The translations under genes were made by a program, and so were the position numbers. From contig NZ_CP101620.1 of assembly GCF_024399475.1 (NCBI RefSeq), positions 1,841,608-1,905,607 on the forward strand: a stretch of DNA of 64,000 nt. Direction: 5' to 3'. This DNA comes from Allocoprobacillus halotolerans (GTDB lineage Bacteria; Bacillota_I; Bacilli_A; Erysipelotrichales; Coprobacillaceae). Within the stretch, counting starts at the first letter, position 1. The number at the start of each line of letters is the position of its first letter. The notes below the pieces were generated by a model. The model saw only the letters and a program-made list of their open reading frames with translations, searched no databases and was not told the DNA's origin. Of this stretch, positions 1 through 64,000 are shown in pieces.

Positions 1-1
1 A

Positions 2-1246
2 ACATTAAAGGATGGACGACAAATCGTTGTGAAAGTTCAACGTCCTGATATTTATGAAATGATGGAAAGAGATATTTCATTAATTCGTAAAGCTGTAAAA
101 ATTTTAAAATTAAATGATGTTTTAGGAAGTGTTGTAGATTTAAATATTGTTTTAGATGAATTCTGGCATACTGCAAAAGAAGAAATGGATTTTTTAAACG
201 AAGCGCGTTTTGCTAGAAAATTTGCTTATTTACATCAAGATATTCAATATATTAGTGCACCAGTTATTATTGATGAATATAGTACCAGTAAAGTGCTTGT
301 TATGGAATATATAGAAGGATATGAAATTGATGATCGTATCAGTTTGAAAGAGGCTGGCTATGATTTAAAGGAAATTGCTGCAAAGCTGGCAGAAAATTAT
401 ATTAAACAGATTGTTGATGATGGCTTTTTTCATGCCGATCCTCATCCTGGTAATTTAAGGGTACGTGATGGCAAGATTGTCTGGATTGATTTTGGAATGA
501 TGGGTATTTTGAATCGTACTGATAAAGATTTAATGAAAGAAGCTGTATTAGCGATTGGTCAAAATGATACGCAAAAGCTTGTTGATGTTATTTTAACCTT
601 GGGAGAACATGATAATCGTATTGATTATGCTTTGTTTTATGATAATATTGAAACTTTTATGAAACACTATGTGACTGTTGATTTAACAGATATTAATTTA
701 GGGGATGTTGTCCAGGAAATCTTTGTGATTGCCCATAAACATCGTATCTCTATGCCAAAAGGTGTCAGTATGTTGGCAAGAGGTTTAGTAACAATTGAAA
801 GTACCGTGATGCTTATTGACCCACATATTAGTATTATAGAGATTGCCGCTAATCATGTGGCGAATCATCTTTCTAAACATTTTGATTATAAAAAAGAATT
901 AACGAACTCAGCCAAAAAATTATATGATGCTTCGCAAAATATGCTTCATCTTCCAATTCAATTATCAGAAGTCATGCGTATGATTATGAAAGGAAGATTA
1001 AAAATCAATCTTGATATGATGGAATCAAGTGTCCCAATGAACGCTATTAATCATATGGTGAATAAGCTTGTTGTTGGAATTGTCAGTGCTGGTTTGTTAA
1101 TGGCAAGTAGTTTATTATGTACAACGCAAATGACACCCAAAGTGTTTGGAATTCCTGCTTTAGGTTTTATTGGTTATATGACTGCTGTGGGACTAGGAAT
1201 TTGGTTGTTGTTAACAGTTCTTAAAGAAAGAAAACAGAAAAAATAA
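2..1246 (+). CDS. UbiB/ABC1-family atypical kinase, 5' truncated by window
   Basis: The reading frame is open from the first bases, so the start lies upstream of the window. The visible part begins inside the kinase-like N-lobe (VVKVQRP, with the conserved lysine), followed by the ABC1/UbiB signature ADPHPGN and the DFG-like motif IDFGMMG. The C-terminus carries two hydrophobic segments, the usual membrane anchor of this family. UbiB/ABC1 proteins are atypical kinase/ATPases linked to quinone or membrane-lipid metabolism; in Firmicutes the substrate is not known. The family call is firm. The next gene is convergent, with only 8 bp between the stop codons. Confidence 0.85.
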   Translation, partial: TLKDGRQIVVKVQRPDIYEMMERDISLIRKAVKILKLNDVLGSVVDLNIVLDEFWHTAKEEMDFLNEARFARKFAYLHQDIQYISAPVIIDEYSTSKVLVMEYIEGYEIDDRISLKEAGYDLKEIAAKLAENYIKQIVDDGFFHADPHPGNLRVRDGKIVWIDFGMMGILNRTDKDLMKEAVLAIGQNDTQKLVDVILTLGEHDNRIDYALFYDNIETFMKHYVTVDLTDINLGDVVQEIFVIAHKHRISMPKGVSMLARGLVTIESTVMLIDPHISIIEIAANHVANHLSKHFDYKKELTNSAKKLYDASQNMLHLPIQLSEVMRMIMKGRLKINLDMMESSVPMNAINHMVNKLVVGIVSAGLLMASSLLCTTQMTPKVFGIPALGFIGYMTAVGLGIWLLLTVLKERKQKK

Positions 1247-1254
1247 AGCTGTAT

Positions 1255-1874
1255 TTATTGATGTAAAAATGCATACAGCTTATTTTTGTCTTTAATCACA
1301 ATGGTTTTATATTGTAATAAAATCATTTTTTCTTTTTCAAATTCATTTAAAACTTTGGTCACAGTTACACGTGATAAACCAAGCAATGAGGCTATTTCTT
1401 CATGCGTATAAGAAATTTCATGATGCTTTTGGTCCATTTGATCTAATAAGAATGCTGCGACTTTTTCATAACGATTATAAGTATATGATCTTTTGATTAT
1501 CGATGTTAAATAATTACAAGTCTGCGACATGGATTGCATAATGGAAATCATCAAATCTGGAGATTGCAGACAATAAGAATAAAGAGCCTCAGGATAACAG
1601 GCAATCACTTCAACGTCATTAATCGCATTAACCGTTGTAGGACGTACAGAATGTTGAATAAAAGCTGATTCACCAAATATCTGGCCACGCTGCAAGATAT
1701 CCATTGTGACTTCTTTGCCATTGCTATTCATCACATAAACTCTGACTTTCCCTTTTACAATCAAAAATACCAAATCGCGTCATCTTCTTGCATATAGATA
1801 ATGTCTGAGGGCTGATAGACTTGTCTTTGTCCAGCTTTTTCAAAGTATTGAAAACATTCTTTTTTGATTTTCAT
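1255..1874 (-). CDS. Crp/Fnr-family transcriptional regulator (frameshifted)
   Basis: About 207 aa once one frameshift is repaired. The ATG at 1874 follows a purine-rich stretch and opens MKIKKECFQYF. The frame breaks near 1767, where a run of five T (coding strand) needs six to continue into FLIVKGKVRVYV. The N-terminal half is a cyclic-nucleotide-binding-like beta-roll with RGQIFGESAF. The C-terminal half is a winged helix-turn-helix (THEEIASLLGLSRVTVTKVL). I see no cysteine cluster like that of Fe-S FNR, so the effector is unknown. It is divergent from the YitT gene. Such regulators in gut Firmicutes often control stress or anaerobic genes, but no target can be read from this sequence. Confidence 0.8.
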
Positions 1875-1963
1875 AAAACTTCACCACTTTTCTTTTTAAT
1901 TGTAACATAGATTACATTTTATAAAAAGTATATATGATAAAGTCTTGGGCGAGGTGAGGAAAT

Positions 1964-2809
1964 ATGAAACAAAAAGTCTTAAATTTGGTTTACATTATTG
2001 TTGGAAACATTTTTATTGCTTTAGCAATCAATACATTAATCTTAGAAAATCATATTATTGTTGGTGGAACTTCTGGAATAGGAAATGTTTTAAATCATTA
2101 TTTTGATATTCCTGTTTCATTAAGTGTTGGATGTTTAAATATCTGTTTATTTTTAATTGGTTTATTTTTCATTGGGAAAAGATTTGCCATGACAACGTTA
2201 ATTTCAACATTCTTATTCCCAATTGTTTTACAATTCTTTGAAACTCAACCCATGTTTCATCATTATTTAGATGATCCATTATTAGCTGCGATTTTAGCTG
2301 CCTGTCTTGTTGGTGTAGGAATTGGGTTAATTCTAAAAGCCAATGCTTCAACGGGTGGAGTTGATATTTTAGCCATTCTTTTGAATAAAAAATTTGGTTT
2401 CCCAGTCCATATTGTTTTAAACTGTATTGATTTATGTATTCTTGTTTTACAGTTTACATTCAATGATACAACCCATGTCATTTATGGAATTATGATTGTT
2501 ATGATTACATCAGTTGTGTTAAATAAAACATTAACACAAGGAACAAGTTTAGTTCAGTTAACAGTTATAAGTGATTATTATGAAGAAATGAAACAAACAA
2601 TTTTACATGACTTTGATGCAGGTGTGACTTTATTAGCAAGTGAAAAAGGATATACAGAAGAAAAATCTAAACTTCTTTTATCTGTTTTACCTTATCGTAA
2701 ACTCCCTGCTATTAAAGCAAAAATTCATGAAATTGATCCTTTGGCTTTTGTGATTGTTTCCCATGTTGAAGAAGTAGGGGGAAAAGGTTTTACATTAGAA
2801 AAATCGTAA
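1964..2809 (+). CDS. YitT/DUF161 family membrane protein
   Basis: 281 aa. The ATG follows a GAGGTGAGG-type ribosome binding site. The first ~175 residues hold about five membrane helices with the family motif VGGTSGIGNVL near residue 35 and the glycine-rich repeat NASTGGVDILA near residue 125, typical of the DUF161 duplication. The C-terminal ~80 residues are a soluble DUF2179 domain ending in FVIVSHVEEVGGKGF. This is the usual architecture of YitT proteins, which are widespread in Firmicutes and have no settled function. It is a single-gene unit with its own terminator. Confidence 0.9.
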   Translation: MKQKVLNLVYIIVGNIFIALAINTLILENHIIVGGTSGIGNVLNHYFDIPVSLSVGCLNICLFLIGLFFIGKRFAMTTLISTFLFPIVLQFFETQPMFHHYLDDPLLAAILAACLVGVGIGLILKANASTGGVDILAILLNKKFGFPVHIVLNCIDLCILVLQFTFNDTTHVIYGIMIVMITSVVLNKTLTQGTSLVQLTVISDYYEEMKQTILHDFDAGVTLLASEKGYTEEKSKLLLSVLPYRKLPAIKAKIHEIDPLAFVIVSHVEEVGGKGFTLEKS

Positions 2810-2812
2810 TAT

Positions 2813-2842
2813 TTAAAGCTCATCAAGAGCTTTATTTTGATA
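2813..2842 (+). terminator. Rho-independent terminator after the yitT-like gene
   Basis: Inverted repeat AAAGCTC / GAGCTTT with a 5-base loop, followed by ATTTTG, just downstream of the YitT stop codon. Confidence 0.75.
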
Positions 2843-3170
2843 ATCTAGAATAACGTATACTCATCAATTATTTGGTTTAGGTTATCATGAGGTAAATAAC
2901 ACCCCAAACAATCAAACAAGTTATGATGGTGGATAATTCTTTCTGGGATACCCACTTTTATTTTATAGAATCTTATTTCATTTTGATCATAATAACTTCG
3001 ATAAAAGGCACTTTTTTGATTATAGGGTTATATAAATTTGAAAAGTGCTAAGGTTGTAGATGTATTCAAGTTATAAAAAATTTATCTTTTTCTTGAATAG
3101 GATAAGAAAATCTATGTATAATATAAGTGTAAAAAAATACACTTTAATATATTGTTTGTGTAATAAATTT
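2843..3170. other. Intergenic stretch before the ATPase/TOPRIM cassette
   Basis: About 330 bases with no convincing ORF or RNA element. An AT-rich promoter-like stretch (tatgTATAATataag) lies around 3115-3126. I see no repeat shared with the other side of the downstream cassette. Confidence 0.4.
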
Positions 3171-3188
3171 ACAGATGGGAGATTGTGT

Positions 3189-4335
3189 ATGTTAAAAAAG
3201 TTGTCATAAAAAATTATAAATCTTTTAAAAATGAAACAGTTATTGATTTAAAAGCAACGAAGTATAATTTTTGGAAGAAACAAATGTTGCAAATGGAATT
3301 GTAAAAGGATTGGTGTTTGTTGGTCCAAACTCTTCTGGAAAGTCTAATGCTATTCATGCTATATCAGTTTTATTAGATTTGTTATTTATAGAAAGTGAAA
3401 TTTCTATTCCTTTACAAATGTGCTTCTATACTGGTGATAATTTAGAATTAAGTTATTTATTCGAAATTGATCAACACGACATATTATATGAATTTAGTTT
3501 TAACCGTAGTGGAAATGTGGTTGATGAAAAGTTGTATTTAGATAATAAAAAGTTGTTAACACGTTTGGGACAAGAGGCTGAAACTGAATTAAGTGAAACA
3601 ACTCATTATCATAGTGACTCTATTGCAAAAAATGTGTTATTTTTAAGAACAATATATTTCAATACACATTTTGCAAAATTTCCAATATTAAAGAAATGGT
3701 TTACTTTTTTACAAAATTCGGTTTATTGTGATTTTTCTAATAATTTAAATATTGCTTTTAGTCCTAAAACTTTAAATAAATTACAAGAACATATTACAGA
3801 AGAAACAGTTGATAAGATGAATCAATTTCTTAAAGAATCTAAAATTGGATATAGTGTAAAATACACAAATGAATCAAAAATTAGTGAATTTTCAAATATT
3901 AATCTTGGTGATAAAAAAGAGTTTTTTGTGAAAAAGGAAGATTGTGATTATTGGATGCCATTGCATTTAGAATCGCAAGGAAATAAAGAATTCATTCCTT
4001 TAATACCTGCGATTCTTCATATTATAAATAATGATGGTATGTTCATCATTGATGAATTCAATGCGGCTTCATTTCATAATGAATTAGAAGAACTTATTAT
4101 AAAATATATTTTAAAAAATTCAAAACAATCTCAATTAATCATCGCAACACATTCAACAAATGTTTTAAAAACATCACTGTTTAGACCTGATCAAATTTAT
4201 TCTGTAGATTTTATTGGTAATGAAGGAAGCGTTATTAAAAGAATCTCTTCAGAAAGTCCAAGACAATCACAAAATTTAGAAAAAATGTATTTATCTGGAA
4301 TCTTTGATGGTATTCCAAATTATCGAAATAAATAA
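3189..4335 (+). CDS. AAA-type (AAA_15/AAA_21) ATPase, probable defence ATPase (frameshifted)
   Basis: About 380 aa after repair. With one extra A in the run at 3194-3199 and one extra T in the run at 3269-3273, the ATG at 3189, placed after GGGAG, reads MLKKVVIKNYKSF and joins the downstream frame. A GTG at 3185 is the alternative start if only the second break is real. Motifs: Walker A GPNSSGKSN, signature-like ESQGNKEF, Walker B MFIIDEF, H-loop IIATHS. The C-terminal YLSGIFDGIP is typical of overcoming-lysogenization/RloA-like ATPases. It is followed 2 bases later by a TOPRIM-like gene. The pairing resembles AbiL or RloA-RloB defence modules; this assignment is inferred from motifs and order. 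Confidence 0.7.
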
Positions 4336-4337
4336 TC

Positions 4338-5114
4338 ATGAATATTGTTCTTAATAAAAACAAAAAGATTGGGCAGGTTGTTTATATTGTTGAAGGTGAA
4401 AGAAAGGAATTTACTCTTTTAAATCAAATATTTACAAATATTTTAGATTATAGTTTTATTGAAGCAAAAAGTGTTGAAAATGTAAAATATACTTATAGAA
4501 GTAAAAGTGATAGAAATTCTAATGTTTGTGTTATTAAATCGATGTCTTCAAATATAAGTTCAATTGAAGATGTTACTCTATATATAGAAAACATTTATGG
4601 ATTGCTTATCAGTGAATATGACATCGATATTGAAAATGCTGCAATATTTTATATATTTGATAGAGATCGTCAATCAAACAAAAATAAAGGTTTAATAAAA
4701 GACTTATTATCTCGTTTTTCTCATTCAAGAGATGATAATAATGAATTTTTAGGAAATGGATTATTATTGTTAAGTTATCCATCATTAGAAACATATATTA
4801 TTTCATGTTTTGAAAAAGGGAGTCAAATAATATACAAACAATCAAACGAGTTAAAAGGATATTTAGATAAAAAACAATATCATCAAAATAAGATTACAGA
4901 AAAACATTTATTATTTGCAGCAAAAAATATGATTATGAATTTATATGAATTATGTCATTATAAATTTGATGTCAATGATCTTGATAATTTTGGAAAGATG
5001 AATGTCCAAATACTTGGCGCAGAGGAAAAATATTATCGCACAAACGGAATGGACAAATTATTAAGTTTGCTTAGTTTATCATTTTTTGATTTAGGCATAT
5101 TTTGTGTTGAATAA
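4338..5114 (+). CDS. TOPRIM-like/RloB-like partner of the upstream ATPase
   Basis: 258 aa, starting 2 bases after the ATPase stop, so very likely translationally coupled. Near the N-terminus it has VYIVEGERKEF, a TOPRIM-type catalytic glutamate motif. Around residue 110 it has IFYIFDRDRQ, matching the second TOPRIM acidic motif (DxD). The middle segment LLLLSYPSLETYI resembles the end of the RloB-like fold. No transmembrane segment is visible. TOPRIM domains in OLD-type systems act as nucleases; here that is an inference, since overall similarity to known families is low. Base composition is even more A+T-rich than the neighbours, consistent with transfer. Confidence 0.55.
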   Translation: MNIVLNKNKKIGQVVYIVEGERKEFTLLNQIFTNILDYSFIEAKSVENVKYTYRSKSDRNSNVCVIKSMSSNISSIEDVTLYIENIYGLLISEYDIDIENAAIFYIFDRDRQSNKNKGLIKDLLSRFSHSRDDNNEFLGNGLLLLSYPSLETYIISCFEKGSQIIYKQSNELKGYLDKKQYHQNKITEKHLLFAAKNMIMNLYELCHYKFDVNDLDNFGKMNVQILGAEEKYYRTNGMDKLLSLLSLSFFDLGIFCVE

Positions 5115-5233
5115 AGATAGTAACTGCAAAGTAAAATAGTGAATTTTTAAGCAATGATTCCAATTGATTGTTGATATTTGTTAATACTTTGGAATGAACT
5201 TTATTATATAAGTTTTGAGATACAAAAAGTTAA

Positions 5234-5264
5234 CCACCTAAATTTTATATTCAAATTTAGGTGG
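5234..5264. repeat. Perfect 12-bp inverted repeat (hairpin)
   Basis: CCACCTAAATTT, a 7-base loop, then the exact complement AAATTTAGGTGG. No T-tract follows on the + strand, so it is not a classic terminator. It may end the ATPase/TOPRIM transcript or mark the edge of the cassette. Confidence 0.6.
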
Positions 5265-5297
5265 CCACATTATAGATAATATTTTATTTAGAATTGG

Positions 5298-5352
5298 TAA
5301 AGACAACCACACTATGTATAGATATAAAAGTATCTTATGGTATTGTCTTTTT
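5298..5352 (+). terminator. Long imperfect hairpin with T-tract
   Basis: AAAGACAA near 5299 pairs with TTGTCTTT near 5343, followed by a T-run. The long loop makes it weaker than a standard intrinsic terminator. It separates the defence-like pair from ahpC. Confidence 0.45.
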
Positions 5353-5391
5353 TGCTTTATTTAAAATTTTGAGTGCATATGGTTTGTACTT

Positions 5392-5438
5392 TTGAAGTAA
5401 GTGTGTTAAACTGCATATAGTTAGTTAAAGCTAACTAA
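5392..5438 (+). promoter_or_regulatory. ahpC promoter with palindromic operator
   Basis: TTGAAG (5392-5397) and TATAGT (5416-5421) are spaced 18 bases apart. Starting on the last base of the -10 is TTAGTTA-AAGC-TAACTAA (5421-5438), an exact 7+4+7 dyad. Its position over the transcription start suggests a repressor site for peroxide control. The sequence is not the PerR box consensus I know. Confidence 0.55.
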
Positions 5439-5495
5439 TAATGAATCGTATAAAAAAGATAAAAATGTTTACAATACAATAAGGAGGTATAAACG

Positions 5496-6059
5496 ATGTC
5501 ATTAATTGGAAAAGAAATTAAAGAATTTAAAGCACAAGCTTATCAAAATGGAGAATTTAAAGAAATTACAAAAGAAGATTTATTAGGAAAATGGAATGTC
5601 TTTTTCTTCTATCCAGCAGACTTTACATTTGTTTGCCCAACTGAATTAGAAGATTTAGCAGACAAATATGAAGAATTTAAGAAAATCAACTGTGAAATCT
5701 ATTCAGTATCATGTGATACACATTTCGTGCATAAAGCATGGCATGATGCTTCTCAAAGAATTCAAAAGATTCAATATCCTATGTTAGCTGATCCAACTGC
5801 TGCGATTGCGAAAGATTTAGATGTTTATATTGAAACAGATGGTTTGGCTGAAAGAGGAACATTTATTATCAATCCAGAAGGAAAAGTTGTGGCTTATGAA
5901 GTCATTGCAGGAAATGTAGGACGTAATAGCGAAGAATTATTAAGACGTGTTCAAGCTTCACAATTTGTAGCTGAACATGGTGATGAAGTGTGTCCAGCAA
6001 AATGGAAACCAGGTGAAGAAACACTAAAACCATCACTTGACTTAGTTGGAATGTTATAA
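5496..6059 (+). CDS. ahpC: Alkyl hydroperoxide reductase subunit C (typical 2-Cys peroxiredoxin)
   Basis: 187 aa, the usual AhpC length, with a strong AAGGAGG site. The peroxidatic cysteine is Cys47 in FTFVCPTE, and the resolving cysteine is Cys166 in DEVCPAKW near the C-terminus. Catalytic Thr44 and the conserved YPADFTF segment are present. The enzyme reduces hydrogen peroxide and organic hydroperoxides in the cytoplasm and is regenerated by an AhpF-type flavoprotein. That reductase is encoded immediately downstream, its ATG overlapping the ahpC stop codon, so the two are co-translated. Confidence 0.95.
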   Translation: MSLIGKEIKEFKAQAYQNGEFKEITKEDLLGKWNVFFFYPADFTFVCPTELEDLADKYEEFKKINCEIYSVSCDTHFVHKAWHDASQRIQKIQYPMLADPTAAIAKDLDVYIETDGLAERGTFIINPEGKVVAYEVIAGNVGRNSEELLRRVQASQFVAEHGDEVCPAKWKPGEETLKPSLDLVGML

Positions 6060-7667
6060 TGTCAAAGGTCTATGATGCAATTATCGTTGGTGGAGGCCCT
6101 GCGGGCTTTCTGCTGCGATTTATCTTGCAAGAGCAAAATACAGTATTCTGGTTTTAGAAAAAGAAAAATTTGGTGGACAGATTACAATCACATCAGATAT
6201 TGTGAATTATCCTGGAGTTTTAGAAGACTCTGGTGAAGGCTTAACACAAAAGATGCGTCAACAAGCAGAAAGATTTGGTGCCACTTTTCAAAAAGCAGAA
6301 GTTAAAAAATTAAAGTTAGATCAACCTATTAAAAAAATAGAAACAAGTCAAGGCACATTAGAAAGTATTGGTCTTGTTTTAGCAACCGGTGCGCATCCTC
6401 GAAAATTAGGTTTCCCGGGTGAAAAAGAATATCAGGGTAGAGGTATTGCCTATTGTGCAACATGTGATGGAGAGTTTTTGAAGGTTGTCAATTGTTTGTG
6501 ATTGGTGGTGGATTTGCAGCCTGTGAAGAGGCTATTTTCTTAACACAATATGCTTCCAAAGTGACAATGATTGTCAGAGAAGAAGATTTTACATGTGCGA
6601 AAACAATTGCTGATGAAGTTCGTGCTCATGAAAAAATTGAAATTATTTTTGAAACAGAAATCATTGAGGCTGGTGGTCATGAAACTTTAGAATATGCCGT
6701 TTTTAGAAACAATAAAGATCAATCTTCATGGCGTTATGATGCCAAAGAACAAGGTCGTTTTGGAATCTTTGTTTTTGCTGGATATGTTCCAGAAAATGAA
6801 CTGTTTAAAGACCAACTTACAACCAATCTCCAAGGCTATTTATTAACAGATCGTCACCAAAAAACAAATATGGATGGTGTCTATGGAGCAGGAGATATTT
6901 GTGAAAAAGATTTGCGTCAGGTTGTCACAGCAGTCAGTGATGGTGCCATTGCTGCGACATCTTTAGAAAAATACATTACTGCAACAAAAGAAAAACATCA
7001 TATTGAAACAGTTGTTTATCAAAACCAAACAGTTTCAAAAGAATCTTCACAAACAAATGATTCACAAATGTTTATTAGCGATGATATTCGTGAACAGTTA
7101 AAACCAATATTTGAAAGATTAACACAAGATGTTTATTTGATTGGGCAACTTGATCAAGATCGTTTTTCTTTAGAAATGAAAAATTTTATGGAAGAATTGG
7201 CTTCTTTAAGTTATCATATTCATCTTGATTATCAACCATTAGAAAAAGAAGTACAAATGAAAATCTGTGATGCCTCAAAGCATGATTTAGGTGTGCATTA
7301 TCATATGGTGCCTGGAGGTCATGAATTTAATTCGTTTATTTTGGCTATTTATAATGCTGGAAGTGCTGGTCAACCAATCGATCAAGATATACTAGCAAAA
7401 ATAAATGCTTTAACTCCTCATCAAATCCAAGTGTTTGTATCATTATCATGTACAATGTGTCCTGAAGTTGTACAAGCAACACAACGCATTGCTTTATTGA
7501 ATCAAGATATTCAAACTTCTATTTATGATTTATCTCACTTCCCTGAATATAAAGATCAATATCATATTATGAGCGTACCATGTATGGTGATAGATCAACA
7601 ACATGTTCTTTTTGGAAAGAAAAATCTTGAGGAAATGGTACAAGTATTAGAAAATATTTCTAAATAA
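6059..7667 (+). CDS. AhpF-like disulfide reductase with permuted domain order (two frameshifts)
   Basis: About 536 aa after repair. The start ATG overlaps the ahpC TAA and reads MSKVYDAIIVGGGPAGF. Breaks lie near 6108 (TTT, needs TTTT) and near 6478 (five T, needs six). The N-terminal ~310 residues are a thioredoxin-reductase-like module: FAD motif GGGPAG, redox CATC, a second GGG nucleotide site, and the FAD motif GVYGAGDI. The C-terminal ~210 residues match the E. coli AhpF N-terminal tandem thioredoxin-fold domain: GGHEFNSF, then SLSCTMCPEVVQA with a CxxC. In canonical AhpF this module is at the N-terminus, so the order is reversed. The likely job is electron delivery from NAD(P)H to AhpC. 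Confidence 0.85.
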
Positions 7668-7677
7668 AATCAAATTG

Positions 7678-7718
7678 AAAAAGACAATGAACCTGATTAT
7701 ATATATAACCATTGTCTT
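7678..7718 (+). terminator. Rho-independent terminator after the ahpCF-like operon
   Basis: AAAGACAATG pairs with CATTGTCTTT across a ~20-base AT-rich loop, followed by a run of seven T. Confidence 0.8.
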
Positions 7719-7857
7719 TTTTTATTTGTTATCAATTGTTATTTGTTTTATGCTATTTTTATAAATATAAATAATATAAAAATATGTTATTGTATTGCTT
7801 TTGAAGATACATTTGCATATAATATATGAAGAAGAAACTATGAAAGGAGTTTTTATA

Positions 7858-8166
7858 ATGGCTACAAAATCATCTAGTTTTTATGCAAGGATTGATCCGG
7901 ATATAAAGTTACAAGCAGAAAATATTTTATCGGGTTTGGGTATTTCTACATCCTGTGCAATAGATATTTTCTTTAGACAGATTGTATTGCACAAAGGTTT
8001 ACCTTTTGAAGTCAAATTTCCATATGAAAAACCAATAATAGTCAGTTCGTTAACTCCAGAAGAACTTAATACAGAAATTCAAAAAGGATATGAAGATATA
8101 TTAGCAGGGCGTACGAAAATGATTGATGAAGCCATAACTGATATGCAAAAAGATTTTCAATTATGA
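7858..8166 (+). CDS. RelB/DinJ-family antitoxin
   Basis: 102 aa. I chose the ATG directly after AAAGGAG; a longer in-frame start exists upstream but lacks a site. The N-terminal half has the ribbon-helix-helix pattern of RelB/DinJ: SFYARIDPDIKLQAENIL, then GLGISTSCAIDIFFRQIV and GLPFEV. The C-terminal third is acidic and charged, as expected for the toxin-binding arm. Its stop overlaps the ATG of a small ORF that looks like the first part of a RelE-type toxin, the usual antitoxin-first order. Because the toxin is cut short, this antitoxin may be an orphan. Confidence 0.8.
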   Translation: MATKSSSFYARIDPDIKLQAENILSGLGISTSCAIDIFFRQIVLHKGLPFEVKFPYEKPIIVSSLTPEELNTEIQKGYEDILAGRTKMIDEAITDMQKDFQL

Positions 8167-8303
8167 TAAATTATCAAATTGTACTTTCTCAAGAAGCTGA
8201 TAAAAATCTAAGAAATATCTTTTTGAATATTGCAAGCAACTTGCATTCTCCTGAAAATGCGAGAAGATTATGGAAAGAAATGAAATCACTTCTATTGATG
8301 TAA
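8163..8303 (+). pseudogene. Truncated RelE/ParE-type toxin remnant
   Basis: 46 codons, starting with an ATG that overlaps the antitoxin stop (ATGA). The product MINYQIVLSQEADKNLRNI resembles the first helices of RelE/ParE toxins (about 90-100 aa), followed by NLHSPENARRLWKEM. It stops at TAA after LLLM. No continuation of the family's C-terminal catalytic strand is found in any frame downstream, so this looks like a real truncation. Confidence 0.6.
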
Positions 8304-8444
8304 ATGATAGGTATATATAATAAAAAGATGGGTAAAATCATCTTTTGACACTGATTTTAAAATTTATTTTATATTGATATATTTTTGTTTATTCACCCAG
8401 ACATTTGAAAATCTTAAACATAGATTATATTGAGGTGAATAAAA

Positions 8445-8690
8445 TTGGATTTTAATCAAAATGAATATGATATGTATGATTTTTATAATCAAAATCAACA
8501 ACGCACTATCTTTCAGCCTTGGTTATGGTGGTTCTTTTTCCCACCACATATGATGCCACCTATTTTTCCGCCAAGGCCACCACAACCACCTAGACCGCCA
8601 AGACCTCCTGGACCTCCAAAACCACCGGGGCCACCAGGTCCACCATGGACACCTGGACCACCACCTCCTCGTCCAAGAGAATATATGTAA
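8445..8690 (+). CDS. Small proline-rich protein with aromatic core
   Basis: 81 aa from a TTG start behind TTGAGGTG. The N-terminus is rich in Asn, Asp, Tyr and Gln (NEYDMYDFYNQNQQ). A very hydrophobic aromatic patch follows (WLWWFFF). The last ~45 residues are a PPx/GPP array of proline doublets separated by Arg, Gly or Lys. No known domain is recognised. Composition suggests a structural, surface or coat-type peptide, perhaps polyproline II. A strong terminator follows at once. The antisense strand is open over the whole gene only because of the codon bias. Confidence 0.6.
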   Translation: MDFNQNEYDMYDFYNQNQQRTIFQPWLWWFFFPPHMMPPIFPPRPPQPPRPPRPPGPPKPPGPPGPPWTPGPPPPRPREYM

Positions 8691-8716
8691 AAAGGCACTT
8701 TTTATGTGCCTTTTTA
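8689..8716. terminator. Bidirectional terminator between convergent genes
   Basis: AAAAAGGCAC - TTTTTAT - GTGCCTTTTT hairpin, with A and T runs on both sides. It can serve the proline-rich gene and the convergent membrane-protein gene. Confidence 0.85.
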
Positions 8717-9403
8717 GATATTTTTTGTTTTTTTCTAATTTTTTATATTCAATACAAGCAACACCAATTGCTCCAGCTAAATCTAACATTAAATCTTTCA
8801 TTGTATCGTTGAGTGCTTCATGTCCTTGCAAAGGAATATCATCCTCATCATAAAGAGTTGAACGGGTTGACTCCATATATTGTTGGTTATTGGTATCAAA
8901 AATATCATCAACTGTATATTCGCCAATTTCCCAGACTGCTCCAATCGCTAAAGCCACACACACGACAATTAAACTCATAAACAGTGGAGATACGGATAAA
9001 GGAATGGTGTATTCTTGATCGAGATATTCAATGACGATAAAGCCAACATATGCAATCACGACACCAGAAAAAGTATGTAAAATAGAGTCCCAGTAGGGGA
9101 TACGTCCATAAAAATTCAAAACATCTCCTAAAATAAAACCACCAAATGCAAAGCTGATTAAGACAAAATCTAATAGATGTGGGATTTCAAAATGGTATAA
9201 GTCTTGAATAAATTTGGGAATACGCAAGACAAAAAGCATAGCGACTAACTGCACAATTGTAAATATTAAGCGTCCTTTATTTCCGTTTTGACGTGTGAAT
9301 AATAAATAAATCGCAATCATCAACATCAAAACAACACTCCAAAAATAAACTTTCTAGCAATAATTAAATAATAAGGTTTTCTTTCTTTTAACTTCGTTTT
9401 CAT
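8714..9403 (-). CDS. Integral membrane protein, DUF2238-like (frameshifted)
   Basis: About 230 aa. The ATG at 9403 follows GGAGG and begins MKTKLKERKPYYLIIARKF. One T is missing near 9327, joining FGVLF to LMLMIAIYLLF. About six membrane helices follow, with DVLNFYGRIPYWDSILH and a charged loop with WEIGEYTVDDIFDTN near residue 150; this acidic pattern resembles DUF2238-type proteins. The C-terminal boundary is uncertain: as written, the frame runs on through the terminator into antisense of the proline-rich gene. One base fewer in the T-runs at 8721-8733 would give a stop at 8714. Function unknown. Confidence 0.6.
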
Positions 9404-9438
9404 AACTCCTCCATAATGTTTTCAATCATATCTTATGA

Positions 9439-9935
9439 TTATGAACTTTCTATAAATTCATGACATATTTTTTGCCATTCTTTTAATAATTGTTCTAAAG
9501 AATAAGCAGCATTGGCAGGAGAAGTTGAAGGCAAACAATAATCTTTAATTCGTGTCATAGGATAACAATATTTCATATAGAGTTGATGCGCTTTTTTACC
9601 ATTGGTATAAATATGTGTGATTTTTGTTTGTTTGAGTAAACTATTCAAATCATTGACTTGAACATTTTGAATCGAACTATCACTAGAACCTTGAATATCA
9701 CAACTTTCAATGACATCCCATAAAGCAATATGATTAGCTAATAAAAAAGCTTTCTTTTCTTCAATGGAATTCAAAGATTGATGATGATACAACAAAACTA
9801 AGACTTTCCAAAAACGATTTTGCGATGATGATAAAAAAACATCGCTTCTCGTGATTTAACAGAAGGGAAAGAACCTAAAATAAGAATTTGAGAATCTTGA
9901 TTATAAACAGGTTGAATATTATGTTTGGCTAACAT
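9439..9935 (-). CDS. Uracil-DNA-glycosylase-superfamily DNA glycosylase, deoxyinosine type (frameshifted)
   Basis: About 165 aa after repair. The ATG at 9935 begins MLAKHNIQPVYNQ. One A is missing near 9819, where the coding strand has four A and needs five to read HHRKNRFWKVL. The motifs ILGSFPSVKSRE and FYHHRKNRFWKV near the N-terminus and LPSTSPANA near the C-terminus are those of the hypoxanthine/deoxyinosine DNA glycosylase branch of the UDG superfamily. The enzyme would remove deaminated adenine from DNA. It is monocistronic and reads towards the membrane-protein gene. Confidence 0.75.
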
Positions 9936-10112
9936 ATCCCCACACTCCTTTCTTTATCTTTTTTTATTATGAATCAAAATGAATGATTTCACAACAAAAT
10001 TGCCTATTTTCTTAGGATTATGATAATCTTTATTTACAAAGGTTCAAAAAAGGTATATGATTAAAAACATAGATGATGTCAATTCTATAACCGGTTTTCA
10101 AAACTGAATAAC

Positions 10113-10225
10113 GTCTTTGTGGCAGGGTGTAAGTCCCTACCGATGGTGATAGTCCATGACTCGCTTAACAGCGACTGATCTGGTGAAATTCCAGAACCGA
10201 CGGTATAGTCCGGATGAGAAAAGAC
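10113..10225 (+). ncRNA. FMN riboswitch (RFN element)
   Basis: The conserved blocks appear in order: GGCAGGGTG, AGTCCCTACCG, GGTGATAGTCC, CTGATCTGGTG, AAATTCCAGAACCGACGGT, ATAGTCCGGATGAGA. The flanking GTCTTT and AAAAGAC close helix P1. It lies upstream of two RibU-like transporter genes and a flavoprotein gene, so FMN would switch off riboflavin uptake. Confidence 0.95.
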
Positions 10226-10237
10226 AAATTCTATGCG

Positions 10238-10270
10238 ACTTAGACATTTTTTATGTTTAAGTTTTTTTTA
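10238..10270 (+). terminator. Expression-platform terminator of the FMN riboswitch
   Basis: ACTTAGACAT pairs with ATGTTTAAGT (one G-U pair) across a short T loop, followed by eight T. It sits between aptamer and start codon, so FMN binding probably ends transcription here. Confidence 0.8.
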
Positions 10271-10290
10271 GAAAAAGGAGATAGAAGAAA

Positions 10291-10898
10291 ATGAAAACAA
10301 AAAAATGAATGTGAAAACAATGGCTCTAATTGGTATTTTAGGAGCGCTTGGTGGGATTTTGATGTTGTTGAAAACACCATTACCATTTATGCCACCATTT
10401 ATGGACTTTGATTTAGCGGCATTGCCTGAAATTATAGGTGGTTTTGCTTTAGGTCCAATTGCAGCAGTTTTGATTATTATTGTTAAATTACTTGTAAAAC
10501 TAGTTATTTTAGGAACAAGTACCGCATTTGTTGGTGAAATTTCTAATTTTATTGTTAGTTGTGCCTATGTTCTACCAGCCATTTTGATTTATGATCATCA
10601 AAAATCAAAAAAATCTGCTTTAACGGGAATGATTATTGGAACACTTGTTTGTACATTGGCTGCAGTCATTTCCAATGTCTATATGATTATTCCTTTCTAT
10701 ACCCATATGATGAATTTGTCTTTAGAAGCCATCATTGAAATGTGTCATGCAGTTTGTCCACTTGTTAATAATATTTGGACATTGGCATTATTTGGAGTTG
10801 TCCCTTTTAATCTGATAAAATGTGGTGTCACTTCCATTATCACTTTTATTGTTTATAAAAAAATCAGTGTCCCATTAAAGAAATTTGCTGGTAATTAA
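10291..10898 (+). CDS. ECF transporter S component, RibU-like (riboflavin)
   Basis: About 200 aa. The ATG at 10291, with AAAGGAG 9 bases upstream, would give MKTKKMNVKTM if the seven-A run before 10305 had eight A. As written, translation would start at the ATG at 10305 (197 aa). Six hydrophobic helices include GILGALGGILMLL, then FMDFDLAALPEIIGGFALGP, matching the S-component fold. The FMN riboswitch upstream supports riboflavin as substrate. It would work with the shared EcfA/EcfA'/EcfT energising module, which is not in this window. A second S component follows 14 bases later. Confidence 0.85.
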
Positions 10899-10912
10899 AG
10901 GGGAAAAAGAAA

Positions 10913-11554
10913 ATGAAAGTCAAACAATTAGCAACCATAGGTATTCTTTGTGCTTTAGCCATGATTTTAAACTTATTTGCATTTATTCCACTTGTTCCAA
11001 CAGTCAGTTGGTTAACATATGATCCTAAAGATATCGTTATTGTTATTGGGGGATTTATCTATGGTCCAATGACAGCCTTTTTGATGAGTGGTATTTGTTC
11101 TGTATTAGAAATTATGATAAAAGGTGGAAGCATCATAGATGTGATTATGAATATGATTTCCACTTGTTCATTTGCCTGTGTTGCTGCAACAATCTATAAA
11201 CATCAACATACGAAAAAAGGAGCGATGATTGGTTTATTAGCTGGGGTTGTTTTAACAGTCATTAATATGACAATTTGGAATTATATTGTTACACCAATCT
11301 ATTATGGTATGCCTCGAGAAGCTATTGTTGCCTTACTGTTACCGGGAATTATTCCTTTTAACTTATTAAAAGCAGGACTCAATGCAGGAATTACATTATT
11401 TTTATATAAGAGTATTGTTACAATTTTAAGACAGACTCATTTTGTAGAAGACACACATCAAACTTCACAAAAAAATATGTCTTTAGCTTTGATTGGTTTA
11501 TTTATTACTATTTCAATGATTTGTATCATTTTAGCAATTCAAAATATTATTTAG
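10913..11554 (+). CDS. Second ECF S component (RibU paralogue)
   Basis: 213 aa with AAAGGGG before the ATG. It is clearly paralogous to the preceding gene: GILCALAMILNLFAF, then WLTYDPKDIVIVIGGFIYGP and PGIIPFNLLKAGLNAG line up with the first copy. Six membrane helices form the S-component core. The C-terminus adds one extra hydrophobic helix (IGLFITISMICIILAIQ). It has the same riboswitch as the first copy, so riboflavin or a related flavin is the probable ligand. Two tandem RibU-like proteins may differ in affinity or ligand (riboflavin versus an analogue); this cannot be settled from sequence. Confidence 0.8.
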   Translation: MKVKQLATIGILCALAMILNLFAFIPLVPTVSWLTYDPKDIVIVIGGFIYGPMTAFLMSGICSVLEIMIKGGSIIDVIMNMISTCSFACVAATIYKHQHTKKGAMIGLLAGVVLTVINMTIWNYIVTPIYYGMPREAIVALLLPGIIPFNLLKAGLNAGITLFLYKSIVTILRQTHFVEDTHQTSQKNMSLALIGLFITISMICIILAIQNII

Positions 11555-11566
11555 GAGGACGAAAAG

Positions 11567-12031
11567 ATGAATTTTATTGAAGCCAAACAGTATTTATTTG
11601 AAAAATTAGCACCATCAAAAATTATGGCCTTAGCATCAAGTGTCAATAATCATGTGATGGTTAGAAATGTCAGTTGTTTGATTTATGATGATGCAATTTA
11701 TTTTAAAACTGATAAAAACTTTAGAAAAACAAAACAATTATATGAAAATCCACAAGTGGCTTTATGTTTTAGTGGTATTCAGGTGGAAGGAAAAGTTCAG
11801 ATTTTAGGTTTAGTTGTGGATGAACCAGATCGTAAATTTGAAAAACTTTATCAAAAATATTTATGGGGAAGCTATAATGCTTATAGTCATGAAGAAGATG
11901 AAATTCTTGTCAGAGTAGAACCTTCTTTTGTAGAAATCTGGGATACTGATGAAAAAAATCAAGCTTTTCAAATCTTTATTGACTTTGAAAAAGAATCTGT
12001 GGAATATCGTCAATATGATGATAAAAAATAA
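11567..12031 (+). CDS. Pyridoxamine 5'-phosphate oxidase-family (FMN-binding split barrel) protein
   Basis: 154 aa behind AGGAGG. A PPOX-type split beta-barrel is suggested by KIMALASSVNNHVMVRNVSCLIYDDAIYF and the QLYENPQVALCF segment, which is the typical FMN-binding strand pair. An acidic C-terminal tail follows. Proteins like this bind FMN or F420 and reduce small substrates, and many are annotated only as flavin-nucleotide-binding. Its place as third gene of an FMN-riboswitch operon supports a flavin-dependent role. The specific substrate is not known. Confidence 0.75.
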   Translation: MNFIEAKQYLFEKLAPSKIMALASSVNNHVMVRNVSCLIYDDAIYFKTDKNFRKTKQLYENPQVALCFSGIQVEGKVQILGLVVDEPDRKFEKLYQKYLWGSYNAYSHEEDEILVRVEPSFVEIWDTDEKNQAFQIFIDFEKESVEYRQYDDKK

Positions 12032-12176
12032 AAATTTTGAAGAAACTTATTGAATTTTCTTTTTTTCATAAAAAATACACACGTATTTTCTATAATGAAT
12101 ATGCACTTTTGATTTGTAATTAGTGAAATAGTGTGTATAATGTTAATATTAGAATTGAAGAAGAAAGAGGGATTCA

Positions 12177-13733
12177 ATGAAAAAGCTTATCAAAATATTA
12201 CTTTCAAGAAGATTATTATTGATTATCACACTCATTGCAGCTTGTGTCTTTACTTTTGTTGCATTTGAGTTAAGTATACTTCCATTAAAATATTTTATAC
12301 CACTGATTGTTGTGATTTTTCTTGGGGCATTTTTGTTATATCGTTTATCAAGAGATAAAAATGATCGTCATCCAGTTAAAGTTGCGATTGTGAAGTTAGT
12401 CAATGTGATTTTAGCTATTGTTTTAATTATTGCTTCATGGTCTTTGATGAAAGGTTCAAACTTTATTTCTTCAATTACCGGTGGCGGTGAAGAAATCATT
12501 GAAATGGATGTTGTGGTTTTAAAAGATTCTTTATATGATACAATTGATGATTTAAAAGGACAATCTTTTGGTGCCTTACATGGTGATGCTGTGAATATCA
12601 ATAAAACTGAAACCATGATTGAAGATGATATTGGTGATATTACTGTTACTAATTATGCAAGTAATAATGAATTGATTCAATCTTTAATGACACAGGAAAT
12701 GAGTGCCATTATTGTGAAAAATGTGGATTTAGAATCATTTGACTCGATTGAAGAAAATTTTAATGATAAGATTAGAATTATTCAAAAATATGAAATCAAA
12801 TTACCAAAAGTGACAGCTGATAGTGCAAAAGTAACACAGGAACCATTTATTGTCTTTATTAGTGGGCGTGATAAAAAAGGACCAATTAATACCTTCTCAT
12901 TATCTGATGTCAATATGATTGCGACAATCAATCCAACCACAAAACAAATTTTACTTGTAAGTATTCCTCGTGATTATTATGTGGATATTCAAGGTATTGA
13001 TGGAGTGAGCGGGAAGGATAAATTGACGCATAGTGCTAAAGGTGGGATTGATGCGACAATTCAAACTGTTGAAAATTTGATGGACATTAATATGAACTAC
13101 TATGCAAAATTTAATTTTACTTCATTTTTAAATGTCATTGATGCTTTAGGTGGCATTGAAATAGATGTTCCTAAATATGATGTGATTGGTAGAGATGATG
13201 GTGTCTTTGTGACACGTTTAGATAAGTATACGATTAAACCTGGAAAACAGACATTTGATTCAAAACATGCCTTATCATTTGTACGTGAAAGATATGCTTT
13301 TGTTGATGGGGATGAAATTCGTGGTAAAAATCAGATGTTGATGATTAAAGCAATTGTAAAAAAATGCTGTTCACCAAGTTTAATTACAAGTATGGATAGT
13401 GTATTTGAATCATTATCTGATAGTTTTGAAACCAATTTAAGTGCTAGTGATATTAAATCATTGATTAATATGCAAATTAATGATATGGCTCCATGGGATG
13501 TGCAATCATTCCGTTTAACGGGAGATGCCTCTCAAAGAACATTGGAACTAGCAACAGTAGGTGATGTCACATCAGTGAATCCTCATGGTGTTTTTGTCAC
13601 ACAACCTGATGAACAAGCTATTGCACAAGCAAAAGAATATATTCAACAGGTTATGAATGGTGAGATTGTAAAAGTGGAAGATGATTCAAATGATGATGTA
13701 ACAGATCAAACATCAACGAATACAACAAATTAG
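12177..13733 (+). CDS. LytR-CpsA-Psr (LCP) family cell-wall polymer ligase
   Basis: 518 aa with AGAGGGATTC before the ATG. Three hydrophobic N-terminal helices come first (to about residue 95), then an extracellular region of about 120 aa. The LCP catalytic domain follows: NMIATINPTTKQILLVSIPRD, KLTHSAKGGIDATIQTVENL, FTSFLNVIDALGGIEID, and the conserved Arg pair in FVRERY. The C-terminus is acidic and Asn/Thr-rich. LCP enzymes attach teichoic acids or capsule polymers from undecaprenyl carriers to peptidoglycan, outside the cytoplasm. A 240-residue stretch before the domain may be an accessory fold. Confidence 0.9.
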   Translation: MKKLIKILLSRRLLLIITLIAACVFTFVAFELSILPLKYFIPLIVVIFLGAFLLYRLSRDKNDRHPVKVAIVKLVNVILAIVLIIASWSLMKGSNFISSITGGGEEIIEMDVVVLKDSLYDTIDDLKGQSFGALHGDAVNINKTETMIEDDIGDITVTNYASNNELIQSLMTQEMSAIIVKNVDLESFDSIEENFNDKIRIIQKYEIKLPKVTADSAKVTQEPFIVFISGRDKKGPINTFSLSDVNMIATINPTTKQILLVSIPRDYYVDIQGIDGVSGKDKLTHSAKGGIDATIQTVENLMDINMNYYAKFNFTSFLNVIDALGGIEIDVPKYDVIGRDDGVFVTRLDKYTIKPGKQTFDSKHALSFVRERYAFVDGDEIRGKNQMLMIKAIVKKCCSPSLITSMDSVFESLSDSFETNLSASDIKSLINMQINDMAPWDVQSFRLTGDASQRTLELATVGDVTSVNPHGVFVTQPDEQAIAQAKEYIQQVMNGEIVKVEDDSNDDVTDQTSTNTTN

Positions 13734-13773
13734 TAGCTTTATGATTCAAAATATGGTATGATATAAAAAATAC

Positions 13774-14036
13774 AATGAAAAGAAAGAGTAAATGGAAAGT
13801 CTTAGACGTAGAGAGTTCTTGGCTGGTGAAAAAGAAATCAAGGCACCATTGAATACATCTTGGAGTAGGTGGCTGAAAGTAGTAGGCTAACACGGGAATG
13901 CCCGTTACAGCATCAGAGTATGAACCTGATTGTCAGGCGTACTTGCTAAGGCTTATATAGTGATATATAGGTAAATTAAGGTGGTAACACGATGGGTTTC
14001 TCTCGTCCTTATGGATGGAGAAACCTTTTTGAATAT
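13774..14036 (+). ncRNA. T-box leader, UAC (tyrosine) specifier
   Basis: Stem I carries AGAGAGTTCTTGG and GGCTGGTGAAAAAG. The specifier loop reads TTGAA-TAC-ATCTTGGAG, giving UAC (Tyr) at 13854-13856. The T-box AAGGTGGTAACACG is at 13978-13991, and the terminator GGTTTCTC / GAGAAACC with a T-run follows. It controls the first DAHP synthase gene: uncharged tRNA-Tyr should permit read-through. Confidence 0.9.
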
Positions 14037-14052
14037 AAGGAGGAAAAAAGAT

Positions 14053-15069
14053 ATGATAATTGTATTAAAACCAAAAATAAGTGAAAATGATGTTCAAGAA
14101 TTAGTGAACAAAGTAGAAAGTTTTGGATTAACCGCACATGTTTCTAAAGGAGCAGAAACAACGATTATTGGAATGGTTGGAGATGTCACAAAAGTTGATC
14201 CAAAACAATTAGAAGTCTCTCCAGTCGTTGAAAGAGTAATGCATGTCAGTGAACCTTATAAATTAGCCAATCGTGCTTTCCATCCAGAAGACTCCATCAT
14301 TGATGTTGATGGTGTCAAGGTTGGTGGTGATCATTTGGCCTTGATTGCTGGACCATGTTCTGTGGAATCAAAGGAACAAGTTATTGCAATCGCTAAAGAG
14401 GCTAAAGCAGCAGGAGCGAATATGCTAAGAGGTGGCGCATTCAAACCAAGAACATCACCTTATGCTTTCCAGGGAATGGGAACAGAAGGATTGGATATTC
14501 TTGTCGCAGCGAAAAAAGAAACAGGACTTCCAATAGTCTCTGAATTGATGAGTGCAGACTATATTGAAGAATTTAATGAAAAGGTTGATTTGGTACAGAT
14601 TGGTGCCAGAAATATGCAAAACTTTGACTTGTTAAAAGAAGTTGGAAAGAGATGTACAAAACCAGTCTTACTAAAAAGAGGATTAAGTGCAACCTATGAA
14701 GAATGGATCATGAGTGCTGAATACATCATGGCTAGTGGAAATCCAAATGTCATCTTATGTGAAAGAGGAGTTAGAACATATGAAACATACACAAGAAATA
14801 CATTGGACTTACAGGCTATTCCAGTGATTAAAAGATTGACACACTTGCCAATCATCATTGATCCATCACATGCCGGAGGAAAATGGTGGTTAGTAGAACC
14901 AATGGCCAAGGCAGCAGTAGCGGCAGGATGCGATGGTTTGATGATAGAAGTGCATAATGATCCAGAACATGCTTTATGTGATGGACCACAATCATTGAAA
15001 CCTGCAAAATATACAGAGTTATTAAAACAAGTTGGCGCTATTGGTGAAATTGTTGGAAAGTCTTTGTGA
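14053..15069 (+). CDS. aroF: 3-deoxy-7-phosphoheptulonate synthase (DAHP synthase, type I-beta), Tyr T-box copy
   Basis: 338 aa from the ATG behind AAGGAGG. It makes DAHP from PEP and erythrose-4-phosphate, the first step of the shikimate pathway. The N-terminal ~70 residues form a ferredoxin-like/ACT-like regulatory domain (MIIVLKPKISEND). The barrel follows: LIAGPCSVES, GGAFKPRTSPYAFQG, PVLLKRGLSAT, IIDPSHAGGK with metal-binding residues. It is a single-gene unit under the Tyr T-box. It is almost identical in its catalytic region to a second copy about 2.6 kb downstream, while the regulatory domain differs in roughly half of its residues. Confidence 0.95.
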   Translation: MIIVLKPKISENDVQELVNKVESFGLTAHVSKGAETTIIGMVGDVTKVDPKQLEVSPVVERVMHVSEPYKLANRAFHPEDSIIDVDGVKVGGDHLALIAGPCSVESKEQVIAIAKEAKAAGANMLRGGAFKPRTSPYAFQGMGTEGLDILVAAKKETGLPIVSELMSADYIEEFNEKVDLVQIGARNMQNFDLLKEVGKRCTKPVLLKRGLSATYEEWIMSAEYIMASGNPNVILCERGVRTYETYTRNTLDLQAIPVIKRLTHLPIIIDPSHAGGKWWLVEPMAKAAVAAGCDGLMIEVHNDPEHALCDGPQSLKPAKYTELLKQVGAIGEIVGKSL

Positions 15070-15189
15070 TAAAATAATGATTAATACCATCAAAGCCTTA
15101 ACTTAATCATATTGGTTTAGATTCTTCTTTTGTTCATTTTAAAATAAGGGTATAATAAGAATGATTCATACTGAAAGGAGTATTTGATT

Positions 15190-16212
15190 GTGGAAAATAA
15201 TATACTAAACAATGAAGCCTTAGTAGATGAAATTGCTAGAATTATTACAAATGCTAGAAATAATGTTATTAAAAATGTTAATAATGAGTTAATTCATGCG
15301 TATTGGAATATAGGACGTATTATAGTTGAGGATGAGTTGAAATCAAAGCGTGGCGAATATGGAAAAAAACAATTGTTGACACTATCGAAGACTCTTACCA
15401 AAAAATTTGGTAAAGGATTTTCTCGAGCAAATCTTCAAAATATGAGATTACTTTATTTGAAATATCCAAATTACCAGACACTGTCTAGCAAATTAAGTTG
15501 GTCACATTATTGTGAGTTATTATATATATCAGATGATGATAAACGTCATTTTTATGAAAAGGAAGCAATAAATGCCAATTGGTCTGTAAGAGAGCTAAAA
15601 AGACAAATTAGTACTTCATTATTTGAAAGATTGTTATTATCAGATGGTGAAGCTAATAAAAAGAAAGTTCTTGAATTAGCGTTAAAAGGAAATGAAATTG
15701 CAAAACCAGAAGATATAGTAAAAGACCCTTATGTTTTTGAATTTCTTGGATTACCAGAAAATAAGCCGATGATGGAATCTGATTTAGAAGAAGCACTTGT
15801 CAGACAAATTGAAAAGTTTCTTTTGGAACTTGGAAAAGGATTTATGTTTGTAGGAACACAACAAAGGGTAACATTTGGGAATACTCATTATTATGTTGAT
15901 ATGGTTTTCTATAATAAGATTTTAAGGTCTTATGTATTGATAGAATTAAAAACTATTAAATTGATGCCTGAAGCCGTTGGACAACTTAATATGTATTTGA
16001 ATTATTATGAAGCAGAAATTAATGATGAAAATGATAATCCACCAATTGGTTTGATTTTATGTACTGATAAAGGTAATGTTGATATGCAATATGCAATAGG
16101 TGGTTTGAGTAATAAAATCTTTGCTTCTAAATATATAACATATATGCCTGATAAAGAACAATTAATTGCTCAGGTTGAAGCCGTATTATTGGCTAATGAT
16201 CAGGCTCAATAG
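15190..16212 (+). CDS. DUF1016/YhcG-family PD-(D/E)XK nuclease
   Basis: 340 aa. I chose the GTG 9 bases after GAAAGGAG; a TTG six bases earlier has poor spacing. The N-terminal ~150 residues are the DUF1016 helical domain (IHAYWNIGRIIVEDE, KGFSRANLQNMRLLY, SHYCELL). The C-terminal half is the PD-(D/E)XK fold: DLEEALVRQIEKFLLELG, then HYYVDMVFYN and VLIELKTIK, with the catalytic D...ExK. YhcG-like nucleases occur alone or near restriction-modification genes and are thought to act on nucleic acid. No partner is next to it. It interrupts the region between two aroF copies and has its own promoter-like upstream sequence. Confidence 0.85.
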   Translation: MENNILNNEALVDEIARIITNARNNVIKNVNNELIHAYWNIGRIIVEDELKSKRGEYGKKQLLTLSKTLTKKFGKGFSRANLQNMRLLYLKYPNYQTLSSKLSWSHYCELLYISDDDKRHFYEKEAINANWSVRELKRQISTSLFERLLLSDGEANKKKVLELALKGNEIAKPEDIVKDPYVFEFLGLPENKPMMESDLEEALVRQIEKFLLELGKGFMFVGTQQRVTFGNTHYYVDMVFYNKILRSYVLIELKTIKLMPEAVGQLNMYLNYYEAEINDENDNPPIGLILCTDKGNVDMQYAIGGLSNKIFASKYITYMPDKEQLIAQVEAVLLANDQAQ

Positions 16213-16287
16213 ATGGATAATAAGTAATAAAATTTACTTTTACAATTAAGCCTATTGTAAAAAAATTATGGAAATTTATAAAAATGA

Positions 16288-16316
16288 TTGACTTTTTTGT
16301 ATTTATCGCATAATAT
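16288..16316 (+). promoter_or_regulatory. Promoter of the Phe T-box/aro operon
   Basis: TTGACT (16288-16293), 17-base spacer, TAATAT (16311-16316), a near-consensus sigma-A promoter about 35 bases before the T-box stem I. Confidence 0.75.
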
Positions 16317-16348
16317 ATTAACATATTAAAACTACTGTTATAAATACT

Positions 16349-16607
16349 GTGAAAAGAAAGAGTAGATGAATGAGCTTGTGCAGAGAGTTCTTGGCTGGTG
16401 AAAAAGAATCGAGTGAACTCATTGAATTCCTCTTGGAGTAGGTGGCTGAAACAAAAGTAGGCTAACACGGGAATGCCCGTTACAGCATCAGAGTATGAAC
16501 CTGATTGTCAGGCGTACTTGCTAAGGCTTATATAGTGATATATAGGTAAATTAAGGTGGTAACACGGAAGTAATATCTCTCGTCCTTATAGGGTGAGAGA
16601 TTTTTTG
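16349..16607 (+). ncRNA. T-box leader, UUC (phenylalanine) specifier
   Basis: Same framework as the upstream T-box: AGAGAGTTCTTGG, GGCTGGTGAAAAAG, then TTGAA-TTC-CTCTTGGAG. This gives a UUC (Phe) specifier at 16427-16429. The block from GTAGGCTAACACGG to the T-box AAGGTGGTAACACG is identical in the two leaders. The terminator is CTCTC / GAGAG with six T. It controls the whole aroF-aroB-aroA-aroC-pheA-aroK operon. Confidence 0.9.
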
Positions 16608-16638
16608 TTTATACAGTAGCAGAAAGGGGATATGAAAA

Positions 16639-17655
16639 ATGATTATTGTATTTAAACCAAAAACAAAAGATGAAGATGTTCAAAAAATTGTAAAACAAGT
16701 TAAAAACAAAGGATTAACAACACATATTGTTGTGGGTACAGAAACAACAATTTGTGGGGTTATTGGAGATGTCACAAAAGTTGATCCAAAACAATTAGAA
16801 GTATCACCAGTTGTTGAAAGAGTAATGCATGTCAGTGAACCTTATAAATTAGCCAATCGTGCTTTCCATCCAGAAGATTCCATCATTGATGTTGATGGTG
16901 TCAAGGTTGGTGGTGATCATTTGGCCTTGATTGCTGGACCATGTTCTGTGGAATCAAAGGAACAAGTTATTGCAATCGCTAAAGAGGCTAAAGCAGCAGG
17001 AGCGAATATGCTAAGAGGTGGCGCATTCAAACCAAGAACATCACCTTATGCTTTCCAGGGAATGGGAACAGAAGGATTGGATATTCTTGTCGCAGCGAAA
17101 AAAGAAACAGGACTTCCAATAGTCTCTGAATTGATGAGTGCAGACTATATTGAAGAATTTAATGAAAAGGTTGATTTGGTACAGATTGGTGCCAGAAATA
17201 TGCAAAACTTTGACTTGTTAAAAGAAGTTGGAAAGAGATGTACAAAACCAGTCTTACTAAAAAGAGGATTAAGTGCAACCTATGAAGAATGGATCATGAG
17301 TGCTGAATACATCATGGCTAGTGGCAATCCAAATGTCATCTTATGTGAAAGAGGAGTCAGAACATATGAAATATATACAAGAAATACATTGGACTTACAG
17401 GCTATTCCAGTGATTAAAAGATTGACACACTTGCCAATCATCATTGATCCATCACATGCCGGAGGAAAATGGTGGTTAGTAGAACCAATGGCCAAGGCAG
17501 CAGTAGCGGCAGGATGCGATGGTTTGATGATAGAAGTGCATAATGATCCAGAACATGCTTTATGTGATGGACCACAATCATTGAAACCTGCAAAATATAC
17601 AGAGTTATTAAAACAAGTTGGCGCTATTGGTGAAATTGTTGGGAAAAAGATTTAG
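16639..17655 (+). CDS. aroF: 3-deoxy-7-phosphoheptulonate synthase, Phe T-box copy
   Basis: 338 aa, same domain plan as the other copy: a ~70-residue ferredoxin-like regulatory domain, then the DAHP synthase barrel with all active-site motifs (GPCSVES, KPRTSPYAFQG, LLKRGLS, IDPSHAGGK). From about codon 44 to the C-terminus it differs from the first copy by only about ten bases, giving one substitution in the barrel (Thr to Ile in TYEIYTR) plus a different last two residues. The first ~43 codons differ strongly (MIIVFKPKTKDED). It heads the operon containing pheA, so Phe-responsive supply fits. It is followed 10 bases later by aroB. Confidence 0.95.
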   Translation: MIIVFKPKTKDEDVQKIVKQVKNKGLTTHIVVGTETTICGVIGDVTKVDPKQLEVSPVVERVMHVSEPYKLANRAFHPEDSIIDVDGVKVGGDHLALIAGPCSVESKEQVIAIAKEAKAAGANMLRGGAFKPRTSPYAFQGMGTEGLDILVAAKKETGLPIVSELMSADYIEEFNEKVDLVQIGARNMQNFDLLKEVGKRCTKPVLLKRGLSATYEEWIMSAEYIMASGNPNVILCERGVRTYEIYTRNTLDLQAIPVIKRLTHLPIIIDPSHAGGKWWLVEPMAKAAVAAGCDGLMIEVHNDPEHALCDGPQSLKPAKYTELLKQVGAIGEIVGKKI

Positions 17656-17665
17656 GAGTTAGAAA

Positions 17666-18724
17666 ATGGATTTAAGAGTTAATTTAGGAAAAGACAGTTA
17701 CAATATATATATACAACAAGGTTTATTAGATCATCTTTTAGAATATCTTTTACCATTATGTCAAGGAAAACAGATTATGATTATTTCTGATGATCAAGTG
17801 TTTTCATACTATGGACAAAAAATAGAGGAACAACTTCAATCCCATTATCGTGTAGGTCATGTCATTCTTCCTCATGGTGAACAGTCCAAACGTTTTGATA
17901 TTTTACCTGAGATTTATCATCAACTCCTTTCTTTCCACTTAACGAGAACCGATGCAATCATTGCTTTAGGTGGTGGTGTGATTGGTGATTTGGCTGGATT
18001 TGTCGCAAGTACCTTTTTAAGAGGAATTCAATTGATTCAAATTCCAACTTCTTTGTTAGCGCAAGTTGATTCCAGTGTTGGAGGAAAAGTGGCTGTTGAT
18101 TTACCTGAAGGAAAAAATCTTGTCGGTGCTTTTAAGCATCCTGCCTGTGTCTTTATTGATCCTTTGACATTAAAAACTTTGGATCAAAGATATATTAATG
18201 ATGGAATGGGTGAAGTGATTAAATATGGTTGTATTTTTGATAAAGATTTATTTCAAAAATTAATTTCTTATCAGTCATTTGAAGATTTATATCAGGATAT
18301 TGATGAAATTATTTATCGCTGTGTAGATTTAAAACGTATTGTGGTTGAAAAAGATTTACTTGATTTTGGTGATCGTTTGGCACTGAATTTTGGACATACA
18401 TTAGGACATGCGATTGAACAATATTATCATTATGAAACGTATTCACATGGTGAAGCTGTTAGTATCGGCATGTATCAGCTCAGTTTAATCAGTGAGGCTA
18501 AAGGTTTAACCCAAAAAGGGACAGCCAATCAAATCAAAAAAGCTTTAGATTTATATCATTTACCAAGTGCTAGTCATGTACCTACACAGGAATTAAAAAA
18601 AGCAATGGCTTTAGATAAAAAGAATATTCATCAAAAATTAAATTTTGTCTTATTAAAAGAGATTGGTGATTGCTTTATTTATCCAAGTGATTTATCATTT
18701 ATAGATGAAAGTCAGGAGGTTTAA
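17666..18724 (+). CDS. aroB: 3-dehydroquinate synthase
   Basis: 352 aa, the expected length. It converts DAHP to 3-dehydroquinate using NAD and zinc. The NAD-binding region is ALGGGVIGDLAGFVAST, followed by the catalytic loop PTSLLAQVDSSVGGKVAVDLPEGKN and NLVGAFKHP. Zinc ligands are in GEVIKYG (Glu), NFGHTLGHAIE (His) and YSHGEAVSIGM (His). It sits 10 bases after aroF in the Phe T-box operon and is followed by aroA, with one base between the stop and the next ATG. Confidence 0.95.
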   Translation: MDLRVNLGKDSYNIYIQQGLLDHLLEYLLPLCQGKQIMIISDDQVFSYYGQKIEEQLQSHYRVGHVILPHGEQSKRFDILPEIYHQLLSFHLTRTDAIIALGGGVIGDLAGFVASTFLRGIQLIQIPTSLLAQVDSSVGGKVAVDLPEGKNLVGAFKHPACVFIDPLTLKTLDQRYINDGMGEVIKYGCIFDKDLFQKLISYQSFEDLYQDIDEIIYRCVDLKRIVVEKDLLDFGDRLALNFGHTLGHAIEQYYHYETYSHGEAVSIGMYQLSLISEAKGLTQKGTANQIKKALDLYHLPSASHVPTQELKKAMALDKKNIHQKLNFVLLKEIGDCFIYPSDLSFIDESQEV

Positions 18725-18725
18725 T

Positions 18726-20003
18726 ATGGCATTAAAAATAACACCACATACTTTATCAGGAGGGGTTAAAGTCCCTCCTTCAAAGAGTTTAGCACATCGT
18801 GCAATTATTTGCGCAGCTTTAGCACGAGGAAAAAGTGTGATTACCAATATTGAGTATTCTAAGGATATTCAAGCAACGATTGGGGCTATGAAAAGTTTAG
18901 GAACCATGATTTTTGAACATGAAGATTATCTTGAAATTGATGGTACAACAACTTTTATGAAAAATCAATGTGAAATCAATTGTTTTGAATCAGGTTCAAC
19001 TCTTCGTTTTATGGTGCCTATTGCACTTATTTGTGAAAATAATCTTCATTTTATTGGGGAAGGAAGACTAGGAAAAAGACCATTACAAGTTTATTATGAT
19101 ATTTTTGAAAAGCAGGGTATTTCTTATTTGTATCGTGAAAATGTTTTGGATTTGTATGTCAGAGGAAGAATGCATGGTGGTGAATTCGCAATACCTGGTG
19201 ATGTATCTTCACAATTTTTCAGTGGTTTATTGTTTGCTTTGCCATTGATGGATGAAGATTCACGTATTGTGGTGACTTCACCGATGCAATCTAAAGGATA
19301 TATTGATTTAACTTTACAGATGTTAGAAAAATTTGGAATTCAGATTGAAAATCATGATTATCAGGAATTTATCATTCGTGGAGGTCAACAGTATTGTCCA
19401 TGTGATTATCATGTAGAAGCAGATTTTTCACAGGCAGCTTTTTTCTTGGTTGCTGGTGCTTTGCATAATCAAGTTGATTTACAAGATTTAAATATTGATT
19501 CTTATCAAGGGGATAAGGTTGTGATAGATTTATTGCAGCAGATGGGATGTCAGTTTGGAAGAACAGTGAGTGGCGATCGCATGATTTGCAATCATTTAAA
19601 AGCCATCCATATTGACGGTTCACAATGTCCTGATATTATTCCTATTATGGCTTTAGCTTGTGCTTTAAGTTCAGGAACTTCTTATATAAATAATATTGGA
19701 CGTTTACGTATCAAAGAATGTGATCGTTTAAGTGCAACCGTTGAAGTTATTAATCAATTGGGTGGTCAGGCTCGTGAAATGGAAGATGCGATGGAAATAT
19801 ATGGAGTTAAAAAACTTCAAGGTGGACATGTTTCTTCTTATCATGATCATCGTATGGCAATGATGGAAGCCATTGCTTCAACTGTATGCTCACGACCAGT
19901 CATTATTGATGATGAACAATGTGTTGAAAAATCTTATCCACGTTTCTGGAATGATTTTCAACAGTTAGGAGGTGTTATTGATGAGTGCGAATTGGGGGAA
20001 TAA
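18726..20003 (+). CDS. aroA: 5-enolpyruvylshikimate-3-phosphate synthase
   Basis: 425 aa. The ATG lies 6 bases after CAGGAGG. It transfers the enolpyruvyl group of PEP to shikimate-3-phosphate. Motifs: VPPSKSLAHRAIICAALARG (PEP/shikimate site), GSTLRFMVPIA, GRLGKRPLQ, PGDVSSQFFSGLLFA, ADFSQAAFF, and GRLRIKECDRL near the C-terminus with SYHDHRMAM. The canonical LAGG glyphosate region reads ESGSTLRF, nearer the class II (less glyphosate-sensitive) pattern; this is a weak inference. The C-terminus overlaps aroC by 23 bases. Confidence 0.95.
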   Translation: MALKITPHTLSGGVKVPPSKSLAHRAIICAALARGKSVITNIEYSKDIQATIGAMKSLGTMIFEHEDYLEIDGTTTFMKNQCEINCFESGSTLRFMVPIALICENNLHFIGEGRLGKRPLQVYYDIFEKQGISYLYRENVLDLYVRGRMHGGEFAIPGDVSSQFFSGLLFALPLMDEDSRIVVTSPMQSKGYIDLTLQMLEKFGIQIENHDYQEFIIRGGQQYCPCDYHVEADFSQAAFFLVAGALHNQVDLQDLNIDSYQGDKVVIDLLQQMGCQFGRTVSGDRMICNHLKAIHIDGSQCPDIIPIMALACALSSGTSYINNIGRLRIKECDRLSATVEVINQLGGQAREMEDAMEIYGVKKLQGGHVSSYHDHRMAMMEAIASTVCSRPVIIDDEQCVEKSYPRFWNDFQQLGGVIDECELGE

Positions 20004-21051
20004 TATTGAATTATCGCTATTTGGTGAAAGTCATGGTGAAGCGATAGGAATTGTCATTGGTCATTTACCTGCTGGCGTGCGTTTAGATATGGAACAGATT
20101 CATTGGCATATGAAACGTCGTGCACCAGGACAAAATAAAATGTCAACACCACGTCAAGAAAAAGATGAAGTGCATATTGTCAGTGGTATACAAGATGGTA
20201 TCACAACTGGTGCCCCAATATGTGCCATGATTTATAACAGTAATTCACATTCTAAAGATTATAGTGAACTCAAGGTAAATATGCGACCTGGTCATAGTGA
20301 TTATCCGGCTTATGTGAAATATCATGGCTATAATGATGTGCGTGGTGGAGGTCATTTTTCAGGACGCTTAACGGCACCTCTTGTTTTTGCAGGAAGTATT
20401 GCTCGACAAATTTTATTGCAAAAAGGGATTAGAATTGGAGCTCATATTAAAAGTATTCATGATATTCAAGATACATCGTTTTCCGTTGATATTGATGAAT
20501 CACTCTTAAACCAATTATCATCAAAGATGTATCCAACCCTTGATGAACAGGCTTTTATAAAGATGCAGGATGAAATAGAAAAAGCTCGTATGGCTCAGGA
20601 TTCTGTAGGTGGGATGATTGAATGTGCAATCATCAATATGCCTGCTGGCATTGGTAATCCTTTCTTTGATTCTGTAGAAGCTCATTTATCACCATTATTA
20701 TTTAGTATTCCAGCAGTAAAAAGTGTGAGTTTTGGCAGTGGTGAAAAAATAACGCAAATGTATGGACATGAGGCTAATGATGCTTATTATTATCAAGGTG
20801 AACATGTGAAAACGAAAACCAATCATAATGGTGGGATAACTGGTGGTATTACGAATGGAATGCCTATTGTTTTTCAGGTTGGTATTAAACCTACACCATC
20901 TATTTCTAAGCTTCAAGATACCATCAATGTTCAAACAAAAACAAATACGCAAATTCAAGTGAAAGGGAGACATGATCCATGTATTGTGCCTAGAGCTGTT
21001 GTGGTGGTGGAATCTATGGCGGCTTTAGCTATTTTGGATATGTTAGGTTAA
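19981..21051 (+). CDS. aroC: Chorismate synthase
   Basis: 356 aa from the ATG behind TTAGGAGG, inside the aroA tail. It forms chorismate from EPSP with reduced FMN. The chorismate synthase signatures are present: LFGESHGEAIG at the N-terminus, KRRAPGQNKMSTPRQEKD, MRPGHSDYPA, RGGGHFSGR, GGITGGITNGMPI, and GRHDPCIVPRAVVVVE at the C-terminus. The FMN requirement links it loosely to the FMN-riboswitch operon about 8 kb upstream. Gene order aroA-aroC-pheA-aroK is tight, with overlaps throughout. Confidence 0.95.
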   Translation: MSANWGNNIELSLFGESHGEAIGIVIGHLPAGVRLDMEQIHWHMKRRAPGQNKMSTPRQEKDEVHIVSGIQDGITTGAPICAMIYNSNSHSKDYSELKVNMRPGHSDYPAYVKYHGYNDVRGGGHFSGRLTAPLVFAGSIARQILLQKGIRIGAHIKSIHDIQDTSFSVDIDESLLNQLSSKMYPTLDEQAFIKMQDEIEKARMAQDSVGGMIECAIINMPAGIGNPFFDSVEAHLSPLLFSIPAVKSVSFGSGEKITQMYGHEANDAYYYQGEHVKTKTNHNGGITGGITNGMPIVFQVGIKPTPSISKLQDTINVQTKTNTQIQVKGRHDPCIVPRAVVVVESMAALAILDMLG

Positions 21052-21052
21052 T

Positions 21053-22171
21053 ATGAAAGATTTAAAACAATGTCGTTATGAAATAGATGAAATAGATGAA
21101 CAGTTAATGGCTTTATTTGAAAAAAGAATGCAGGTTGCTAGAGATGTCGTGAATTATAAAATGGCTCATGATATGGAAATTTTTCAAAGTGCTAGAGAAA
21201 TAGAAGTTATTGAAAAAAATATATCACGTATTCAACATAATGATTTAAAACCTTATGCGAAACACTTTTTAACATCAATGATGAATATTTCTAAAACTTA
21301 TCAGTCAACTTTTTTATCTTTTGATAAAAATTTAGAATTTTATACACCAAGAATGGAAAATATTACGGTTGGTTTTCAAGGTGTGCCTGGTGCTTTTTCT
21401 CAAAAAGCTTTAGATACTTATTTTGGTCCACATACCAAAAAACAACATTATGACCATTTTAAAGATGTCTTTGAAGCTTTAAAAAATGATGAAATTGATT
21501 ATGGGATTGTCCCTTTAGAAAATTCATCCACAGGGGCTATTAATGATAATTATGATGCCATGAGAGATTATGACTTTTATATTGTGGGGGAACAAAGTCT
21601 TTCTGTTTCTCAGCATTTACTAGGAATCAAGGGAACACATCTTGAGAATATTCAAGAAGTTTATTCCCATCCTCAAGGCTTATTACAAACATCTTTATTT
21701 TTAGAAAAACATCATATTCAACCTCATACTTATGAAAATACCGCAATGGCAGCAAAATTTGTAGCATCTTTAAACAATCCTCATATTGGAGCTATTGCAT
21801 CTTCGCAGGCAGCGAAACTTTATAATTTAGATATTCTTCAAGAAAATGTTCAAAATGTTTCCAACAACGCAACCAGATTTATTATCTTTGGAAAACGTTT
21901 AGAGATTTCAGATGATGCATCATGTATCAGCATTGTGTTTACATTACCACATCAAGTCGGTGCTTTATATCAAATTACTAAAATTATTAATGATTACGCA
22001 ATTAATATGTTACGTATTGAATCAAGACCTTTATTAGAAACACCATGGGAATATTATTTCTATGTTGATTTAGAAGGAAGTTTAAAAAATCCTTCTATGA
22101 TACAAGCTTTACAAGATATCAAAGCTCATACCCAGACCATGAGAGTGTTAGGAAATTATGCCAAAAGATAG
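21053..22171 (+). CDS. pheA: Bifunctional chorismate mutase/prephenate dehydratase
   Basis: 372 aa. Residues ~1-90 are an AroQ-type chorismate mutase (RYEIDEIDEQLMALFEKRM, VARDVVNYK). Residues ~100-280 are prephenate dehydratase: VGFQGVPGAFSQ, GIVPLENSSTGAI, EVYSHPQGLLQ, and NNATRFIIFGK with the catalytic Thr. Residues ~285-372 are an ACT domain with VGALYQIT and the Phe-binding ESRP motif, so feedback inhibition by Phe is expected. Together these convert chorismate to phenylpyruvate. It is in a Phe T-box operon, consistent with its product. No tyrA is visible in the window. Confidence 0.95.
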   Translation: MKDLKQCRYEIDEIDEQLMALFEKRMQVARDVVNYKMAHDMEIFQSAREIEVIEKNISRIQHNDLKPYAKHFLTSMMNISKTYQSTFLSFDKNLEFYTPRMENITVGFQGVPGAFSQKALDTYFGPHTKKQHYDHFKDVFEALKNDEIDYGIVPLENSSTGAINDNYDAMRDYDFYIVGEQSLSVSQHLLGIKGTHLENIQEVYSHPQGLLQTSLFLEKHHIQPHTYENTAMAAKFVASLNNPHIGAIASSQAAKLYNLDILQENVQNVSNNATRFIIFGKRLEISDDASCISIVFTLPHQVGALYQITKIINDYAINMLRIESRPLLETPWEYYFYVDLEGSLKNPSMIQALQDIKAHTQTMRVLGNYAKR

Positions 22172-22664
22172 TCGTAATATTGTCTTGATTGGCATGATGG
22201 GATGTGGCAAAACGACGATTGCTCAGTTATTGAAAGTTCGTCTTGGGAAACAATGGATTGATATGGATATGTATATTGAAGAAAAATATCAAATGCGTAT
22301 TTCTGATATGTTTGATATTTCTGAACAATATTTTAGAGAAAGAGAAACAGCATGTTGTCTAGAAATTGCGAAAATGGAAAATATGATTATTTCAACTGGT
22401 GGTGGTGTGATTAAAAATCCCCAAAATATCGAAGCATTACATCAACATAGTTGTATCATTTATATAGATAGACCAATTCCTTTAATATTAGAAGATGTAG
22501 AAACAGCTTCACGTCCATTATTAAAAGAGGGTGCACAAAAATTATATGAATTATATGATCAAAGACACCCTTTGTATTTAGAAGCGTGTGATTATCATCT
22601 TCAAAATGATGGGACATTAGAGGATATTTGTCTCAAAATTATAAATATATTAAAAGAGCTATAA
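22158..22664 (+). CDS. aroK: Shikimate kinase
   Basis: 168 aa, overlapping pheA by 14 bases. P-loop GMMGCGKTT at the N-terminus, shikimate-binding MDMYIEEKYQMRISDMF and FRERE, then ISTGGGVIKNP and the lid region ETASRPLL. It phosphorylates shikimate ahead of AroA. Last gene of the operon. With aroF, B, A, C and K present, only dehydroquinase and shikimate dehydrogenase are missing from this locus and must be elsewhere. Confidence 0.95.
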   Translation: MPKDSRNIVLIGMMGCGKTTIAQLLKVRLGKQWIDMDMYIEEKYQMRISDMFDISEQYFRERETACCLEIAKMENMIISTGGGVIKNPQNIEALHQHSCIIYIDRPIPLILEDVETASRPLLKEGAQKLYELYDQRHPLYLEACDYHLQNDGTLEDICLKIINILKEL

Positions 22665-22899
22665 TGGAACTATTCTATTATGGTTTTTTTATAAGTTTAA
22701 AGATAGATATATTTTCTTATCTATAAAATATAAAAGAAATGGTCATCACAAAATCATAGCGAGTTTTTAATCGTTTTGCACAAAATCATGTTTTTTCATG
22801 AAATACTGTCATTTTTAAGCGATTTCAAATTATCTGTTCACAGAGCAGTTTGTTTGATGATATAATATGAAAAGAGATGGAAAGAAAAGGGTGAAGATT

Positions 22900-23787
22900 A
22901 TGAAAAAATATTTATGTGTGGATGTTGGTGGAACATCAATGAAAATGGCTGTTTTAGATGAAGAAGGTCAGATTCATGAAACAAAGAAAGCGAATGTACC
23001 ACCAACAATGGAAGATATGTATCAGGTAATTGTAGATACATTTAAAAGCTATCAAGGGTTAGAAGGTGTGGCTTTAAGTATGCCTGGTGCGGTTGATAGT
23101 GAAAAAGGAATTATTGGTGGTTCAAGTGCGATTGATTATATTCATGGACCGCATATCAAAGAAGATTTAGAAAATCGTTTGCATGTTCGTGTAGAAATGG
23201 AAAATGATGCTAACTGTGCTGCATTAGCTGAAGTTTGGAAAGGAGCTGCCAGTGATGTGCAAGATTGTTGTTTTATTGTTAGTGGAACAGGTATTGGCGG
23301 GGCTGTGGTCAAAGATCGCCGTATTCATAAAGGGGAACATTTACATGGTGGAGAATTTGGTTATATGATTGCTGAATTTGATTTTGATACGCATCTTATG
23401 AAAACATGGTCAGATGTTGGTTCAACAATGGCTGTTGTTCGAAGTGTTGCAAAAGAAAAGGGTGTGGATGTTTCTTCATTAGATGGTAAAGATATTTTTG
23501 ATCATTATCATGATGATCCTATTTATGAAAAATACGTGGATAAATATTATTATGTATTAGCTAATGGTATTTATAATTTACAATATGCTTATGATCCACA
23601 AAAAATAGTGATTGGTGGAGGAATTAGTGTTAGAGATGATTTATTAGATGAAATCAATCAACGTTTAGATGTGATTTTTCAAACATTTACACATGCAAAA
23701 ATACGTCCAGTTGTTTTGACTTGTCAATATCATAATGATGCGAATTTATTAGGGGCACTCTATCATTTCTTCACAGTCAATTCATAA
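22900..23787 (+). CDS. ROK-family sugar kinase or regulator-type kinase
   Basis: 295 aa from the ATG after AAGGGTGAAG. The phosphate-1 motif CVDVGGTSMKMAVLD opens the protein, followed by LSMPGAVD, ENDANCAALAEVWKG and SGTGIGGAVV, all typical ROK kinase features. No N-terminal helix-turn-helix is present, so it is an enzyme and not a repressor. The zinc motif CxCGxxGC of classic ROK glucokinases is absent: the corresponding stretch is EFGYMIAEFDF. Probable substrates are glucose, N-acetylmannosamine or another hexose. Zinc-free ROK members are common in Firmicutes. The gene has its own promoter region. Confidence 0.85.
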   Translation: MKKYLCVDVGGTSMKMAVLDEEGQIHETKKANVPPTMEDMYQVIVDTFKSYQGLEGVALSMPGAVDSEKGIIGGSSAIDYIHGPHIKEDLENRLHVRVEMENDANCAALAEVWKGAASDVQDCCFIVSGTGIGGAVVKDRRIHKGEHLHGGEFGYMIAEFDFDTHLMKTWSDVGSTMAVVRSVAKEKGVDVSSLDGKDIFDHYHDDPIYEKYVDKYYYVLANGIYNLQYAYDPQKIVIGGGISVRDDLLDEINQRLDVIFQTFTHAKIRPVVLTCQYHNDANLLGALYHFFTVNS

Positions 23788-23820
23788 AAATAAGATATAA
23801 TTTCATAGAGGTGATGATAA

Positions 23821-24501
23821 ATGGAAAAAGTGACACCTAGAGTGGATTCAAAATTAAGACATATTGTAGAAGTACCAAAGTGCATTTACGATGTTTCAGG
23901 TATAACAATTAATGGAAAAAGAGTGAAATCTTTGGTTTTTTCAACAGATGTTGCAATTATTGCAAATTGTAATGCAGATGCAGTAATTGCGGTCTATCCT
24001 TTTACACCAACCATGCAAATTACAAATGCCATTATTGAAGTGGCCCAAAAACCAGTGTTTGCAGGAGTAGGAGGAGGAACAACTGCTGGTCCCAGAGTTC
24101 ATAAAATAGCGTTGGATGCTGAATTACATGGAGCCACAGCCGTTGTCTTAAATGCACCAACGAAAACAAAGTTTGTGCAGGATTTGGCATCTATTATTGA
24201 TATTCCCATTGTTTTAACAGTTGTTTCTACTGATGAGCCATTAGAAGAAAGAATGCTTCATTCTGGCGCAAGTATTATCAATGTATCTGGTGGCAAAAAG
24301 ACAGTCGAAATTATTAAAGCGTTACGTGAAATTGATAAAGATTTTCCAATTATTGCGACTGGTGGTCCAAATGAAGAAACCATTCAAGAAGTCATTAAAG
24401 CTGGTGCCAATGCAGTGACTTATACACCACCAACAAATGGGGAAATATTTAAAGAAATGATGGAACGTTATCGTATTCAATGTTCTCATCATGAAGAATA
24501 A
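23821..24501 (+). CDS. TIM-barrel-like protein of unknown function
   Basis: 226 aa with GAGGTGATGATAA before the ATG. I do not recognise a named family. Alternating strands and helices (FSTDVAIIANCNADAVIAVYP, PVFAGVGGGTTAGPR, ATAVVLNAP, PIVLTVVS) and a late phosphate-binding-like loop (IIATGGPNEETIQEVIKAGANAVTY) suggest a beta/alpha barrel of the HisA/TrpF/IMPDH type. No catalytic set is obvious. It lies 33 bases after the ROK kinase and may be co-transcribed; a terminator follows. A role in sugar or phosphate metabolism is only a guess from the neighbour. Confidence 0.6.
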   Translation: MEKVTPRVDSKLRHIVEVPKCIYDVSGITINGKRVKSLVFSTDVAIIANCNADAVIAVYPFTPTMQITNAIIEVAQKPVFAGVGGGTTAGPRVHKIALDAELHGATAVVLNAPTKTKFVQDLASIIDIPIVLTVVSTDEPLEERMLHSGASIINVSGGKKTVEIIKALREIDKDFPIIATGGPNEETIQEVIKAGANAVTYTPPTNGEIFKEMMERYRIQCSHHEE

Positions 24502-24521
24502 TAGATAATTGAATAGTTATG

Positions 24522-24560
24522 TAAAGGAGTCTATGTTTGAAGGAACTCCTTTTTTATTTT
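24522..24560 (+). terminator. Rho-independent terminator
   Basis: AAAGGAGT pairs with ACTCCTTT across a 14-base loop, followed by a T-run, closing the ROK kinase/TIM-barrel unit. Confidence 0.8.
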
Positions 24561-24638
24561 AAGAACAATTCTTATTGAAATGATAAAAATAATGACTTTT
24601 TGAATGTTATTCGTTATAATAAGCGAGAGGTGAAAAAA

Positions 24639-25526
24639 GTGAAACAATATTTAGATATGTGTCAATATATATTAGAACATGGAGAAGATCGTGAAGATCG
24701 TACAGGAACGGGAACACGCAGTGTTTTTGGCTATCAGACACGTTATGATTTACGTGAGGGTTTTCCCTTACTTACAACGAAAAAAATGTTTTTAAGACCG
24801 ATTGCTGAAGAATTATTATGGTTTATTAAAGGTGATACCAATATTAAATATCTTGTTGATAGAAATGTGAAAATATGGAATGAATGGCCTTATGAAAACT
24901 TTAAAAAATCACCTGATTTCCATGGTGAAAGTTTAGAAGAATTTATTAGTAAGATCAAAACATTACCTGCAGATGATCCTTTTGTATTAAAGTATGGAGA
25001 ACTTGGGCCAGTCTATGGTAGACAATGGCGTAATTTTAATGAACAAGGTGTTGATCAGTTACAAAATCTCATTGATTCATTAAAAAACAATCCTTTTTCA
25101 AGAAGACATATTGTTAGTGCATGGAATCCTGTGGAAGTTGATCAAATGGCTTTACCACCATGTCATGCTTTCTTACAGTTTTATGTGTCAGCTGATCAAA
25201 AGTATTTATCTTGTCAATTGTATCAAAGAAGTGCTGATACATTCTTAGGTGTGCCTTTTAATATTGCTTCCTATGCATTGATGACAGCTATGTTAGCTCA
25301 GGTTTGTGGATATGAACCTAAAGAATTTGTGCATACAATTGGTGATGCACATATTTATAAAGATCATTTCGATGTTGTCAAAGAACAAATTTCAAGAGAA
25401 CCTTTACCACTCTGTCAATTAAAATTAAACCCAGAAATCAAATCATTATTTGATTTTACAATTGATGATATTCATATTGAAAATTATCAAGGTCATGGAA
25501 GATTATATGGAAAGGTGAGTGTCTAA
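24639..25526 (+). CDS. thyA: Thymidylate synthase
   Basis: 295 aa from the GTG placed 7 bases after GAGAGGTG; a longer in-frame start 13 codons upstream has no site. It methylates dUMP to dTMP with methylene-tetrahydrofolate. Motifs: [15 protein letters not shown] at the N-terminus, [18 protein letters not shown], and the catalytic cysteine in [14 protein letters not shown]. Also [20 protein letters not shown] and the C-terminal LYGKVSV. It shares its last bases with dfrA, the usual thyA-dfrA coupling that recycles dihydrofolate. Confidence 0.95.
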
Positions 25527-26001
25527 TGATTAGTATTATTGTGGCTATGGATGATGATCGTTTAATTGGTAAAAAAGATTCATCAAATGGAATGCCTTGG
25601 CATAATCCAGAAGACTTAAAACATTTTAAAGAAACAACAATCCATCAAACGATTTTAATGGGTTATACAACTTATCAGGCGATTGGTAGACCATTACCTA
25701 ATCGTCATACAATCATTGTTAGTTTTGAACCTTTTGAAGACAAGCGTGTGGAAGTCAGAACATCTTTAGAAGAAGTGATTCAAGAATATCAAGCAAGTGG
25801 AAAAGATTTATATATTTCAGGGGAGCTTCTATTTATAAACAGTCATTACCATTTGTCGATCAATTATTGATTTCTAGAATTAAAGGAAGTCATGAAGGAG
25901 AAACTTATTTTCCTGATTTTGAAGACTATGGCTTTGTTTTAAAAGAAGTGAAACCATTTGAAACATTTGATTTAGAAATATATCAAAGAGGTGTCCAATG
26001 A
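25526..26001 (+). CDS. dfrA: Dihydrofolate reductase (frameshifted)
   Basis: About 158 aa after repair. The start overlaps the thyA stop (TAATGA). The N-terminus [16 protein letters not shown] and MPWHNPEDLKHFKETT are typical DHFR, with MGYTTYQAIGRPLPNR. The frame breaks near 25823: GGGG needs GGGGG to read YISGGASIYKQSLPF, which contains the NADPH-binding GG. The end LEIYQRGVQ overlaps the start of plsC by ATGA. It reduces dihydrofolate made by ThyA. The break is in a homopolymer in an important gene, so it is probably a sequencing error. Confidence 0.85.
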
Positions 26002-26717
26002 AAAGAATTATATTTTTAGTCATTAGATTAATATATAGAATACCAGGATGGCTAATGACAATACATCGTTATAATAAACATAAAGAAGAAGTGAGTTTTG
26101 AAGAAAGATTTGATTTTACACAAAGATTAATTAGAAAAGTGAATGAAAAATCAAGAGTCAATATTCATTGTTATGGTCAGGAGAATTTGCCTGAAGAACA
26201 AGGCTATTTAATGGCGCCTAATCATCAAGGATTATTTGATGCCTTGATTTTAATTGGAACACATGATCGACCATTTCGTTTTGTAATTAAAAAAGAATTA
26301 ATGAATGTTTTTGTATTAAAAGATGTCTTACGTATGATTGATGCTTTAGCCATTGATCGTGAAAATATCAGAGCATCAGTGAAAGTTATTAGACAAGTTT
26401 CTAAAGATATGAAAAGTGGTATCAGTTATGTCATTTTTCCTGAAGGAACAAGATGCCGTCAACAAAACAAAATGCTAGAATTTAAGGGTGGAACATTTAA
26501 ATCTGTCATGGATGCGAAAAAACCAATTGTTCCAGTGGCATTGATTGATTGTTATAAGGTGTTTGATAATAATTCTATCGAAAAGGTAGATGCTCAAATT
26601 CATTATTTGCCACCTATCTTTTATGAAGAATATCAAGATATGAGCAGTATGGAAGTGGCTCGTCTTGTTCAATCAAAAGTAGAACAATGTATTTTAGAAA
26701 ATGAGAATAAATTTTAA
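25998..26717 (+). CDS. plsC: 1-acyl-sn-glycerol-3-phosphate acyltransferase
   Basis: 239 aa. The N-terminal hydrophobic helix (RIIFLVIRLIYRIPGWLM) anchors it at the membrane. The acyltransferase motifs are in order: NHQGLFD (HX4D), FVIKKELMNVF, VIFPEGTR, and VPVALIDC. It adds the second acyl chain to make phosphatidic acid. It is overlapped with dfrA by four bases, so thyA-dfrA-plsC form one transcript. A hairpin terminator follows at 26738. Confidence 0.9.
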   Translation: MKRIIFLVIRLIYRIPGWLMTIHRYNKHKEEVSFEERFDFTQRLIRKVNEKSRVNIHCYGQENLPEEQGYLMAPNHQGLFDALILIGTHDRPFRFVIKKELMNVFVLKDVLRMIDALAIDRENIRASVKVIRQVSKDMKSGISYVIFPEGTRCRQQNKMLEFKGGTFKSVMDAKKPIVPVALIDCYKVFDNNSIEKVDAQIHYLPPIFYEEYQDMSSMEVARLVQSKVEQCILENENKF

Positions 26718-26870
26718 AAAAGCGACATTATAAAATATGATGAGGGTTCGATATGTAAATTTCGAATCCTTTTTAAAATTGAATAAGGATAAATATTTGT
26801 GCATTATATATTAAACATGTCAATTGCATCATCAAAATTAAAGGGATGAATCAAGGTTTTTATTAATAAT
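26716..26870. repeat. Direct repeat copy A upstream of rhuM, containing the plsC terminator
   Basis: About 150 bases that recur at 28294-28446 with roughly three-quarters identity: shared blocks AAAAAAGCG, TATAAAATATGATGAGG, TTCGATATG, TCGAATCCTTTTT, AACATGTCAA or AGCATGTCAA. The TTCGA / TCGAA hairpin with T-run inside it (26744-26775) is the plsC terminator. The 26871-27063 remainder is AT-rich with no ORF. Confidence 0.65.
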
Positions 26871-27063
26871 TATTGATTATCGAATAATATTTTCAAAGAT
26901 ATCTTTCTCTTGTCAGATTTTATAATACTCAAAAATATAAGTAAAAAAGATTTTTTTGAAGATAGCTAAAATAAGTAGAACTTTGTAAAGCATAAGAAAA
27001 ATGATACAAATGATAATAAATAAAAGATATAATAGTATTTGAAAAATAAAGGAGGCTTACTGA

Positions 27064-28064
27064 ATGGATAATATTTCAAAAATGATTATTTATACAACCG
27101 AAGATGGATTAGTGAAAATAGAAACAACATTTAATGCTGAAACAGTTTGGTTATCATTAGATCAAATGTCATCTTTGTTTCAAAGAGATAAATCCACTAT
27201 ATCAAGGCATATTAAAAAAATTTTTGATGAAGGTGAATTAGTTCGTGAAGCAACTGTTGCAAATTTTGCAACAGTTCAAAATGAGGGAAATAGACAAGTA
27301 GAAAGAAATATAGAATATTATAATCTTGATGTTATTATTTCAGTGGGCTATCGTGTGAAATCAAAACGAGGAGTGCAATTTAGAATATGGGCAACTAATC
27401 TTATTAAAGAATATATGAGAAAAGGATTTGTGCTTGATGATGATCGTTTAAAAGAATTGGGTGGTGGAGGATATTTCAAGGAGTTGCTTGAAAGAATACG
27501 TGATATTCGTGCATCTGAAAAAGTGTTTTATAGACAGATACTAGAAATATATGCAACAAGTATTGATTATGATCCAACTGCTGATGTTTCTATCCAATTT
27601 TTAAAAAAGTACAAAATAAGGTTCATTATGCTATTCATGGTGAAACTGCAGCTGAAACTATCTATCATAGAGCAGATGCCAAAAAAGAATTTATGGGACT
27701 AACGACTTTTATGGGTAATCAGCCAACATTAAAGGAAGCAAAAATAGCAAAGAACTATCTCAATGAAAAGGAGTTAAAAGCAATGGGGCAACTTGTTTCA
27801 GGATATCTTGATTTTGCTGAAAGACAAGCACAGCGTGAACAAGCTATGACAATGGAAGATTGGGCAAAGCACCTAGATAATATTCTCACAGCGACTGGAG
27901 AACAATTGTTGGTTGGTAATGGTTCAATTTCTCATCAAAAGGCTATGGAGAAAGATGAAACAGAGTATAAAAAATATAAAGCAAGAACATTAAGTGACGT
28001 AGAAAAAGATTATTTAGATGCGATTAAGGAGTTAGAAAATTTGAAGGATAACGATAAGTTTTGA
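27064..28064 (+). CDS. RhuM family protein (frameshifted)
   Basis: About 333 aa after repair. The ATG follows AAAGGAGG. The break near 27603 is a run of five T that needs six to read FKKVQNKVHYAIHG. The N-terminal half holds a helix-turn-helix-like segment (WLSLDQMSSLFQRDKSTISRHIKKIF), then the RhuM core VERNIEYYNLDVIISVGYRVKSKRGVQFRIWA, TNLIKEYMRKGFVLDDDRLKE. The C-terminal half has FMGNQPTLKEAKIAKNYLNEKEL and an acidic helical tail. RhuM proteins are scattered on genomic islands and their molecular function is unknown. It lies between two direct repeats, consistent with acquisition as a cassette. Confidence 0.85.
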
Positions 28065-28293
28065 GAAATGTCCTTTGATTGTATTTGTATTGAAAGATAA
28101 TGAATGGCAAGTATGAATAGATATTATTAAAAATATTCTTATATTCGTGAAAATTATCATATAGATAAGATGATGTGGTATTGACCGCTAGAAATTTAAT
28201 ACAATAAATAGTATTTATTCTTTGTAGTATAAGTATGATAAATTATGAAAATTATAAGATGGCTAGTGAAAAATAGTAAGGTTATAGTAAATA
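28065..28293. other. Intergenic stretch after rhuM
   Basis: AT-rich with no ORF, RNA element or strong hairpin that I can support. Confidence 0.4.
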
Positions 28294-28446
28294 AATTAAA
28301 AAAGCGTTATAAAATATGATGAGGATTCGATATGAAAAATTCGAATCCTTTTTCAAATGTTATAAAGAAAAATGTTTGTATATTATACATTAAGCATGTC
28401 AAGTACATCATCATGATAAAAGGTATGAATTAAATTTTTTTATCCA
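28294..28446. repeat. Direct repeat copy B downstream of rhuM
   Basis: Second copy of the 26716-26870 sequence, including the hairpin GAGGATTCGA / TCGAATCCT with T-run at 28321-28355, although no gene ends here. A weaker shared block (GATTTTATAATACT) occurs near 28535 and 26917, so the copied unit may be longer than the clear 150 bases. Confidence 0.65.
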
Positions 28447-28657
28447 TAACACTAAATAGCTAAACAGTAAAATTATACGGATTATATATAGTATATTTGT
28501 TTAATAGTAAAAAAGAGACATTTCCATATATTTGATTTTATAATACTAAAAAAATTTTCTTACGAATTTTTTCACAAAAGCATTGATAAATTCAAAATAA
28601 TTTGTATTTGCATCCATGTTTAAAAGAAAAAACTACACGCAAAAGGTAGAAAAAAAC

Positions 28658-28686
28658 TTGATATATAAACGCTTTCAAGCTATAAT
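28658..28686 (+). promoter_or_regulatory. Near-perfect sigma-A promoter with cre-like site
   Basis: TTGATA (28658-28663), 17-base spacer, TATAAT (28681-28686). The spacer holds TATAAACGCTTTCA (28664-28677), which fits the CcpA cre consensus except for one position. Catabolite control of the lipoprotein gene is plausible. Confidence 0.65.
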
Positions 28687-28724
28687 ATATGTAGTTCAAA
28701 AAAGGAATGGGAAGGAGATTTTTT

Positions 28725-29696
28725 ATGAACAAATTATTAAAAGTTTTAGCTGCATCTGCTTTAGTAGCAACTGTATTAGTTGGATGTGGTAAGAAAGGTG
28801 AAACAGGCGGAGATGCAACAACTGCTGCAAAATATGCAAAAGCAGGTTTAGGAGTTGTTAGTAGCTATTCTGAAGATGGTCAAGTAAATACAACAATGGC
28901 TGCAGTAGGATTAGATGCTGACGGTAAAGTTCAATACATTGATATTGATGTTGCACAATCAACACCAGGTGGTGGAGATAAAGAAAAAACTCAAACTAAA
29001 AAAGAATTAAAAGAAAAATACGGTATGAAATCAGTTTCTGCTAGCATGGGTGTTATCAAAGATGGTGGAGAATGGTATGAACAAGCTGAATATCTTGAAA
29101 ATTACTGTAAAGGTAAAACAGCTGAAGAAATCGCTAACATTGAAACTGAAAAACGTGATGAAGAACATACTTCAGTACCAAAATCTGGTTCTGATTTAAC
29201 TGCTGGATGTACAATGGATATTGGAACATTTAAAGAAGCAATCGCAAAAGCTATCGCTAATGCTCAAGATGCTAATGCTGAAAAAATTGGTATTGGTGAA
29301 GTTATGTCAAATGGTGATGCTCAATTAGATACAACTATCGCTTTAGTAGCTACTGATGCCGATGGTAAAGTTGTTTATTCAAAAATTGATGTTGCACAAA
29401 TCAATAAAGATGTTACAGCTACTAAATCTGAAAGAAAAGATGATTATGGAATGAAATCAGTATCTGCAAGCATGGGTGCTATCGAAGGTGGAGCTGAATG
29501 GTATCAACAAGCTGAAGCGTTCGAAAAATACTGTAAAGGTAAAACAGCTGATGAAATTGCTAAAACTGCAACTGAAAAACGTGATGAAGAACATACTTCA
29601 GTACCAAAATCTGGTTCTGATTTAGCTGCAGGATGTACTATGGATATTGGTGCTTTCTTAGAAGCTATGTCTGAAGCATTTTCTAGTGCTAAATAA
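28725..29696 (+). CDS. Lipoprotein with two FMN-binding (flavinylation) repeats, PplA-like
   Basis: 323 aa from the ATG behind GAAGGAG. Lipoprotein signal peptide with lipobox LVGC at about residue 20, then two homologous ~140-residue repeats. Each repeat ends with a SGSDLTAGCTMDIG or SGSDLAAGCTMDIG motif, the position where FMN-bind domains are flavinylated on threonine. The two repeats share EKRDEEHTSVPKSGSD and YGMKSVSASMG almost exactly. This layout resembles PplA, the two-FMN lipoprotein of flavin-based extracellular electron transfer in Listeria. The next gene encodes an ApbE-type FMN transferase, which would attach the FMN. Outer-face membrane location. Confidence 0.75.
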   Translation: MNKLLKVLAASALVATVLVGCGKKGETGGDATTAAKYAKAGLGVVSSYSEDGQVNTTMAAVGLDADGKVQYIDIDVAQSTPGGGDKEKTQTKKELKEKYGMKSVSASMGVIKDGGEWYEQAEYLENYCKGKTAEEIANIETEKRDEEHTSVPKSGSDLTAGCTMDIGTFKEAIAKAIANAQDANAEKIGIGEVMSNGDAQLDTTIALVATDADGKVVYSKIDVAQINKDVTATKSERKDDYGMKSVSASMGAIEGGAEWYQQAEAFEKYCKGKTADEIAKTATEKRDEEHTSVPKSGSDLAAGCTMDIGAFLEAMSEAFSSAK

Positions 29697-29711
29697 TTTA
29701 ACAACGTGATA

Positions 29712-29743
29712 AGAAAACCATGAAAAAATTCATGGTTTTTTTC
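29712..29743 (+). terminator. Rho-independent terminator
   Basis: AAAACCATG - AAAAAATT - CATGGTTTT followed by T-run, directly after the lipoprotein gene. Confidence 0.85.
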
Positions 29744-29771
29744 ATATTTATTGATATAATGGATAACGGTG

Positions 29772-30901
29772 ATGAAATTGAAAAAAGGAATTTTAGGTTT
29801 ACTTGCTTTATCAATGTTAAGTTTAACTGTTGGATGTCAAAAGAAATATGAATTAATGAGTCATAATTTTATGGGACCATTTGATACAGTTACGACATAT
29901 ATGTCTTATGCTAATAATGAAGATGATTTTAATGAACAATGTGATTATATTGATGAACAATTAAATTATTATGATCATTTGTTTGATAAATATAGTACAT
30001 ATGATGGTATGAATAATTTAAAAACAATTAATGATAATGCAGGAAAAAAGCTGTTGAAGTTGATCAGACATTAATTGATTTATTAAATGTGAGTATTGAA
30101 CGTTATCAAACAATTTCTTCTAAAGTGAATATTGCTTTTGGAAGTGTGATTAGTATTTGGCATGATTATCGTGAAGAAGCAGAGGCAAATGGTGGCGTTG
30201 GTACAATACCAAGTGATGTAGCACTTGAAAAAGCCAATCAGCATACTAATATACAAAGTATTCAAATTGATGAACAAAAGAAAACAGTGTATATTGATGA
30301 TGCTTTGGTTTCTATCGATGTAGGAGCAACTGCCAAAGGTTATGCGATTGAACTGATTAAAGATGGTTTAATTGAAAAAGGTGTGGATAATTTCTTGTTA
30401 AGTGGTGGTGGTAATGTTGCCAGTCATGGAGAAAGAAAGATTGTTAAAGAAGGAGATTTTTACCTTGATGAATGTGCCAATAAATTCTGTGTTGGTATTG
30501 AATCACCTCAAGATGGAAATTATTCAGCAAGTGCAGATGATCCAGATAGTGAAAATGAAGCTGTTTTGGTTGTACAAGGTGAATCCATTGTCACAAGCGG
30601 TGACTATCAACGTTTTTATCAAGATATTAATGGTGTGAAATATCATCACTTGATTGATCCTGATACATTATATCCAGCTGTTCATTTTAGAAGTGTCAGC
30701 ATTATTACTGAAGATAGTGGGTTAGCTGATTTTTTAAGTTCAGCAGTCTTTTTAATGGAATATGAAGAAGGATTAGAATTAATTCATTCATTAGATGGGG
30801 TTGAGGCTATTTGGCTATTGGAAGATGGAAAAATCAAAATGTCGGATGGTTTAAAGGATAATGACAATATTTATGTCATTGAAAAATCAAGATTAGAATA
30901 G
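29772..30901 (+). CDS. ApbE-family FMN:protein transferase, lipoprotein (frameshifted)
   Basis: About 376 aa after repair. Signal peptide with lipobox LTVGC near residue 20, so it acts outside the membrane. The frame breaks near 30048, where six A need seven to give GKKAVEVDQTLIDLL. ApbE features: MGPFDTVTTYMSY, VSIDVGATAKGYAIE, LLSGGGNVASHG, IVTSGDYQRFY, HLIDPDTLYPA. ApbE/FmnB enzymes transfer FMN from FAD to a threonine of partner proteins. The preceding gene encodes a lipoprotein with two target-like motifs. A terminator lies between them, so transcription may be separate or by read-through. Confidence 0.85.
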
Positions 30902-30913
30902 GAGGAATGAAGG

Positions 30914-31153
30914 ATGCAAAGTTATAAAACAAAAGGAACATGTTCATCACGTATTGATTTTGATGTTGTGGATGGAAAAGTGACAGGTGTGAGATTTATT
31001 GGAGGATGTGCTGGTAATACGCAAGGTGTGGCACGACTTGTTGAAGGTATGAGTAAGGAAGAAGTGATTGCAAGACTAGAAGGTATTCGCTGTGGAGCGA
31101 AACCAACGTCTTGTCCTGATCAATTAGCACAAGCTTTAAAACAAGCTCAATAA
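30914..31153 (+). CDS. TSCPD domain protein (TIGR03905-type)
   Basis: 79 aa, 12 bases after apbE with AGGAGGAATGAAGG. The whole protein matches the small TSCPD family: CSSRIDFDVVDGKVTGVRFIGGCAGNTQGV, then IRCGAKPTSCPDQLAQAL with conserved cysteines. The same module is found at the C-terminus of B12-dependent ribonucleotide reductases. Stand-alone copies have unknown function. It may share a transcript with apbE. Confidence 0.85.
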   Translation: MQSYKTKGTCSSRIDFDVVDGKVTGVRFIGGCAGNTQGVARLVEGMSKEEVIARLEGIRCGAKPTSCPDQLAQALKQAQ

Positions 31154-31163
31154 ATAATATGTA

Positions 31164-31196
31164 TAGAGTACCTTTGATTGAGGTACTCTTTTATAT
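31164..31196 (+). terminator. Rho-independent terminator
   Basis: AGAGTACCT - TTGATTG - AGGTACTCT followed by TTTT. Confidence 0.85.
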
Positions 31197-31248
31197 GTTT
31201 TGATACTTTTTTATACATTTTTTTCATATGATAAATTAGGTGATAGTT

Positions 31249-31557
31249 ATGATGATACGTAGAATGAAAAAAATGCAGCTATTATGTGGAGTCTTTTTGA
31301 TATTGCAGTTACTTTGTTTTCAATGGATTATTCCTTTTCATTTATTAGCTGTTTTAGTTAGTTTGATTATTATTTTGAATCAAAGATGGTTTAGAGTCAT
31401 TCAATTACAATATCATTTTTATTTAATTTTATTATATTTTTATCGTTTGTGGATTTTGAGTATTGAAGGCTTTTATTTTTTAGATTTGATTTATGTGGTG
31501 TTTTGTTTATATATTGCGATTATGTTAATTCTTTTCTCTTTTCATTGTATCTTATAA
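31249..31557 (+). CDS. Small integral membrane protein, unknown
   Basis: 102 aa from the ATG after TTAGGTGATAG. A short basic N-terminus (RRMKKM) is followed by about four hydrophobic segments separated by short polar turns (NQRWF, RLW). No family is recognised. It ends about 40 bases before dnaE with no clear terminator between, so it may be part of the dnaE transcript. It could also be a spurious frame, though codon use fits its neighbours. Confidence 0.5.
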   Translation: MMIRRMKKMQLLCGVFLILQLLCFQWIIPFHLLAVLVSLIIILNQRWFRVIQLQYHFYLILLYFYRLWILSIEGFYFLDLIYVVFCLYIAIMLILFSFHCIL

Positions 31558-31598
31558 TGAATTTTTTTGTTATAATGTAGCATAAAGGAGGCGATAGG

Positions 31599-34500
31599 AT
31601 GTTTGGACATTTGCAGATTTATAGTGGTTATAGTTTTCAACAAAGTACAATTTTAATTAAAGACTTGGTTTTTGCTGCAAAGGAAAAACATTTGGATGCC
31701 TTAGCTTTAACGGATAAAAATAATATGTTTGCAGCAATGGAATTTAGTGAAGCATGTTTAAAAAATAATATAAAACCTATTTTTGGCATGGAAGCAAGTG
31801 TTTTGATTGAAGGCAATATTTATCCATTTATTATTTTAGCTATTGATGATCAAGGATATTTTGATTTGGTGCATATCTGTTGTGAAATTAACTTGAGTCC
31901 TGATCGTGCGATTGCGTTAGATAAATTAGCAAAGTATTATCAACATCTTTATATAATTTCAGGATTAGAAGATGGGATTGTGGAACGCCACGTGGCTAAA
32001 GAGATGGAAGATGAAGCGATAAAATATATGCGTTTATTTCAAGAACTTTTTCATGATCATTATTATATCATGTTGCAAAATCATCATTTGAAATTACAGG
32101 AAAAACTCAATGAACGCATCATGTCTTTAGCGCGTTATGTCAAAGTTAAAGTGATTTGTTCTAATGAAGTACGTTATTTAAAAAAACAAGATGCTTTAGC
32201 AGTTGATTTAATGCAGGCATCATTAAGTGGAATGGTGTTAGAAGCCAATTATGAACCATTAACACAGGAAAAATATTTAAAAGATGAACAAGAAATGAAA
32301 CAATTGTTTTCTCAAGAAATTATTGAAGAAACAAGACATGTTTTATCAACTTGTAAAGCAACCATTCCTTTAAATGAAAAATATTTACCGACTTATCCTG
32401 TGCCTCATTCTGGTAAAGCCGTGGATTATTTAAGAAGTTTATGTCATGTGGGATTAAAAAAACGTTTTCAAAATCAACAGATTCCTACATCGTATAAACA
32501 ACGTCTACAATATGAACTTCAAATTATTCATGATATGGGATTTGATGATTATTTTTTGATTGTCTGGGATTATGTGCGTTGGGCAAAAGTCCAAAAGATA
32601 CAAGTTGGACCAGGAAGAGGAAGTGCTGCGGAAGTCTGGTGGCCTATGTTTTAGGTATTACGAATATTGATCCACTTCATTATGACTTGTTTTTTGAACG
32701 TTTCTTAAATCCTGGACGTGTATCCATGCCTGATATTGATATTGATTTTCAGGATAATCGACGTGATGATGTGATTCGTTATGTTATTGAAAAATATGGA
32801 CAGGAACATGCTGCTCAAATCGTCACTTTTAATACATATGGGCCTCGAGTTGCTATTAAGGAAATGGGAAAAGTCATGGGTGTTCCTTTACCAAGATTAG
32901 AATTAATTGCCAAAATGATACCGACTTCTCCTAAAAATAAAAAAACTATTACACAAATGTATCAATCTTCAGCTCAGTTTCAATCGCTTATTAATCAAGA
33001 TCAGCGTTTAAAGAAAATTATTGGTGCAACAAGTGTGATTGAACATTTACCACGTAATATTTCGACTCATGCGGCAGGTATTATTTTATCAAAACGTGTT
33101 TTAAATGAAGTTGTGCCTTTAGTGATTGGTCCAACTTCAACCTTAATGAGTCAGTATTCTAAAGATTATATTGAAAAAGCTGGATTTTTAAAGATGGACT
33201 TTCTAGCTTTAAAAAATTTAACAATGTTAGATTATATTTGTAAAGATATTGAACAGAATCAAAACAAAAGAATTGTTTTAAATGATATTCCTCTTGATGA
33301 TGAAAAAACATATCGTCTAATTTCAAGAGCAGATACTTTTGGTATTTTCCAGTTAGAATCTTATGGGATGCGTCGTTTATTAAGACAAATGAAACCATAT
33401 TGTTTTGATGATATTGTGGCTGCGATTGCTCTGTTTAGACCAGGACCAATGGAAAATATTCCAACTTATCTCAAGCGTCGTAGTCATCAAGAAAAAATCG
33501 TATATCCTTTAAAAGAACTTGAACCGATTTTAAAATCAACTTATGGAATTATGGTTTATCAAGAACAAATGATGCAAGTTGCCCAAAAAATGGCAGGTTT
33601 TTCACTCGCAAAAGCTGATACACTAAGAAAGGCAACTTCTAAAAAGAAACTACCTTGATGTTATCAATGAAAGAAGAATTTATTAAAGGTTGCTTGCAAA
33701 ATGGTTTTTCTCAAGACAAAGCTGAGGAAGTTTTTGGATTGATTGAAAAGTTTGCGGATTATGGTTTTAATAAATCGCATAGTGTGGCTTATAGCTATGT
33801 AGCTTATCAGTTAGCTTATTTAAAAGCCAATTATCCACTTTATTTCTTTGCCTCTATTTTATCTAATGAATTATCAAGTGAAAATACCAAAGTTCATTGT
33901 ATTCAAGAATGTAAAGCATATCACTTGAAAATATTACCACCATCAGTGAATCATTCCCATGCGCGTTTTATGGTCGAGAATGGCCAGATTCGTTATTCTT
34001 TATTAGCAATTAAAAATGTTGGTTATGCAGGCTATAAAGCAATTATTGAAGAACGTCAAAAGGGAATGTTTAAAGATATTTATGATTTTATGATGCGTAT
34101 GGAACATTCTCATCTTTCTAAAAAAATGTTGGAATCATTGGTGGATGCAGGCGCTTTAGATGAATTTGATATGTCACGTCAGACAATTCTTAAAAATTTA
34201 GATGCGATTAGGGATTATGGGCATTTAAAAGAAAATCTAGGGATTGAAGAAAAACCGGTTTTAACGATTTATAAAGATAATCAAGAAGAAAAATTAATGC
34301 GAGAAAAGGCTGTTTTGGGTGTGTATTTATCCATGCATCCTCTTGAATTAAAGAAACAAAAAATTAATGTAGCTTATGTGGATGTCTCACGTTTAGATGA
34401 ATATGTTCAAAAGACAGTGAATGTTGTTATTCAGTTACAACGTGTAAAGAATATTACTGACCGTAAAGGTCAAGAAATGTGTTTTATTGAAGCAATGGAT

Positions 34501-34653
34501 GAAACGGGAAGTTTAGATGGTGTTGTGTTTGCTTCAAGGTACAAAAATATAGGAATGATGTTAAAGAAAGGAAATATTTGTCTTGTTCAGGGAAAAGTAG
34601 ATATGAAAGATAAATTATCTTTGATAGTGGATAAGGCAAGGGTGATTGAATAG
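31599..34653 (+). CDS. dnaE: DNA polymerase III alpha subunit DnaE (two frameshifts)
   Basis: About 1,018 aa after repair, the DnaE-type replicative/lagging-strand polymerase. It begins MFGHLQIYSGYSF (PHP domain, residues ~1-200). Catalytic motifs: GPGRGSAAGSLVAY, PDIDIDFQD with the two catalytic Asp, RNISTHAAG, GIFQLES, FRPGPM. A C-terminal OB fold follows near residue 900 (VNVVIQLQRVKNI). The first break near 32629 is GG that needs GGG. The second near 33653 needs one more base at CCTT before LMLSMKEEF. DnaE is essential, so both breaks are likely read errors. polA follows 2 bases after the stop. Confidence 0.9.
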
Positions 34654-34655
34654 AT

Positions 34656-37265
34656 ATGGAAGAATTAGTTTTGATTGATGGAAATTCATTGTTGTTTAAA
34701 GCCTATTATGCGACTGCTTCAATGGGAAATTTAATGGTCAACAAAGATGGTATTCCAACCAATGCAGTGTTTGGCTTTGCCAATATGTTACAAAAAATAT
34801 TAGAACGAGAAAGTGCTTATGTCGTTGTGGCTTTTGATTATGGGAAAAAGACGTTTAGAAATGATTTATTGGATCAATATAAAGCAACCAGAAAAGAAAC
34901 ACCAGATGAATTAAAATGTCAATTTGCGATGGTTCGTGAATTTTTAGATGCCTATCAGATACCTTATTATGAAATGGAAGGATATGAAGGGGATGATTTG
35001 ATAGGAACATTGTCTAAGTTAGGTGAACAACAAGGATTAAGTGTATCTATCTTTACGGGAGATAAAGATGCTTTCCAACTTGTTTCTAGTCAGACAACAG
35101 TTTATCGTACAGTGAAAGGTGTGACACAGCTTGATATTTATACACCTGACACTTTACAGGAAAAATATGGTTTAGCACCTGATCAAATTCGTGATTTTTT
35201 AGGATTGATGGGTGATAGTGCTGATAATATTCCAGGTATTAAAGGTGTCGGTGAAAAGACAGCTTTAAAACTACTTCATGAATATGGCTCAATTGAAAAC
35301 TTAAAGGAACATATGCATGAAATCAAAGGAAAAATGGGTGAAAAAATTCGTGAGAATATTGATTTAGGTCTTCAGTCTAAAAAAATTGCAACGATTTTAA
35401 GAGATATTCCGATGACTTTAGATTTAAATCAAGCACGTTATGATGGTTATGATTTTGAAAAATTAAAAGCTTTCTATACGCATTATGATATGAATTCATT
35501 ATTGAAAAAGATTTCAGTTGAATCACGTGTGGTTCAAAAAGCAGATTTTCATTATGAAATTGTCAAAGAAATGCCACCTATCCAAACCAATAGTAGTATT
35601 TTAGGGGCTATCTATGACCAAAATTATCATAAATCCATTGTTTTAGGTTATGCATTATATAATGAAAAACAAGCTTACTTTATCACTTTTGAAGATGCTT
35701 TAAAAGATCAGATGTTTTTAGCTTATTTAAAAGATCCACACTATCATAAATACAGTTATAATATCAAAGCTCAACTTTTATCTGCCAAATGGAATGGTAT
35801 TGATATTCAAGGTATGGATTTTGATTTACAGTTAGCCTCTTACATATTAAACCCAAGTTTAAAAGATGAAATGAAGTATATTGGAGATTATTATGGTTAT
35901 ACGTCTTTACAATATGAAGAAGAGGTTTTTGGTAAAAATGCGAAAAAGCATATTCCTGAATTAGACTTATTAGCCAAACATACAGTTTCTAAAGCCAAAG
36001 CTATCTATGATTTAAAAGATCAAGTGATTGAAAAATTAAAACAGGAAGAACAGTATGATTTATACCAAAACTTAGAACTACCTATCACTTATATTTTAGC
36101 TGATATGGAATATGTAGGGGCAAAAATTGATGTTGATGTTCTTAAAAAATTGGAACAGACTTTTGACGTACAAATTAAAGATATTGAAGAAGATATTTAT
36201 ACTTTGGCCGATGAAAAGTTTAATATTGCCTCTCCTAAACAATTGGGTGATATCTTATTTGGTAAATTAGGTTTACCAAATGGGAAAAAGACAAAGAGTG
36301 GTTATTCAACATCACAGGATATATTAGAAAAAATTGAAGATTTACATCCTATTGTACCATTGATTCAACAATATCGTATGTTGACAAAACTCTCATCAAC
36401 TTATGTTAAAGGTTTACAAGAACAAGTATTTCCTGATGGCAAGATTCATACCATCTTTAATCAAGCTTTAACACAGACAGGACGTTTATCTTCGATTGAT
36501 CCTAACTTACAAAATATTCCTGTTCGTCAAGAAGAAGGAAAACTAATTCGTCAAGCTTTTGTAGCGAGTCATGATTATTTGATTTCTTTTGACTATTCTC
36601 AGATTGAATTACGTATTTTGGCTCACTTAGCTAAAGTCAAATCATTGATTGATGCTTTCCATCAAAATAAAGATATCCATACTCATACGGCTGCGTTGGT
36701 GTTTAAAGTTAAAGATGAAGATGTGACACCACAAATGCGACGTCAAGCAAAAGCAGTCAATTTTGGTATTATTTATGGCATGGGTGAATTTAGATTATCT
36801 AAACAAATTGGTGTGAGTTTATCAGAAGCTAGAGAATTTATTCGTCGTTATTTTGAAGAATATCCTGAAATTAAAAAATATATGGAAAATGTGGTTGAGG
36901 ATTGTAAACGTGATGGCTATGTATCCACTGTTTTAAATCGTAAACGTTATATTCCAACGATTCATGATAAAAACTTTATGGTGCGTGAACAAGCCAAACG
37001 TTTTGCGATGAATTCCCCAATTCAAGGAAGTGGTGCGGATATATTGAAACTGGCAATGATTCAAGTGGATCGTTTAATGAAAGAAAAACATTTAAAATCA
37101 CAAATGATTTTACAAGTCCACGATGAATTGATTTTTGATGTATATAAAGAAGAATTAGATGAGATGATGACCATTATTAAATCTGCGATGGAAAATGCTT
37201 TCCAGATGGAAGTGCCATTAAAAGTAGATGGAACTTATGCAACCAACTGGTATGATTTAAAATAG
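34656..37265 (+). CDS. polA: DNA polymerase I
   Basis: 869 aa. Residues ~1-290 are the 5'-3' exonuclease/FEN domain (LIDGNSLLFKAYYA, FDYGKKTFRN, EGDDLIGT, SADNIPGIKGVGEKTA). Residues ~300-460 correspond to the 3'-5' exonuclease fold, but the catalytic DxE motif is missing, so proofreading is presumably lost, as in Bacillus Pol I. Residues ~470-869 are the polymerase: TGRLSSIDPNLQNIP, DYSQIELRILAHL, RRQAKAVNFGIIYG, QVHDELIFDV. It repairs DNA and processes Okazaki fragments. It is followed by mutM after 7 bases in a repair/replication operon. Confidence 0.95.
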   Translation: MEELVLIDGNSLLFKAYYATASMGNLMVNKDGIPTNAVFGFANMLQKILERESAYVVVAFDYGKKTFRNDLLDQYKATRKETPDELKCQFAMVREFLDAYQIPYYEMEGYEGDDLIGTLSKLGEQQGLSVSIFTGDKDAFQLVSSQTTVYRTVKGVTQLDIYTPDTLQEKYGLAPDQIRDFLGLMGDSADNIPGIKGVGEKTALKLLHEYGSIENLKEHMHEIKGKMGEKIRENIDLGLQSKKIATILRDIPMTLDLNQARYDGYDFEKLKAFYTHYDMNSLLKKISVESRVVQKADFHYEIVKEMPPIQTNSSILGAIYDQNYHKSIVLGYALYNEKQAYFITFEDALKDQMFLAYLKDPHYHKYSYNIKAQLLSAKWNGIDIQGMDFDLQLASYILNPSLKDEMKYIGDYYGYTSLQYEEEVFGKNAKKHIPELDLLAKHTVSKAKAIYDLKDQVIEKLKQEEQYDLYQNLELPITYILADMEYVGAKIDVDVLKKLEQTFDVQIKDIEEDIYTLADEKFNIASPKQLGDILFGKLGLPNGKKTKSGYSTSQDILEKIEDLHPIVPLIQQYRMLTKLSSTYVKGLQEQVFPDGKIHTIFNQALTQTGRLSSIDPNLQNIPVRQEEGKLIRQAFVASHDYLISFDYSQIELRILAHLAKVKSLIDAFHQNKDIHTHTAALVFKVKDEDVTPQMRRQAKAVNFGIIYGMGEFRLSKQIGVSLSEAREFIRRYFEEYPEIKKYMENVVEDCKRDGYVSTVLNRKRYIPTIHDKNFMVREQAKRFAMNSPIQGSGADILKLAMIQVDRLMKEKHLKSQMILQVHDELIFDVYKEELDEMMTIIKSAMENAFQMEVPLKVDGTYATNWYDLK

Positions 37266-37272
37266 GTGCTAT

Positions 37273-38084
37273 ATGCCAGAATTACCAGAAGTCGAAACGG
37301 TCAGAAGAACATTAAAAAACTTTATTTTAGACCGTCCTATCTTAGGTATTGATGTCTATTATAATCGTATCATTCAAGGTGACGTTTCACAGTTTATAGA
37401 GACTTTTACTGGTGAAGTGTTCTGTGATATTGATCGCGTTGGAAAATATTTGATTTTTAAATGTCAGCATCATGCCTTTGTGTCACATTTACGTATGGAA
37501 GGAAAGTTTCATATTGTTGATTGTGACGAACCAGTAACGAAACATACCCATGTTGTGTTTCATATGGATCATCATCAAGATTTAAGATATATTGATACAA
37601 GGAAATTTGGGCGCATGGAAATGGTCGATCTTCATGATTATCGTCATCAATTGCCCTTAAAGAAACTAGGGCCTGAACCCTTTGATATCACAAGTGAAAC
37701 GTTGTATAAACGTCTGCATCATTGTTCATTACCGATTAAAACAGCATTGTTAGATCAAAGTATCATGTGTGGTATTGGTAACATTTATGCTAATGAAATC
37801 TGTTTTTATATGCATATCGATCCCCGTACCAGAGCTTCACGTTTATCCAAAAAAGAGTGGATGAATTAAGGCAAGTGGCGATAGATGTTTTAAATTCAGC
37901 CATTGAACAAGGTGGAACAACGATTCATTCCTTTGATGCAAATGGGATTCATGGATTATTTCAGGTCAAACTTAAAGTACATGGGCAAAAAGAATGCCCT
38001 GATTGTCATCATGAGATTAAAAAAATCATGGTGCATCAGCGTGGGACTTATTTTTGTCCACAATGTCAAAAGAAACGTTATTAG
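37273..38084 (+). CDS. mutM: Formamidopyrimidine-DNA glycosylase (frameshifted)
   Basis: About 270 aa after repair. The N-terminal PELPEVETVRR supplies the catalytic Pro and Glu. Next come SHLRMEGKFHI, the helix-two-turn-helix region LLDQSIMCGIGNIYANEICF, and a zinc finger CPDCHHEIKK...CPQCQ at the C-terminus. The frame breaks near 37858, where GG needs GGG to give KKEWDELRQVAIDVL. It removes 8-oxoguanine and nicks the abasic site. It lies between polA and coaE, as in Bacillus. Confidence 0.9.
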
Positions 38085-38095
38085 AGGTGTTGAAT

Positions 38096-38692
38096 ATGAG
38101 TCGAGTGATTGGAATTACTGGATCAATTGCAGTTGGAAAAAGCACAGTTACCAATTATTTAAGAACACATGGTTATTGTGTTTTGGATGCTGATGAGATT
38201 TCTCATCAAGCTTTAGAAAAAGAAAGTGACTGTTATCAAAAGATTATTGAGAGTTTTGATTGTTTAGATGATAATCAAAATATTTCTCGTCAAAAACTGG
38301 GTCAGATTGTTTTTCGTGATGCCAACAAGAAAGCTTTATTAGAAAGTATTATTCATCCTTTTGTGAAAAAGATGTTAGAAAAAGGCATACAGGAATGCCA
38401 AGAACCATTGATTTTTTTGGATGTTCCATTATTATATGAATCCCATATGGATGAAATGTGTGATGATGTGATGGTTGTGTATGTGGATGAAAAAACACAG
38501 TTACAACGTTTAATGAAACGTAATCATATGGATGAAAAACAAGCAAGATTGTTGATAAATCAACAATTGTCAATAGAAAAGAAAAAAGCATGGGCAGATT
38601 ATATTATTGATAATTGTCAAAACTTTGAAGATTTATATCAAAATATAGAAAGGGTATTGAAGGTTTTAAAAGATGAAATTGTATGTCACTGA
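38096..38692 (+). CDS. coaE: Dephospho-CoA kinase
   Basis: 198 aa from the ATG 11 bases after the mutM stop, with AGAGGTG as ribosome site. P-loop GSIAVGKSTVTNYL at the N-terminus, then VLDADEISHQAL and PLLYESHMDEMCDDVMVVYVD, and the lid-like LMKRNHMDEKQA. It phosphorylates dephospho-CoA, the last step of CoA synthesis. The stop overlaps the start of the next gene by 20 bases. This position, after mutM and before dnaB-dnaI, matches the Bacillus operon. Confidence 0.95.
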   Translation: MSRVIGITGSIAVGKSTVTNYLRTHGYCVLDADEISHQALEKESDCYQKIIESFDCLDDNQNISRQKLGQIVFRDANKKALLESIIHPFVKKMLEKGIQECQEPLIFLDVPLLYESHMDEMCDDVMVVYVDEKTQLQRLMKRNHMDEKQARLLINQQLSIEKKKAWADYIIDNCQNFEDLYQNIERVLKVLKDEIVCH

Positions 38693-39923
38693 TCTCTATC
38701 GTGTTGAAATACGTTATCCATTGGATGAAATTCAAATGGATACGCTTTATTATCTCTATCAGCCATTGATTGGTTCATCAGCTCTGCAGCTTTATATGAT
38801 GTTGATGATGGAAGGAAAGCGTATGCGACGTTTTATTGCTCCATGTGCTCTGTCACGTTTACAGTCTTTTTTATCCATGAATATGATGGATTTAGAAAAA
38901 GCATTACGTAGTCTAGAGGCCATTGGATTATTAAAAAGCTATGTCAAACATGAAAATGATATCACTCAATATATTTATCGTGTCTATGCACCTTTATCAT
39001 TAAAAGCTTTCTTTAAAAATCAAATTTTATCATCATTATTACAATTATCATTGTCACAAGAAGATTTTCAAAAGACTTTACAGTATTTTAAAATCTCTTT
39101 AGAAAATTTAGAAGGTTATGAAGAAGTGACTGCTAAGTTCCAAGATGTCTTTACCATTCAGCATCCTCGTACAAGTACCCGTCTTTTAAAATATCAGGAA
39201 GATTTTGTTCATCAGGAATCACAAAATATTTCTATTTCGTATGATCGTGATTTGCTTTATCAAAGTTTAGCAGATTATCAGGTCAATCGCTCTCTTTTAA
39301 GTCAAGAAGATTTAGCCTATGCAATGGAACTGGGGTATGTTTATCAAGTGGATGCATTAACACTGGCAGGATTTATTAAAGATGCGATGGAATCACAGGG
39401 ACTCAATCGTTCCTGTATCAAACAGGCTATTCAAAAATATTTTGATGTACAACAATCATCCAAATTAGAAGAAGTCTATCATAAACAACCCATCCAGTAT
39501 CAAACTCAAGATTCCAATAGTTCACCCCTTGTTTTACATATGAAATATTTAGATTCTTTAACACCATATGAATTGTTGAAAGAAAAACAAGGTGGTAAAG
39601 AACCGGTTTATCATGATTTAATGATTGTGGAAACTTTGATGGTACAACTAGGATTAAAACCAGCCGTGGTCAATGTTTTGATTGAGTATGTGTTAGGTAA
39701 AAATGATAATCGTTTATCGAAACGTTATTGTGAAGCGATTGGGGCATCGTGGGCACGTAAAAAGATTATAACAGCAATGGATGCTTATCGTGAATTGATG
39801 AATCCAGGAAACGAAGAAAAAGAAGAAGACGTTCAAGAAGATGTCAAAGTTCAACCTGTACAAGAAACTTCATCTCAAGAATTACAAGACTTATTGAATC
39901 AATTGAAGGAGGGACAATTATGA
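38673..39923 (+). CDS. dnaB: DnaB/DnaD-type replication initiation and membrane attachment protein
   Basis: 416 aa. Two winged-helix/DnaD-like parts: an N-terminal segment with YLYQPLIGSSALQLYMMLMMEG and LEKALRSLEAIGLLKSY, and a C-terminal DnaD-like domain with LTPYELLKEKQGGKEPVYHDLMIVE and LGLKPAVVNVLIEYVLGKN, SYCEAIG-like YCEAIGASWARKKI. This is the Gram-positive DnaB, a helicase-loading co-factor, not the hexameric helicase. The C-terminal tail is acidic and glutamine-rich. It overlaps coaE upstream and dnaI downstream by a few bases, forming a tight replication module. Confidence 0.85.
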   Translation: MKLYVTDLYRVEIRYPLDEIQMDTLYYLYQPLIGSSALQLYMMLMMEGKRMRRFIAPCALSRLQSFLSMNMMDLEKALRSLEAIGLLKSYVKHENDITQYIYRVYAPLSLKAFFKNQILSSLLQLSLSQEDFQKTLQYFKISLENLEGYEEVTAKFQDVFTIQHPRTSTRLLKYQEDFVHQESQNISISYDRDLLYQSLADYQVNRSLLSQEDLAYAMELGYVYQVDALTLAGFIKDAMESQGLNRSCIKQAIQKYFDVQQSSKLEEVYHKQPIQYQTQDSNSSPLVLHMKYLDSLTPYELLKEKQGGKEPVYHDLMIVETLMVQLGLKPAVVNVLIEYVLGKNDNRLSKRYCEAIGASWARKKIITAMDAYRELMNPGNEEKEEDVQEDVKVQPVQETSSQELQDLLNQLKEGQL

Positions 39924-40815
39924 AAAGAGTATCGGATATGATTTTTCAAAATGAAAATATCGAAAAAATAAAGTCAGAAAGCCAATATGCCCTGCTGAAA
40001 GAAAAGACTATTCAAGATTTTTTAAAACAACATCATTTGGATGCATCCATAATGGAAGATTATTGGGTTGAGTTTTTAGATTATAATGATGATTTTCATA
40101 TTTGTCAGTCTTGTCAAGGATTAGCACATTGTCCAAAGGATACAGTAGGGATGCAAAAAGTATTACGTTATTATGATGGACAGGTTGTTTTAGAATTACA
40201 AAGCTGTCCATTTGGAAAAGCACTTGAAGAAAAAAGACAGCTATTGGATCATTTTATAATGAGTAATGTGAGTGAAGAATTGATGTTGACAGATCTATCG
40301 TCTTTAGAAATGATTCGAAATCCTGAAGGTCTATCACCACTTCGTCAACAGGCATTGGTTCAAATTTTAAAGTATTCGCAATCACCTTCAACGCAGGGTT
40401 TGTTTTTACATGGTCCAATGGGGGTAGGCAAAACAACATTGCTTGCAGGACTGATGAATAGTTTAGCTAAAAAAGATAAGCAGATTGGGTTTATTCATTT
40501 TCCAACTTACTTGATAGATCTAAAAGCTAGTTTTTCTTCAGGAGATAATGAATATGCGATGGATCGTCTTTTAAAAGTAGACTATTTATTTTTAGATGAA
40601 CTTGGTGAAGAAAATATCACAGCCTGGTCTAGAGATGAAATTTTACTGACGATTTTATCATATCGTTTATTGAATCATTTACCTACTTTTTTACAAGTAT
40701 GTATGGTTATAATGAATTGAAAAAGGTGTATACTTTAAAGAAAGGTGATGAAATTCGTACAAATACAATTATTTCAAAATTGAAAGCGTTAAGCATTGAA
40801 ATAATGCTTGACTGA
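39920..40815 (+). CDS. dnaI: Primosomal helicase loader DnaI (frameshifted)
   Basis: About 298 aa after repair. The N-terminal domain has a zinc-binding cysteine set (CQSCQGLAHC plus a later SCPFGKA). The AAA+ domain has Walker A HGPMGVGKTTLLAG, Walker B YLFLDELGEE, and a sensor-like SYRLLNHLPTFFTSMYGY. The frame breaks near 40692: six T need seven, after which the protein continues YGYNELKKVY to IEIMLD. DnaI loads the replicative helicase together with DnaB and DnaD. Its start overlaps the dnaB stop (ATGA-type). The break in a homopolymer of an essential gene points to a sequence error. Confidence 0.85.
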
Positions 40816-40908
40816 ACGAATTTGAAGATATAGAATGTAGTCGAAAGTGTAGAACATAACGTCATTTTATGATAAAATAATAAGTAATAAAGCGAGAGGA
40901 GAGTAGTT

Positions 40909-41868
40909 ATGGTTAAATGTATTGGAGTTTTAACTTCTGGTGGAGATGCACCGGGAATGAATGCGGCGATTCGTGCTGTTACAAGAACTTGTTTAAATAA
41001 AGGAATTAAAATTTATGGGGTAAGATTAGGATATAAAGGACTTCATGACGGAGAGTTTATTGAATTTGATAGCCATAGTACACGTAACATTATTAATATT
41101 GGTGGAACATTCTTAAAATCTGCACGTTTCCCTGAATTTAAAGACCCTGAAGTGAGAAAAGAAGCCATTAAACAAATGCAAAAAGTTGGTATGGAAGCTT
41201 TGGTCGTTATTGGGGGAGATGGAAGCTATAATGGTGCTTTAAAATTAACAGAAATGGGAATTAACTGTATTGGTATTCCTGGAACAATAGATAATGATAT
41301 TCCTGATACAGATTTTACAATCGGTTTTGATACAGCGTTAAACACAATTGTAGATGCTTTAGATAAATTAAGAGATACATCAAGTTCTCATCAAAGATGT
41401 ACAATTCTTGAAGTTATGGGAAGAAGATGTGGAGATTTAGCTGTTCATGCTGGTTTGGCTGATGGTGCTGAAATGATTATTACAAGTGAAACTGGTTTTA
41501 ATGAAGAAGAAGTCATTGAAACATTAAAACGTTCAAAAGCAACTGATAAAAAACATGCTTTGGTTGTTATTACTGAACATATTACAGATGTTCATCAACT
41601 TGCTAAACGTGTTGAAGAAGCCACTGGTTTTGAAACACGTGCCAATGTTTTAGGACATATGCAAAGAGGTGGACGCCCATCTGCAAAAGATCGTGTTTTA
41701 GCAACTCGTATGGGAATTAAAGCTGTAGAATTACTTGAAGAAGGTAAAGGTGGACTTTGCATTAGTGAAGTCAAAGGAGAAATCGTTGGATTACCAATCC
41801 AAGAAGTTTTAGGACACAAACGTGAAGTTGATAAAGGTATTTACGAAGATGTATTGAAACTTCGTTAA
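40909..41868 (+). CDS. pfkA: ATP-dependent 6-phosphofructokinase
   Basis: 319 aa, the length of the bacterial PfkA subunit. Ribosome site GAGAGGAG. The ATP site is VLTSGGDAPGMNAAIRA and VIGGDGSYNGA (Gly at the position that marks ATP use). The catalytic loop is GTIDNDIPDTDFTIGF, with Asp in TIDND, followed by EVMGRRCGDLA. It phosphorylates fructose-6-phosphate in glycolysis. pyk follows after 34 bases, the common pfkA-pyk operon. A second, divergent phosphofructokinase is encoded near the end of the window. Confidence 0.95.
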   Translation: MVKCIGVLTSGGDAPGMNAAIRAVTRTCLNKGIKIYGVRLGYKGLHDGEFIEFDSHSTRNIINIGGTFLKSARFPEFKDPEVRKEAIKQMQKVGMEALVVIGGDGSYNGALKLTEMGINCIGIPGTIDNDIPDTDFTIGFDTALNTIVDALDKLRDTSSSHQRCTILEVMGRRCGDLAVHAGLADGAEMIITSETGFNEEEVIETLKRSKATDKKHALVVITEHITDVHQLAKRVEEATGFETRANVLGHMQRGGRPSAKDRVLATRMGIKAVELLEEGKGGLCISEVKGEIVGLPIQEVLGHKREVDKGIYEDVLKLR

Positions 41869-41902
41869 ATATAGAAACTAAATTATAGGAGATTAATTGA
41901 GA

Positions 41903-43326
41903 ATGAAAGATAAAATGAAGAAAACAAAGATTATTTGTACAATTGGGCCTGCTTCAGAAGATCCAAAAATGTTAAAAAAATTAGTTTTAGCAGGTATGAA
42001 TGTTATGCGTTGTAATTTCTCTCATGGTGATTATGAAGAACATGGGAGAAAGATGCAAACAATGCGTGAAGTGAATGCTGAACTTGGAACAAATTGTGCC
42101 ATCTTATTAGACACAAAAGGTCCAGAAATTAGAACTGGTGATTTTGAAGGTGGAGCCACTGAGTTTAAAAAAGGGCAAGTTTCTACAATTTGTGTAGAAG
42201 ATATCGTAGGAACTGCAGATCGTTTTACAATCACTTATAAAGATTTATATAAAGATGTAAAACCTGGTGGATTTATTTTAGTGAATGATGGTCAAGTTGA
42301 ATTATTAGTTGACCATGTTGAAGGTACTGACATTGTTTGTGTTTGTGCAAATGATGGTAAAGTAAAAAACAAACGTGGTATCAATGTGCCAGGTATCGAA
42401 CTAGGATTTGATTTCATTTCTGAAAAAGATAGAGCAGATATCGAATTTGGATGTCAACAAGATGTTGATTACATCGCAGCATCATTTGTACGTCGTCCTC
42501 AAGACGTTTTAGATGTAAAAAAGTTTTAGTTGAAAACGGAAAACCTGAAATTCAAATTATCGCTAAAATTGAAAATAGCGAAGGTGTTGAAAAAATGGAT
42601 GATATCATCAAAGTAGCTGATGGAATCATGGTTGCACGTGGAGATTTAGGTGTTGAAGTTCCTGCTGAAGATGTTCCTTTAATTCAAAAAGAATTAATTA
42701 GAAAATGTAAAGCAGCTGGAAAAGTAGTTATTACTGCAACTCAAATGCTTGAATCTATGCAAGAAAATCCAAGACCAACACGTGCTGAAGTGAGTGACGT
42801 TGCTAATGCGATTTATGATGGAACTGATGCAATTATGTTATCAGGTGAATCTGCACAAGGAAAATATCCTGAAGAAGCTGTTATGGTGATGAATAAAATT
42901 GCGATTAAAACAGAATCAACACTAGACTATGCTTCATTACATAGAAAAGCTGTTAGAACTGCATCTAATGATACTTCTGAAGCTATCTGTATGTCAGTTG
43001 CTGAAATTGCAACTAAATTCAATGTGGCAGCTATCGTTGCTTTCACTGAATCAGGATTTACAGCAAAGAAAATGTCTAGATATAGACCAGAATGTCCAAT
43101 CATTGCTGCAACTCCAAATGCTAAAACAACTAAGAAATTAGCAATTAACTGGGGTGTAAAATCAGTAACATGTAAACACATGGATACAACTGAAGGTTTA
43201 TTAAACTTAGCTGAAGTTATCGCAAAAGAAAATGGTGTTAATGCTGGTGAAACAATCCTTGTCACTGGAGGAACTCCTGGTGTTGAAGGAACAACAAGTT
43301 ATTTACAATTAATCACTGTTAAATAA
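41903..43326 (+). CDS. pyk: Pyruvate kinase (frameshifted)
   Basis: About 475 aa after repair, without the C-terminal PEP-utiliser extension of Bacillus Pyk. A TTG six bases upstream is an alternative start and is nearer the AGGAGA site. Motifs: KIICTIGPAS, MNVMRCNFSHG, ILLDTKGPEIRTG, then IIAKIEN with the catalytic Lys, MVARGDLGVE, ITATQMLESM and NAIYDGTDAIMLSGE. The frame breaks near 42522: six A need seven to give DVKKVLVENGKPE. It makes pyruvate and ATP from PEP. A terminator follows. Confidence 0.9.
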
Positions 43327-43349
43327 GTTTTCAATCAATTTCTATTTAT

Positions 43350-43383
43350 GAAAGTATTACTCAAAGAGTAGTACTTTTTTTCA
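43350..43383 (+). terminator. Rho-independent terminator after pfkA-pyk
   Basis: GAAAGTATTACTC - AAA - GAGTAGTACTTT with T-run; one mismatch in the stem. Confidence 0.8.
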
Positions 43384-43502
43384 AAAAATAAAAAAAGTCA
43401 TAATTTATACACAACGATATGCTATTTTAAATGTAGAGAAGAAAAAATATTTTCTTTTTATGAAAAAAGTAATTATAAAATGAAAAGAAAGGTATGATAA
43501 TT

Positions 43503-43715
43503 ATGTTTCATCATGTTGGAGAAAAATTGCAAGTTTTTGCATTTATATATATGATTCTTTATACATTTAAATCTGTTTGTATTCAATTTCATCATATTTT
43601 TTCATGGAATACTCTTTTTATATTGATTTATGATTTGATTTTTGCTTTATTAATTTCGTTGATGATTTATGGTAGTGGATACATTGTAAAATTGTATGAA
43701 AATAAAAAAGTTTGA
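43503..43715 (+). CDS. Small membrane protein 1 of a pair
   Basis: 70 aa from the ATG after GAAAGGTATGATA. Two hydrophobic helices (FAFIYMILYTF and LFILIYDLIFALLISLMIYGSGYIV) with a short loop. The end GYIVKLYENKKV resembles GEIVEYYELNK in the next gene, so the two are diverged tandem paralogues. No known family is recognised. Products of this size and shape are often anchored accessory proteins, but no function is supported. Confidence 0.5.
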   Translation: MFHHVGEKLQVFAFIYMILYTFKSVCIQFHHIFSWNTLFILIYDLIFALLISLMIYGSGYIVKLYENKKV

Positions 43716-43750
43716 TAAAATGGTCAAAAAATGACGGGGGGGTAAAAACC

Positions 43751-44029
43751 GTGACTTGTAAAATATCAAGAGTTTTGAAAATCTGTGCTTATATCTTTTT
43801 GATTGGAAGTATACTTCGTCAAGGATATTCGATAGCTGCTAGTACTTCTTATTTAAATACAGGACAATTGATGGGAGTAGAATCTATGTTGATGATGTTG
43901 TGGTCTTGTTTTATCTCCTTTCTTCTTTCATTTGTTATTTATGGATTTGGTGAAATTGTAGAATATTATGAACTCAATAAAACAAAAAGAACAGATGTCT
44001 TGACAAATATGAATAATGATGTAAAATAA
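43751..44029 (+). CDS. Small membrane protein 2 of a pair
   Basis: 92 aa from the GTG after a GGGGGG run that can act as a ribosome site; an earlier TTG start overlapping the previous stop is possible. Two hydrophobic helices (VLKICAYIFLIGSILR and LMMLWSCFISFLLSFVIYGFG), then EIVEYYELNKTKR and a polar tail. It is paralogous to the upstream small protein. It ends just before the Thr T-box leader. Function unknown. Confidence 0.5.
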   Translation: MTCKISRVLKICAYIFLIGSILRQGYSIAASTSYLNTGQLMGVESMLMMLWSCFISFLLSFVIYGFGEIVEYYELNKTKRTDVLTNMNNDVK

Positions 44030-44065
44030 CTTTACAAGCAATGATTTAGGATATGTTTTTATAAG

Positions 44066-44248
44066 TGATTGTTTAGAGAAAAGATGGTTGGTGAAAATCT
44101 TTGATAGCTTATAAAGATACTCCCTAATAAGCTACACTCGAAAGAGATTGTCGTAAAACTGCGTTAAAGTTTTTGAGGTTATCTAACGATAATGAATAAA
44201 GGTGGTACCACGAGATTTCGTCCTTTGGATGAAATCTCTTTTTTGTAA
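44066..44248 (+). ncRNA. T-box leader, probable ACU (threonine) specifier
   Basis: AGATGGTTGGTGAAAATCT forms the stem I tip. TAGCTTAT and ATAAGCTA enclose a loop with AAAGAT-ACT-CCC, giving ACU (Thr) at 44119-44121. The T-box AAGGTGGTACCACG and the terminator GAGATTTC / GAAATCTC with T-run follow. It controls the GNAT gene and thrS. Confidence 0.85.
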
Positions 44249-44262
44249 GGAGGCGGTGAGTG

Positions 44263-44781
44263 ATGAAAAAGGGATATTTAAAATTTCCTGAACTCCAAGA
44301 TGAAGAATCTATGAAGATGTTGATTCAGACCATGAAAGATGAAAATAATCCTTTTGGAATCAATGGTGCAGGTGCTTATGAAAGTTGTGATACTTATCAA
44401 CAATGGCTAACAAGGGAGAAAAAGAATCATCTTGGTATTGAATTAAAAGATGGTTTCGTGCCAAGTACAGAATTGTTATATATATTCAATAACAAGGTGA
44501 TTGGTTGTATCAATATTCGTCATTGTTTAAACGATGCACTTTTACGTCATGGTGGACATATTGGCTATTCTATTCATCCTGATTATCGTCGACAGGGTCA
44601 TGCGACTGCAATGGTGCAAGAAGCTTTGAAATTTTGTCAACAATGGGAAATTAATCCTGTTTTGATCACCTGTCACAAAGACAATGTAGCTTCTAGAAAA
44701 ACGATTGAAAAATGTGGTGGACAATTCGATAGTCAATGTGATGATATTTTAAGATTTTGGATAGGAGGAAAAGAAAAATGA
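44263..44781 (+). CDS. GNAT-family N-acetyltransferase
   Basis: 172 aa from the ATG after AAGGAGGCGG. The GNAT core is clear: ELLYIFNNKVIGCINIRHCLN (strands 2-4), then HIGYSIHPDYRRQGHATAMVQEAL with the acetyl-CoA pyrophosphate loop RRQGHA, and NPVLITCHKDNVASRKTIEKCGG. The stop overlaps the thrS ATG, so both are translated from one Thr T-box message. Substrate unknown. Its placement in a threonyl-tRNA synthetase operon suggests a role tied to threonine, translation or antibiotic response, but this is inference. Confidence 0.9.
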   Translation: MKKGYLKFPELQDEESMKMLIQTMKDENNPFGINGAGAYESCDTYQQWLTREKKNHLGIELKDGFVPSTELLYIFNNKVIGCINIRHCLNDALLRHGGHIGYSIHPDYRRQGHATAMVQEALKFCQQWEINPVLITCHKDNVASRKTIEKCGGQFDSQCDDILRFWIGGKEK

Positions 44782-46510
44782 GAGATTTTAAAAACGAAGA
44801 AGCTTTAAATACTTTAAATCATTCTTGTGCTCATGTGATGGCACAAGCTGTTAAACATTTATATCCACAAGCTAAATTCTGGGTAGGTCCAGTTGTCAGT
44901 GAAGGATTTTATTATGATATTGATTTAGGAGATCAAGTAATTACTGATGATGATTTACCTAAAATTGAAAAAGAAATGAAGAAAATCTGTAAAGATGGGA
45001 AAAGAATTATAAGAGAAGAAATTTCTAAAGAAGAGGCTTTAGAAATGTTTAAAGATGATCCTTATAAATTAGATCTCATTCAAGGTTTAGAAGATGGACA
45101 AATTACTTGTTATCGTCAAGGTGATTTTGTTGATTTATGCCGTGGACCTCATGTGGAAACAGTAAAACTTTGTAAGAACTTCAAGTTATTAAAACATTCT
45201 GGTGCTTATTGGAAAGGTGATAAAAACAATAAAGTATTGCAAAGAATTTATGGTGTTTGTTTCCCAACAGCTGAAGAATTACAGGAACATCTAGATTTTC
45301 TTGAAGAAGCTAAGAAAAGAGATCATAAGAAATTAGGAAAAGAACTTGATATATTTATGATGAGTGAATATGCTCCTGGTATGCCATTTTTCTTACCACA
45401 TGGTATGTTATTAAGAAATACATTAGAACAATACTGGTATGAAGAACATGCAAAAGAAGGATACCAATTCATTAAAACACCAATTATGATGTCAAGAGAA
45501 TTATGGGAAGTTTCAGGACATTGGGATAATTATAAAGAAAATATGTATACAAGTGAAGTAGATGAACGTGAATTTGCAATTAAACCAATGAATTGTCCAG
45601 GAAGTATGCTTGTTTATAAAAATGGTTTACATTCTTATAAAGACTTACCATTACGTATGGGAGAACTTGGACAAGTTCATCGTCATGAAGCCAGTGGTGC
45701 TTTAAATGGTTTATTTAGAGTACGTACATTTACACAAGATGATGCGCATATCTTTATGACACCAGATCAAATTGAAAGTGAAGTTGTCCGTTTGATTTCA
45801 TTTATTGATCGTGTTTATTCTAATTTAGGTTTACCTTATGATATTGAATTATCAACACGTCCAGAAGAAAAATATATTGGTGATTTAGAAATCTGGGAAA
45901 AGAGTGAAGCTGCTTTAGCTGCCGCTTGTAAGGCAGCTGGTAAAAACTTTAAAGTCAATCCAGGAGATGGTGCTTTCTATGGACCAAAATTAGATTTCCA
46001 TGTGAGAGATTCTTTAGGTAGAGTATGGCAATGTGGAACAATTCAATTAGATATGAATTTACCTGAAAGATTTGATTTAACTTATGTTGATCATAATGGT
46101 GAAAAAGTAAGACCAGTGATGTTACATCGTGTTATCTTTGGTTCTATTGAAAGATTTATTGGTATTTTAATTGAACACTTTGCCGGAGCTTTCCCATTAT
46201 GGTTAGCACCAACACAAGTTAAAGTGATTCCAGTTAAAAATGAATATCATTTAGACTATTCAAAAGAAGTTTTCCAATTATTAGAAGATAAAGGTATTCG
46301 TGTAGAACTAGATGATCGTGAAGAAAAATTAGGTTATCGTATTCGTGAGGCACAAATGAAAAAATTCCTTATCAGTTAGTATTAGGTGATAAGGAAAGAG
46401 ATGAAAGAACTGTGACTTATCGTCAATATGGTGAACAAAAACAAATTACTGTATCATTAGATGAATTTGTAGATATGGTTTTAAAACAAATTGCAGAAAA
46501 GACAAGATAA
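44778..46510 (+). CDS. thrS: Threonyl-tRNA synthetase, lacking the TGS domain (frameshifted)
   Basis: About 577 aa after repair, against ~640 for E. coli. The ATG overlaps the GNAT stop, and the protein begins at the editing domain: LNHSCAHVMAQAVKHLYPQAKFWVGP, so the N-terminal TGS domain is absent. The upstream gene leaves no room for it. The editing site has HSCAH and the later GPHVETVK. Catalytic motifs: MNCPGSML with zinc Cys, GELGQVHRHEASGAL, FTQDDAHIF, MLHRVIFGSIERF. The frame breaks near 46366 (six A need seven), then KIPYQLVLGDKERD to the anticodon-binding domain. Controlled by a Thr T-box. Confidence 0.9.
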
Positions 46511-46536
46511 AAGAAACCCGCTAAGGGTTTCTTTTA
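46509..46536. terminator. Bidirectional terminator between thrS and cysK
   Basis: AAAGAAACCC - GCTAA - GGGTTTCTTT hairpin with A and T runs on each side, between convergent genes. Confidence 0.85.
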
Positions 46537-47460
46537 TTCATATAAATCCGTTGATAAATAACGATCTCCACCATCAGGAAGTAAAACCACAATGTTTTTA
46601 TCCTTGTTTTCAGGTTTTTTTGCCAAAATTTTTGCAATGGCTAAAGCACCACCAGAAGAAATACCTACTAATATACCTTCTTTTTGTGCTAATTGACGTG
46701 CAGCTTCGTAGGCTTGTTGTGTAGAGACAGTCATCACACAATCATAAAGTGATGTGTCTAGGATTTCAGGAATAAAATTGGCACCAATGCCTTGAATTTG
46801 ATGAGGACCAGCTTGACCTTTTGAAAGTAATGGGGAATCTGCTGGTTCAACAGCGACAATTTGAATATCAGGATGTTTTTCTTTAAGATAGCGTCCTGTT
46901 CCAGTGATTGTACCACCTGTTCCAACACCAGCAACAAAAATATCAATTTGACCATCCATTTGTTCATCAATTTCAGGACCTGTTGTGATATAATGAGCTT
47001 CTGGATTACTTGGATTGGTAAATTGGCTTGGAATGAAGCTTTCAGGAATCTCTTTAGCGAGTTGCTCAGCTTTTTCAATCGCTCCACTCATTCCTTGTTT
47101 ACCAGGAGTTAAAACTAACTTGGCTCCAAAAGCAGTCATTAATTTTCTTCTTTCTTGACTCATAGTATCAGGCATAACAATAATGACTTCAAAGCCCATG
47201 GCTTTTCCAATCGCACATAGACCAATTCCTGTATTTCCACTTGTTGGTTCAATAATGGTTGCTCCAGATTTTAACTTACCATTCTCTAATGCATCCAATA
47301 ACATTTTTTTAGCGACACGATCTTTCACACTTCCAGCTGGATTATAATATTCTAATTTGGCAAATAAATGTGCCTGTAATAGTTCTTGTTTTTCAATGTG
47401 ATGTAATTGTAAAATCGGTGTTTGTCCGACTAATTCTTGAATACTATGATAAACTTTCAT
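46534..47460 (-). CDS. cysK: Cysteine synthase (O-acetylserine sulfhydrylase)
   Basis: 308 aa, the family's normal length. The PLP lysine is in NPAGSVKDRVA; the substrate loop is EPTSGNTGIG, and the phosphate-binding loop is GVGTGGTITGTG. Also PTILQL-like TPILQLHHI at the N-terminus and ISSGGALAIA at the C-terminus. It makes cysteine from O-acetylserine and sulfide. It is monocistronic on the opposite strand with a ribosome site AAAGGAGT. The choice of CysK over CysM is by overall pattern. Confidence 0.95.
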   Translation of the reverse strand: MKVYHSIQELVGQTPILQLHHIEKQELLQAHLFAKLEYYNPAGSVKDRVAKKMLLDALENGKLKSGATIIEPTSGNTGIGLCAIGKAMGFEVIIVMPDTMSQERRKLMTAFGAKLVLTPGKQGMSGAIEKAEQLAKEIPESFIPSQFTNPSNPEAHYITTGPEIDEQMDGQIDIFVAGVGTGGTITGTGRYLKEKHPDIQIVAVEPADSPLLSKGQAGPHQIQGIGANFIPEILDTSLYDCVMTVSTQQAYEAARQLAQKEGILVGISSGGALAIAKILAKKPENKDKNIVVLLPDGGDRYLSTDLYE

Positions 47461-47621
47461 ATCATCAACTCCTTTTTGTTTTACTCATTATAAAAATTAT
47501 AATGAAAAAAAGCAAAGAATATGATAAAAGTTTTCAAAGCTCTTGTCAGAAAATCTTAATATTCTTTACCAAATTATCATATTCTATGTTATAATGAAAA
47601 AACATAAAGGGAGGAATAAAA

Positions 47622-47972
47622 ATGATTTATTATGATAAAAATGATATAAGAGATTTAAAAAATCATGAAGATAAATACTATATGCCAAGTGCATTATTTG
47701 ATACTATGCAATATAAACTTGTACGTTTAGAAGTGAAATGGGCTTATGTTGCTTGTTTAAATGTGATGTTAGAAAGTGCATTATATGATAATGATGGAAA
47801 GGCATATATTAAAGATGATCATCCTCAAGTCATTGAAGTGTTAAAAGATCTAGCACATAAAAAAGTTGATCAGGAAAAGATTGATGGTTATCTTCAAGAA
47901 TTAGAAGATTGTGGATTGGTTCAAAAAGAAGGAAAAAACATTTATTTGAAAAAAATATCAAATATTTTCTAG
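47622..47972 (+). CDS. Conserved hypothetical protein, all-helical
   Basis: 116 aa with GGGAGG before the ATG. It begins MIYYDKNDIRDLKNHEDKYYMPSAL and continues with RLEVKWAYVACLNVMLES. It is soluble, rich in charged residues, and looks like a helical or winged-helix fold; the C-terminal EELEDCGLVQKEGKNIYLKKI reads like a winged-helix wing. I do not recognise the family. It is 9 bases upstream of the CDF transporter and likely co-transcribed, so it may relate to metal control. Confidence 0.6.
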   Translation: MIYYDKNDIRDLKNHEDKYYMPSALFDTMQYKLVRLEVKWAYVACLNVMLESALYDNDGKAYIKDDHPQVIEVLKDLAHKKVDQEKIDGYLQELEDCGLVQKEGKNIYLKKISNIF

Positions 47973-47981
47973 GAGGCTTTT

Positions 47982-49148
47982 ATGTTTCAGTTGATTGTGA
48001 AAAAGACAATTTCAAATTATCAAGCTGCACATTTGCCAGAAGTGAGAGAAAAATATGGAACACTATGTAGTGTTCTTTCTATTATATGTAACTGTATAAT
48101 GGTTGTCTTTAAATTATTATTTGGTTTTATGACACATTCTGTGGCTATTCAGGCTGATGGTTTAAACAACCTTTCTGATATGGGTAGCAATTTAGCAACT
48201 TTATTTGGTTTTAAATTAGCTGGCAAGCATCCTGACAGTGATCATCCCTATGGTCATGGACGTTATGAATATATTGCTGGTTTAATCATTTCTTTTTTGA
48301 TTTTATTAGTGGCTTTTTCATCTTTTAAAGAATCACTGATGAAAATCATTGAACCTGAAAAGTTATCTTTTACATGGGGTGCAGTGATTGTTTTAATAGT
48401 ATCAATATTGATTAAATTATGGATGGCATCTTTTAATAAAAAAACAGGGAATTTCATTGATTCAACATCCTTAAAAGCGGCATCACAAGATAGTTTAAAT
48501 GATGTTTGTGCTACTTTTGCTACACTTGTTTCATTATGTTTAAGCCTTGTGACAAGTTTTCCAGTGGATGGTATCATTGGGGTTATTGTATCCATTGTTG
48601 TTTTCAAATCGGGAATTGATATTTTTAAAGATACGGTTGATCCATTATTAGGAAAAGCACCGGATAAAGATTTGGTAGAAGATATTTATCAATATGTTTT
48701 ATCTTTTGATAAGGTTTTGGGTATTCATGATTTTATGTTGCATGATTATGGACCTGGTCGTCAGTATATGACTTTTCATGCGGAAGTGGATTGTGATGAA
48801 GATATGATGGAAATTCATGATCAGATTGATAATATTGAAAGAAATTTATTAGATAAATACAATATTTTAACAACGATTCATATGGATCCTATTGATACAA
48901 AAGATGAATTAACAAATGATTTAAAACAACAAATAGAAAGCATAGTCAAAGGTATTCATGAAGAATATAGTATTCATGATTTTCGTCTGATCAAAGGACC
49001 AACGCATACAAATCTCATTTTTGATGTTTTATTACCAGCTGATGATGAAATTTCCCATCATGAATTAAAACAACAAATTGCCCAGGAAGTTCAAAAAATC
49101 AATACCCATTATTTCTGTGTCATTCAGATAGATCATGCATTTTTATAA
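47982..49148 (+). CDS. Cation diffusion facilitator (CDF) metal exporter
   Basis: 388 aa with AGGAGG before the ATG. About six membrane helices. The CDF signature is QADGLNNLSDMGSN in helix 2 (metal site Asp), then KHPDSDHPYGHGRYEYI and ASQDSLNDVCAT in helix 5 with the second Asp pair. The cytoplasmic domain has HDFMLHDYGPGRQYMTFHAEVD and a long C-terminal tail with histidines. It probably exports zinc, iron or manganese in exchange for protons. Length is above average because of the extended C-terminus. Confidence 0.9.
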   Translation: MFQLIVKKTISNYQAAHLPEVREKYGTLCSVLSIICNCIMVVFKLLFGFMTHSVAIQADGLNNLSDMGSNLATLFGFKLAGKHPDSDHPYGHGRYEYIAGLIISFLILLVAFSSFKESLMKIIEPEKLSFTWGAVIVLIVSILIKLWMASFNKKTGNFIDSTSLKAASQDSLNDVCATFATLVSLCLSLVTSFPVDGIIGVIVSIVVFKSGIDIFKDTVDPLLGKAPDKDLVEDIYQYVLSFDKVLGIHDFMLHDYGPGRQYMTFHAEVDCDEDMMEIHDQIDNIERNLLDKYNILTTIHMDPIDTKDELTNDLKQQIESIVKGIHEEYSIHDFRLIKGPTHTNLIFDVLLPADDEISHHELKQQIAQEVQKINTHYFCVIQIDHAFL

Positions 49149-49155
49149 AAAGTGT

Positions 49156-49184
49156 TTGACAAATGTTTATAGACACGATAATAT
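49156..49184 (+). promoter_or_regulatory. Promoter of the Met T-box/metNIQ operon
   Basis: TTGACA (49156-49161), 17-base spacer, TAATAT (49179-49184), near-consensus for sigma-A. Confidence 0.8.
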
Positions 49185-49197
49185 ATTATTAACAACA

Positions 49198-49437
49198 GTG
49201 AAGAGAAGAGTAGTTTATGATGATTTGATAGAGAGTTCTTGGTTGGTGGAAAAGAATATTGAGTCATAAATGAAGATGGTCTTGGAGTTTCATTAGTGAA
49301 TGATTAGCTAATGGCGGGTGTACCCGTTATCGTACTAGAGTATGTTGGTACTCGAAGAGGTTGTTATAGTGATATAACAATAAATTAAGGTGGTAACACG
49401 GGTGATAACTCGTCCTTAGGGGGACGAGTTTTTTTAT
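49198..49437 (+). ncRNA. T-box leader, AUG (methionine) specifier
   Basis: Framework shared with the two aro leaders: AGAGAGTTCTTGG and GGTTGGTGGAAAAG, then TGAAG-ATG-GTCTTGGAG, giving AUG (Met) at 49276-49278. The T-box AAGGTGGTAACACGG is followed by the terminator ACTCGTCC / GGACGAGT with T-run. It precedes metNIQ. Confidence 0.9.
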
Positions 49438-49454
49438 TTGTAAGGAGGGATAAG

Positions 49455-50474
49455 ATGATTGAATTAAAACATATTCAAAAAGTTTTCCATACACCTAAAG
49501 GTGATATTCATGCTTGTCAGGATGTCTCTTTAACGATTCGAAATGGGGAAATCTTTGGTGTTATTGGTTATAGTGGTGCTGGAAAATCAACATTGGTACG
49601 TATTATAAATCAGCTTGAACCACAAACAAATGGTGAAGTCATTATTGATGGTGAAGATATTTCTTTGTTGAATCCTAAAGATTTAAGAAAGAAAAGAACA
49701 AAGATTGGGATGATCTTTCAACATTTTAATTTGTTGTGGTCAAGAACAGTTCAAAAAAATATTGAGCTTCCATTAGAGATTGCAGGAGTAGATAAAGCCA
49801 AACGCAGTCAAAAAGCAAAACAACTCATTGAGTTAGTTGGTTTACAGGGACGTGAAAATGCCTATCCAAGTGAATTATCAGGTGGACAAAAACAACGTGT
49901 AGGAATTGCACGTGCTTTAGCCAATGATCCAAGTATTCTTTTATGTGATGAAGCAACAAGTGCTTTGGATCCTGATACAACTGAACAAATCTTAGATTTA
50001 CTCAAAGATATTAATCGTCAATTAGGAATTACGATTGTGATGATTACCCATCAAATGGAAGTTGTTCAAAAAATATGTCATCGTGTCGCAGTCATGAGTG
50101 AAGGACGTGTTGTTGAAGAAGGACGTGTCAAAGATATTTTTGAACATCCTCAACACACAGTGACAAAACGTTTTGTCAGAGATATTGCTAGTAAAATTGA
50201 TGATGATAAACAAAATGAAAATCTAAAACAGATTTATCCAGATGGAATTTTATTAAGACTCACTTTTGATGAAGATATATCTCGTCAACCGATTGTTTCT
50301 CGTGTCATGAAAGAAACAGAATTAGATATCAGCATTGTATCTGGAAATCTAACCAATACAATTGATAGTTCTTTTGGAGTCTTGATTGTCAATGTTTTAG
50401 GTGGAAGTGCACAAGATTATGAACAGATTATTCAAAAATTTAAAAACTATCAAGTCATTGTGGAGGTGATATAG
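49455..50474 (+). CDS. metN: Methionine ABC transporter ATP-binding protein
   Basis: 339 aa with AAGGAGGG before the ATG. Walker A GYSGAGKSTLVRI, Q-loop FQHFNLLWSRTV, signature LSGGQKQRVGIARAL, Walker B ILLCDEATSALDP, H-loop MITHQ. Residues ~265-339 are the C-terminal NIL/ACT-like regulatory domain, which in MetN binds methionine and closes the transporter (transinhibition). metI starts 1 base after the stop. Controlled by the Met T-box. Confidence 0.95.
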   Translation: MIELKHIQKVFHTPKGDIHACQDVSLTIRNGEIFGVIGYSGAGKSTLVRIINQLEPQTNGEVIIDGEDISLLNPKDLRKKRTKIGMIFQHFNLLWSRTVQKNIELPLEIAGVDKAKRSQKAKQLIELVGLQGRENAYPSELSGGQKQRVGIARALANDPSILLCDEATSALDPDTTEQILDLLKDINRQLGITIVMITHQMEVVQKICHRVAVMSEGRVVEEGRVKDIFEHPQHTVTKRFVRDIASKIDDDKQNENLKQIYPDGILLRLTFDEDISRQPIVSRVMKETELDISIVSGNLTNTIDSSFGVLIVNVLGGSAQDYEQIIQKFKNYQVIVEVI

Positions 50475-50475
50475 G

Positions 50476-51141
50476 ATGAATGAATTTTTAAGCCAGATTG
50501 ATTGGGATGCGATGTGGGTAGCCATTCAGGAAACATTTATCATGACAATCATTTCATTAGTGATTGCTGTGGTTGTTGGATTTGTTTTAGGCATTATTCT
50601 TTATATTACCAAAGAAGATGGACTTTATCCTCAAAGAATTGTGCATCGTATTTTAGATTTTATTGTCAACCTCTTTAGAGCGATTCCCTTTATTATTTTG
50701 ATTTTCTTACTTTTAGAAATCACAATGGCATTAATGGGAACAATGCTAGGTGTGAAAGGGGCTTTACCAGCACTGATTGTATCAAGTGCACCATTCTATG
50801 CACGTATGTGTATGATTGCCTTGAGTGAAATTGATAAAGGAACGATTGAAGCCAGCAAAGCAATGGGTGCAAGTTCATGGCAGATTATTACAAAGGTTTT
50901 GATTCCTGAAGCTAAACCAGCTCTTATTTCAAGTATTACAGTAATGGGTATTTCGTTAGTCGGTTATACCGCTATGGCGGGATGCATTGGTGCTGGTGGT
51001 TTAGGAAACCTGGCTTATATGTATGGTTATGTCAGACAAAATATGCCAGTAATGTATACCGCAACATTCTTTGTATTGGTGATTGTCTTTATTATCCAAG
51101 GTATTGGAGATTTGATTGTCAAAAAAATTGATAAAAGATAG
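50476..51141 (+). CDS. metI: Methionine ABC transporter permease
   Basis: 221 aa, normal MetI length. Five membrane helices. The permease coupling motif is EASKAMGASSWQIITKVLIPEAKPALIS (EAA loop). The start follows GGAGGTGATATAGG at the metN end. Together with MetN and MetQ it imports methionine. It ends 16 bases before metQ, with GGGGAGGAAA as the next ribosome site. Confidence 0.95.
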   Translation: MNEFLSQIDWDAMWVAIQETFIMTIISLVIAVVVGFVLGIILYITKEDGLYPQRIVHRILDFIVNLFRAIPFIILIFLLLEITMALMGTMLGVKGALPALIVSSAPFYARMCMIALSEIDKGTIEASKAMGASSWQIITKVLIPEAKPALISSITVMGISLVGYTAMAGCIGAGGLGNLAYMYGYVRQNMPVMYTATFFVLVIVFIIQGIGDLIVKKIDKR

Positions 51142-51157
51142 GGGAGGAAAAAGAAAG

Positions 51158-51976
51158 ATGAAAAAATTATTGATTGGTGTTTTAGCATTATTTTTAGCAG
51201 TAGGACTTACAGGATGTGGAAGTGGAGGTAACAGTGATGCGAAAACTTTAACTGTTTCAGCAACTTTAGATCCACATTCTAAAATCTTAGAGGAAGCCAA
51301 ACCAATTTTAAAAGAAAAATATGATATTGATTTAAATATTAAGGTATTAGATGATTACTATATCTTTAACAAAGCTTTAGATGCCGGAGAAGTCGATGCC
51401 AATTATTTCCAACATCGTCCATTCTTTGAAGGAGAAGTTGAAGAACATGGTTATAAGATTGTTGAAGCAGCTGGTATTCACTTAGAACCATTTGGTTTCT
51501 ATTCTCAAACAATTAAAAATATTCAAGATATTCCTAATGGTGCAGAAGTGATTATTTCTAACTCTATTGCGGATCATGGACGTATTTTAGGAATCTTAGC
51601 TGATGCTGATATCATTGAATTAAGTGATGATGTTGAAACACTTGATGCCACAGTAAAAGATATTGTGTCAAATCCTAAAAACTTAAAATTTACTGAAATT
51701 AAACCTGAATTATTAGCGACTTCTTATCAAAATGGTGAAGGTGATTTGGTTGCGATTAATGGAAATTATGCATTACAAGCAGATTTAAATCCAACACAGG
51801 ATGCTTTAATTATTGAAACAGTGGATGAAGATAATCCATATATTAATATTGTGGCAGTCAAAAAAGGTAATGAAAATGATGAAAGAATTCAAGCTTTAAT
51901 TGATGTCTTAAAATCAGATGAAATCAAAACATTTGTTGAAAAAGAATATAAAGGTGCTGTTTTAATGGTAGATTAG
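51158..51976 (+). CDS. metQ: Methionine-binding lipoprotein
   Basis: 272 aa from the ATG behind GGGGAGG. Lipoprotein signal peptide ending in lipobox LTGCG (Cys at about 20). Solute-binding core typical of the NlpA/MetQ family: TVSATLDPHSKILEEAKP, DYYIFNKALDAGEVDANYFQHRPF, AAGIHLEPFGFYS, and VAINGNYALQADLNP. It binds L-methionine outside the membrane for MetI. A degraded copy of its last codons lies about 870 bases downstream, after a toxin-antitoxin pair. A terminator follows directly. Confidence 0.95.
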   Translation: MKKLLIGVLALFLAVGLTGCGSGGNSDAKTLTVSATLDPHSKILEEAKPILKEKYDIDLNIKVLDDYYIFNKALDAGEVDANYFQHRPFFEGEVEEHGYKIVEAAGIHLEPFGFYSQTIKNIQDIPNGAEVIISNSIADHGRILGILADADIIELSDDVETLDATVKDIVSNPKNLKFTEIKPELLATSYQNGEGDLVAINGNYALQADLNPTQDALIIETVDEDNPYINIVAVKKGNENDERIQALIDVLKSDEIKTFVEKEYKGAVLMVD

Positions 51977-51993
51977 ATAAGAGAAATCTTATT

Positions 51994-52040
51994 TAAAGCA
52001 TGAACTTAAGATGAATTGATCTTAGGTTTATGCTTTTTTA
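51994..52040 (+). terminator. Rho-independent terminator after metNIQ
   Basis: AAAGCATGAAC pairs with GTTTATGCTTT (one G-U), with a second stem TTAAGAT / ATCTTAG inside, then T-run. Confidence 0.8.
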
Positions 52041-52132
52041 ATCTTTTCTTTTTTGACTTCATTGTATTATTTAGATATAATATGATTAGAATTTGAGTAT
52101 AATTTTAATATAATATATAAGGAGACGTTGTT

Positions 52133-52411
52133 ATGATTATTAAACCATCCGCAGCAATTAGACAAAATTACAATGAAATTGCAGATTTGTGTCGTGAAGC
52201 GAAAGAACCTATTTTTTTGACAAAGAATGGCGAAGGTGACTTGGTTGTCATGGATATTGACACTTTCAACAGAAGAGAGAAGATGTTAAAACTTCGTGAA
52301 GAACTTCTTGTGGTTGAAGAAGCAAGAGCAATGGAGGAGAAAGGATATTCAATTGATGAAGTTGTTAATATGATGAAAAAATCAGTGGATGGAGTAGGAA
52401 ATGGGAAGTAA
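52133..52411 (+). CDS. Phd/YefM-family antitoxin
   Basis: 92 aa with AAGGAGA before the ATG. The N-terminal half fits the Phd/YefM fold: PSAAIRQNYNEIADLCREAKEPIFLTKNGEGDLVVMDIDTF, the DNA-binding and dimer part. The C-terminal half is helical and charged, with MEEKGYSIDEVVNMMKK as the toxin-binding arm. It overlaps the toxin gene by 11 bases. The pair would be autoregulated by binding its own promoter. Confidence 0.9.
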   Translation: MIIKPSAAIRQNYNEIADLCREAKEPIFLTKNGEGDLVVMDIDTFNRREKMLKLREELLVVEEARAMEEKGYSIDEVVNMMKKSVDGVGNGK

Positions 52412-52688
52412 ATATCATGTGATTATTTCCTCAAGAGCTACTCAAATGCTTGTTTCTTATGCGACGTATATTTCTCAATATGATAGTGCTGCAGCTAATA
52501 AATTCATAGAAGAATTTGAAAAGGCATCGCAGTCATTAGAGGAATTTCCTAGAAGATGTCAATGGCTTGAAGGGGATTATATTCCAGCTAAGACATATAG
52601 GTATCGCATATTTCATAAGCATTATATGCTTATATTCAAAATTGAAGATGATAGCGTTTATGTTGATTATGTAATCAATTGCAGATAG
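52401..52688 (+). CDS. RelE/ParE-family toxin
   Basis: 95 aa from the ATG inside the end of the antitoxin gene. ParE/RelE fold: KYHVIISSRATQMLVSYATYISQYDSAAANKFIEEFEKASQSLEEFP, then CQWLEGDYIPAKTYRYRIFHKHYMLIFKIEDDSVYVDYVINCR, with the C-terminal catalytic strand and its YR, HKHY and D residues. RelE-type members cleave mRNA at the ribosome, ParE-type members poison gyrase; which one applies is unclear. The family's full length is present, unlike the truncated toxin near 8.2 kb. Confidence 0.85.
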   Translation: MGSKYHVIISSRATQMLVSYATYISQYDSAAANKFIEEFEKASQSLEEFPRRCQWLEGDYIPAKTYRYRIFHKHYMLIFKIEDDSVYVDYVINCR

Positions 52689-52837
52689 GATTATCAGTGG
52701 TTGATTAGATAATTTAAAAAATATTGGAAATGATGAAACGATAAAGTATAATAACGAAACATTAAGAAATTGAGCGCTTCGTTTATGTTTTTGGTTGAAT
52801 GAGTTCAAAATCAAAAACATCATGTTTTTCAAACAAT

Positions 52838-52876
52838 CTTTTGTTGAAAAGAATATAAAGCTGCTGTTTTTGAAAT
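52838..52876 (+). pseudogene. Relic of a metQ 3' end
   Basis: TTTGTTGAAAAGAATATAAAG and GCTGTTTTT match the last codons of metQ (51931-51966, FVEKEYKGAV) except for one missing A and a few substitutions. There is no open frame around it. It lies beyond the toxin-antitoxin pair, so metQ-like sequence is on both sides of that pair. Confidence 0.55.
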
Positions 52877-52964
52877 CTGTATTCTTAAAATTTTAGCAAA
52901 GAAAAAAGTCAAAGTCACGGGAATTTAAGATAGAGCGTGTAAGATAAATATTGAGGGATAGGAT

Positions 52965-55121
52965 ATGAATAAGACGATTCTAGAAATGGCTTATCGCCAT
53001 ATCAAACATCATCAACGTCAATATTTATTTCTATGTGCTTTTATCTTTATTATGTCTTTTAGCTTTTTTTATGTATATTCTCTGTATGCGCTCCCATGAT
53101 CAAATGCAAAAATATGCCTATGAATTAGAGTATGGTTCATGGTATGAAGATTATCATGATGAAGATATGGAAGCAACCAAAGAACAATTGTCACATACAA
53201 AGAATATTGAATATCACTTTTTGTATCAAATGGCTTATGACAAGAATAATATGACAGTTGGGTTTGGAGATGAAGGATTCTATGACTTTTGTCAAGTGAC
53301 ACTGACAGATGGTCGTTTTCCTGAAAGTGATAATGAAGTTGTTGTGAGTGATGAATTTTCTTATGAAATAGGACAGCATATTTATATTGCTATATCTGAC
53401 CAGCTTCAGGAAATGGAAATTGTCGGTGTTGTCCATAATTCACAACCGATTTTCTATGATATATATGTTGCAAGCCAACAACATTATGATGATGCATATT
53501 TTTATAGTGATACAGCTCTTTTACCAGGCGTTGCTTTTTCTCTATCTGATGAAAATCAATATGGTTATGATCATAATCCAGCATGGGTTGGTTTTTATAC
53601 AATTGTTAGTTGTGTTGTTGTTATGATACAGGCAAGTTGTTTAATGGCATTGGCTTTGATTTTATTATCGACAACACTTTTGAAAAAAGTGTCAGAGAAT
53701 TTGCCTTATTGCGTGCCATTGGCATGACCACTAAACAATTATTTTTAATGATTCTCTATGAAATGATTTTTTGTAGTCTGATTTCTGTTTTCTTAGCTGC
53801 AATTCTTGCTCCCTTATTAAGTTATCCTATTATTTATTATATATCATTATCATTAGGTCTTTATGAATATGTTTTTTATTTACTAGCTTATTGTTTTTAT
53901 ATTTTTATGCTTTTATTGAGTATTTTGATTTTTCTTTACTTATCCGGCTATTCGCTCATCTTCTCAAGCATTAAGTGGTGCCTTTGATGGAAAACAATTC
54001 TATTATTTTGATATCAGAGCGAAAACTTTAAAGTATCTTTATAAATGGCGAATTGCATGGCGTGAATGGAAAAGCTATAAGAAAATGAATATCATTTTTG
54101 TGATTTGTCTGTGTCTATGTTCGGTGCCTTATTTAGCGAATCAAATTATTGATTATCATAATGAATATATAGGATCAAAGCGTATTTTAACATACGACAG
54201 AAAAGATACGTATTTTATTGAGGCAAATGGTTCAAAAGACATGTTAAATCTGATTTTAAATATGGATTTACCGGATGTGGACAGTTATGAATATAAAAGT
54301 ACTCCCTTTGTATCATCTTTAGGTTCTGGAACATCTTCACGTATCTGTCAGCTTAATGAAACATTGCTTAGAAATGTTGAAATTGAGGGTATGATTCCAC
54401 AAAATGATTATGAAGTATTAATTGATGCTGATTATGGAAATATTGGCGAACAGGTCATTGTAGAAAATCAGGAATTTATTGTTTCATGTATTATTCATGA
54501 TAAAGTAGCAGAACTAGAAGATTTGGATTTTCCTTATTGTCCAATTCGTACAACGTTTGTCATGTGTCCTCAGCCATTTGAAAAACTTGCAGATGATGCT
54601 CATACGATTTTATGTATCTGGTATGAAGATATCAACCAAAGAGATGAATGGATGCATGATATCAATGTAGAAACGAAAGGAAATATTGATTTGGAAGATT
54701 GTGGATTGATGATTATAGAGTTATATAAAGGTGGACATGAACGTATTCCACTTATGGTAGATAATGAATTATTGATGGTAGGCATTGTATTGATTTTCTT
54801 TGTTTGTTATTTCTTGAATAAAAATTATATCATAAATCATCAAAGAGATTATCAAATGTTAAGATGGATTGGTATGACAAAAAAGATATGCTGATTAAAG
54901 AAATTTATAAAGCATTATTTTCATTTTTATTTATTGCATTATTGAATGGCATCATTCCTTTGATGGAAAAACAATATTTAAGTGTCAGTTATTTTCCATA
55001 TGTGAAATATGGTATTGTGAATATTATTTGCTTATTCGTCTGTTTGATTATTTATGTGTGTCCAATATTGAGATTGTGGAAAGCTTTTATGGTTATAGAT
55101 TATGGAGGCGAGAATGTATGA
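52965..55121 (+). pseudogene. FtsX-type ABC exporter permease with four frameshifts
   Basis: A full permease of about 718 aa is readable only across four breaks. It starts MNKTILEMAYRHIKHHQRQY (ATG after GAGGGATAGG). Breaks: near 53069 (one T too many), 53675 (one T missing), 53940 (one base too many), 54889 (six A need seven). FtsX/MacB-type topology: N-terminal helix, extracellular domain with QVTLTDGRFPESDNEVVVSD, a bundle with FALLRAIGMTTKQLF, then a second half ending LRWIGMTKKDM. The first loop resembles bacitracin- or lantibiotic-type exporters. Because both insertions and deletions occur and its ATPase has an altered signature, true decay is plausible. Confidence 0.65.
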
Positions 55122-55801
55122 TTATTTTGGAAGGAAAACATTTGACAAAAACTTATGGCTATAATGAAAATAAGGTGATTGCGTTAAATGATGTTTCACT
55201 AGAAATTGAAGAAGGTTCATTTATGGCTGTTGTTGGAACAAGTGTCAGTGGAAAAAGTACTTTATTAGATGTTTTAGCGGGATTGGTGAAACCAGACAAA
55301 GGAATGGTCTATTTACAAGGAAAATTACTTTATGATATGAATAATGATCGTTTAACACATTTAAGACGAAGAAAAATGGGTTTTGTGTTTCAGTTCTTTA
55401 ACTTGATTTCAACACATAACGTGATTGAAAATATTGTTTTACCTATCCATTTGGATAATCGACAGGTTGATGAAGAATATGTCCATGATATTGTAGAAAC
55501 ACTGGGCTTAACAGAGAAAAAATATGCCTTTATTCATGAATTGTCAGATGGTGGACAACAACGTGTCGCTATAGCAAGAGCATTAGCTTCTAAACCAGCT
55601 ATCATATTTGCGGATGAAACAACAGGAAATCTAGATGCAAAAAGTTCTCAAGAAGTGATTCAATTGTTAAGTATGGCACAAAGAAAATATCATGAAACAG
55701 TGATTATGGTGACACATGATGAAATGATTGCCCAGGTGGTTGATAGAATTTTACGTATAGAAGACGGTAAAATCATACAAGATACAAAAAATGACGAATG
55801 A
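55118..55801 (+). CDS. ABC transporter ATP-binding protein with unusual signature motif
   Basis: 227 aa from the ATG overlapping the permease stop. Lol/MacB-type ATPase: Walker A GTSVSGKST (usual is GPSGSGKST), Q-loop FQFFNLIS, Walker B AIIFADETTGNLD, H-loop VTHD. The signature reads ELSDGGQQRVAIARAL instead of LSGGQQQR, with changes at the third and fifth positions. These substitutions could weaken ATP use. It pairs with the broken permease upstream. An imperfect terminator hairpin lies at its end, where a group II intron has inserted. Confidence 0.8.
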   Translation: MIILEGKHLTKTYGYNENKVIALNDVSLEIEEGSFMAVVGTSVSGKSTLLDVLAGLVKPDKGMVYLQGKLLYDMNNDRLTHLRRRKMGFVFQFFNLISTHNVIENIVLPIHLDNRQVDEEYVHDIVETLGLTEKKYAFIHELSDGGQQRVAIARALASKPAIIFADETTGNLDAKSSQEVIQLLSMAQRKYHETVIMVTHDEMIAQVVDRILRIEDGKIIQDTKNDE

Positions 55802-55819
55802 TTAATTTCATTCGTCATT
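55791..55819 (+). terminator. Terminator-like hairpin at the 5' edge of the intron
   Basis: AATGACGAATG - ATTAATTT - CATTCGTCATT, an 11-bp stem covering the ABC ATPase stop codon. The intron starts directly after the 3' arm. Confidence 0.8.
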
Positions 55820-57714
55820 GTCTTTGTATGCCGGGCATGGCATATATCTAGGTGGTGAAAGTCCACTGTGGGGGGCGATGTCGCAACTGCCAACCACTAG
55901 CCAATATCAAGGGTGTCTATCGTGAGATGGAATCTGAAAGAAGATGGAGGCAAAGTCCTGGTCCGAGGAACACGAATCACATCAGGCATATAATAGGGAC
56001 GAGTGTGCAAAACAACACGAAGTCATAAGAGGTTGCGGAATAGGACTATTATATGTAAATGTGGCGGATATATGGGAGGAAAGAGATATGACCTTATCCC
56101 GGGAGGTCTCACTAGCGATACAGCAGTAACAACGAATAGTGAGAAGTCAGCAGAAGTCGTAGTAGTAAGGAAGTGACTGTAATGGTCATGGAGCGAAGGA
56201 CTGAATAAATCTATCAGTTATTGAATTTTGAATTGATTTCATTATACGAAACCGTGGAGATAGACGAGTACACTAGAAGACCCGAAAGAAGAATGTAGGG
56301 AAGGTGAGTATAATGGATAGCGAAAGAAATGGAGGTAACGAAAATATGAAAACTGATAACACATTGCTTGAGGAAATGCTTAGTGATACTAATCTAGAAC
56401 TAGCATTTACACAAGTCAAACGAAACAAAGGTGCAAGTGGAGTAGATGGAATGGAAGTAGCTGAACTTAAAGACTATTTAGATAAACATCTAGAAGAAAT
56501 TAAGGACAGTATACGAAACAAGACATATAAGCCACAACCTGTGAGAAGAGTAGAAATACCCAAACCCGATGGCGGAATACGAAATCTAGGAGTGCCAACA
56601 GTACTTGATAGATTTGTCCAACAAGCCATAGCCCAAGTGTTAATACCTATCTATGAACCAATATTCAGTGACAATAGTTTTGGATTTAGACCAAATAGAT
56701 GTTGCGAAATGGCAATCATCAAAGCATTGGAATATATGAATGAAGGCTATCAGTGGATAGTAGATATAGACCTAGAAAAGTTCTTTGATACAGTTAATCA
56801 TGATAAACTTATTTCACTTGTCATGAAAGATGTAAAGAGTGGAGAAATAGTATCCCTAATTAGGAAGTTTCTAGTAAGCGGGATTATGATTGATAATGAA
56901 TATAAAGAGTCAGTCGTAGGAACACCACAAGGTGGAAATCTAAGTCCGCTACTCAGTAACATAGTTCTCAATGAACTAGATAAGGAAATGGAAGCACGAG
57001 GACTAAGATTCACACGATATGCAGATGATTGTATTATATTAGTGGGTAGCAGTAAAGCCGCCGATAGAGTAATGGAGAACATTAGTAAATTCATAGAAAA
57101 GAAACTAGGACTTAAAGTAAATATGACTAAAAGTAAAGTTTCCAAACCTAATGATATTAAATATCTAGGATTTGGATTCTATTATGACTCTTTTTCATCT
57201 ATGTGGAAAGCAAAACCACATGAGAAATCTATCGCAACACTGCAAACAAAACTAAAGAAACTAACAAATAGAAGTTGGTCAGTATCGTGGGAATATAGAA
57301 TACTTAAGATAAGACAACTTGTAAATGGGTGGATTAACTATTACCGTATTGGAAATTTTATAAAAGTCTGTAGAAAACTAGATGCACAAATAAGATTTAG
57401 GATACGTATGTACTTATGGAAGAAATGGAAAACCATAGGAAATAGAGAAAAGCAACTAAGAAAGTTAGGGGCATTACCATGGCAAGCTAAAACTTGGGCA
57501 AACAGTCGAAAATCATATGCAAGATGTGCAAGTACATTTCTTCAAACAAGAATAACTAATGATTTATTATATAGAAAAGGACTACCATCAATGGTAGCCC
57601 AATATCAGTTAAAACATATTTCAGTATAGATTTAAACCGCCGTATGCCGAACGGCACGTACGGTGGTGTGAGAGGTCGAAAATAAATATAAAATTATTTA
57701 TTTTCTCCTACTCG
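55820..57714 (+). mobile_element. Group IIC intron
   Basis: The 5' end GTCTTTGTATGCCGGGCATGG closely follows the Oceanobacillus iheyensis group IIC ribozyme start. Other matching blocks: GGTGAAAGTCCACTGTG, CAAGGGTGTC, ATGGAATCTGAA, GTCCGAGGAACACGAA, GCAAAACAACACGAAGTC, GAAGTCAGCAGAAGTC. Domain V near 57634-57670 is ACCGCCGTATGCCGAAC with GGCACGTACGGTGGT. Domain VI has an AAAATAAAT / ATTTATTTT stem and a bulged A near the end. The 5' exon is a terminator hairpin, the known IIC target. The 3' end is set to within a few bases. Confidence 0.85.
56346..57629 (+). CDS. ltrA: Group II intron reverse transcriptase/maturase (LtrA-type, no endonuclease domain)
   Basis: 427 aa from the ATG after GGAGG; an ATG 11 codons upstream is weaker. 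RT motifs: NKGASGVDGM, VRRVEIPKPDGGIRNLGVPTVLDRFVQQAI, FGFRPNR, WIVDIDLEKFFDTVNHDKL, GTPQGGNLSPLL, and the catalytic FTRYADDC. Domain X (maturase) follows from ~residue 310 (RSWSVSWEYRILKIRQLVNGWINYYRIG). There is no C-terminal HNH endonuclease, typical of class C. It is close in sequence to the intron maturase of Eubacterium rectale known for processive RT activity. It would splice and move the surrounding intron. Confidence 0.95.
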   Translation: MKTDNTLLEEMLSDTNLELAFTQVKRNKGASGVDGMEVAELKDYLDKHLEEIKDSIRNKTYKPQPVRRVEIPKPDGGIRNLGVPTVLDRFVQQAIAQVLIPIYEPIFSDNSFGFRPNRCCEMAIIKALEYMNEGYQWIVDIDLEKFFDTVNHDKLISLVMKDVKSGEIVSLIRKFLVSGIMIDNEYKESVVGTPQGGNLSPLLSNIVLNELDKEMEARGLRFTRYADDCIILVGSSKAADRVMENISKFIEKKLGLKVNMTKSKVSKPNDIKYLGFGFYYDSFSSMWKAKPHEKSIATLQTKLKKLTNRSWSVSWEYRILKIRQLVNGWINYYRIGNFIKVCRKLDAQIRFRIRMYLWKKWKTIGNREKQLRKLGALPWQAKTWANSRKSYARCASTFLQTRITNDLLYRKGLPSMVAQYQLKHISV

Positions 57715-57715
57715 A

Positions 57716-59506
57716 TTATTGAATTGGTTCAAAATCAGCTGCGCCATGTTTACATAAAGGACAGATAAAGTCATCAGGTAAAGTATCTCCCTCATAAACA
57801 TAACCACAGATTTTACATACATATCCTTTTTTACCTTCTGTTTGAGGTTTTGGTTTGACATTGTTTTGATAATATGTATAAGTCATTGTATCTAAATCAG
57901 AAATGACACGTGCTTCAGTCACTTTACAAATAAACATGCCATGTGTATTTAAATCAACATAACTTTCTACTTCTAATGACATAAAAGCATTAATATAACG
58001 TGGTAAGAAAGCTAAACCATTATCAGAATGAAGAGGTTCAAAACCTCCAAATTTATTTACTGTACGTCCACTCTGGAAACCAAATCTTTCGAAGATACTA
58101 AATGGAGCATCTACAGATAAACAATTGACATTTAATTTTCCTGTCTGTTTAATGACATGATGTGAATAATTTTGTTTATTAATATTGACAGCAATACGAT
58201 TAGGAGTATCACTGACTTGTGTAACAGTATTAACAATCAATCCATTATCTTGTTTACCATCATGACTTGTCACAACATATAAACCATAACCAATTTTAAA
58301 TAAAGCACTCATATCATGTTTATTGGCTTTTTCATTAGACTGGGCAATATAATCACGACATAATTCATCAGCTAATTTTTCAATCGCCTCTTGACTATCA
58401 CTATTCAGTGCTGATTTGATTGTGACATTGTTTTCAGTATAAGTTAAATCTTTACTATTTTCAAGCATTCCTTTCATGACTTTTATAGCCATTGGTGCCC
58501 ATGAACCATTTTCCATAAAAGCCACAGTACGTTTTTGGAAATTTCTTTCTGTTAAGTGATGAATAAATTCTTTCATGAATGGGAAAATATCAGCGTTATA
58601 AGTCACAGATGCCAATACAATTTTGCTGTATTGGAAAGCATCAGCTACACATAAAGCCATATCATCACGTGCTAAATCATGAATAACGACTTTTGGACAA
58701 CCTTTTTCAGTTAATTTGGCTCCTAATAACTCAATCGCTTTTTGAGTATGTCCATAAATAGAATTATAAGCAATGACAACACCATCTTTTTCTATATTAT
58801 AAGATGACCATGTCTGATAAAGATCAAGATAGTGATCAATATTCTCTTTTAAAATAGGACCATGTAATGGACAGATTGTTTGAATATCTAAAGCACTCGC
58901 TTTTTTAAGGACTGCCTGTACTTGTGCTCCGTATTTTCCAACAATGCCCATATAATAGCGACGGGCTTCATCATCCCAATCTTCTTCAACGTCATTGGCA
59001 CCAAATTTACCAAAAGCATCAGCTGAAAATAAGATATGATCTTTTTGATCATAAGTCATCATGACTTCAGGCCAGTGAACCATTGGTGCAAACACAAATG
59101 ATAATGTATGCTTTCCTAAACATAATTCTTCACCATTTTTCACAACCAATCTTTGATAACTTGCATCAAGTGAGAAGAATTGTTCCATCATCATAAATGT
59201 TTTCGCATTACCAACGAGTGTTGTTTGAGGATAAACTTTCATAAAATTCAAAATATTTGCTGAATGATCAGGTTCCATATGCTGGATGATTAAATAATCA
59301 GGAGTTCTACCATCCAATGCATCCGCAATATGATCAAGCCATTCATGTGTAAAATGAATATCAACTGTATCCATAACAGCGACCTTTTCATCTAAAATCA
59401 CATAAGAATTATAAGCCATTCCATGAGGGACATGATATTGTCCTTCAAATAAATCAATATGATGGTCATTGACACCAACATATTTTATATCTTCTGTTAC
59501 TAACAT
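57716..59506 (-). CDS. Four-domain flavodiiron protein (FDP-flavin reductase-rubredoxin)
   Basis: 596 aa. I chose the ATG (MLVTEDIKYVG) behind GGAGGAATAAAAAGT. Residues ~1-250: metallo-beta-lactamase diiron domain with HMEPDHSAN, VHWPEVMMTY, SADAFGKFG, CPLHGP. Residues ~255-400: flavodoxin (IAYNSIYGHTQKAIE). Residues ~420-550: flavin reductase (GYGLYVVTSHDGKQDNGLIVNTVTQVSDTPNRIAV). Residues ~560-596: rubredoxin, CKICGYVY and CPLCKHGA. The whole chain can move electrons from NADH-derived flavin to O2 or NO, giving water or N2O. It helps an anaerobe survive oxygen. The intron's 3' end touches its stop codon. Confidence 0.95.
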   Translation of the reverse strand: MLVTEDIKYVGVNDHHIDLFEGQYHVPHGMAYNSYVILDEKVAVMDTVDIHFTHEWLDHIADALDGRTPDYLIIQHMEPDHSANILNFMKVYPQTTLVGNAKTFMMMEQFFSLDASYQRLVVKNGEELCLGKHTLSFVFAPMVHWPEVMMTYDQKDHILFSADAFGKFGANDVEEDWDDEARRYYMGIVGKYGAQVQAVLKKASALDIQTICPLHGPILKENIDHYLDLYQTWSSYNIEKDGVVIAYNSIYGHTQKAIELLGAKLTEKGCPKVVIHDLARDDMALCVADAFQYSKIVLASVTYNADIFPFMKEFIHHLTERNFQKRTVAFMENGSWAPMAIKVMKGMLENSKDLTYTENNVTIKSALNSDSQEAIEKLADELCRDYIAQSNEKANKHDMSALFKIGYGLYVVTSHDGKQDNGLIVNTVTQVSDTPNRIAVNINKQNYSHHVIKQTGKLNVNCLSVDAPFSIFERFGFQSGRTVNKFGGFEPLHSDNGLAFLPRYINAFMSLEVESYVDLNTHGMFICKVTEARVISDLDTMTYTYYQNNVKPKPQTEGKKGYVCKICGYVYEGDTLPDDFICPLCKHGAADFEPIQ

Positions 59507-59730
59507 ACTTTTTATTCCTCCATTTCTTCTTTCATTATAGTCATATTGATACAAAAAATCAATCTTGATACCCAAAACATAAAATTGTTTATTTTGAATT
59601 TAAAAAAGTGTAAAATAAATATATAAAGCTGACGTAAAGAAAATCTTAAGTTTTTGTAAATTCATGAAAATGGTCTTGATTATATGATAAAGACATATTA
59701 TTTTTTTAGTGATAAATAAAGGAGGATATT

Positions 59731-61781
59731 ATGAAAGGTTGTAGAGAAAATAGAGAATTATCGTGGTTGAAATTTAATGACCGTGTTTTAATGCAGGCAA
59801 AGGATAAAGAAGTGCCTTTAGGAGAACAGTTAAACTTTGTGTCTATCTTTCAATCAAATATGGATGAATTTTTTATGGTGCGTATAGGAACATTATATGA
59901 TCAAATGTTATTTTACCCATCATCTAAAGATAATAAAACACAAATGACAGCAGAAGAACAATTAAAAGCATGTTTAATGAGAGTTGGTTTTTTAAATCGT
60001 AAAAAAAATCGTATTTATACACGTATTATGAATGATTTAAAAGAATATGGTTGGGGTATTTTAAAATATCACCAATTAAAAAATAAAGAAGATCGTAAGT
60101 ATTTTGAAAAGTATTTTGATTCAGAGATTTTACCTTTGATTTCACCACAAGTGGTGTCTAAAAGACAACCATTTCCTTTTTGAATAATAAGGAATTATAT
60201 ATTATTGTACAATTGGAATCTAAAAAAGGAAAACGTAAAATGGGAATTGTATCTTGTGGTAATGCGATAGATGAAAGAATGTTGGCTGTTCCAAGTATGC
60301 AAGGACAATTTATTTTGGTAGAAGATATTATTTTGCATTTTGTTTCTAAAGTCTTTAGTAAATATACAATTAAAAATAAAGGTTTTATTCGTGTGACAAG
60401 AAGTGCTGATATTGATGAAGATGATCATTCTTTAGAAGGACATGATGATTATCGTGAAATGATGGAAACATTGATTAAACAACGTCGTAAATTATGTCCA
60501 ATTCGTTTGGAAATCTCTGAAGGTTTGGAAGAATTAGAAATCATGATGTTGATGAATTTCTTGAATTTAAAGAAAAATCAGGTGTTTTTATCACAAGTAC
60601 CATTGGATTTAGGCTTTATTGGAACATTGCGTGATCATTTACGTATGTTGCATCCTCAGTTGTTCTATAAACGTTTAGAGCCTAGAAACAGTCCAATGGT
60701 TGAAAATGCGGTTCCAATGATGAAACAAATTGGGAAGAAAGATATTTTATTGGCATATCCATTTGAATCGATGTCACCATTTTTGAGATTGCTTGATGAA
60801 GCCAGTCGTGATCCACAGGTTGCTAGTATCAAGATGACACTTTATCGTGTGGCTAAAAATTCAAAGATTGTTAAATCTTTAATAAGAGCAGCTGATAATG
60901 GCAAAGAAGTTGTTGTTTTGGTGGAATTAAGAGCACGTTTTGATGAAGAAAATAATATTGACTGGTCAAAACGTCTAGAGGCTGCTGGTTGTCGTGTGAT
61001 TTATGGTTTAGATGGTTATAAAGTGCATTCTAAATTATGTTTGATTACTTATAAAAATAGTCAAGGTGTTCAATATGTTTCACAGATTGGTACAGGTAAC
61101 TATAATGAAAATACCGCTAAACTTTATACTGATTTAGCTTTAATGACACATAATCATGAATTAGGGGAAGAAATTAATGATGTTTTTAATCATTTGAGTT
61201 TAGGAGAAACAATGAGTGAAACACAACATTTGATGGTTGCACCTCATTGTATGTTATCTAAGATTTGTGAATATATTGATGAACAAATTGCTTTGGCTAA
61301 AGAAGGTCAAGAGGCTTATGTTGGTTTTAAATGTAATTCAGTAACTTCAAGAGTCATGATTAACAAATTGATTGAAGCCAGTCGAGCAGGCGTTAAGATT
61401 GATATGATTGTCAGAGGTATTTGTTGTATTATTCCTCATGTGGAAGGTTATACTGATAATATTCGTGTAATTTCTATTGTGGGACGTTATTTAGAACATT
61501 CACGTATTTATATTTTTGGTGTTGGGGATAATCGTAAAGTTTATATTTCTTCAGCGGATTTAATGACAAGAAATCTAGAAAGACGTGTAGAAGTTGCAAC
61601 ACCAATTTATGATAAGAAAATTCAAAGAATTATTTGTGCAATGTTTACAACAATGTTGAAGGATAATGTCAAAGCTTGTGAATTATTAGGTGATGGAAGT
61701 TATAAGCGTATTAAAAATAAACAGGCAAGTATGAATAGTCAGGAGTATTTCTTTAAAAAAGGTATTGATGTAAAGGAGTGA
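59731..61781 (+). CDS. ppk: Polyphosphate kinase (frameshifted)
   Basis: About 683 aa after repair, with AAGGAGG. The N-terminal domain begins MKGCRENRELSWLKFNDRVL and NFVSIFQSNMDEFFMVRIG. The frame breaks near 60181, where five T need six to read PFPFLNNKELYIIV. Catalytic-domain motifs: IKMTLYRVAKNSKIVKSLIRAADNGKEVVVLVELRARFDEENNIDW, then GYKVHSKLCLI with the phosphorylated His, and LEHSRIYIFGVGDNRKVYISSADLMTRNLERRVE. It makes polyphosphate from ATP reversibly. A phosphofructokinase gene starts within 5 bases of the stop. Confidence 0.9.
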
Positions 61782-61785
61782 GATG

Positions 61786-62856
61786 ATGAGGGTTGGTCTT
61801 TTAACGAGTGGAGGTGATTGTCAGGCTTTAAATGCGACAATGCGTGGGCTTGTCAAAACACTCTATCAACAAAGAAAAGATATTGAGATTATTGGTTTTC
61901 TAGATGGTTATAAAGGTTTGATGTATGAAAATTATCAAATTATGCAACCTCAAGATTTTGAGGATATTTTAAATAAAGGTGGAACGATTTTAGGATCTTC
62001 TAGATGTCCATTTAAAAAAATGCGTGTGATTGAAAATGGTTTTGATAAAGTGGCAGCCATGAAAAAAACATATCAAAAGTTAAAATTAGATTGCTTAGCT
62101 GTTTTAGGTGGTAATGGTTCATTAAAGACTGCGAATTTATTATCACAAGAAGGGTTAAATGTTATTGGTTTACCTAAAACAATAGATAATGATACATGGG
62201 GAACTGATTATACTTTTGGTTTTCAATCAGCCGTTGATATTGCTTCAAGATATTTAGATGAAATTCAAACAACAGCTTCAAGTCATAGTCGTGTCTTTAT
62301 TGTTGAAATTATGGGACATAAAGTGGGGCATTTGTGTTTGTCGGCAGGTTTGGCTTCAGGGGCAGATATGATTTTGTTGCCTGAAATTCCTTATGATATA
62401 GAAGTGGTTGCCAGAGATATTGAAAAAAGAATCAAGACAGGTAGAAGATCGATTCTCATTGCTTGTGCTGAAGGTGCTATTTCTAAAGAAGAATCGATGC
62501 TTTCTAAAAAACATTATAAGTTAAAAGTTGCAAGTCGTGAAGGTCAATCTGTGGTTTATGAGATTGCTGAAAAATTATCTCATTATATAGAGAAAGAAAT
62601 TCGTGTGTCTTGTGTTGGACATGCTCAGCGTGGTGGACAACCTTGTGCTTATGATCGTGAAATGGCGACATTGATGGGTGTCGAAGGAGCAAAATTGATT
62701 CTCAATAAAAATTATGGACAATTGGTTGTTTTGGTTGATCATCATTTGACATCTATTCCTTTATTGGAAACAGCTGGACAATTAAAATATGTAGATATTG
62801 AAGGAAGTGCTGTGCAAAATGCACGTTTAATGGGTATTTCTTTTGGTGATGTATAA
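61786..62856 (+). CDS. Second 6-phosphofructokinase, atypical nucleotide-site residues
   Basis: 356 aa; the ATG three bases upstream is an equal alternative. It is a phosphofructokinase-family protein: LLTSGGDCQALNATMRG, VLGGNGSLKTANLL, LPKTIDNDTWGTDYTFGF, VEIMGHKVGHLCL. Relative to PfkA, the metal Asp of GGDGS is Asn, while the following Gly (ATP type) is kept, and the usual Gly of PGTIDND is Lys (as in PPi enzymes). It therefore mixes ATP- and PPi-type features. It differs strongly from pfkA in the same window. Coupling to ppk is tight, so a link to polyphosphate or pyrophosphate is an attractive guess. Confidence 0.8.
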   Translation: MRVGLLTSGGDCQALNATMRGLVKTLYQQRKDIEIIGFLDGYKGLMYENYQIMQPQDFEDILNKGGTILGSSRCPFKKMRVIENGFDKVAAMKKTYQKLKLDCLAVLGGNGSLKTANLLSQEGLNVIGLPKTIDNDTWGTDYTFGFQSAVDIASRYLDEIQTTASSHSRVFIVEIMGHKVGHLCLSAGLASGADMILLPEIPYDIEVVARDIEKRIKTGRRSILIACAEGAISKEESMLSKKHYKLKVASREGQSVVYEIAEKLSHYIEKEIRVSCVGHAQRGGQPCAYDREMATLMGVEGAKLILNKNYGQLVVLVDHHLTSIPLLETAGQLKYVDIEGSAVQNARLMGISFGDV

Positions 62857-62857
62857 A

Positions 62858-62892
62858 GAATCTCTTGAGATTGATTTCTCAAGAGATTTTTG
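62858..62892. terminator. Bidirectional terminator
   Basis: AATCTCTTGAG - ATTGATT - TCTCAAGAGATT with T-run; separates convergent genes. Confidence 0.85.
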
Positions 62893-63757
62893 TTAGGCTT
62901 CAATTAATCCAAAATGAACAAAAGCATTATAGAGTCCATCTTGATCGACATCATCAGTGACATAGTCAGCCATGGCTTTGATTTCGTCACCACCACGACC
63001 CATCGCAACACCTACCTGGCAGTATTCAAGCATAGGAATATCAATTTTAACATCTCCAAAAGCAAATGTATCTTCGATGCTGGCATCAAGATATTTCAAT
63101 AATTTATCAATCGTATGAGCTTTGGTAATGTTTTTACTCCTAAATCACCAAATAAAGCAATTTCACCTTTGCCACTCCAAGTTCCTGGTTTCAAATCTGG
63201 GAATTCTCCAATAGAATCTAAATGATCTTGATAGCTTTCTAAGATAAAGCTAACCTTATGTAAATCATCACGATATAATTCAACACCATAGATCATTTCA
63301 GGGAAAATATCACGTACTGTCATTTCTTCAGCATGATCTTTTCCTTTTCTTTTACAATATTCTTTAATAACAGGGTTTCCTCTTTCTTCAAAGTTTTCAC
63401 TGGCAAATAAACCATTATTACTTTCAAGATAAAATTCTAAATGTCTAGATTTAACCAATCTACAATATGACGACATTGTTCTTTGGTAATCAATTGCTGC
63501 ATCACAATATGATCTTGATGTTCTACATAACTTCCGTTTCCACCAATCATACCATCCAATCCAATATCCCAGATATAATCATAAACTTCGGCTTTACTTC
63601 TTCCTGTACAAATATAAACTTTGTGTCTATTGGCATGGGCTTTTTGAATCGCTAACGCAGCTGATTCAGGTAATTTGTTTTCATAGTCTAATAATGTTCC
63701 ATCAACATCAATAAATATAATTTTACTCTTGATTTCCACTCCTTTACTTGTTTTCAT
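62893..63757 (-). CDS. Cof-type HAD-IIB phosphatase (two frameshifts)
   Basis: About 288 aa after repair. HAD motif I FIDVDGTLLDYENKLPESAALAIQ near the N-terminus, motif II YICTGRSKAEV, then a C2-type cap, and motif IV AFGDVKIDIPMLEYC plus VGVAMGRGGDEIK. The first break near 63450 is three A needing four (WLKSRHLEFYLESN); the second near 63131 is five A needing six (GVKNITKAHTIDKLL). Cof-type phosphatases dephosphorylate sugar phosphates, FMN or similar small molecules. The ATG used has a weak ribosome site, so a slightly later start is possible. Confidence 0.85.
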
Positions 63758-63897
63758 TATAAAAGAAAATCAAAAACAAAACATGGATTTAAAGAGAAAT
63801 GTAAAGAATATGCAAAAAAAGAGAAAAAAATATTATCATTTCTTTAATGTTTGCGAAAGGAATAGATTTATTTTAAAATAATATAAAGGTGGTATAT

Positions 63898-64000
63898 ATG
63901 TATATTGAAACAAAACAACAGTATTCGCAATTTCAAGGAGATGAATTAACTGATTTACTTGGCAAAATGACTTTTCAGATTAATAATTTTGGTTTATGGC
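63898..64000 (+). CDS. Unidentified protein, 3' truncated by window
   Basis: 34 visible codons from an ATG after AAAGGTGG, open to the window edge. Reads MYIETKQQYSQFQGDELTD then LLGKMTFQINNFGLW. No family can be assigned from this fragment. The sequence before it (63758-63890) is AT-rich promoter-like DNA. Confidence 0.5.
   Translation, partial: MYIETKQQYSQFQGDELTDLLGKMTFQINNFGLW

Follow-up and report, generated by a model that had tools for sequence, protein, structure and literature searches.

Our best overall explanation, to which we assign a probability of about 0.55, is that a two-repeat lipoprotein of Allocoprobacillus halotolerans acts as a two-FMN electron wire that would be fed by the Rnf complex, flavinylated by an ApbE transferase with FAD supplied by an EetB-type exporter, and repressed by a CcpA-type regulator. 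The gene lies in the window, by which we mean the whole 64,000-nucleotide stretch analysed (C1:1841608-1905607 of a 2.93 Mb genome with an estimated completeness of 97.9%). Among named organisms, Massilimicrobiota timonensis An13 has the most similar locus; the order is Erysipelotrichales. The features of the locus, in window coordinates, are as follows.

28658-28686, + strand: sigma-A type promoter, TTGATA-17-TATAAT, 11 of 12 consensus matches
28664-28677, unstranded: cre-like operator TATAAACGCTTTCA in the promoter spacer, one mismatch to the cre consensus that we assumed, occupying 14 of the 17 spacer bases
28725-29696, + strand: lipoprotein with two domains of FMN-bind2 type, PplA-like, 323 aa, lipobox LVGC, profile match to 2KZX, repeat fold nearest to 3O6U and 2KZX
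28830-29276, + strand: FMN-bind-like repeat 1, residues 36-184, from the repeat alignment
29193-29213, + strand: flavinylation-like motif DLTAGCT, residues 157-163, FMN predicted on Thr163 from the column pattern in 31 homologues
29271-29693, + strand: FMN-bind-like repeat 2, residues 183-323, from the repeat alignment and a model with pLDDT 82.7
29619-29639, + strand: flavinylation-like motif DLAAGCT, residues 299-305, FMN predicted on Thr305 from the column pattern in 31 homologues
29711-29742, + strand: terminator-like hairpin between the lipoprotein gene and apbE, 14 pairs followed by a T run
29772-30901, + strand: apbE (FAD:protein FMN transferase), its frame interrupted near the A-run at 30044-30049; the second fragment matches PF02424
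30914-31153, + strand: TSCPD-domain protein (TIGR03905, by domain match), gene 3 of the block, in the same order in relatives

The first-pass annotation had described a lipoprotein with two repeats, each closing on D-L-x-A-G-C-T, and this description was borne out: lipobox and both motifs are in place, and the repeats agree at 91 of 140 aligned residues (65%). Scans of the protein against Pfam and NCBIfam named no family, and a single-sequence search of the PDB gave no useful match. A profile (A2) of its 31 homologues matched PDB 2KZX (E 1.8e-8), an entry that carries DAISGAT, and weak matches to PF04205 (FMN_bind) were found in 6 of the 31 (best E 0.00056). Repeat 2 was modelled from 11 aligned repeats (pLDDT 82.7; an earlier model, from 4 sequences, was weak at 70.4). 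In VIA-align the top row was 3O6U (Z 9.2, rmsd 2.7, 104 residues), then 2KZX (Z 8.9, rmsd 3.6, 106 residues), with a small lead over the rows that followed, a CO dehydrogenase subunit (Z 7.8) and IscU (Z 7.6). Foldseek alone, run with both models, returned nothing below E 0.001, its best match being IscU at E about 0.01 to 0.02. Since both leading rows of VIA-align are FMN-bind entries, 2KZX having come up by sequence too, we read the fold as FMN-bind despite the small lead in Z; judged by profile and model together, the repeats are FMN-bind domains. In the retrieved excerpts of Huang et al. (mSystems 2024, PMC11334425), 3O6U is named FMN-bind1, and FMN-bind2 domains are given as about 160 aa long and as often occurring in even numbers. 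The two repeats described here, at about 141-149 aa, fall a little under that published size.

The motif was counted in 31 aligned homologues, omitting one sequence with three repeats (L006) and the duplicate loci L018-L020. In repeat 1 the acidic D/E is found in 31 and the acceptor T/S in 31, with G at position 5 in 14, and position 6 is occupied by C in 24 and by V in 7; the corresponding counts in repeat 2 are 30, 31, 13, 24 and 7. The flavinylation motif as given in PMC12052999 is D-x-x-[ST]-G-A-[ST], with which DL[T/A]AGCT shares the D, the G and the final T, while its positions 4 and 6 are A and C. A chance motif is ruled out by the conservation across the 31 homologues. The kind of acceptor residue is invariant and the remainder of the motif relaxed, and flavinylation is likely on this pattern; the comparisons support a predicted doubly flavinylated, PplA-like lipoprotein with a partner of the ApbE/FmnB type.

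Four congeners share the order lipoprotein-apbE-TSCPD, as do several further genera within the family, and ApbE adjoins the lipoprotein in 17 of 31 unique loci (flanks of 1.5 kb, or ended by contig ends). The ApbE that had been annotated downstream of the lipoprotein holds as a family assignment, but the gene consists of two ORFs (29769-30074 and 30089-30901) and not of a single open frame. The second fragment matches PF02424 (E 1.8e-47, 162.6 bits against a cut-off of 25.6), the first alone gives no PF02424 match, and tblastn with the intact An13 protein places the frame change near the A-run. In M. timonensis An13 and three other congeners, apbE is a single open frame of 379 codons. Within the syntenic 12.5 kb, three of 11 orthologous genes (folA, apbE and dnaE) hold four breaks, folA being broken once and dnaE twice. 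The gene is apparently split by one A too few in the run, and an error of assembly or sequencing is the likeliest cause, since folA and dnaE are also broken and apbE is intact in the four congeners. A real pseudogene was set aside on the same grounds, together with the frame breaks of rnfC, rnfD and rnfB in this assembly; a true loss keeps some probability. Only one ApbE was found in the genome. To speak of the lipoprotein's own FMN transferase, as had been done, is misleading, since RnfD and RnfG would also depend on the sole ApbE found.

The genome holds rnfC-D-G-E-A plus a short rnfB in one locus (L012), three of the six frames being broken, and the lipoprotein gene lies about 285 kb from it. 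The FMN_bind matches of the genome are a C-terminal extension of RnfD (two domains), RnfG, in which the flavinylation motif is canonical, and a further lipoprotein with a broken frame; none of the matches is a reductase fusion. Regarding the Listeria-type pathway genes named in the first-pass annotation, a search for EetA and EetB found PF07009 and PF07456 genes, separated from the lipoprotein by about 0.3 Mb and 1.46 Mb. We take PF07009 to be EetA, in keeping with the gene order seen. The search for DmkA/UbiA gave no PF01040 match in this genome and was positive in 14 of 14 control genomes. No Ndh2 came to light: the proteins of all 17 PF07992 stretches in the genome were scanned and identified as other enzymes, namely CoA-disulfide reductase-like, TrxB, AhpF-like, two bilirubin-reductase/OYE-like, GltA-like and GltD-like proteins, as well as TrmFO, two FAD-dependent proteins with PF21688, a DAO-type oxidase, UDP-galactopyranose mutase and two 3-hydroxyacyl-CoA dehydrogenases. 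Three Ndh2 queries (one from a spirochaete locus, two from genomes of genus g42) gave distant BLAST matches only, the weak matches being the same PF07992 loci.

We then compared 294 genomes, the window's own included. The lipoprotein (threshold E 0.001) matched in 110, ApbE in 222 and RnfD in 223. Of the 110, part of which were inspected, at least three (G107, G243 and G292) are spurious matches. ApbE is found in 101 of the 110 lipoprotein-positive genomes against 121 of the 184 others (Fisher 1.5e-7), and RnfD in 97 against 126 (Fisher 1.2e-4), both tests ignoring relatedness. RnfD occurs in each of the 18 lipoprotein-positive genomes of the window's family, as an open frame of at least 483 aa in 17 and as a frame broken at 400 in G000, and the 16 lipoprotein-negative genomes of this family with RnfD show no frame above 388 among the matches listed, a comparison that ignores phylogeny. 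The lipoprotein lies inside an rnf gene cluster in at least six relatives (G005, G006, G013, G097, G212 and G214), which were picked because the coordinates of both genes fell on one contig or because the genome was under study for another reason. G097 and G212 both have a cluster that reads lipoprotein-apbE-rnfC-D-G-E-A-EetA-EetB and lacks rnfB; in G105 the lipoprotein match lies about 5.6 kb beyond rnfD, not in the operon. In a lipoprotein tree the six genomes fall at two supported places, one holding the three members of the window's family (99/96) and one the remaining three together with a Clostridia sequence (95/82), the deepest split being weak (61/99). The label test on this tree compared Rnf-cluster with g42 rows only and is not evidence of two origins of the Rnf link. 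Links to FAD supply recur as well: EetB adjoins the lipoprotein in G162, and the order is lipoprotein-ApbE-EetB-TSCPD in G198 and lipoprotein-EetA-EetB-TSCPD in G189.

Thirteen lipoprotein-positive genomes have no detected RnfD, eight of them in genus g42 and two spurious; given the eleven non-spurious cases, Rnf is not obligatory. Ndh2 was looked at in four of these genomes, all of g42 (G071, G111, G130 and G151, two of which are near-identical), and in all four apbE stands beside Ndh2, a polyprenyl synthase and UbiA. The three-repeat homologue, from a spirochaete, likewise lies near Ndh2, ApbE, EetB and EetA. Since the lipoprotein occurs in the rnf clusters of at least six relatives and the apbE of g42 beside Ndh2 and UbiA, a single lipoprotein family may serve either input.

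RnfB in the order is mostly about 90-140 codons long, a membrane helix plus a PF04060 cluster domain (ten sequences read), and in six short RnfB scanned with Pfam we found PF04060 in all and a Fer4-type domain in none. Long RnfB frames (260-298 codons) occur in at least 15 genomes among the matches listed, 12 of them within the window's family (genera g4, g12, g14 and g16) and three in g27; the two scanned have several Fer4-type domains each. In G054 the rnfB match lies within a 433-codon frame with internal stops. A literature search on short RnfB and on RnfB of Erysipelotrichales found no paper on it, judged from the titles listed. A wider proposal, which we advance tentatively and hold at less than even odds, is that Rnf in Erysipelotrichales may have been rebuilt as an electron exporter, with an RnfB mostly reduced to one helix and one small [4Fe-4S] domain and lacking C-terminal clusters of ferredoxin type, an RnfD extended by FMN-bind domains and a detachable two-flavin lipoprotein that carries the electrons off; the same family working on Ndh2 and demethylmenaquinone in a sister genus in which RnfD was not detected would make the inputs exchangeable.

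The near-consensus promoter and the cre-like sequence in its spacer, both reported in the first-pass annotation, are present as described. TTG...TATAAT with a 17-base spacer is kept in 10 anchored relatives. As a sequence match alone, the cre-like element was dropped as evidence: sites with at most one mismatch number two in 64 kb against about two expected, which is chance level, and a stricter pattern gave no match. The case for it rests instead on position and recurrence. In the 21 upstream regions scanned, a cre-like site with at most two mismatches stands in the promoter spacer of eight, and 13 are without a close match. Among these eight sequences, chosen for carrying the site, identity is 90% in the spacer, 97% in the core and 49% in the 40 bases 5' of the -35; over all 11 anchored regions, with and without the site, the figures are 71%, 79% and 45% (upstream). 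The 14-mer is identical in the window, L002, L030, L021, L022 and L027 and has at least one change in L003, L029, L032 and L034; it was not found in the spacer of L024 or of more distant loci. These data support a cre-like element at the same promoter position in four genera, between -35 and -10, where a bound protein would be expected to repress. Sugar repression of the lipoprotein promoter is plausible.

The preferred mechanism can be set out as follows. An EetB-type exporter would supply FAD from inside the cell to ApbE, which would attach FMN to Thr163 and Thr305 of the lipoprotein and also flavinylate RnfD and RnfG. Electrons would most likely come via Rnf and not via Ndh2 and demethylmenaquinone; the two extra FMN_bind domains of RnfD are presumably outside, and the outer flavins of Rnf would pass electrons to the lipoprotein. 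The lipoprotein itself would be an extracytosolic wire towards small soluble acceptors such as flavins, ferric iron or environmental quinones. With preferred sugar present, a CcpA-type repressor would probably shut the promoter through the cre-like site.

The explanations differ as to which donor feeds the wire. In the Listeria type of extracellular electron transfer (EET), Ndh2 would reduce demethylmenaquinone made by DmkA/DmkB, and the quinol a flavinylated lipoprotein; PplA works in such an Ndh2-dependent path in L. plantarum and Listeria, according to the available excerpts of PMC9888254 and PMC9973259, and both the spirochaete locus and the g42 genomes have the corresponding neighbours. 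With no UbiA/DmkA or Ndh2 detected in a genome estimated to be nearly complete, we rejected such a system here as very improbable. Of the earlier suggestion of an electron-export branch like that of Listeria PplA/FmnB, the predicted flavin wire with its ApbE is supported and the Listeria wiring is not. The gene context in relatives makes Rnf the more probable donor here, and the link rests on that context because of the distance between the lipoprotein and rnf in this genome. That same distance speaks for a flavinylated lipoprotein with another donor or job, such as taking electrons from free flavins or environmental quinones, serving an extracellular reductase or buffering cell-wall redox state. 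G088 and G189, which hold the lipoprotein without a detected RnfD, point the same way, and the genome's FMN_bind matches, none of them a reductase fusion, single out no particular acceptor. We nevertheless consider this unlikely, given that six genomes, belonging to two parts of the order, have the lipoprotein in their rnf clusters.

The flavins and the repressor each have a competing account too. The repeats could bind flavin non-covalently or not at all, DLxAGCT being no longer an ApbE site; positions 5 and 6 are indeed relaxed in much of the family, and G088 keeps the motif although neither ApbE nor RnfD was found in it. The Thr/Ser acceptor kept in every homologue and both repeats, and the repeated linkage to ApbE and EetB, make this account improbable. 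As to the spacer element, it could be the operator of a LacI-family repressor other than CcpA: the CcpA candidate (L077) scores 258.5 bits, below the family cut-off of 442.35, and six further stretches match the same model. The candidate nevertheless has a CcpA-like helix-turn-helix and, read by eye, murC-like and YtxH-like neighbours, an order that we take to be that of Bacillus, so that a different LacI-family protein seems to us the less probable owner of the site, roughly on a par with the alternative donor or job above.

Gut Firmicutes are usually regarded as fermenters. If Rnf feeds a surface flavin wire, these bacteria could shed reducing power to the outside with no need for quinones, cytochromes or Ndh2, and gene searches for EET that take the Listeria locus as their model would overlook them. 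Because one order contains the lipoprotein family in both an Rnf-linked and an Ndh2-linked version, the donor can be tested directly. A literature search combining Massilimicrobiota with flavin or electron transfer gave no paper naming the genus among the matches listed.

Several known systems resemble the one proposed here. CPE2226 (PDB 3O6U) and A3DHT5 (PDB 2KZX) have the FMN-bind fold, and differ in being single domains in another gene block. The PplA/FmnB system of Listeria and the EET of L. plantarum, as far as the excerpts of PMC9888254 and PMC9973259 describe them, share a flavinylated surface lipoprotein (predicted in our case), an ApbE partner and the FAD exporter EetB, an FAD-binding ECF-S protein required for PplA flavinylation (PMC9973259). 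They differ in that here no Ndh2 or DmkA and no EET cluster was found, the EetA- and EetB-like genes stand at other sites of the chromosomal sequence, and Rnf is the more probable donor. For Rnf itself, the portion of Meheust et al. (eLife 2021, PMC8238504) at hand proposes that a multi-flavinylated RnfG branches electrons to external acceptors; extra flavins on Rnf are predicted in both cases, theirs on RnfG, whereas here RnfD carries the extra predicted sites, joined in relatives by a separate lipoprotein encoded in the rnf cluster. Closest is the two-FMN-bind2-domain protein of an Erysipelotrichaceae bacterium in the excerpts of Huang et al. (PMC11334425; preprint PMC10979944), which is alike in its two tandem FMN-bind-type domains, its predicted double flavinylation and its broad bacterial group; it differs in that the excerpts describe neither wiring nor operon context nor regulation for it. 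Given that protein and the naming of 3O6U as FMN-bind1, our lipoprotein is a new member of the known two-FMN-bind2 type, as far as these excerpts define it, and its wiring is probably a new variant.

Window 28725-31153, the lipoprotein-apbE-TSCPD locus, was compared with four other loci (L019, L020, L029 and L030). In genome G002 the lipoprotein gene goes with that of G004 (94.8% DNA identity) but apbE with that of G003 (95.9%), while the TSCPD genes of both pairs are 82-83% alike. The locus is mosaic, as though species swap alleles. Additional ORFs lie between plsC and the lipoprotein (window 27064-28064) and are missing from the locus of Massilimicrobiota timonensis An13. An FMN riboswitch and, after it, two genes of ECF-S appearance, RibU-like as judged by eye (window 10109-11554), look like a flavin supply ~18 kb upstream of the lipoprotein.

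Positions of the fused RnfD genes and of TSCPD genes
L012:7364-9216, RnfD fused with two FMN_bind domains
L072:6122-7984, RnfD fused with two FMN_bind domains
window 30914-31153, TSCPD gene
L100:3972-4271, TSCPD gene
L112:62-322, TSCPD gene

The RnfD frame spans 483-730 aa in 17 of the 18 lipoprotein-positive genomes of the window's family, and both FMN_bind domains of the G003 protein carry DTSTGAT. RnfB is only ~100-126 codons long in the rnf locus of A. halotolerans (L012, rnfB ~11104-11468) and in L067-L069, L072-L076, L084 and L091, consisting of one PF04060 cluster domain and a membrane helix, with the C-terminal ferredoxin-type domain absent; among the matches listed, this short form is the common one in Erysipelotrichales.

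Frames are broken in folA, apbE and dnaE (twice) within window 22100-34700, and in rnfC, rnfD and rnfB of L012, which argues for an assembly of low accuracy, sequencing error being the simplest account of the breaks. Directly beyond the window (C1, ~1906-1911 kb) two bilirubin-reductase-like/OYE-type genes adjoin (L052, L055), the frame of one being shortened. A group II intron with reverse transcriptase occupies window 55916-57716, and a second copy of the reverse transcriptase, near-identical in a by-eye comparison, lies elsewhere in the genome (L013:11047-12372).

A TSCPD protein repeatedly adjoins lipoprotein-ApbE or EetA-EetB. RnfD was not detected in genus g42 in a search of the relatives' genomes; there (L107-L110), apbE adjoins polyprenyl synthase, UbiA and Ndh2, the last with a long C-terminal extension.
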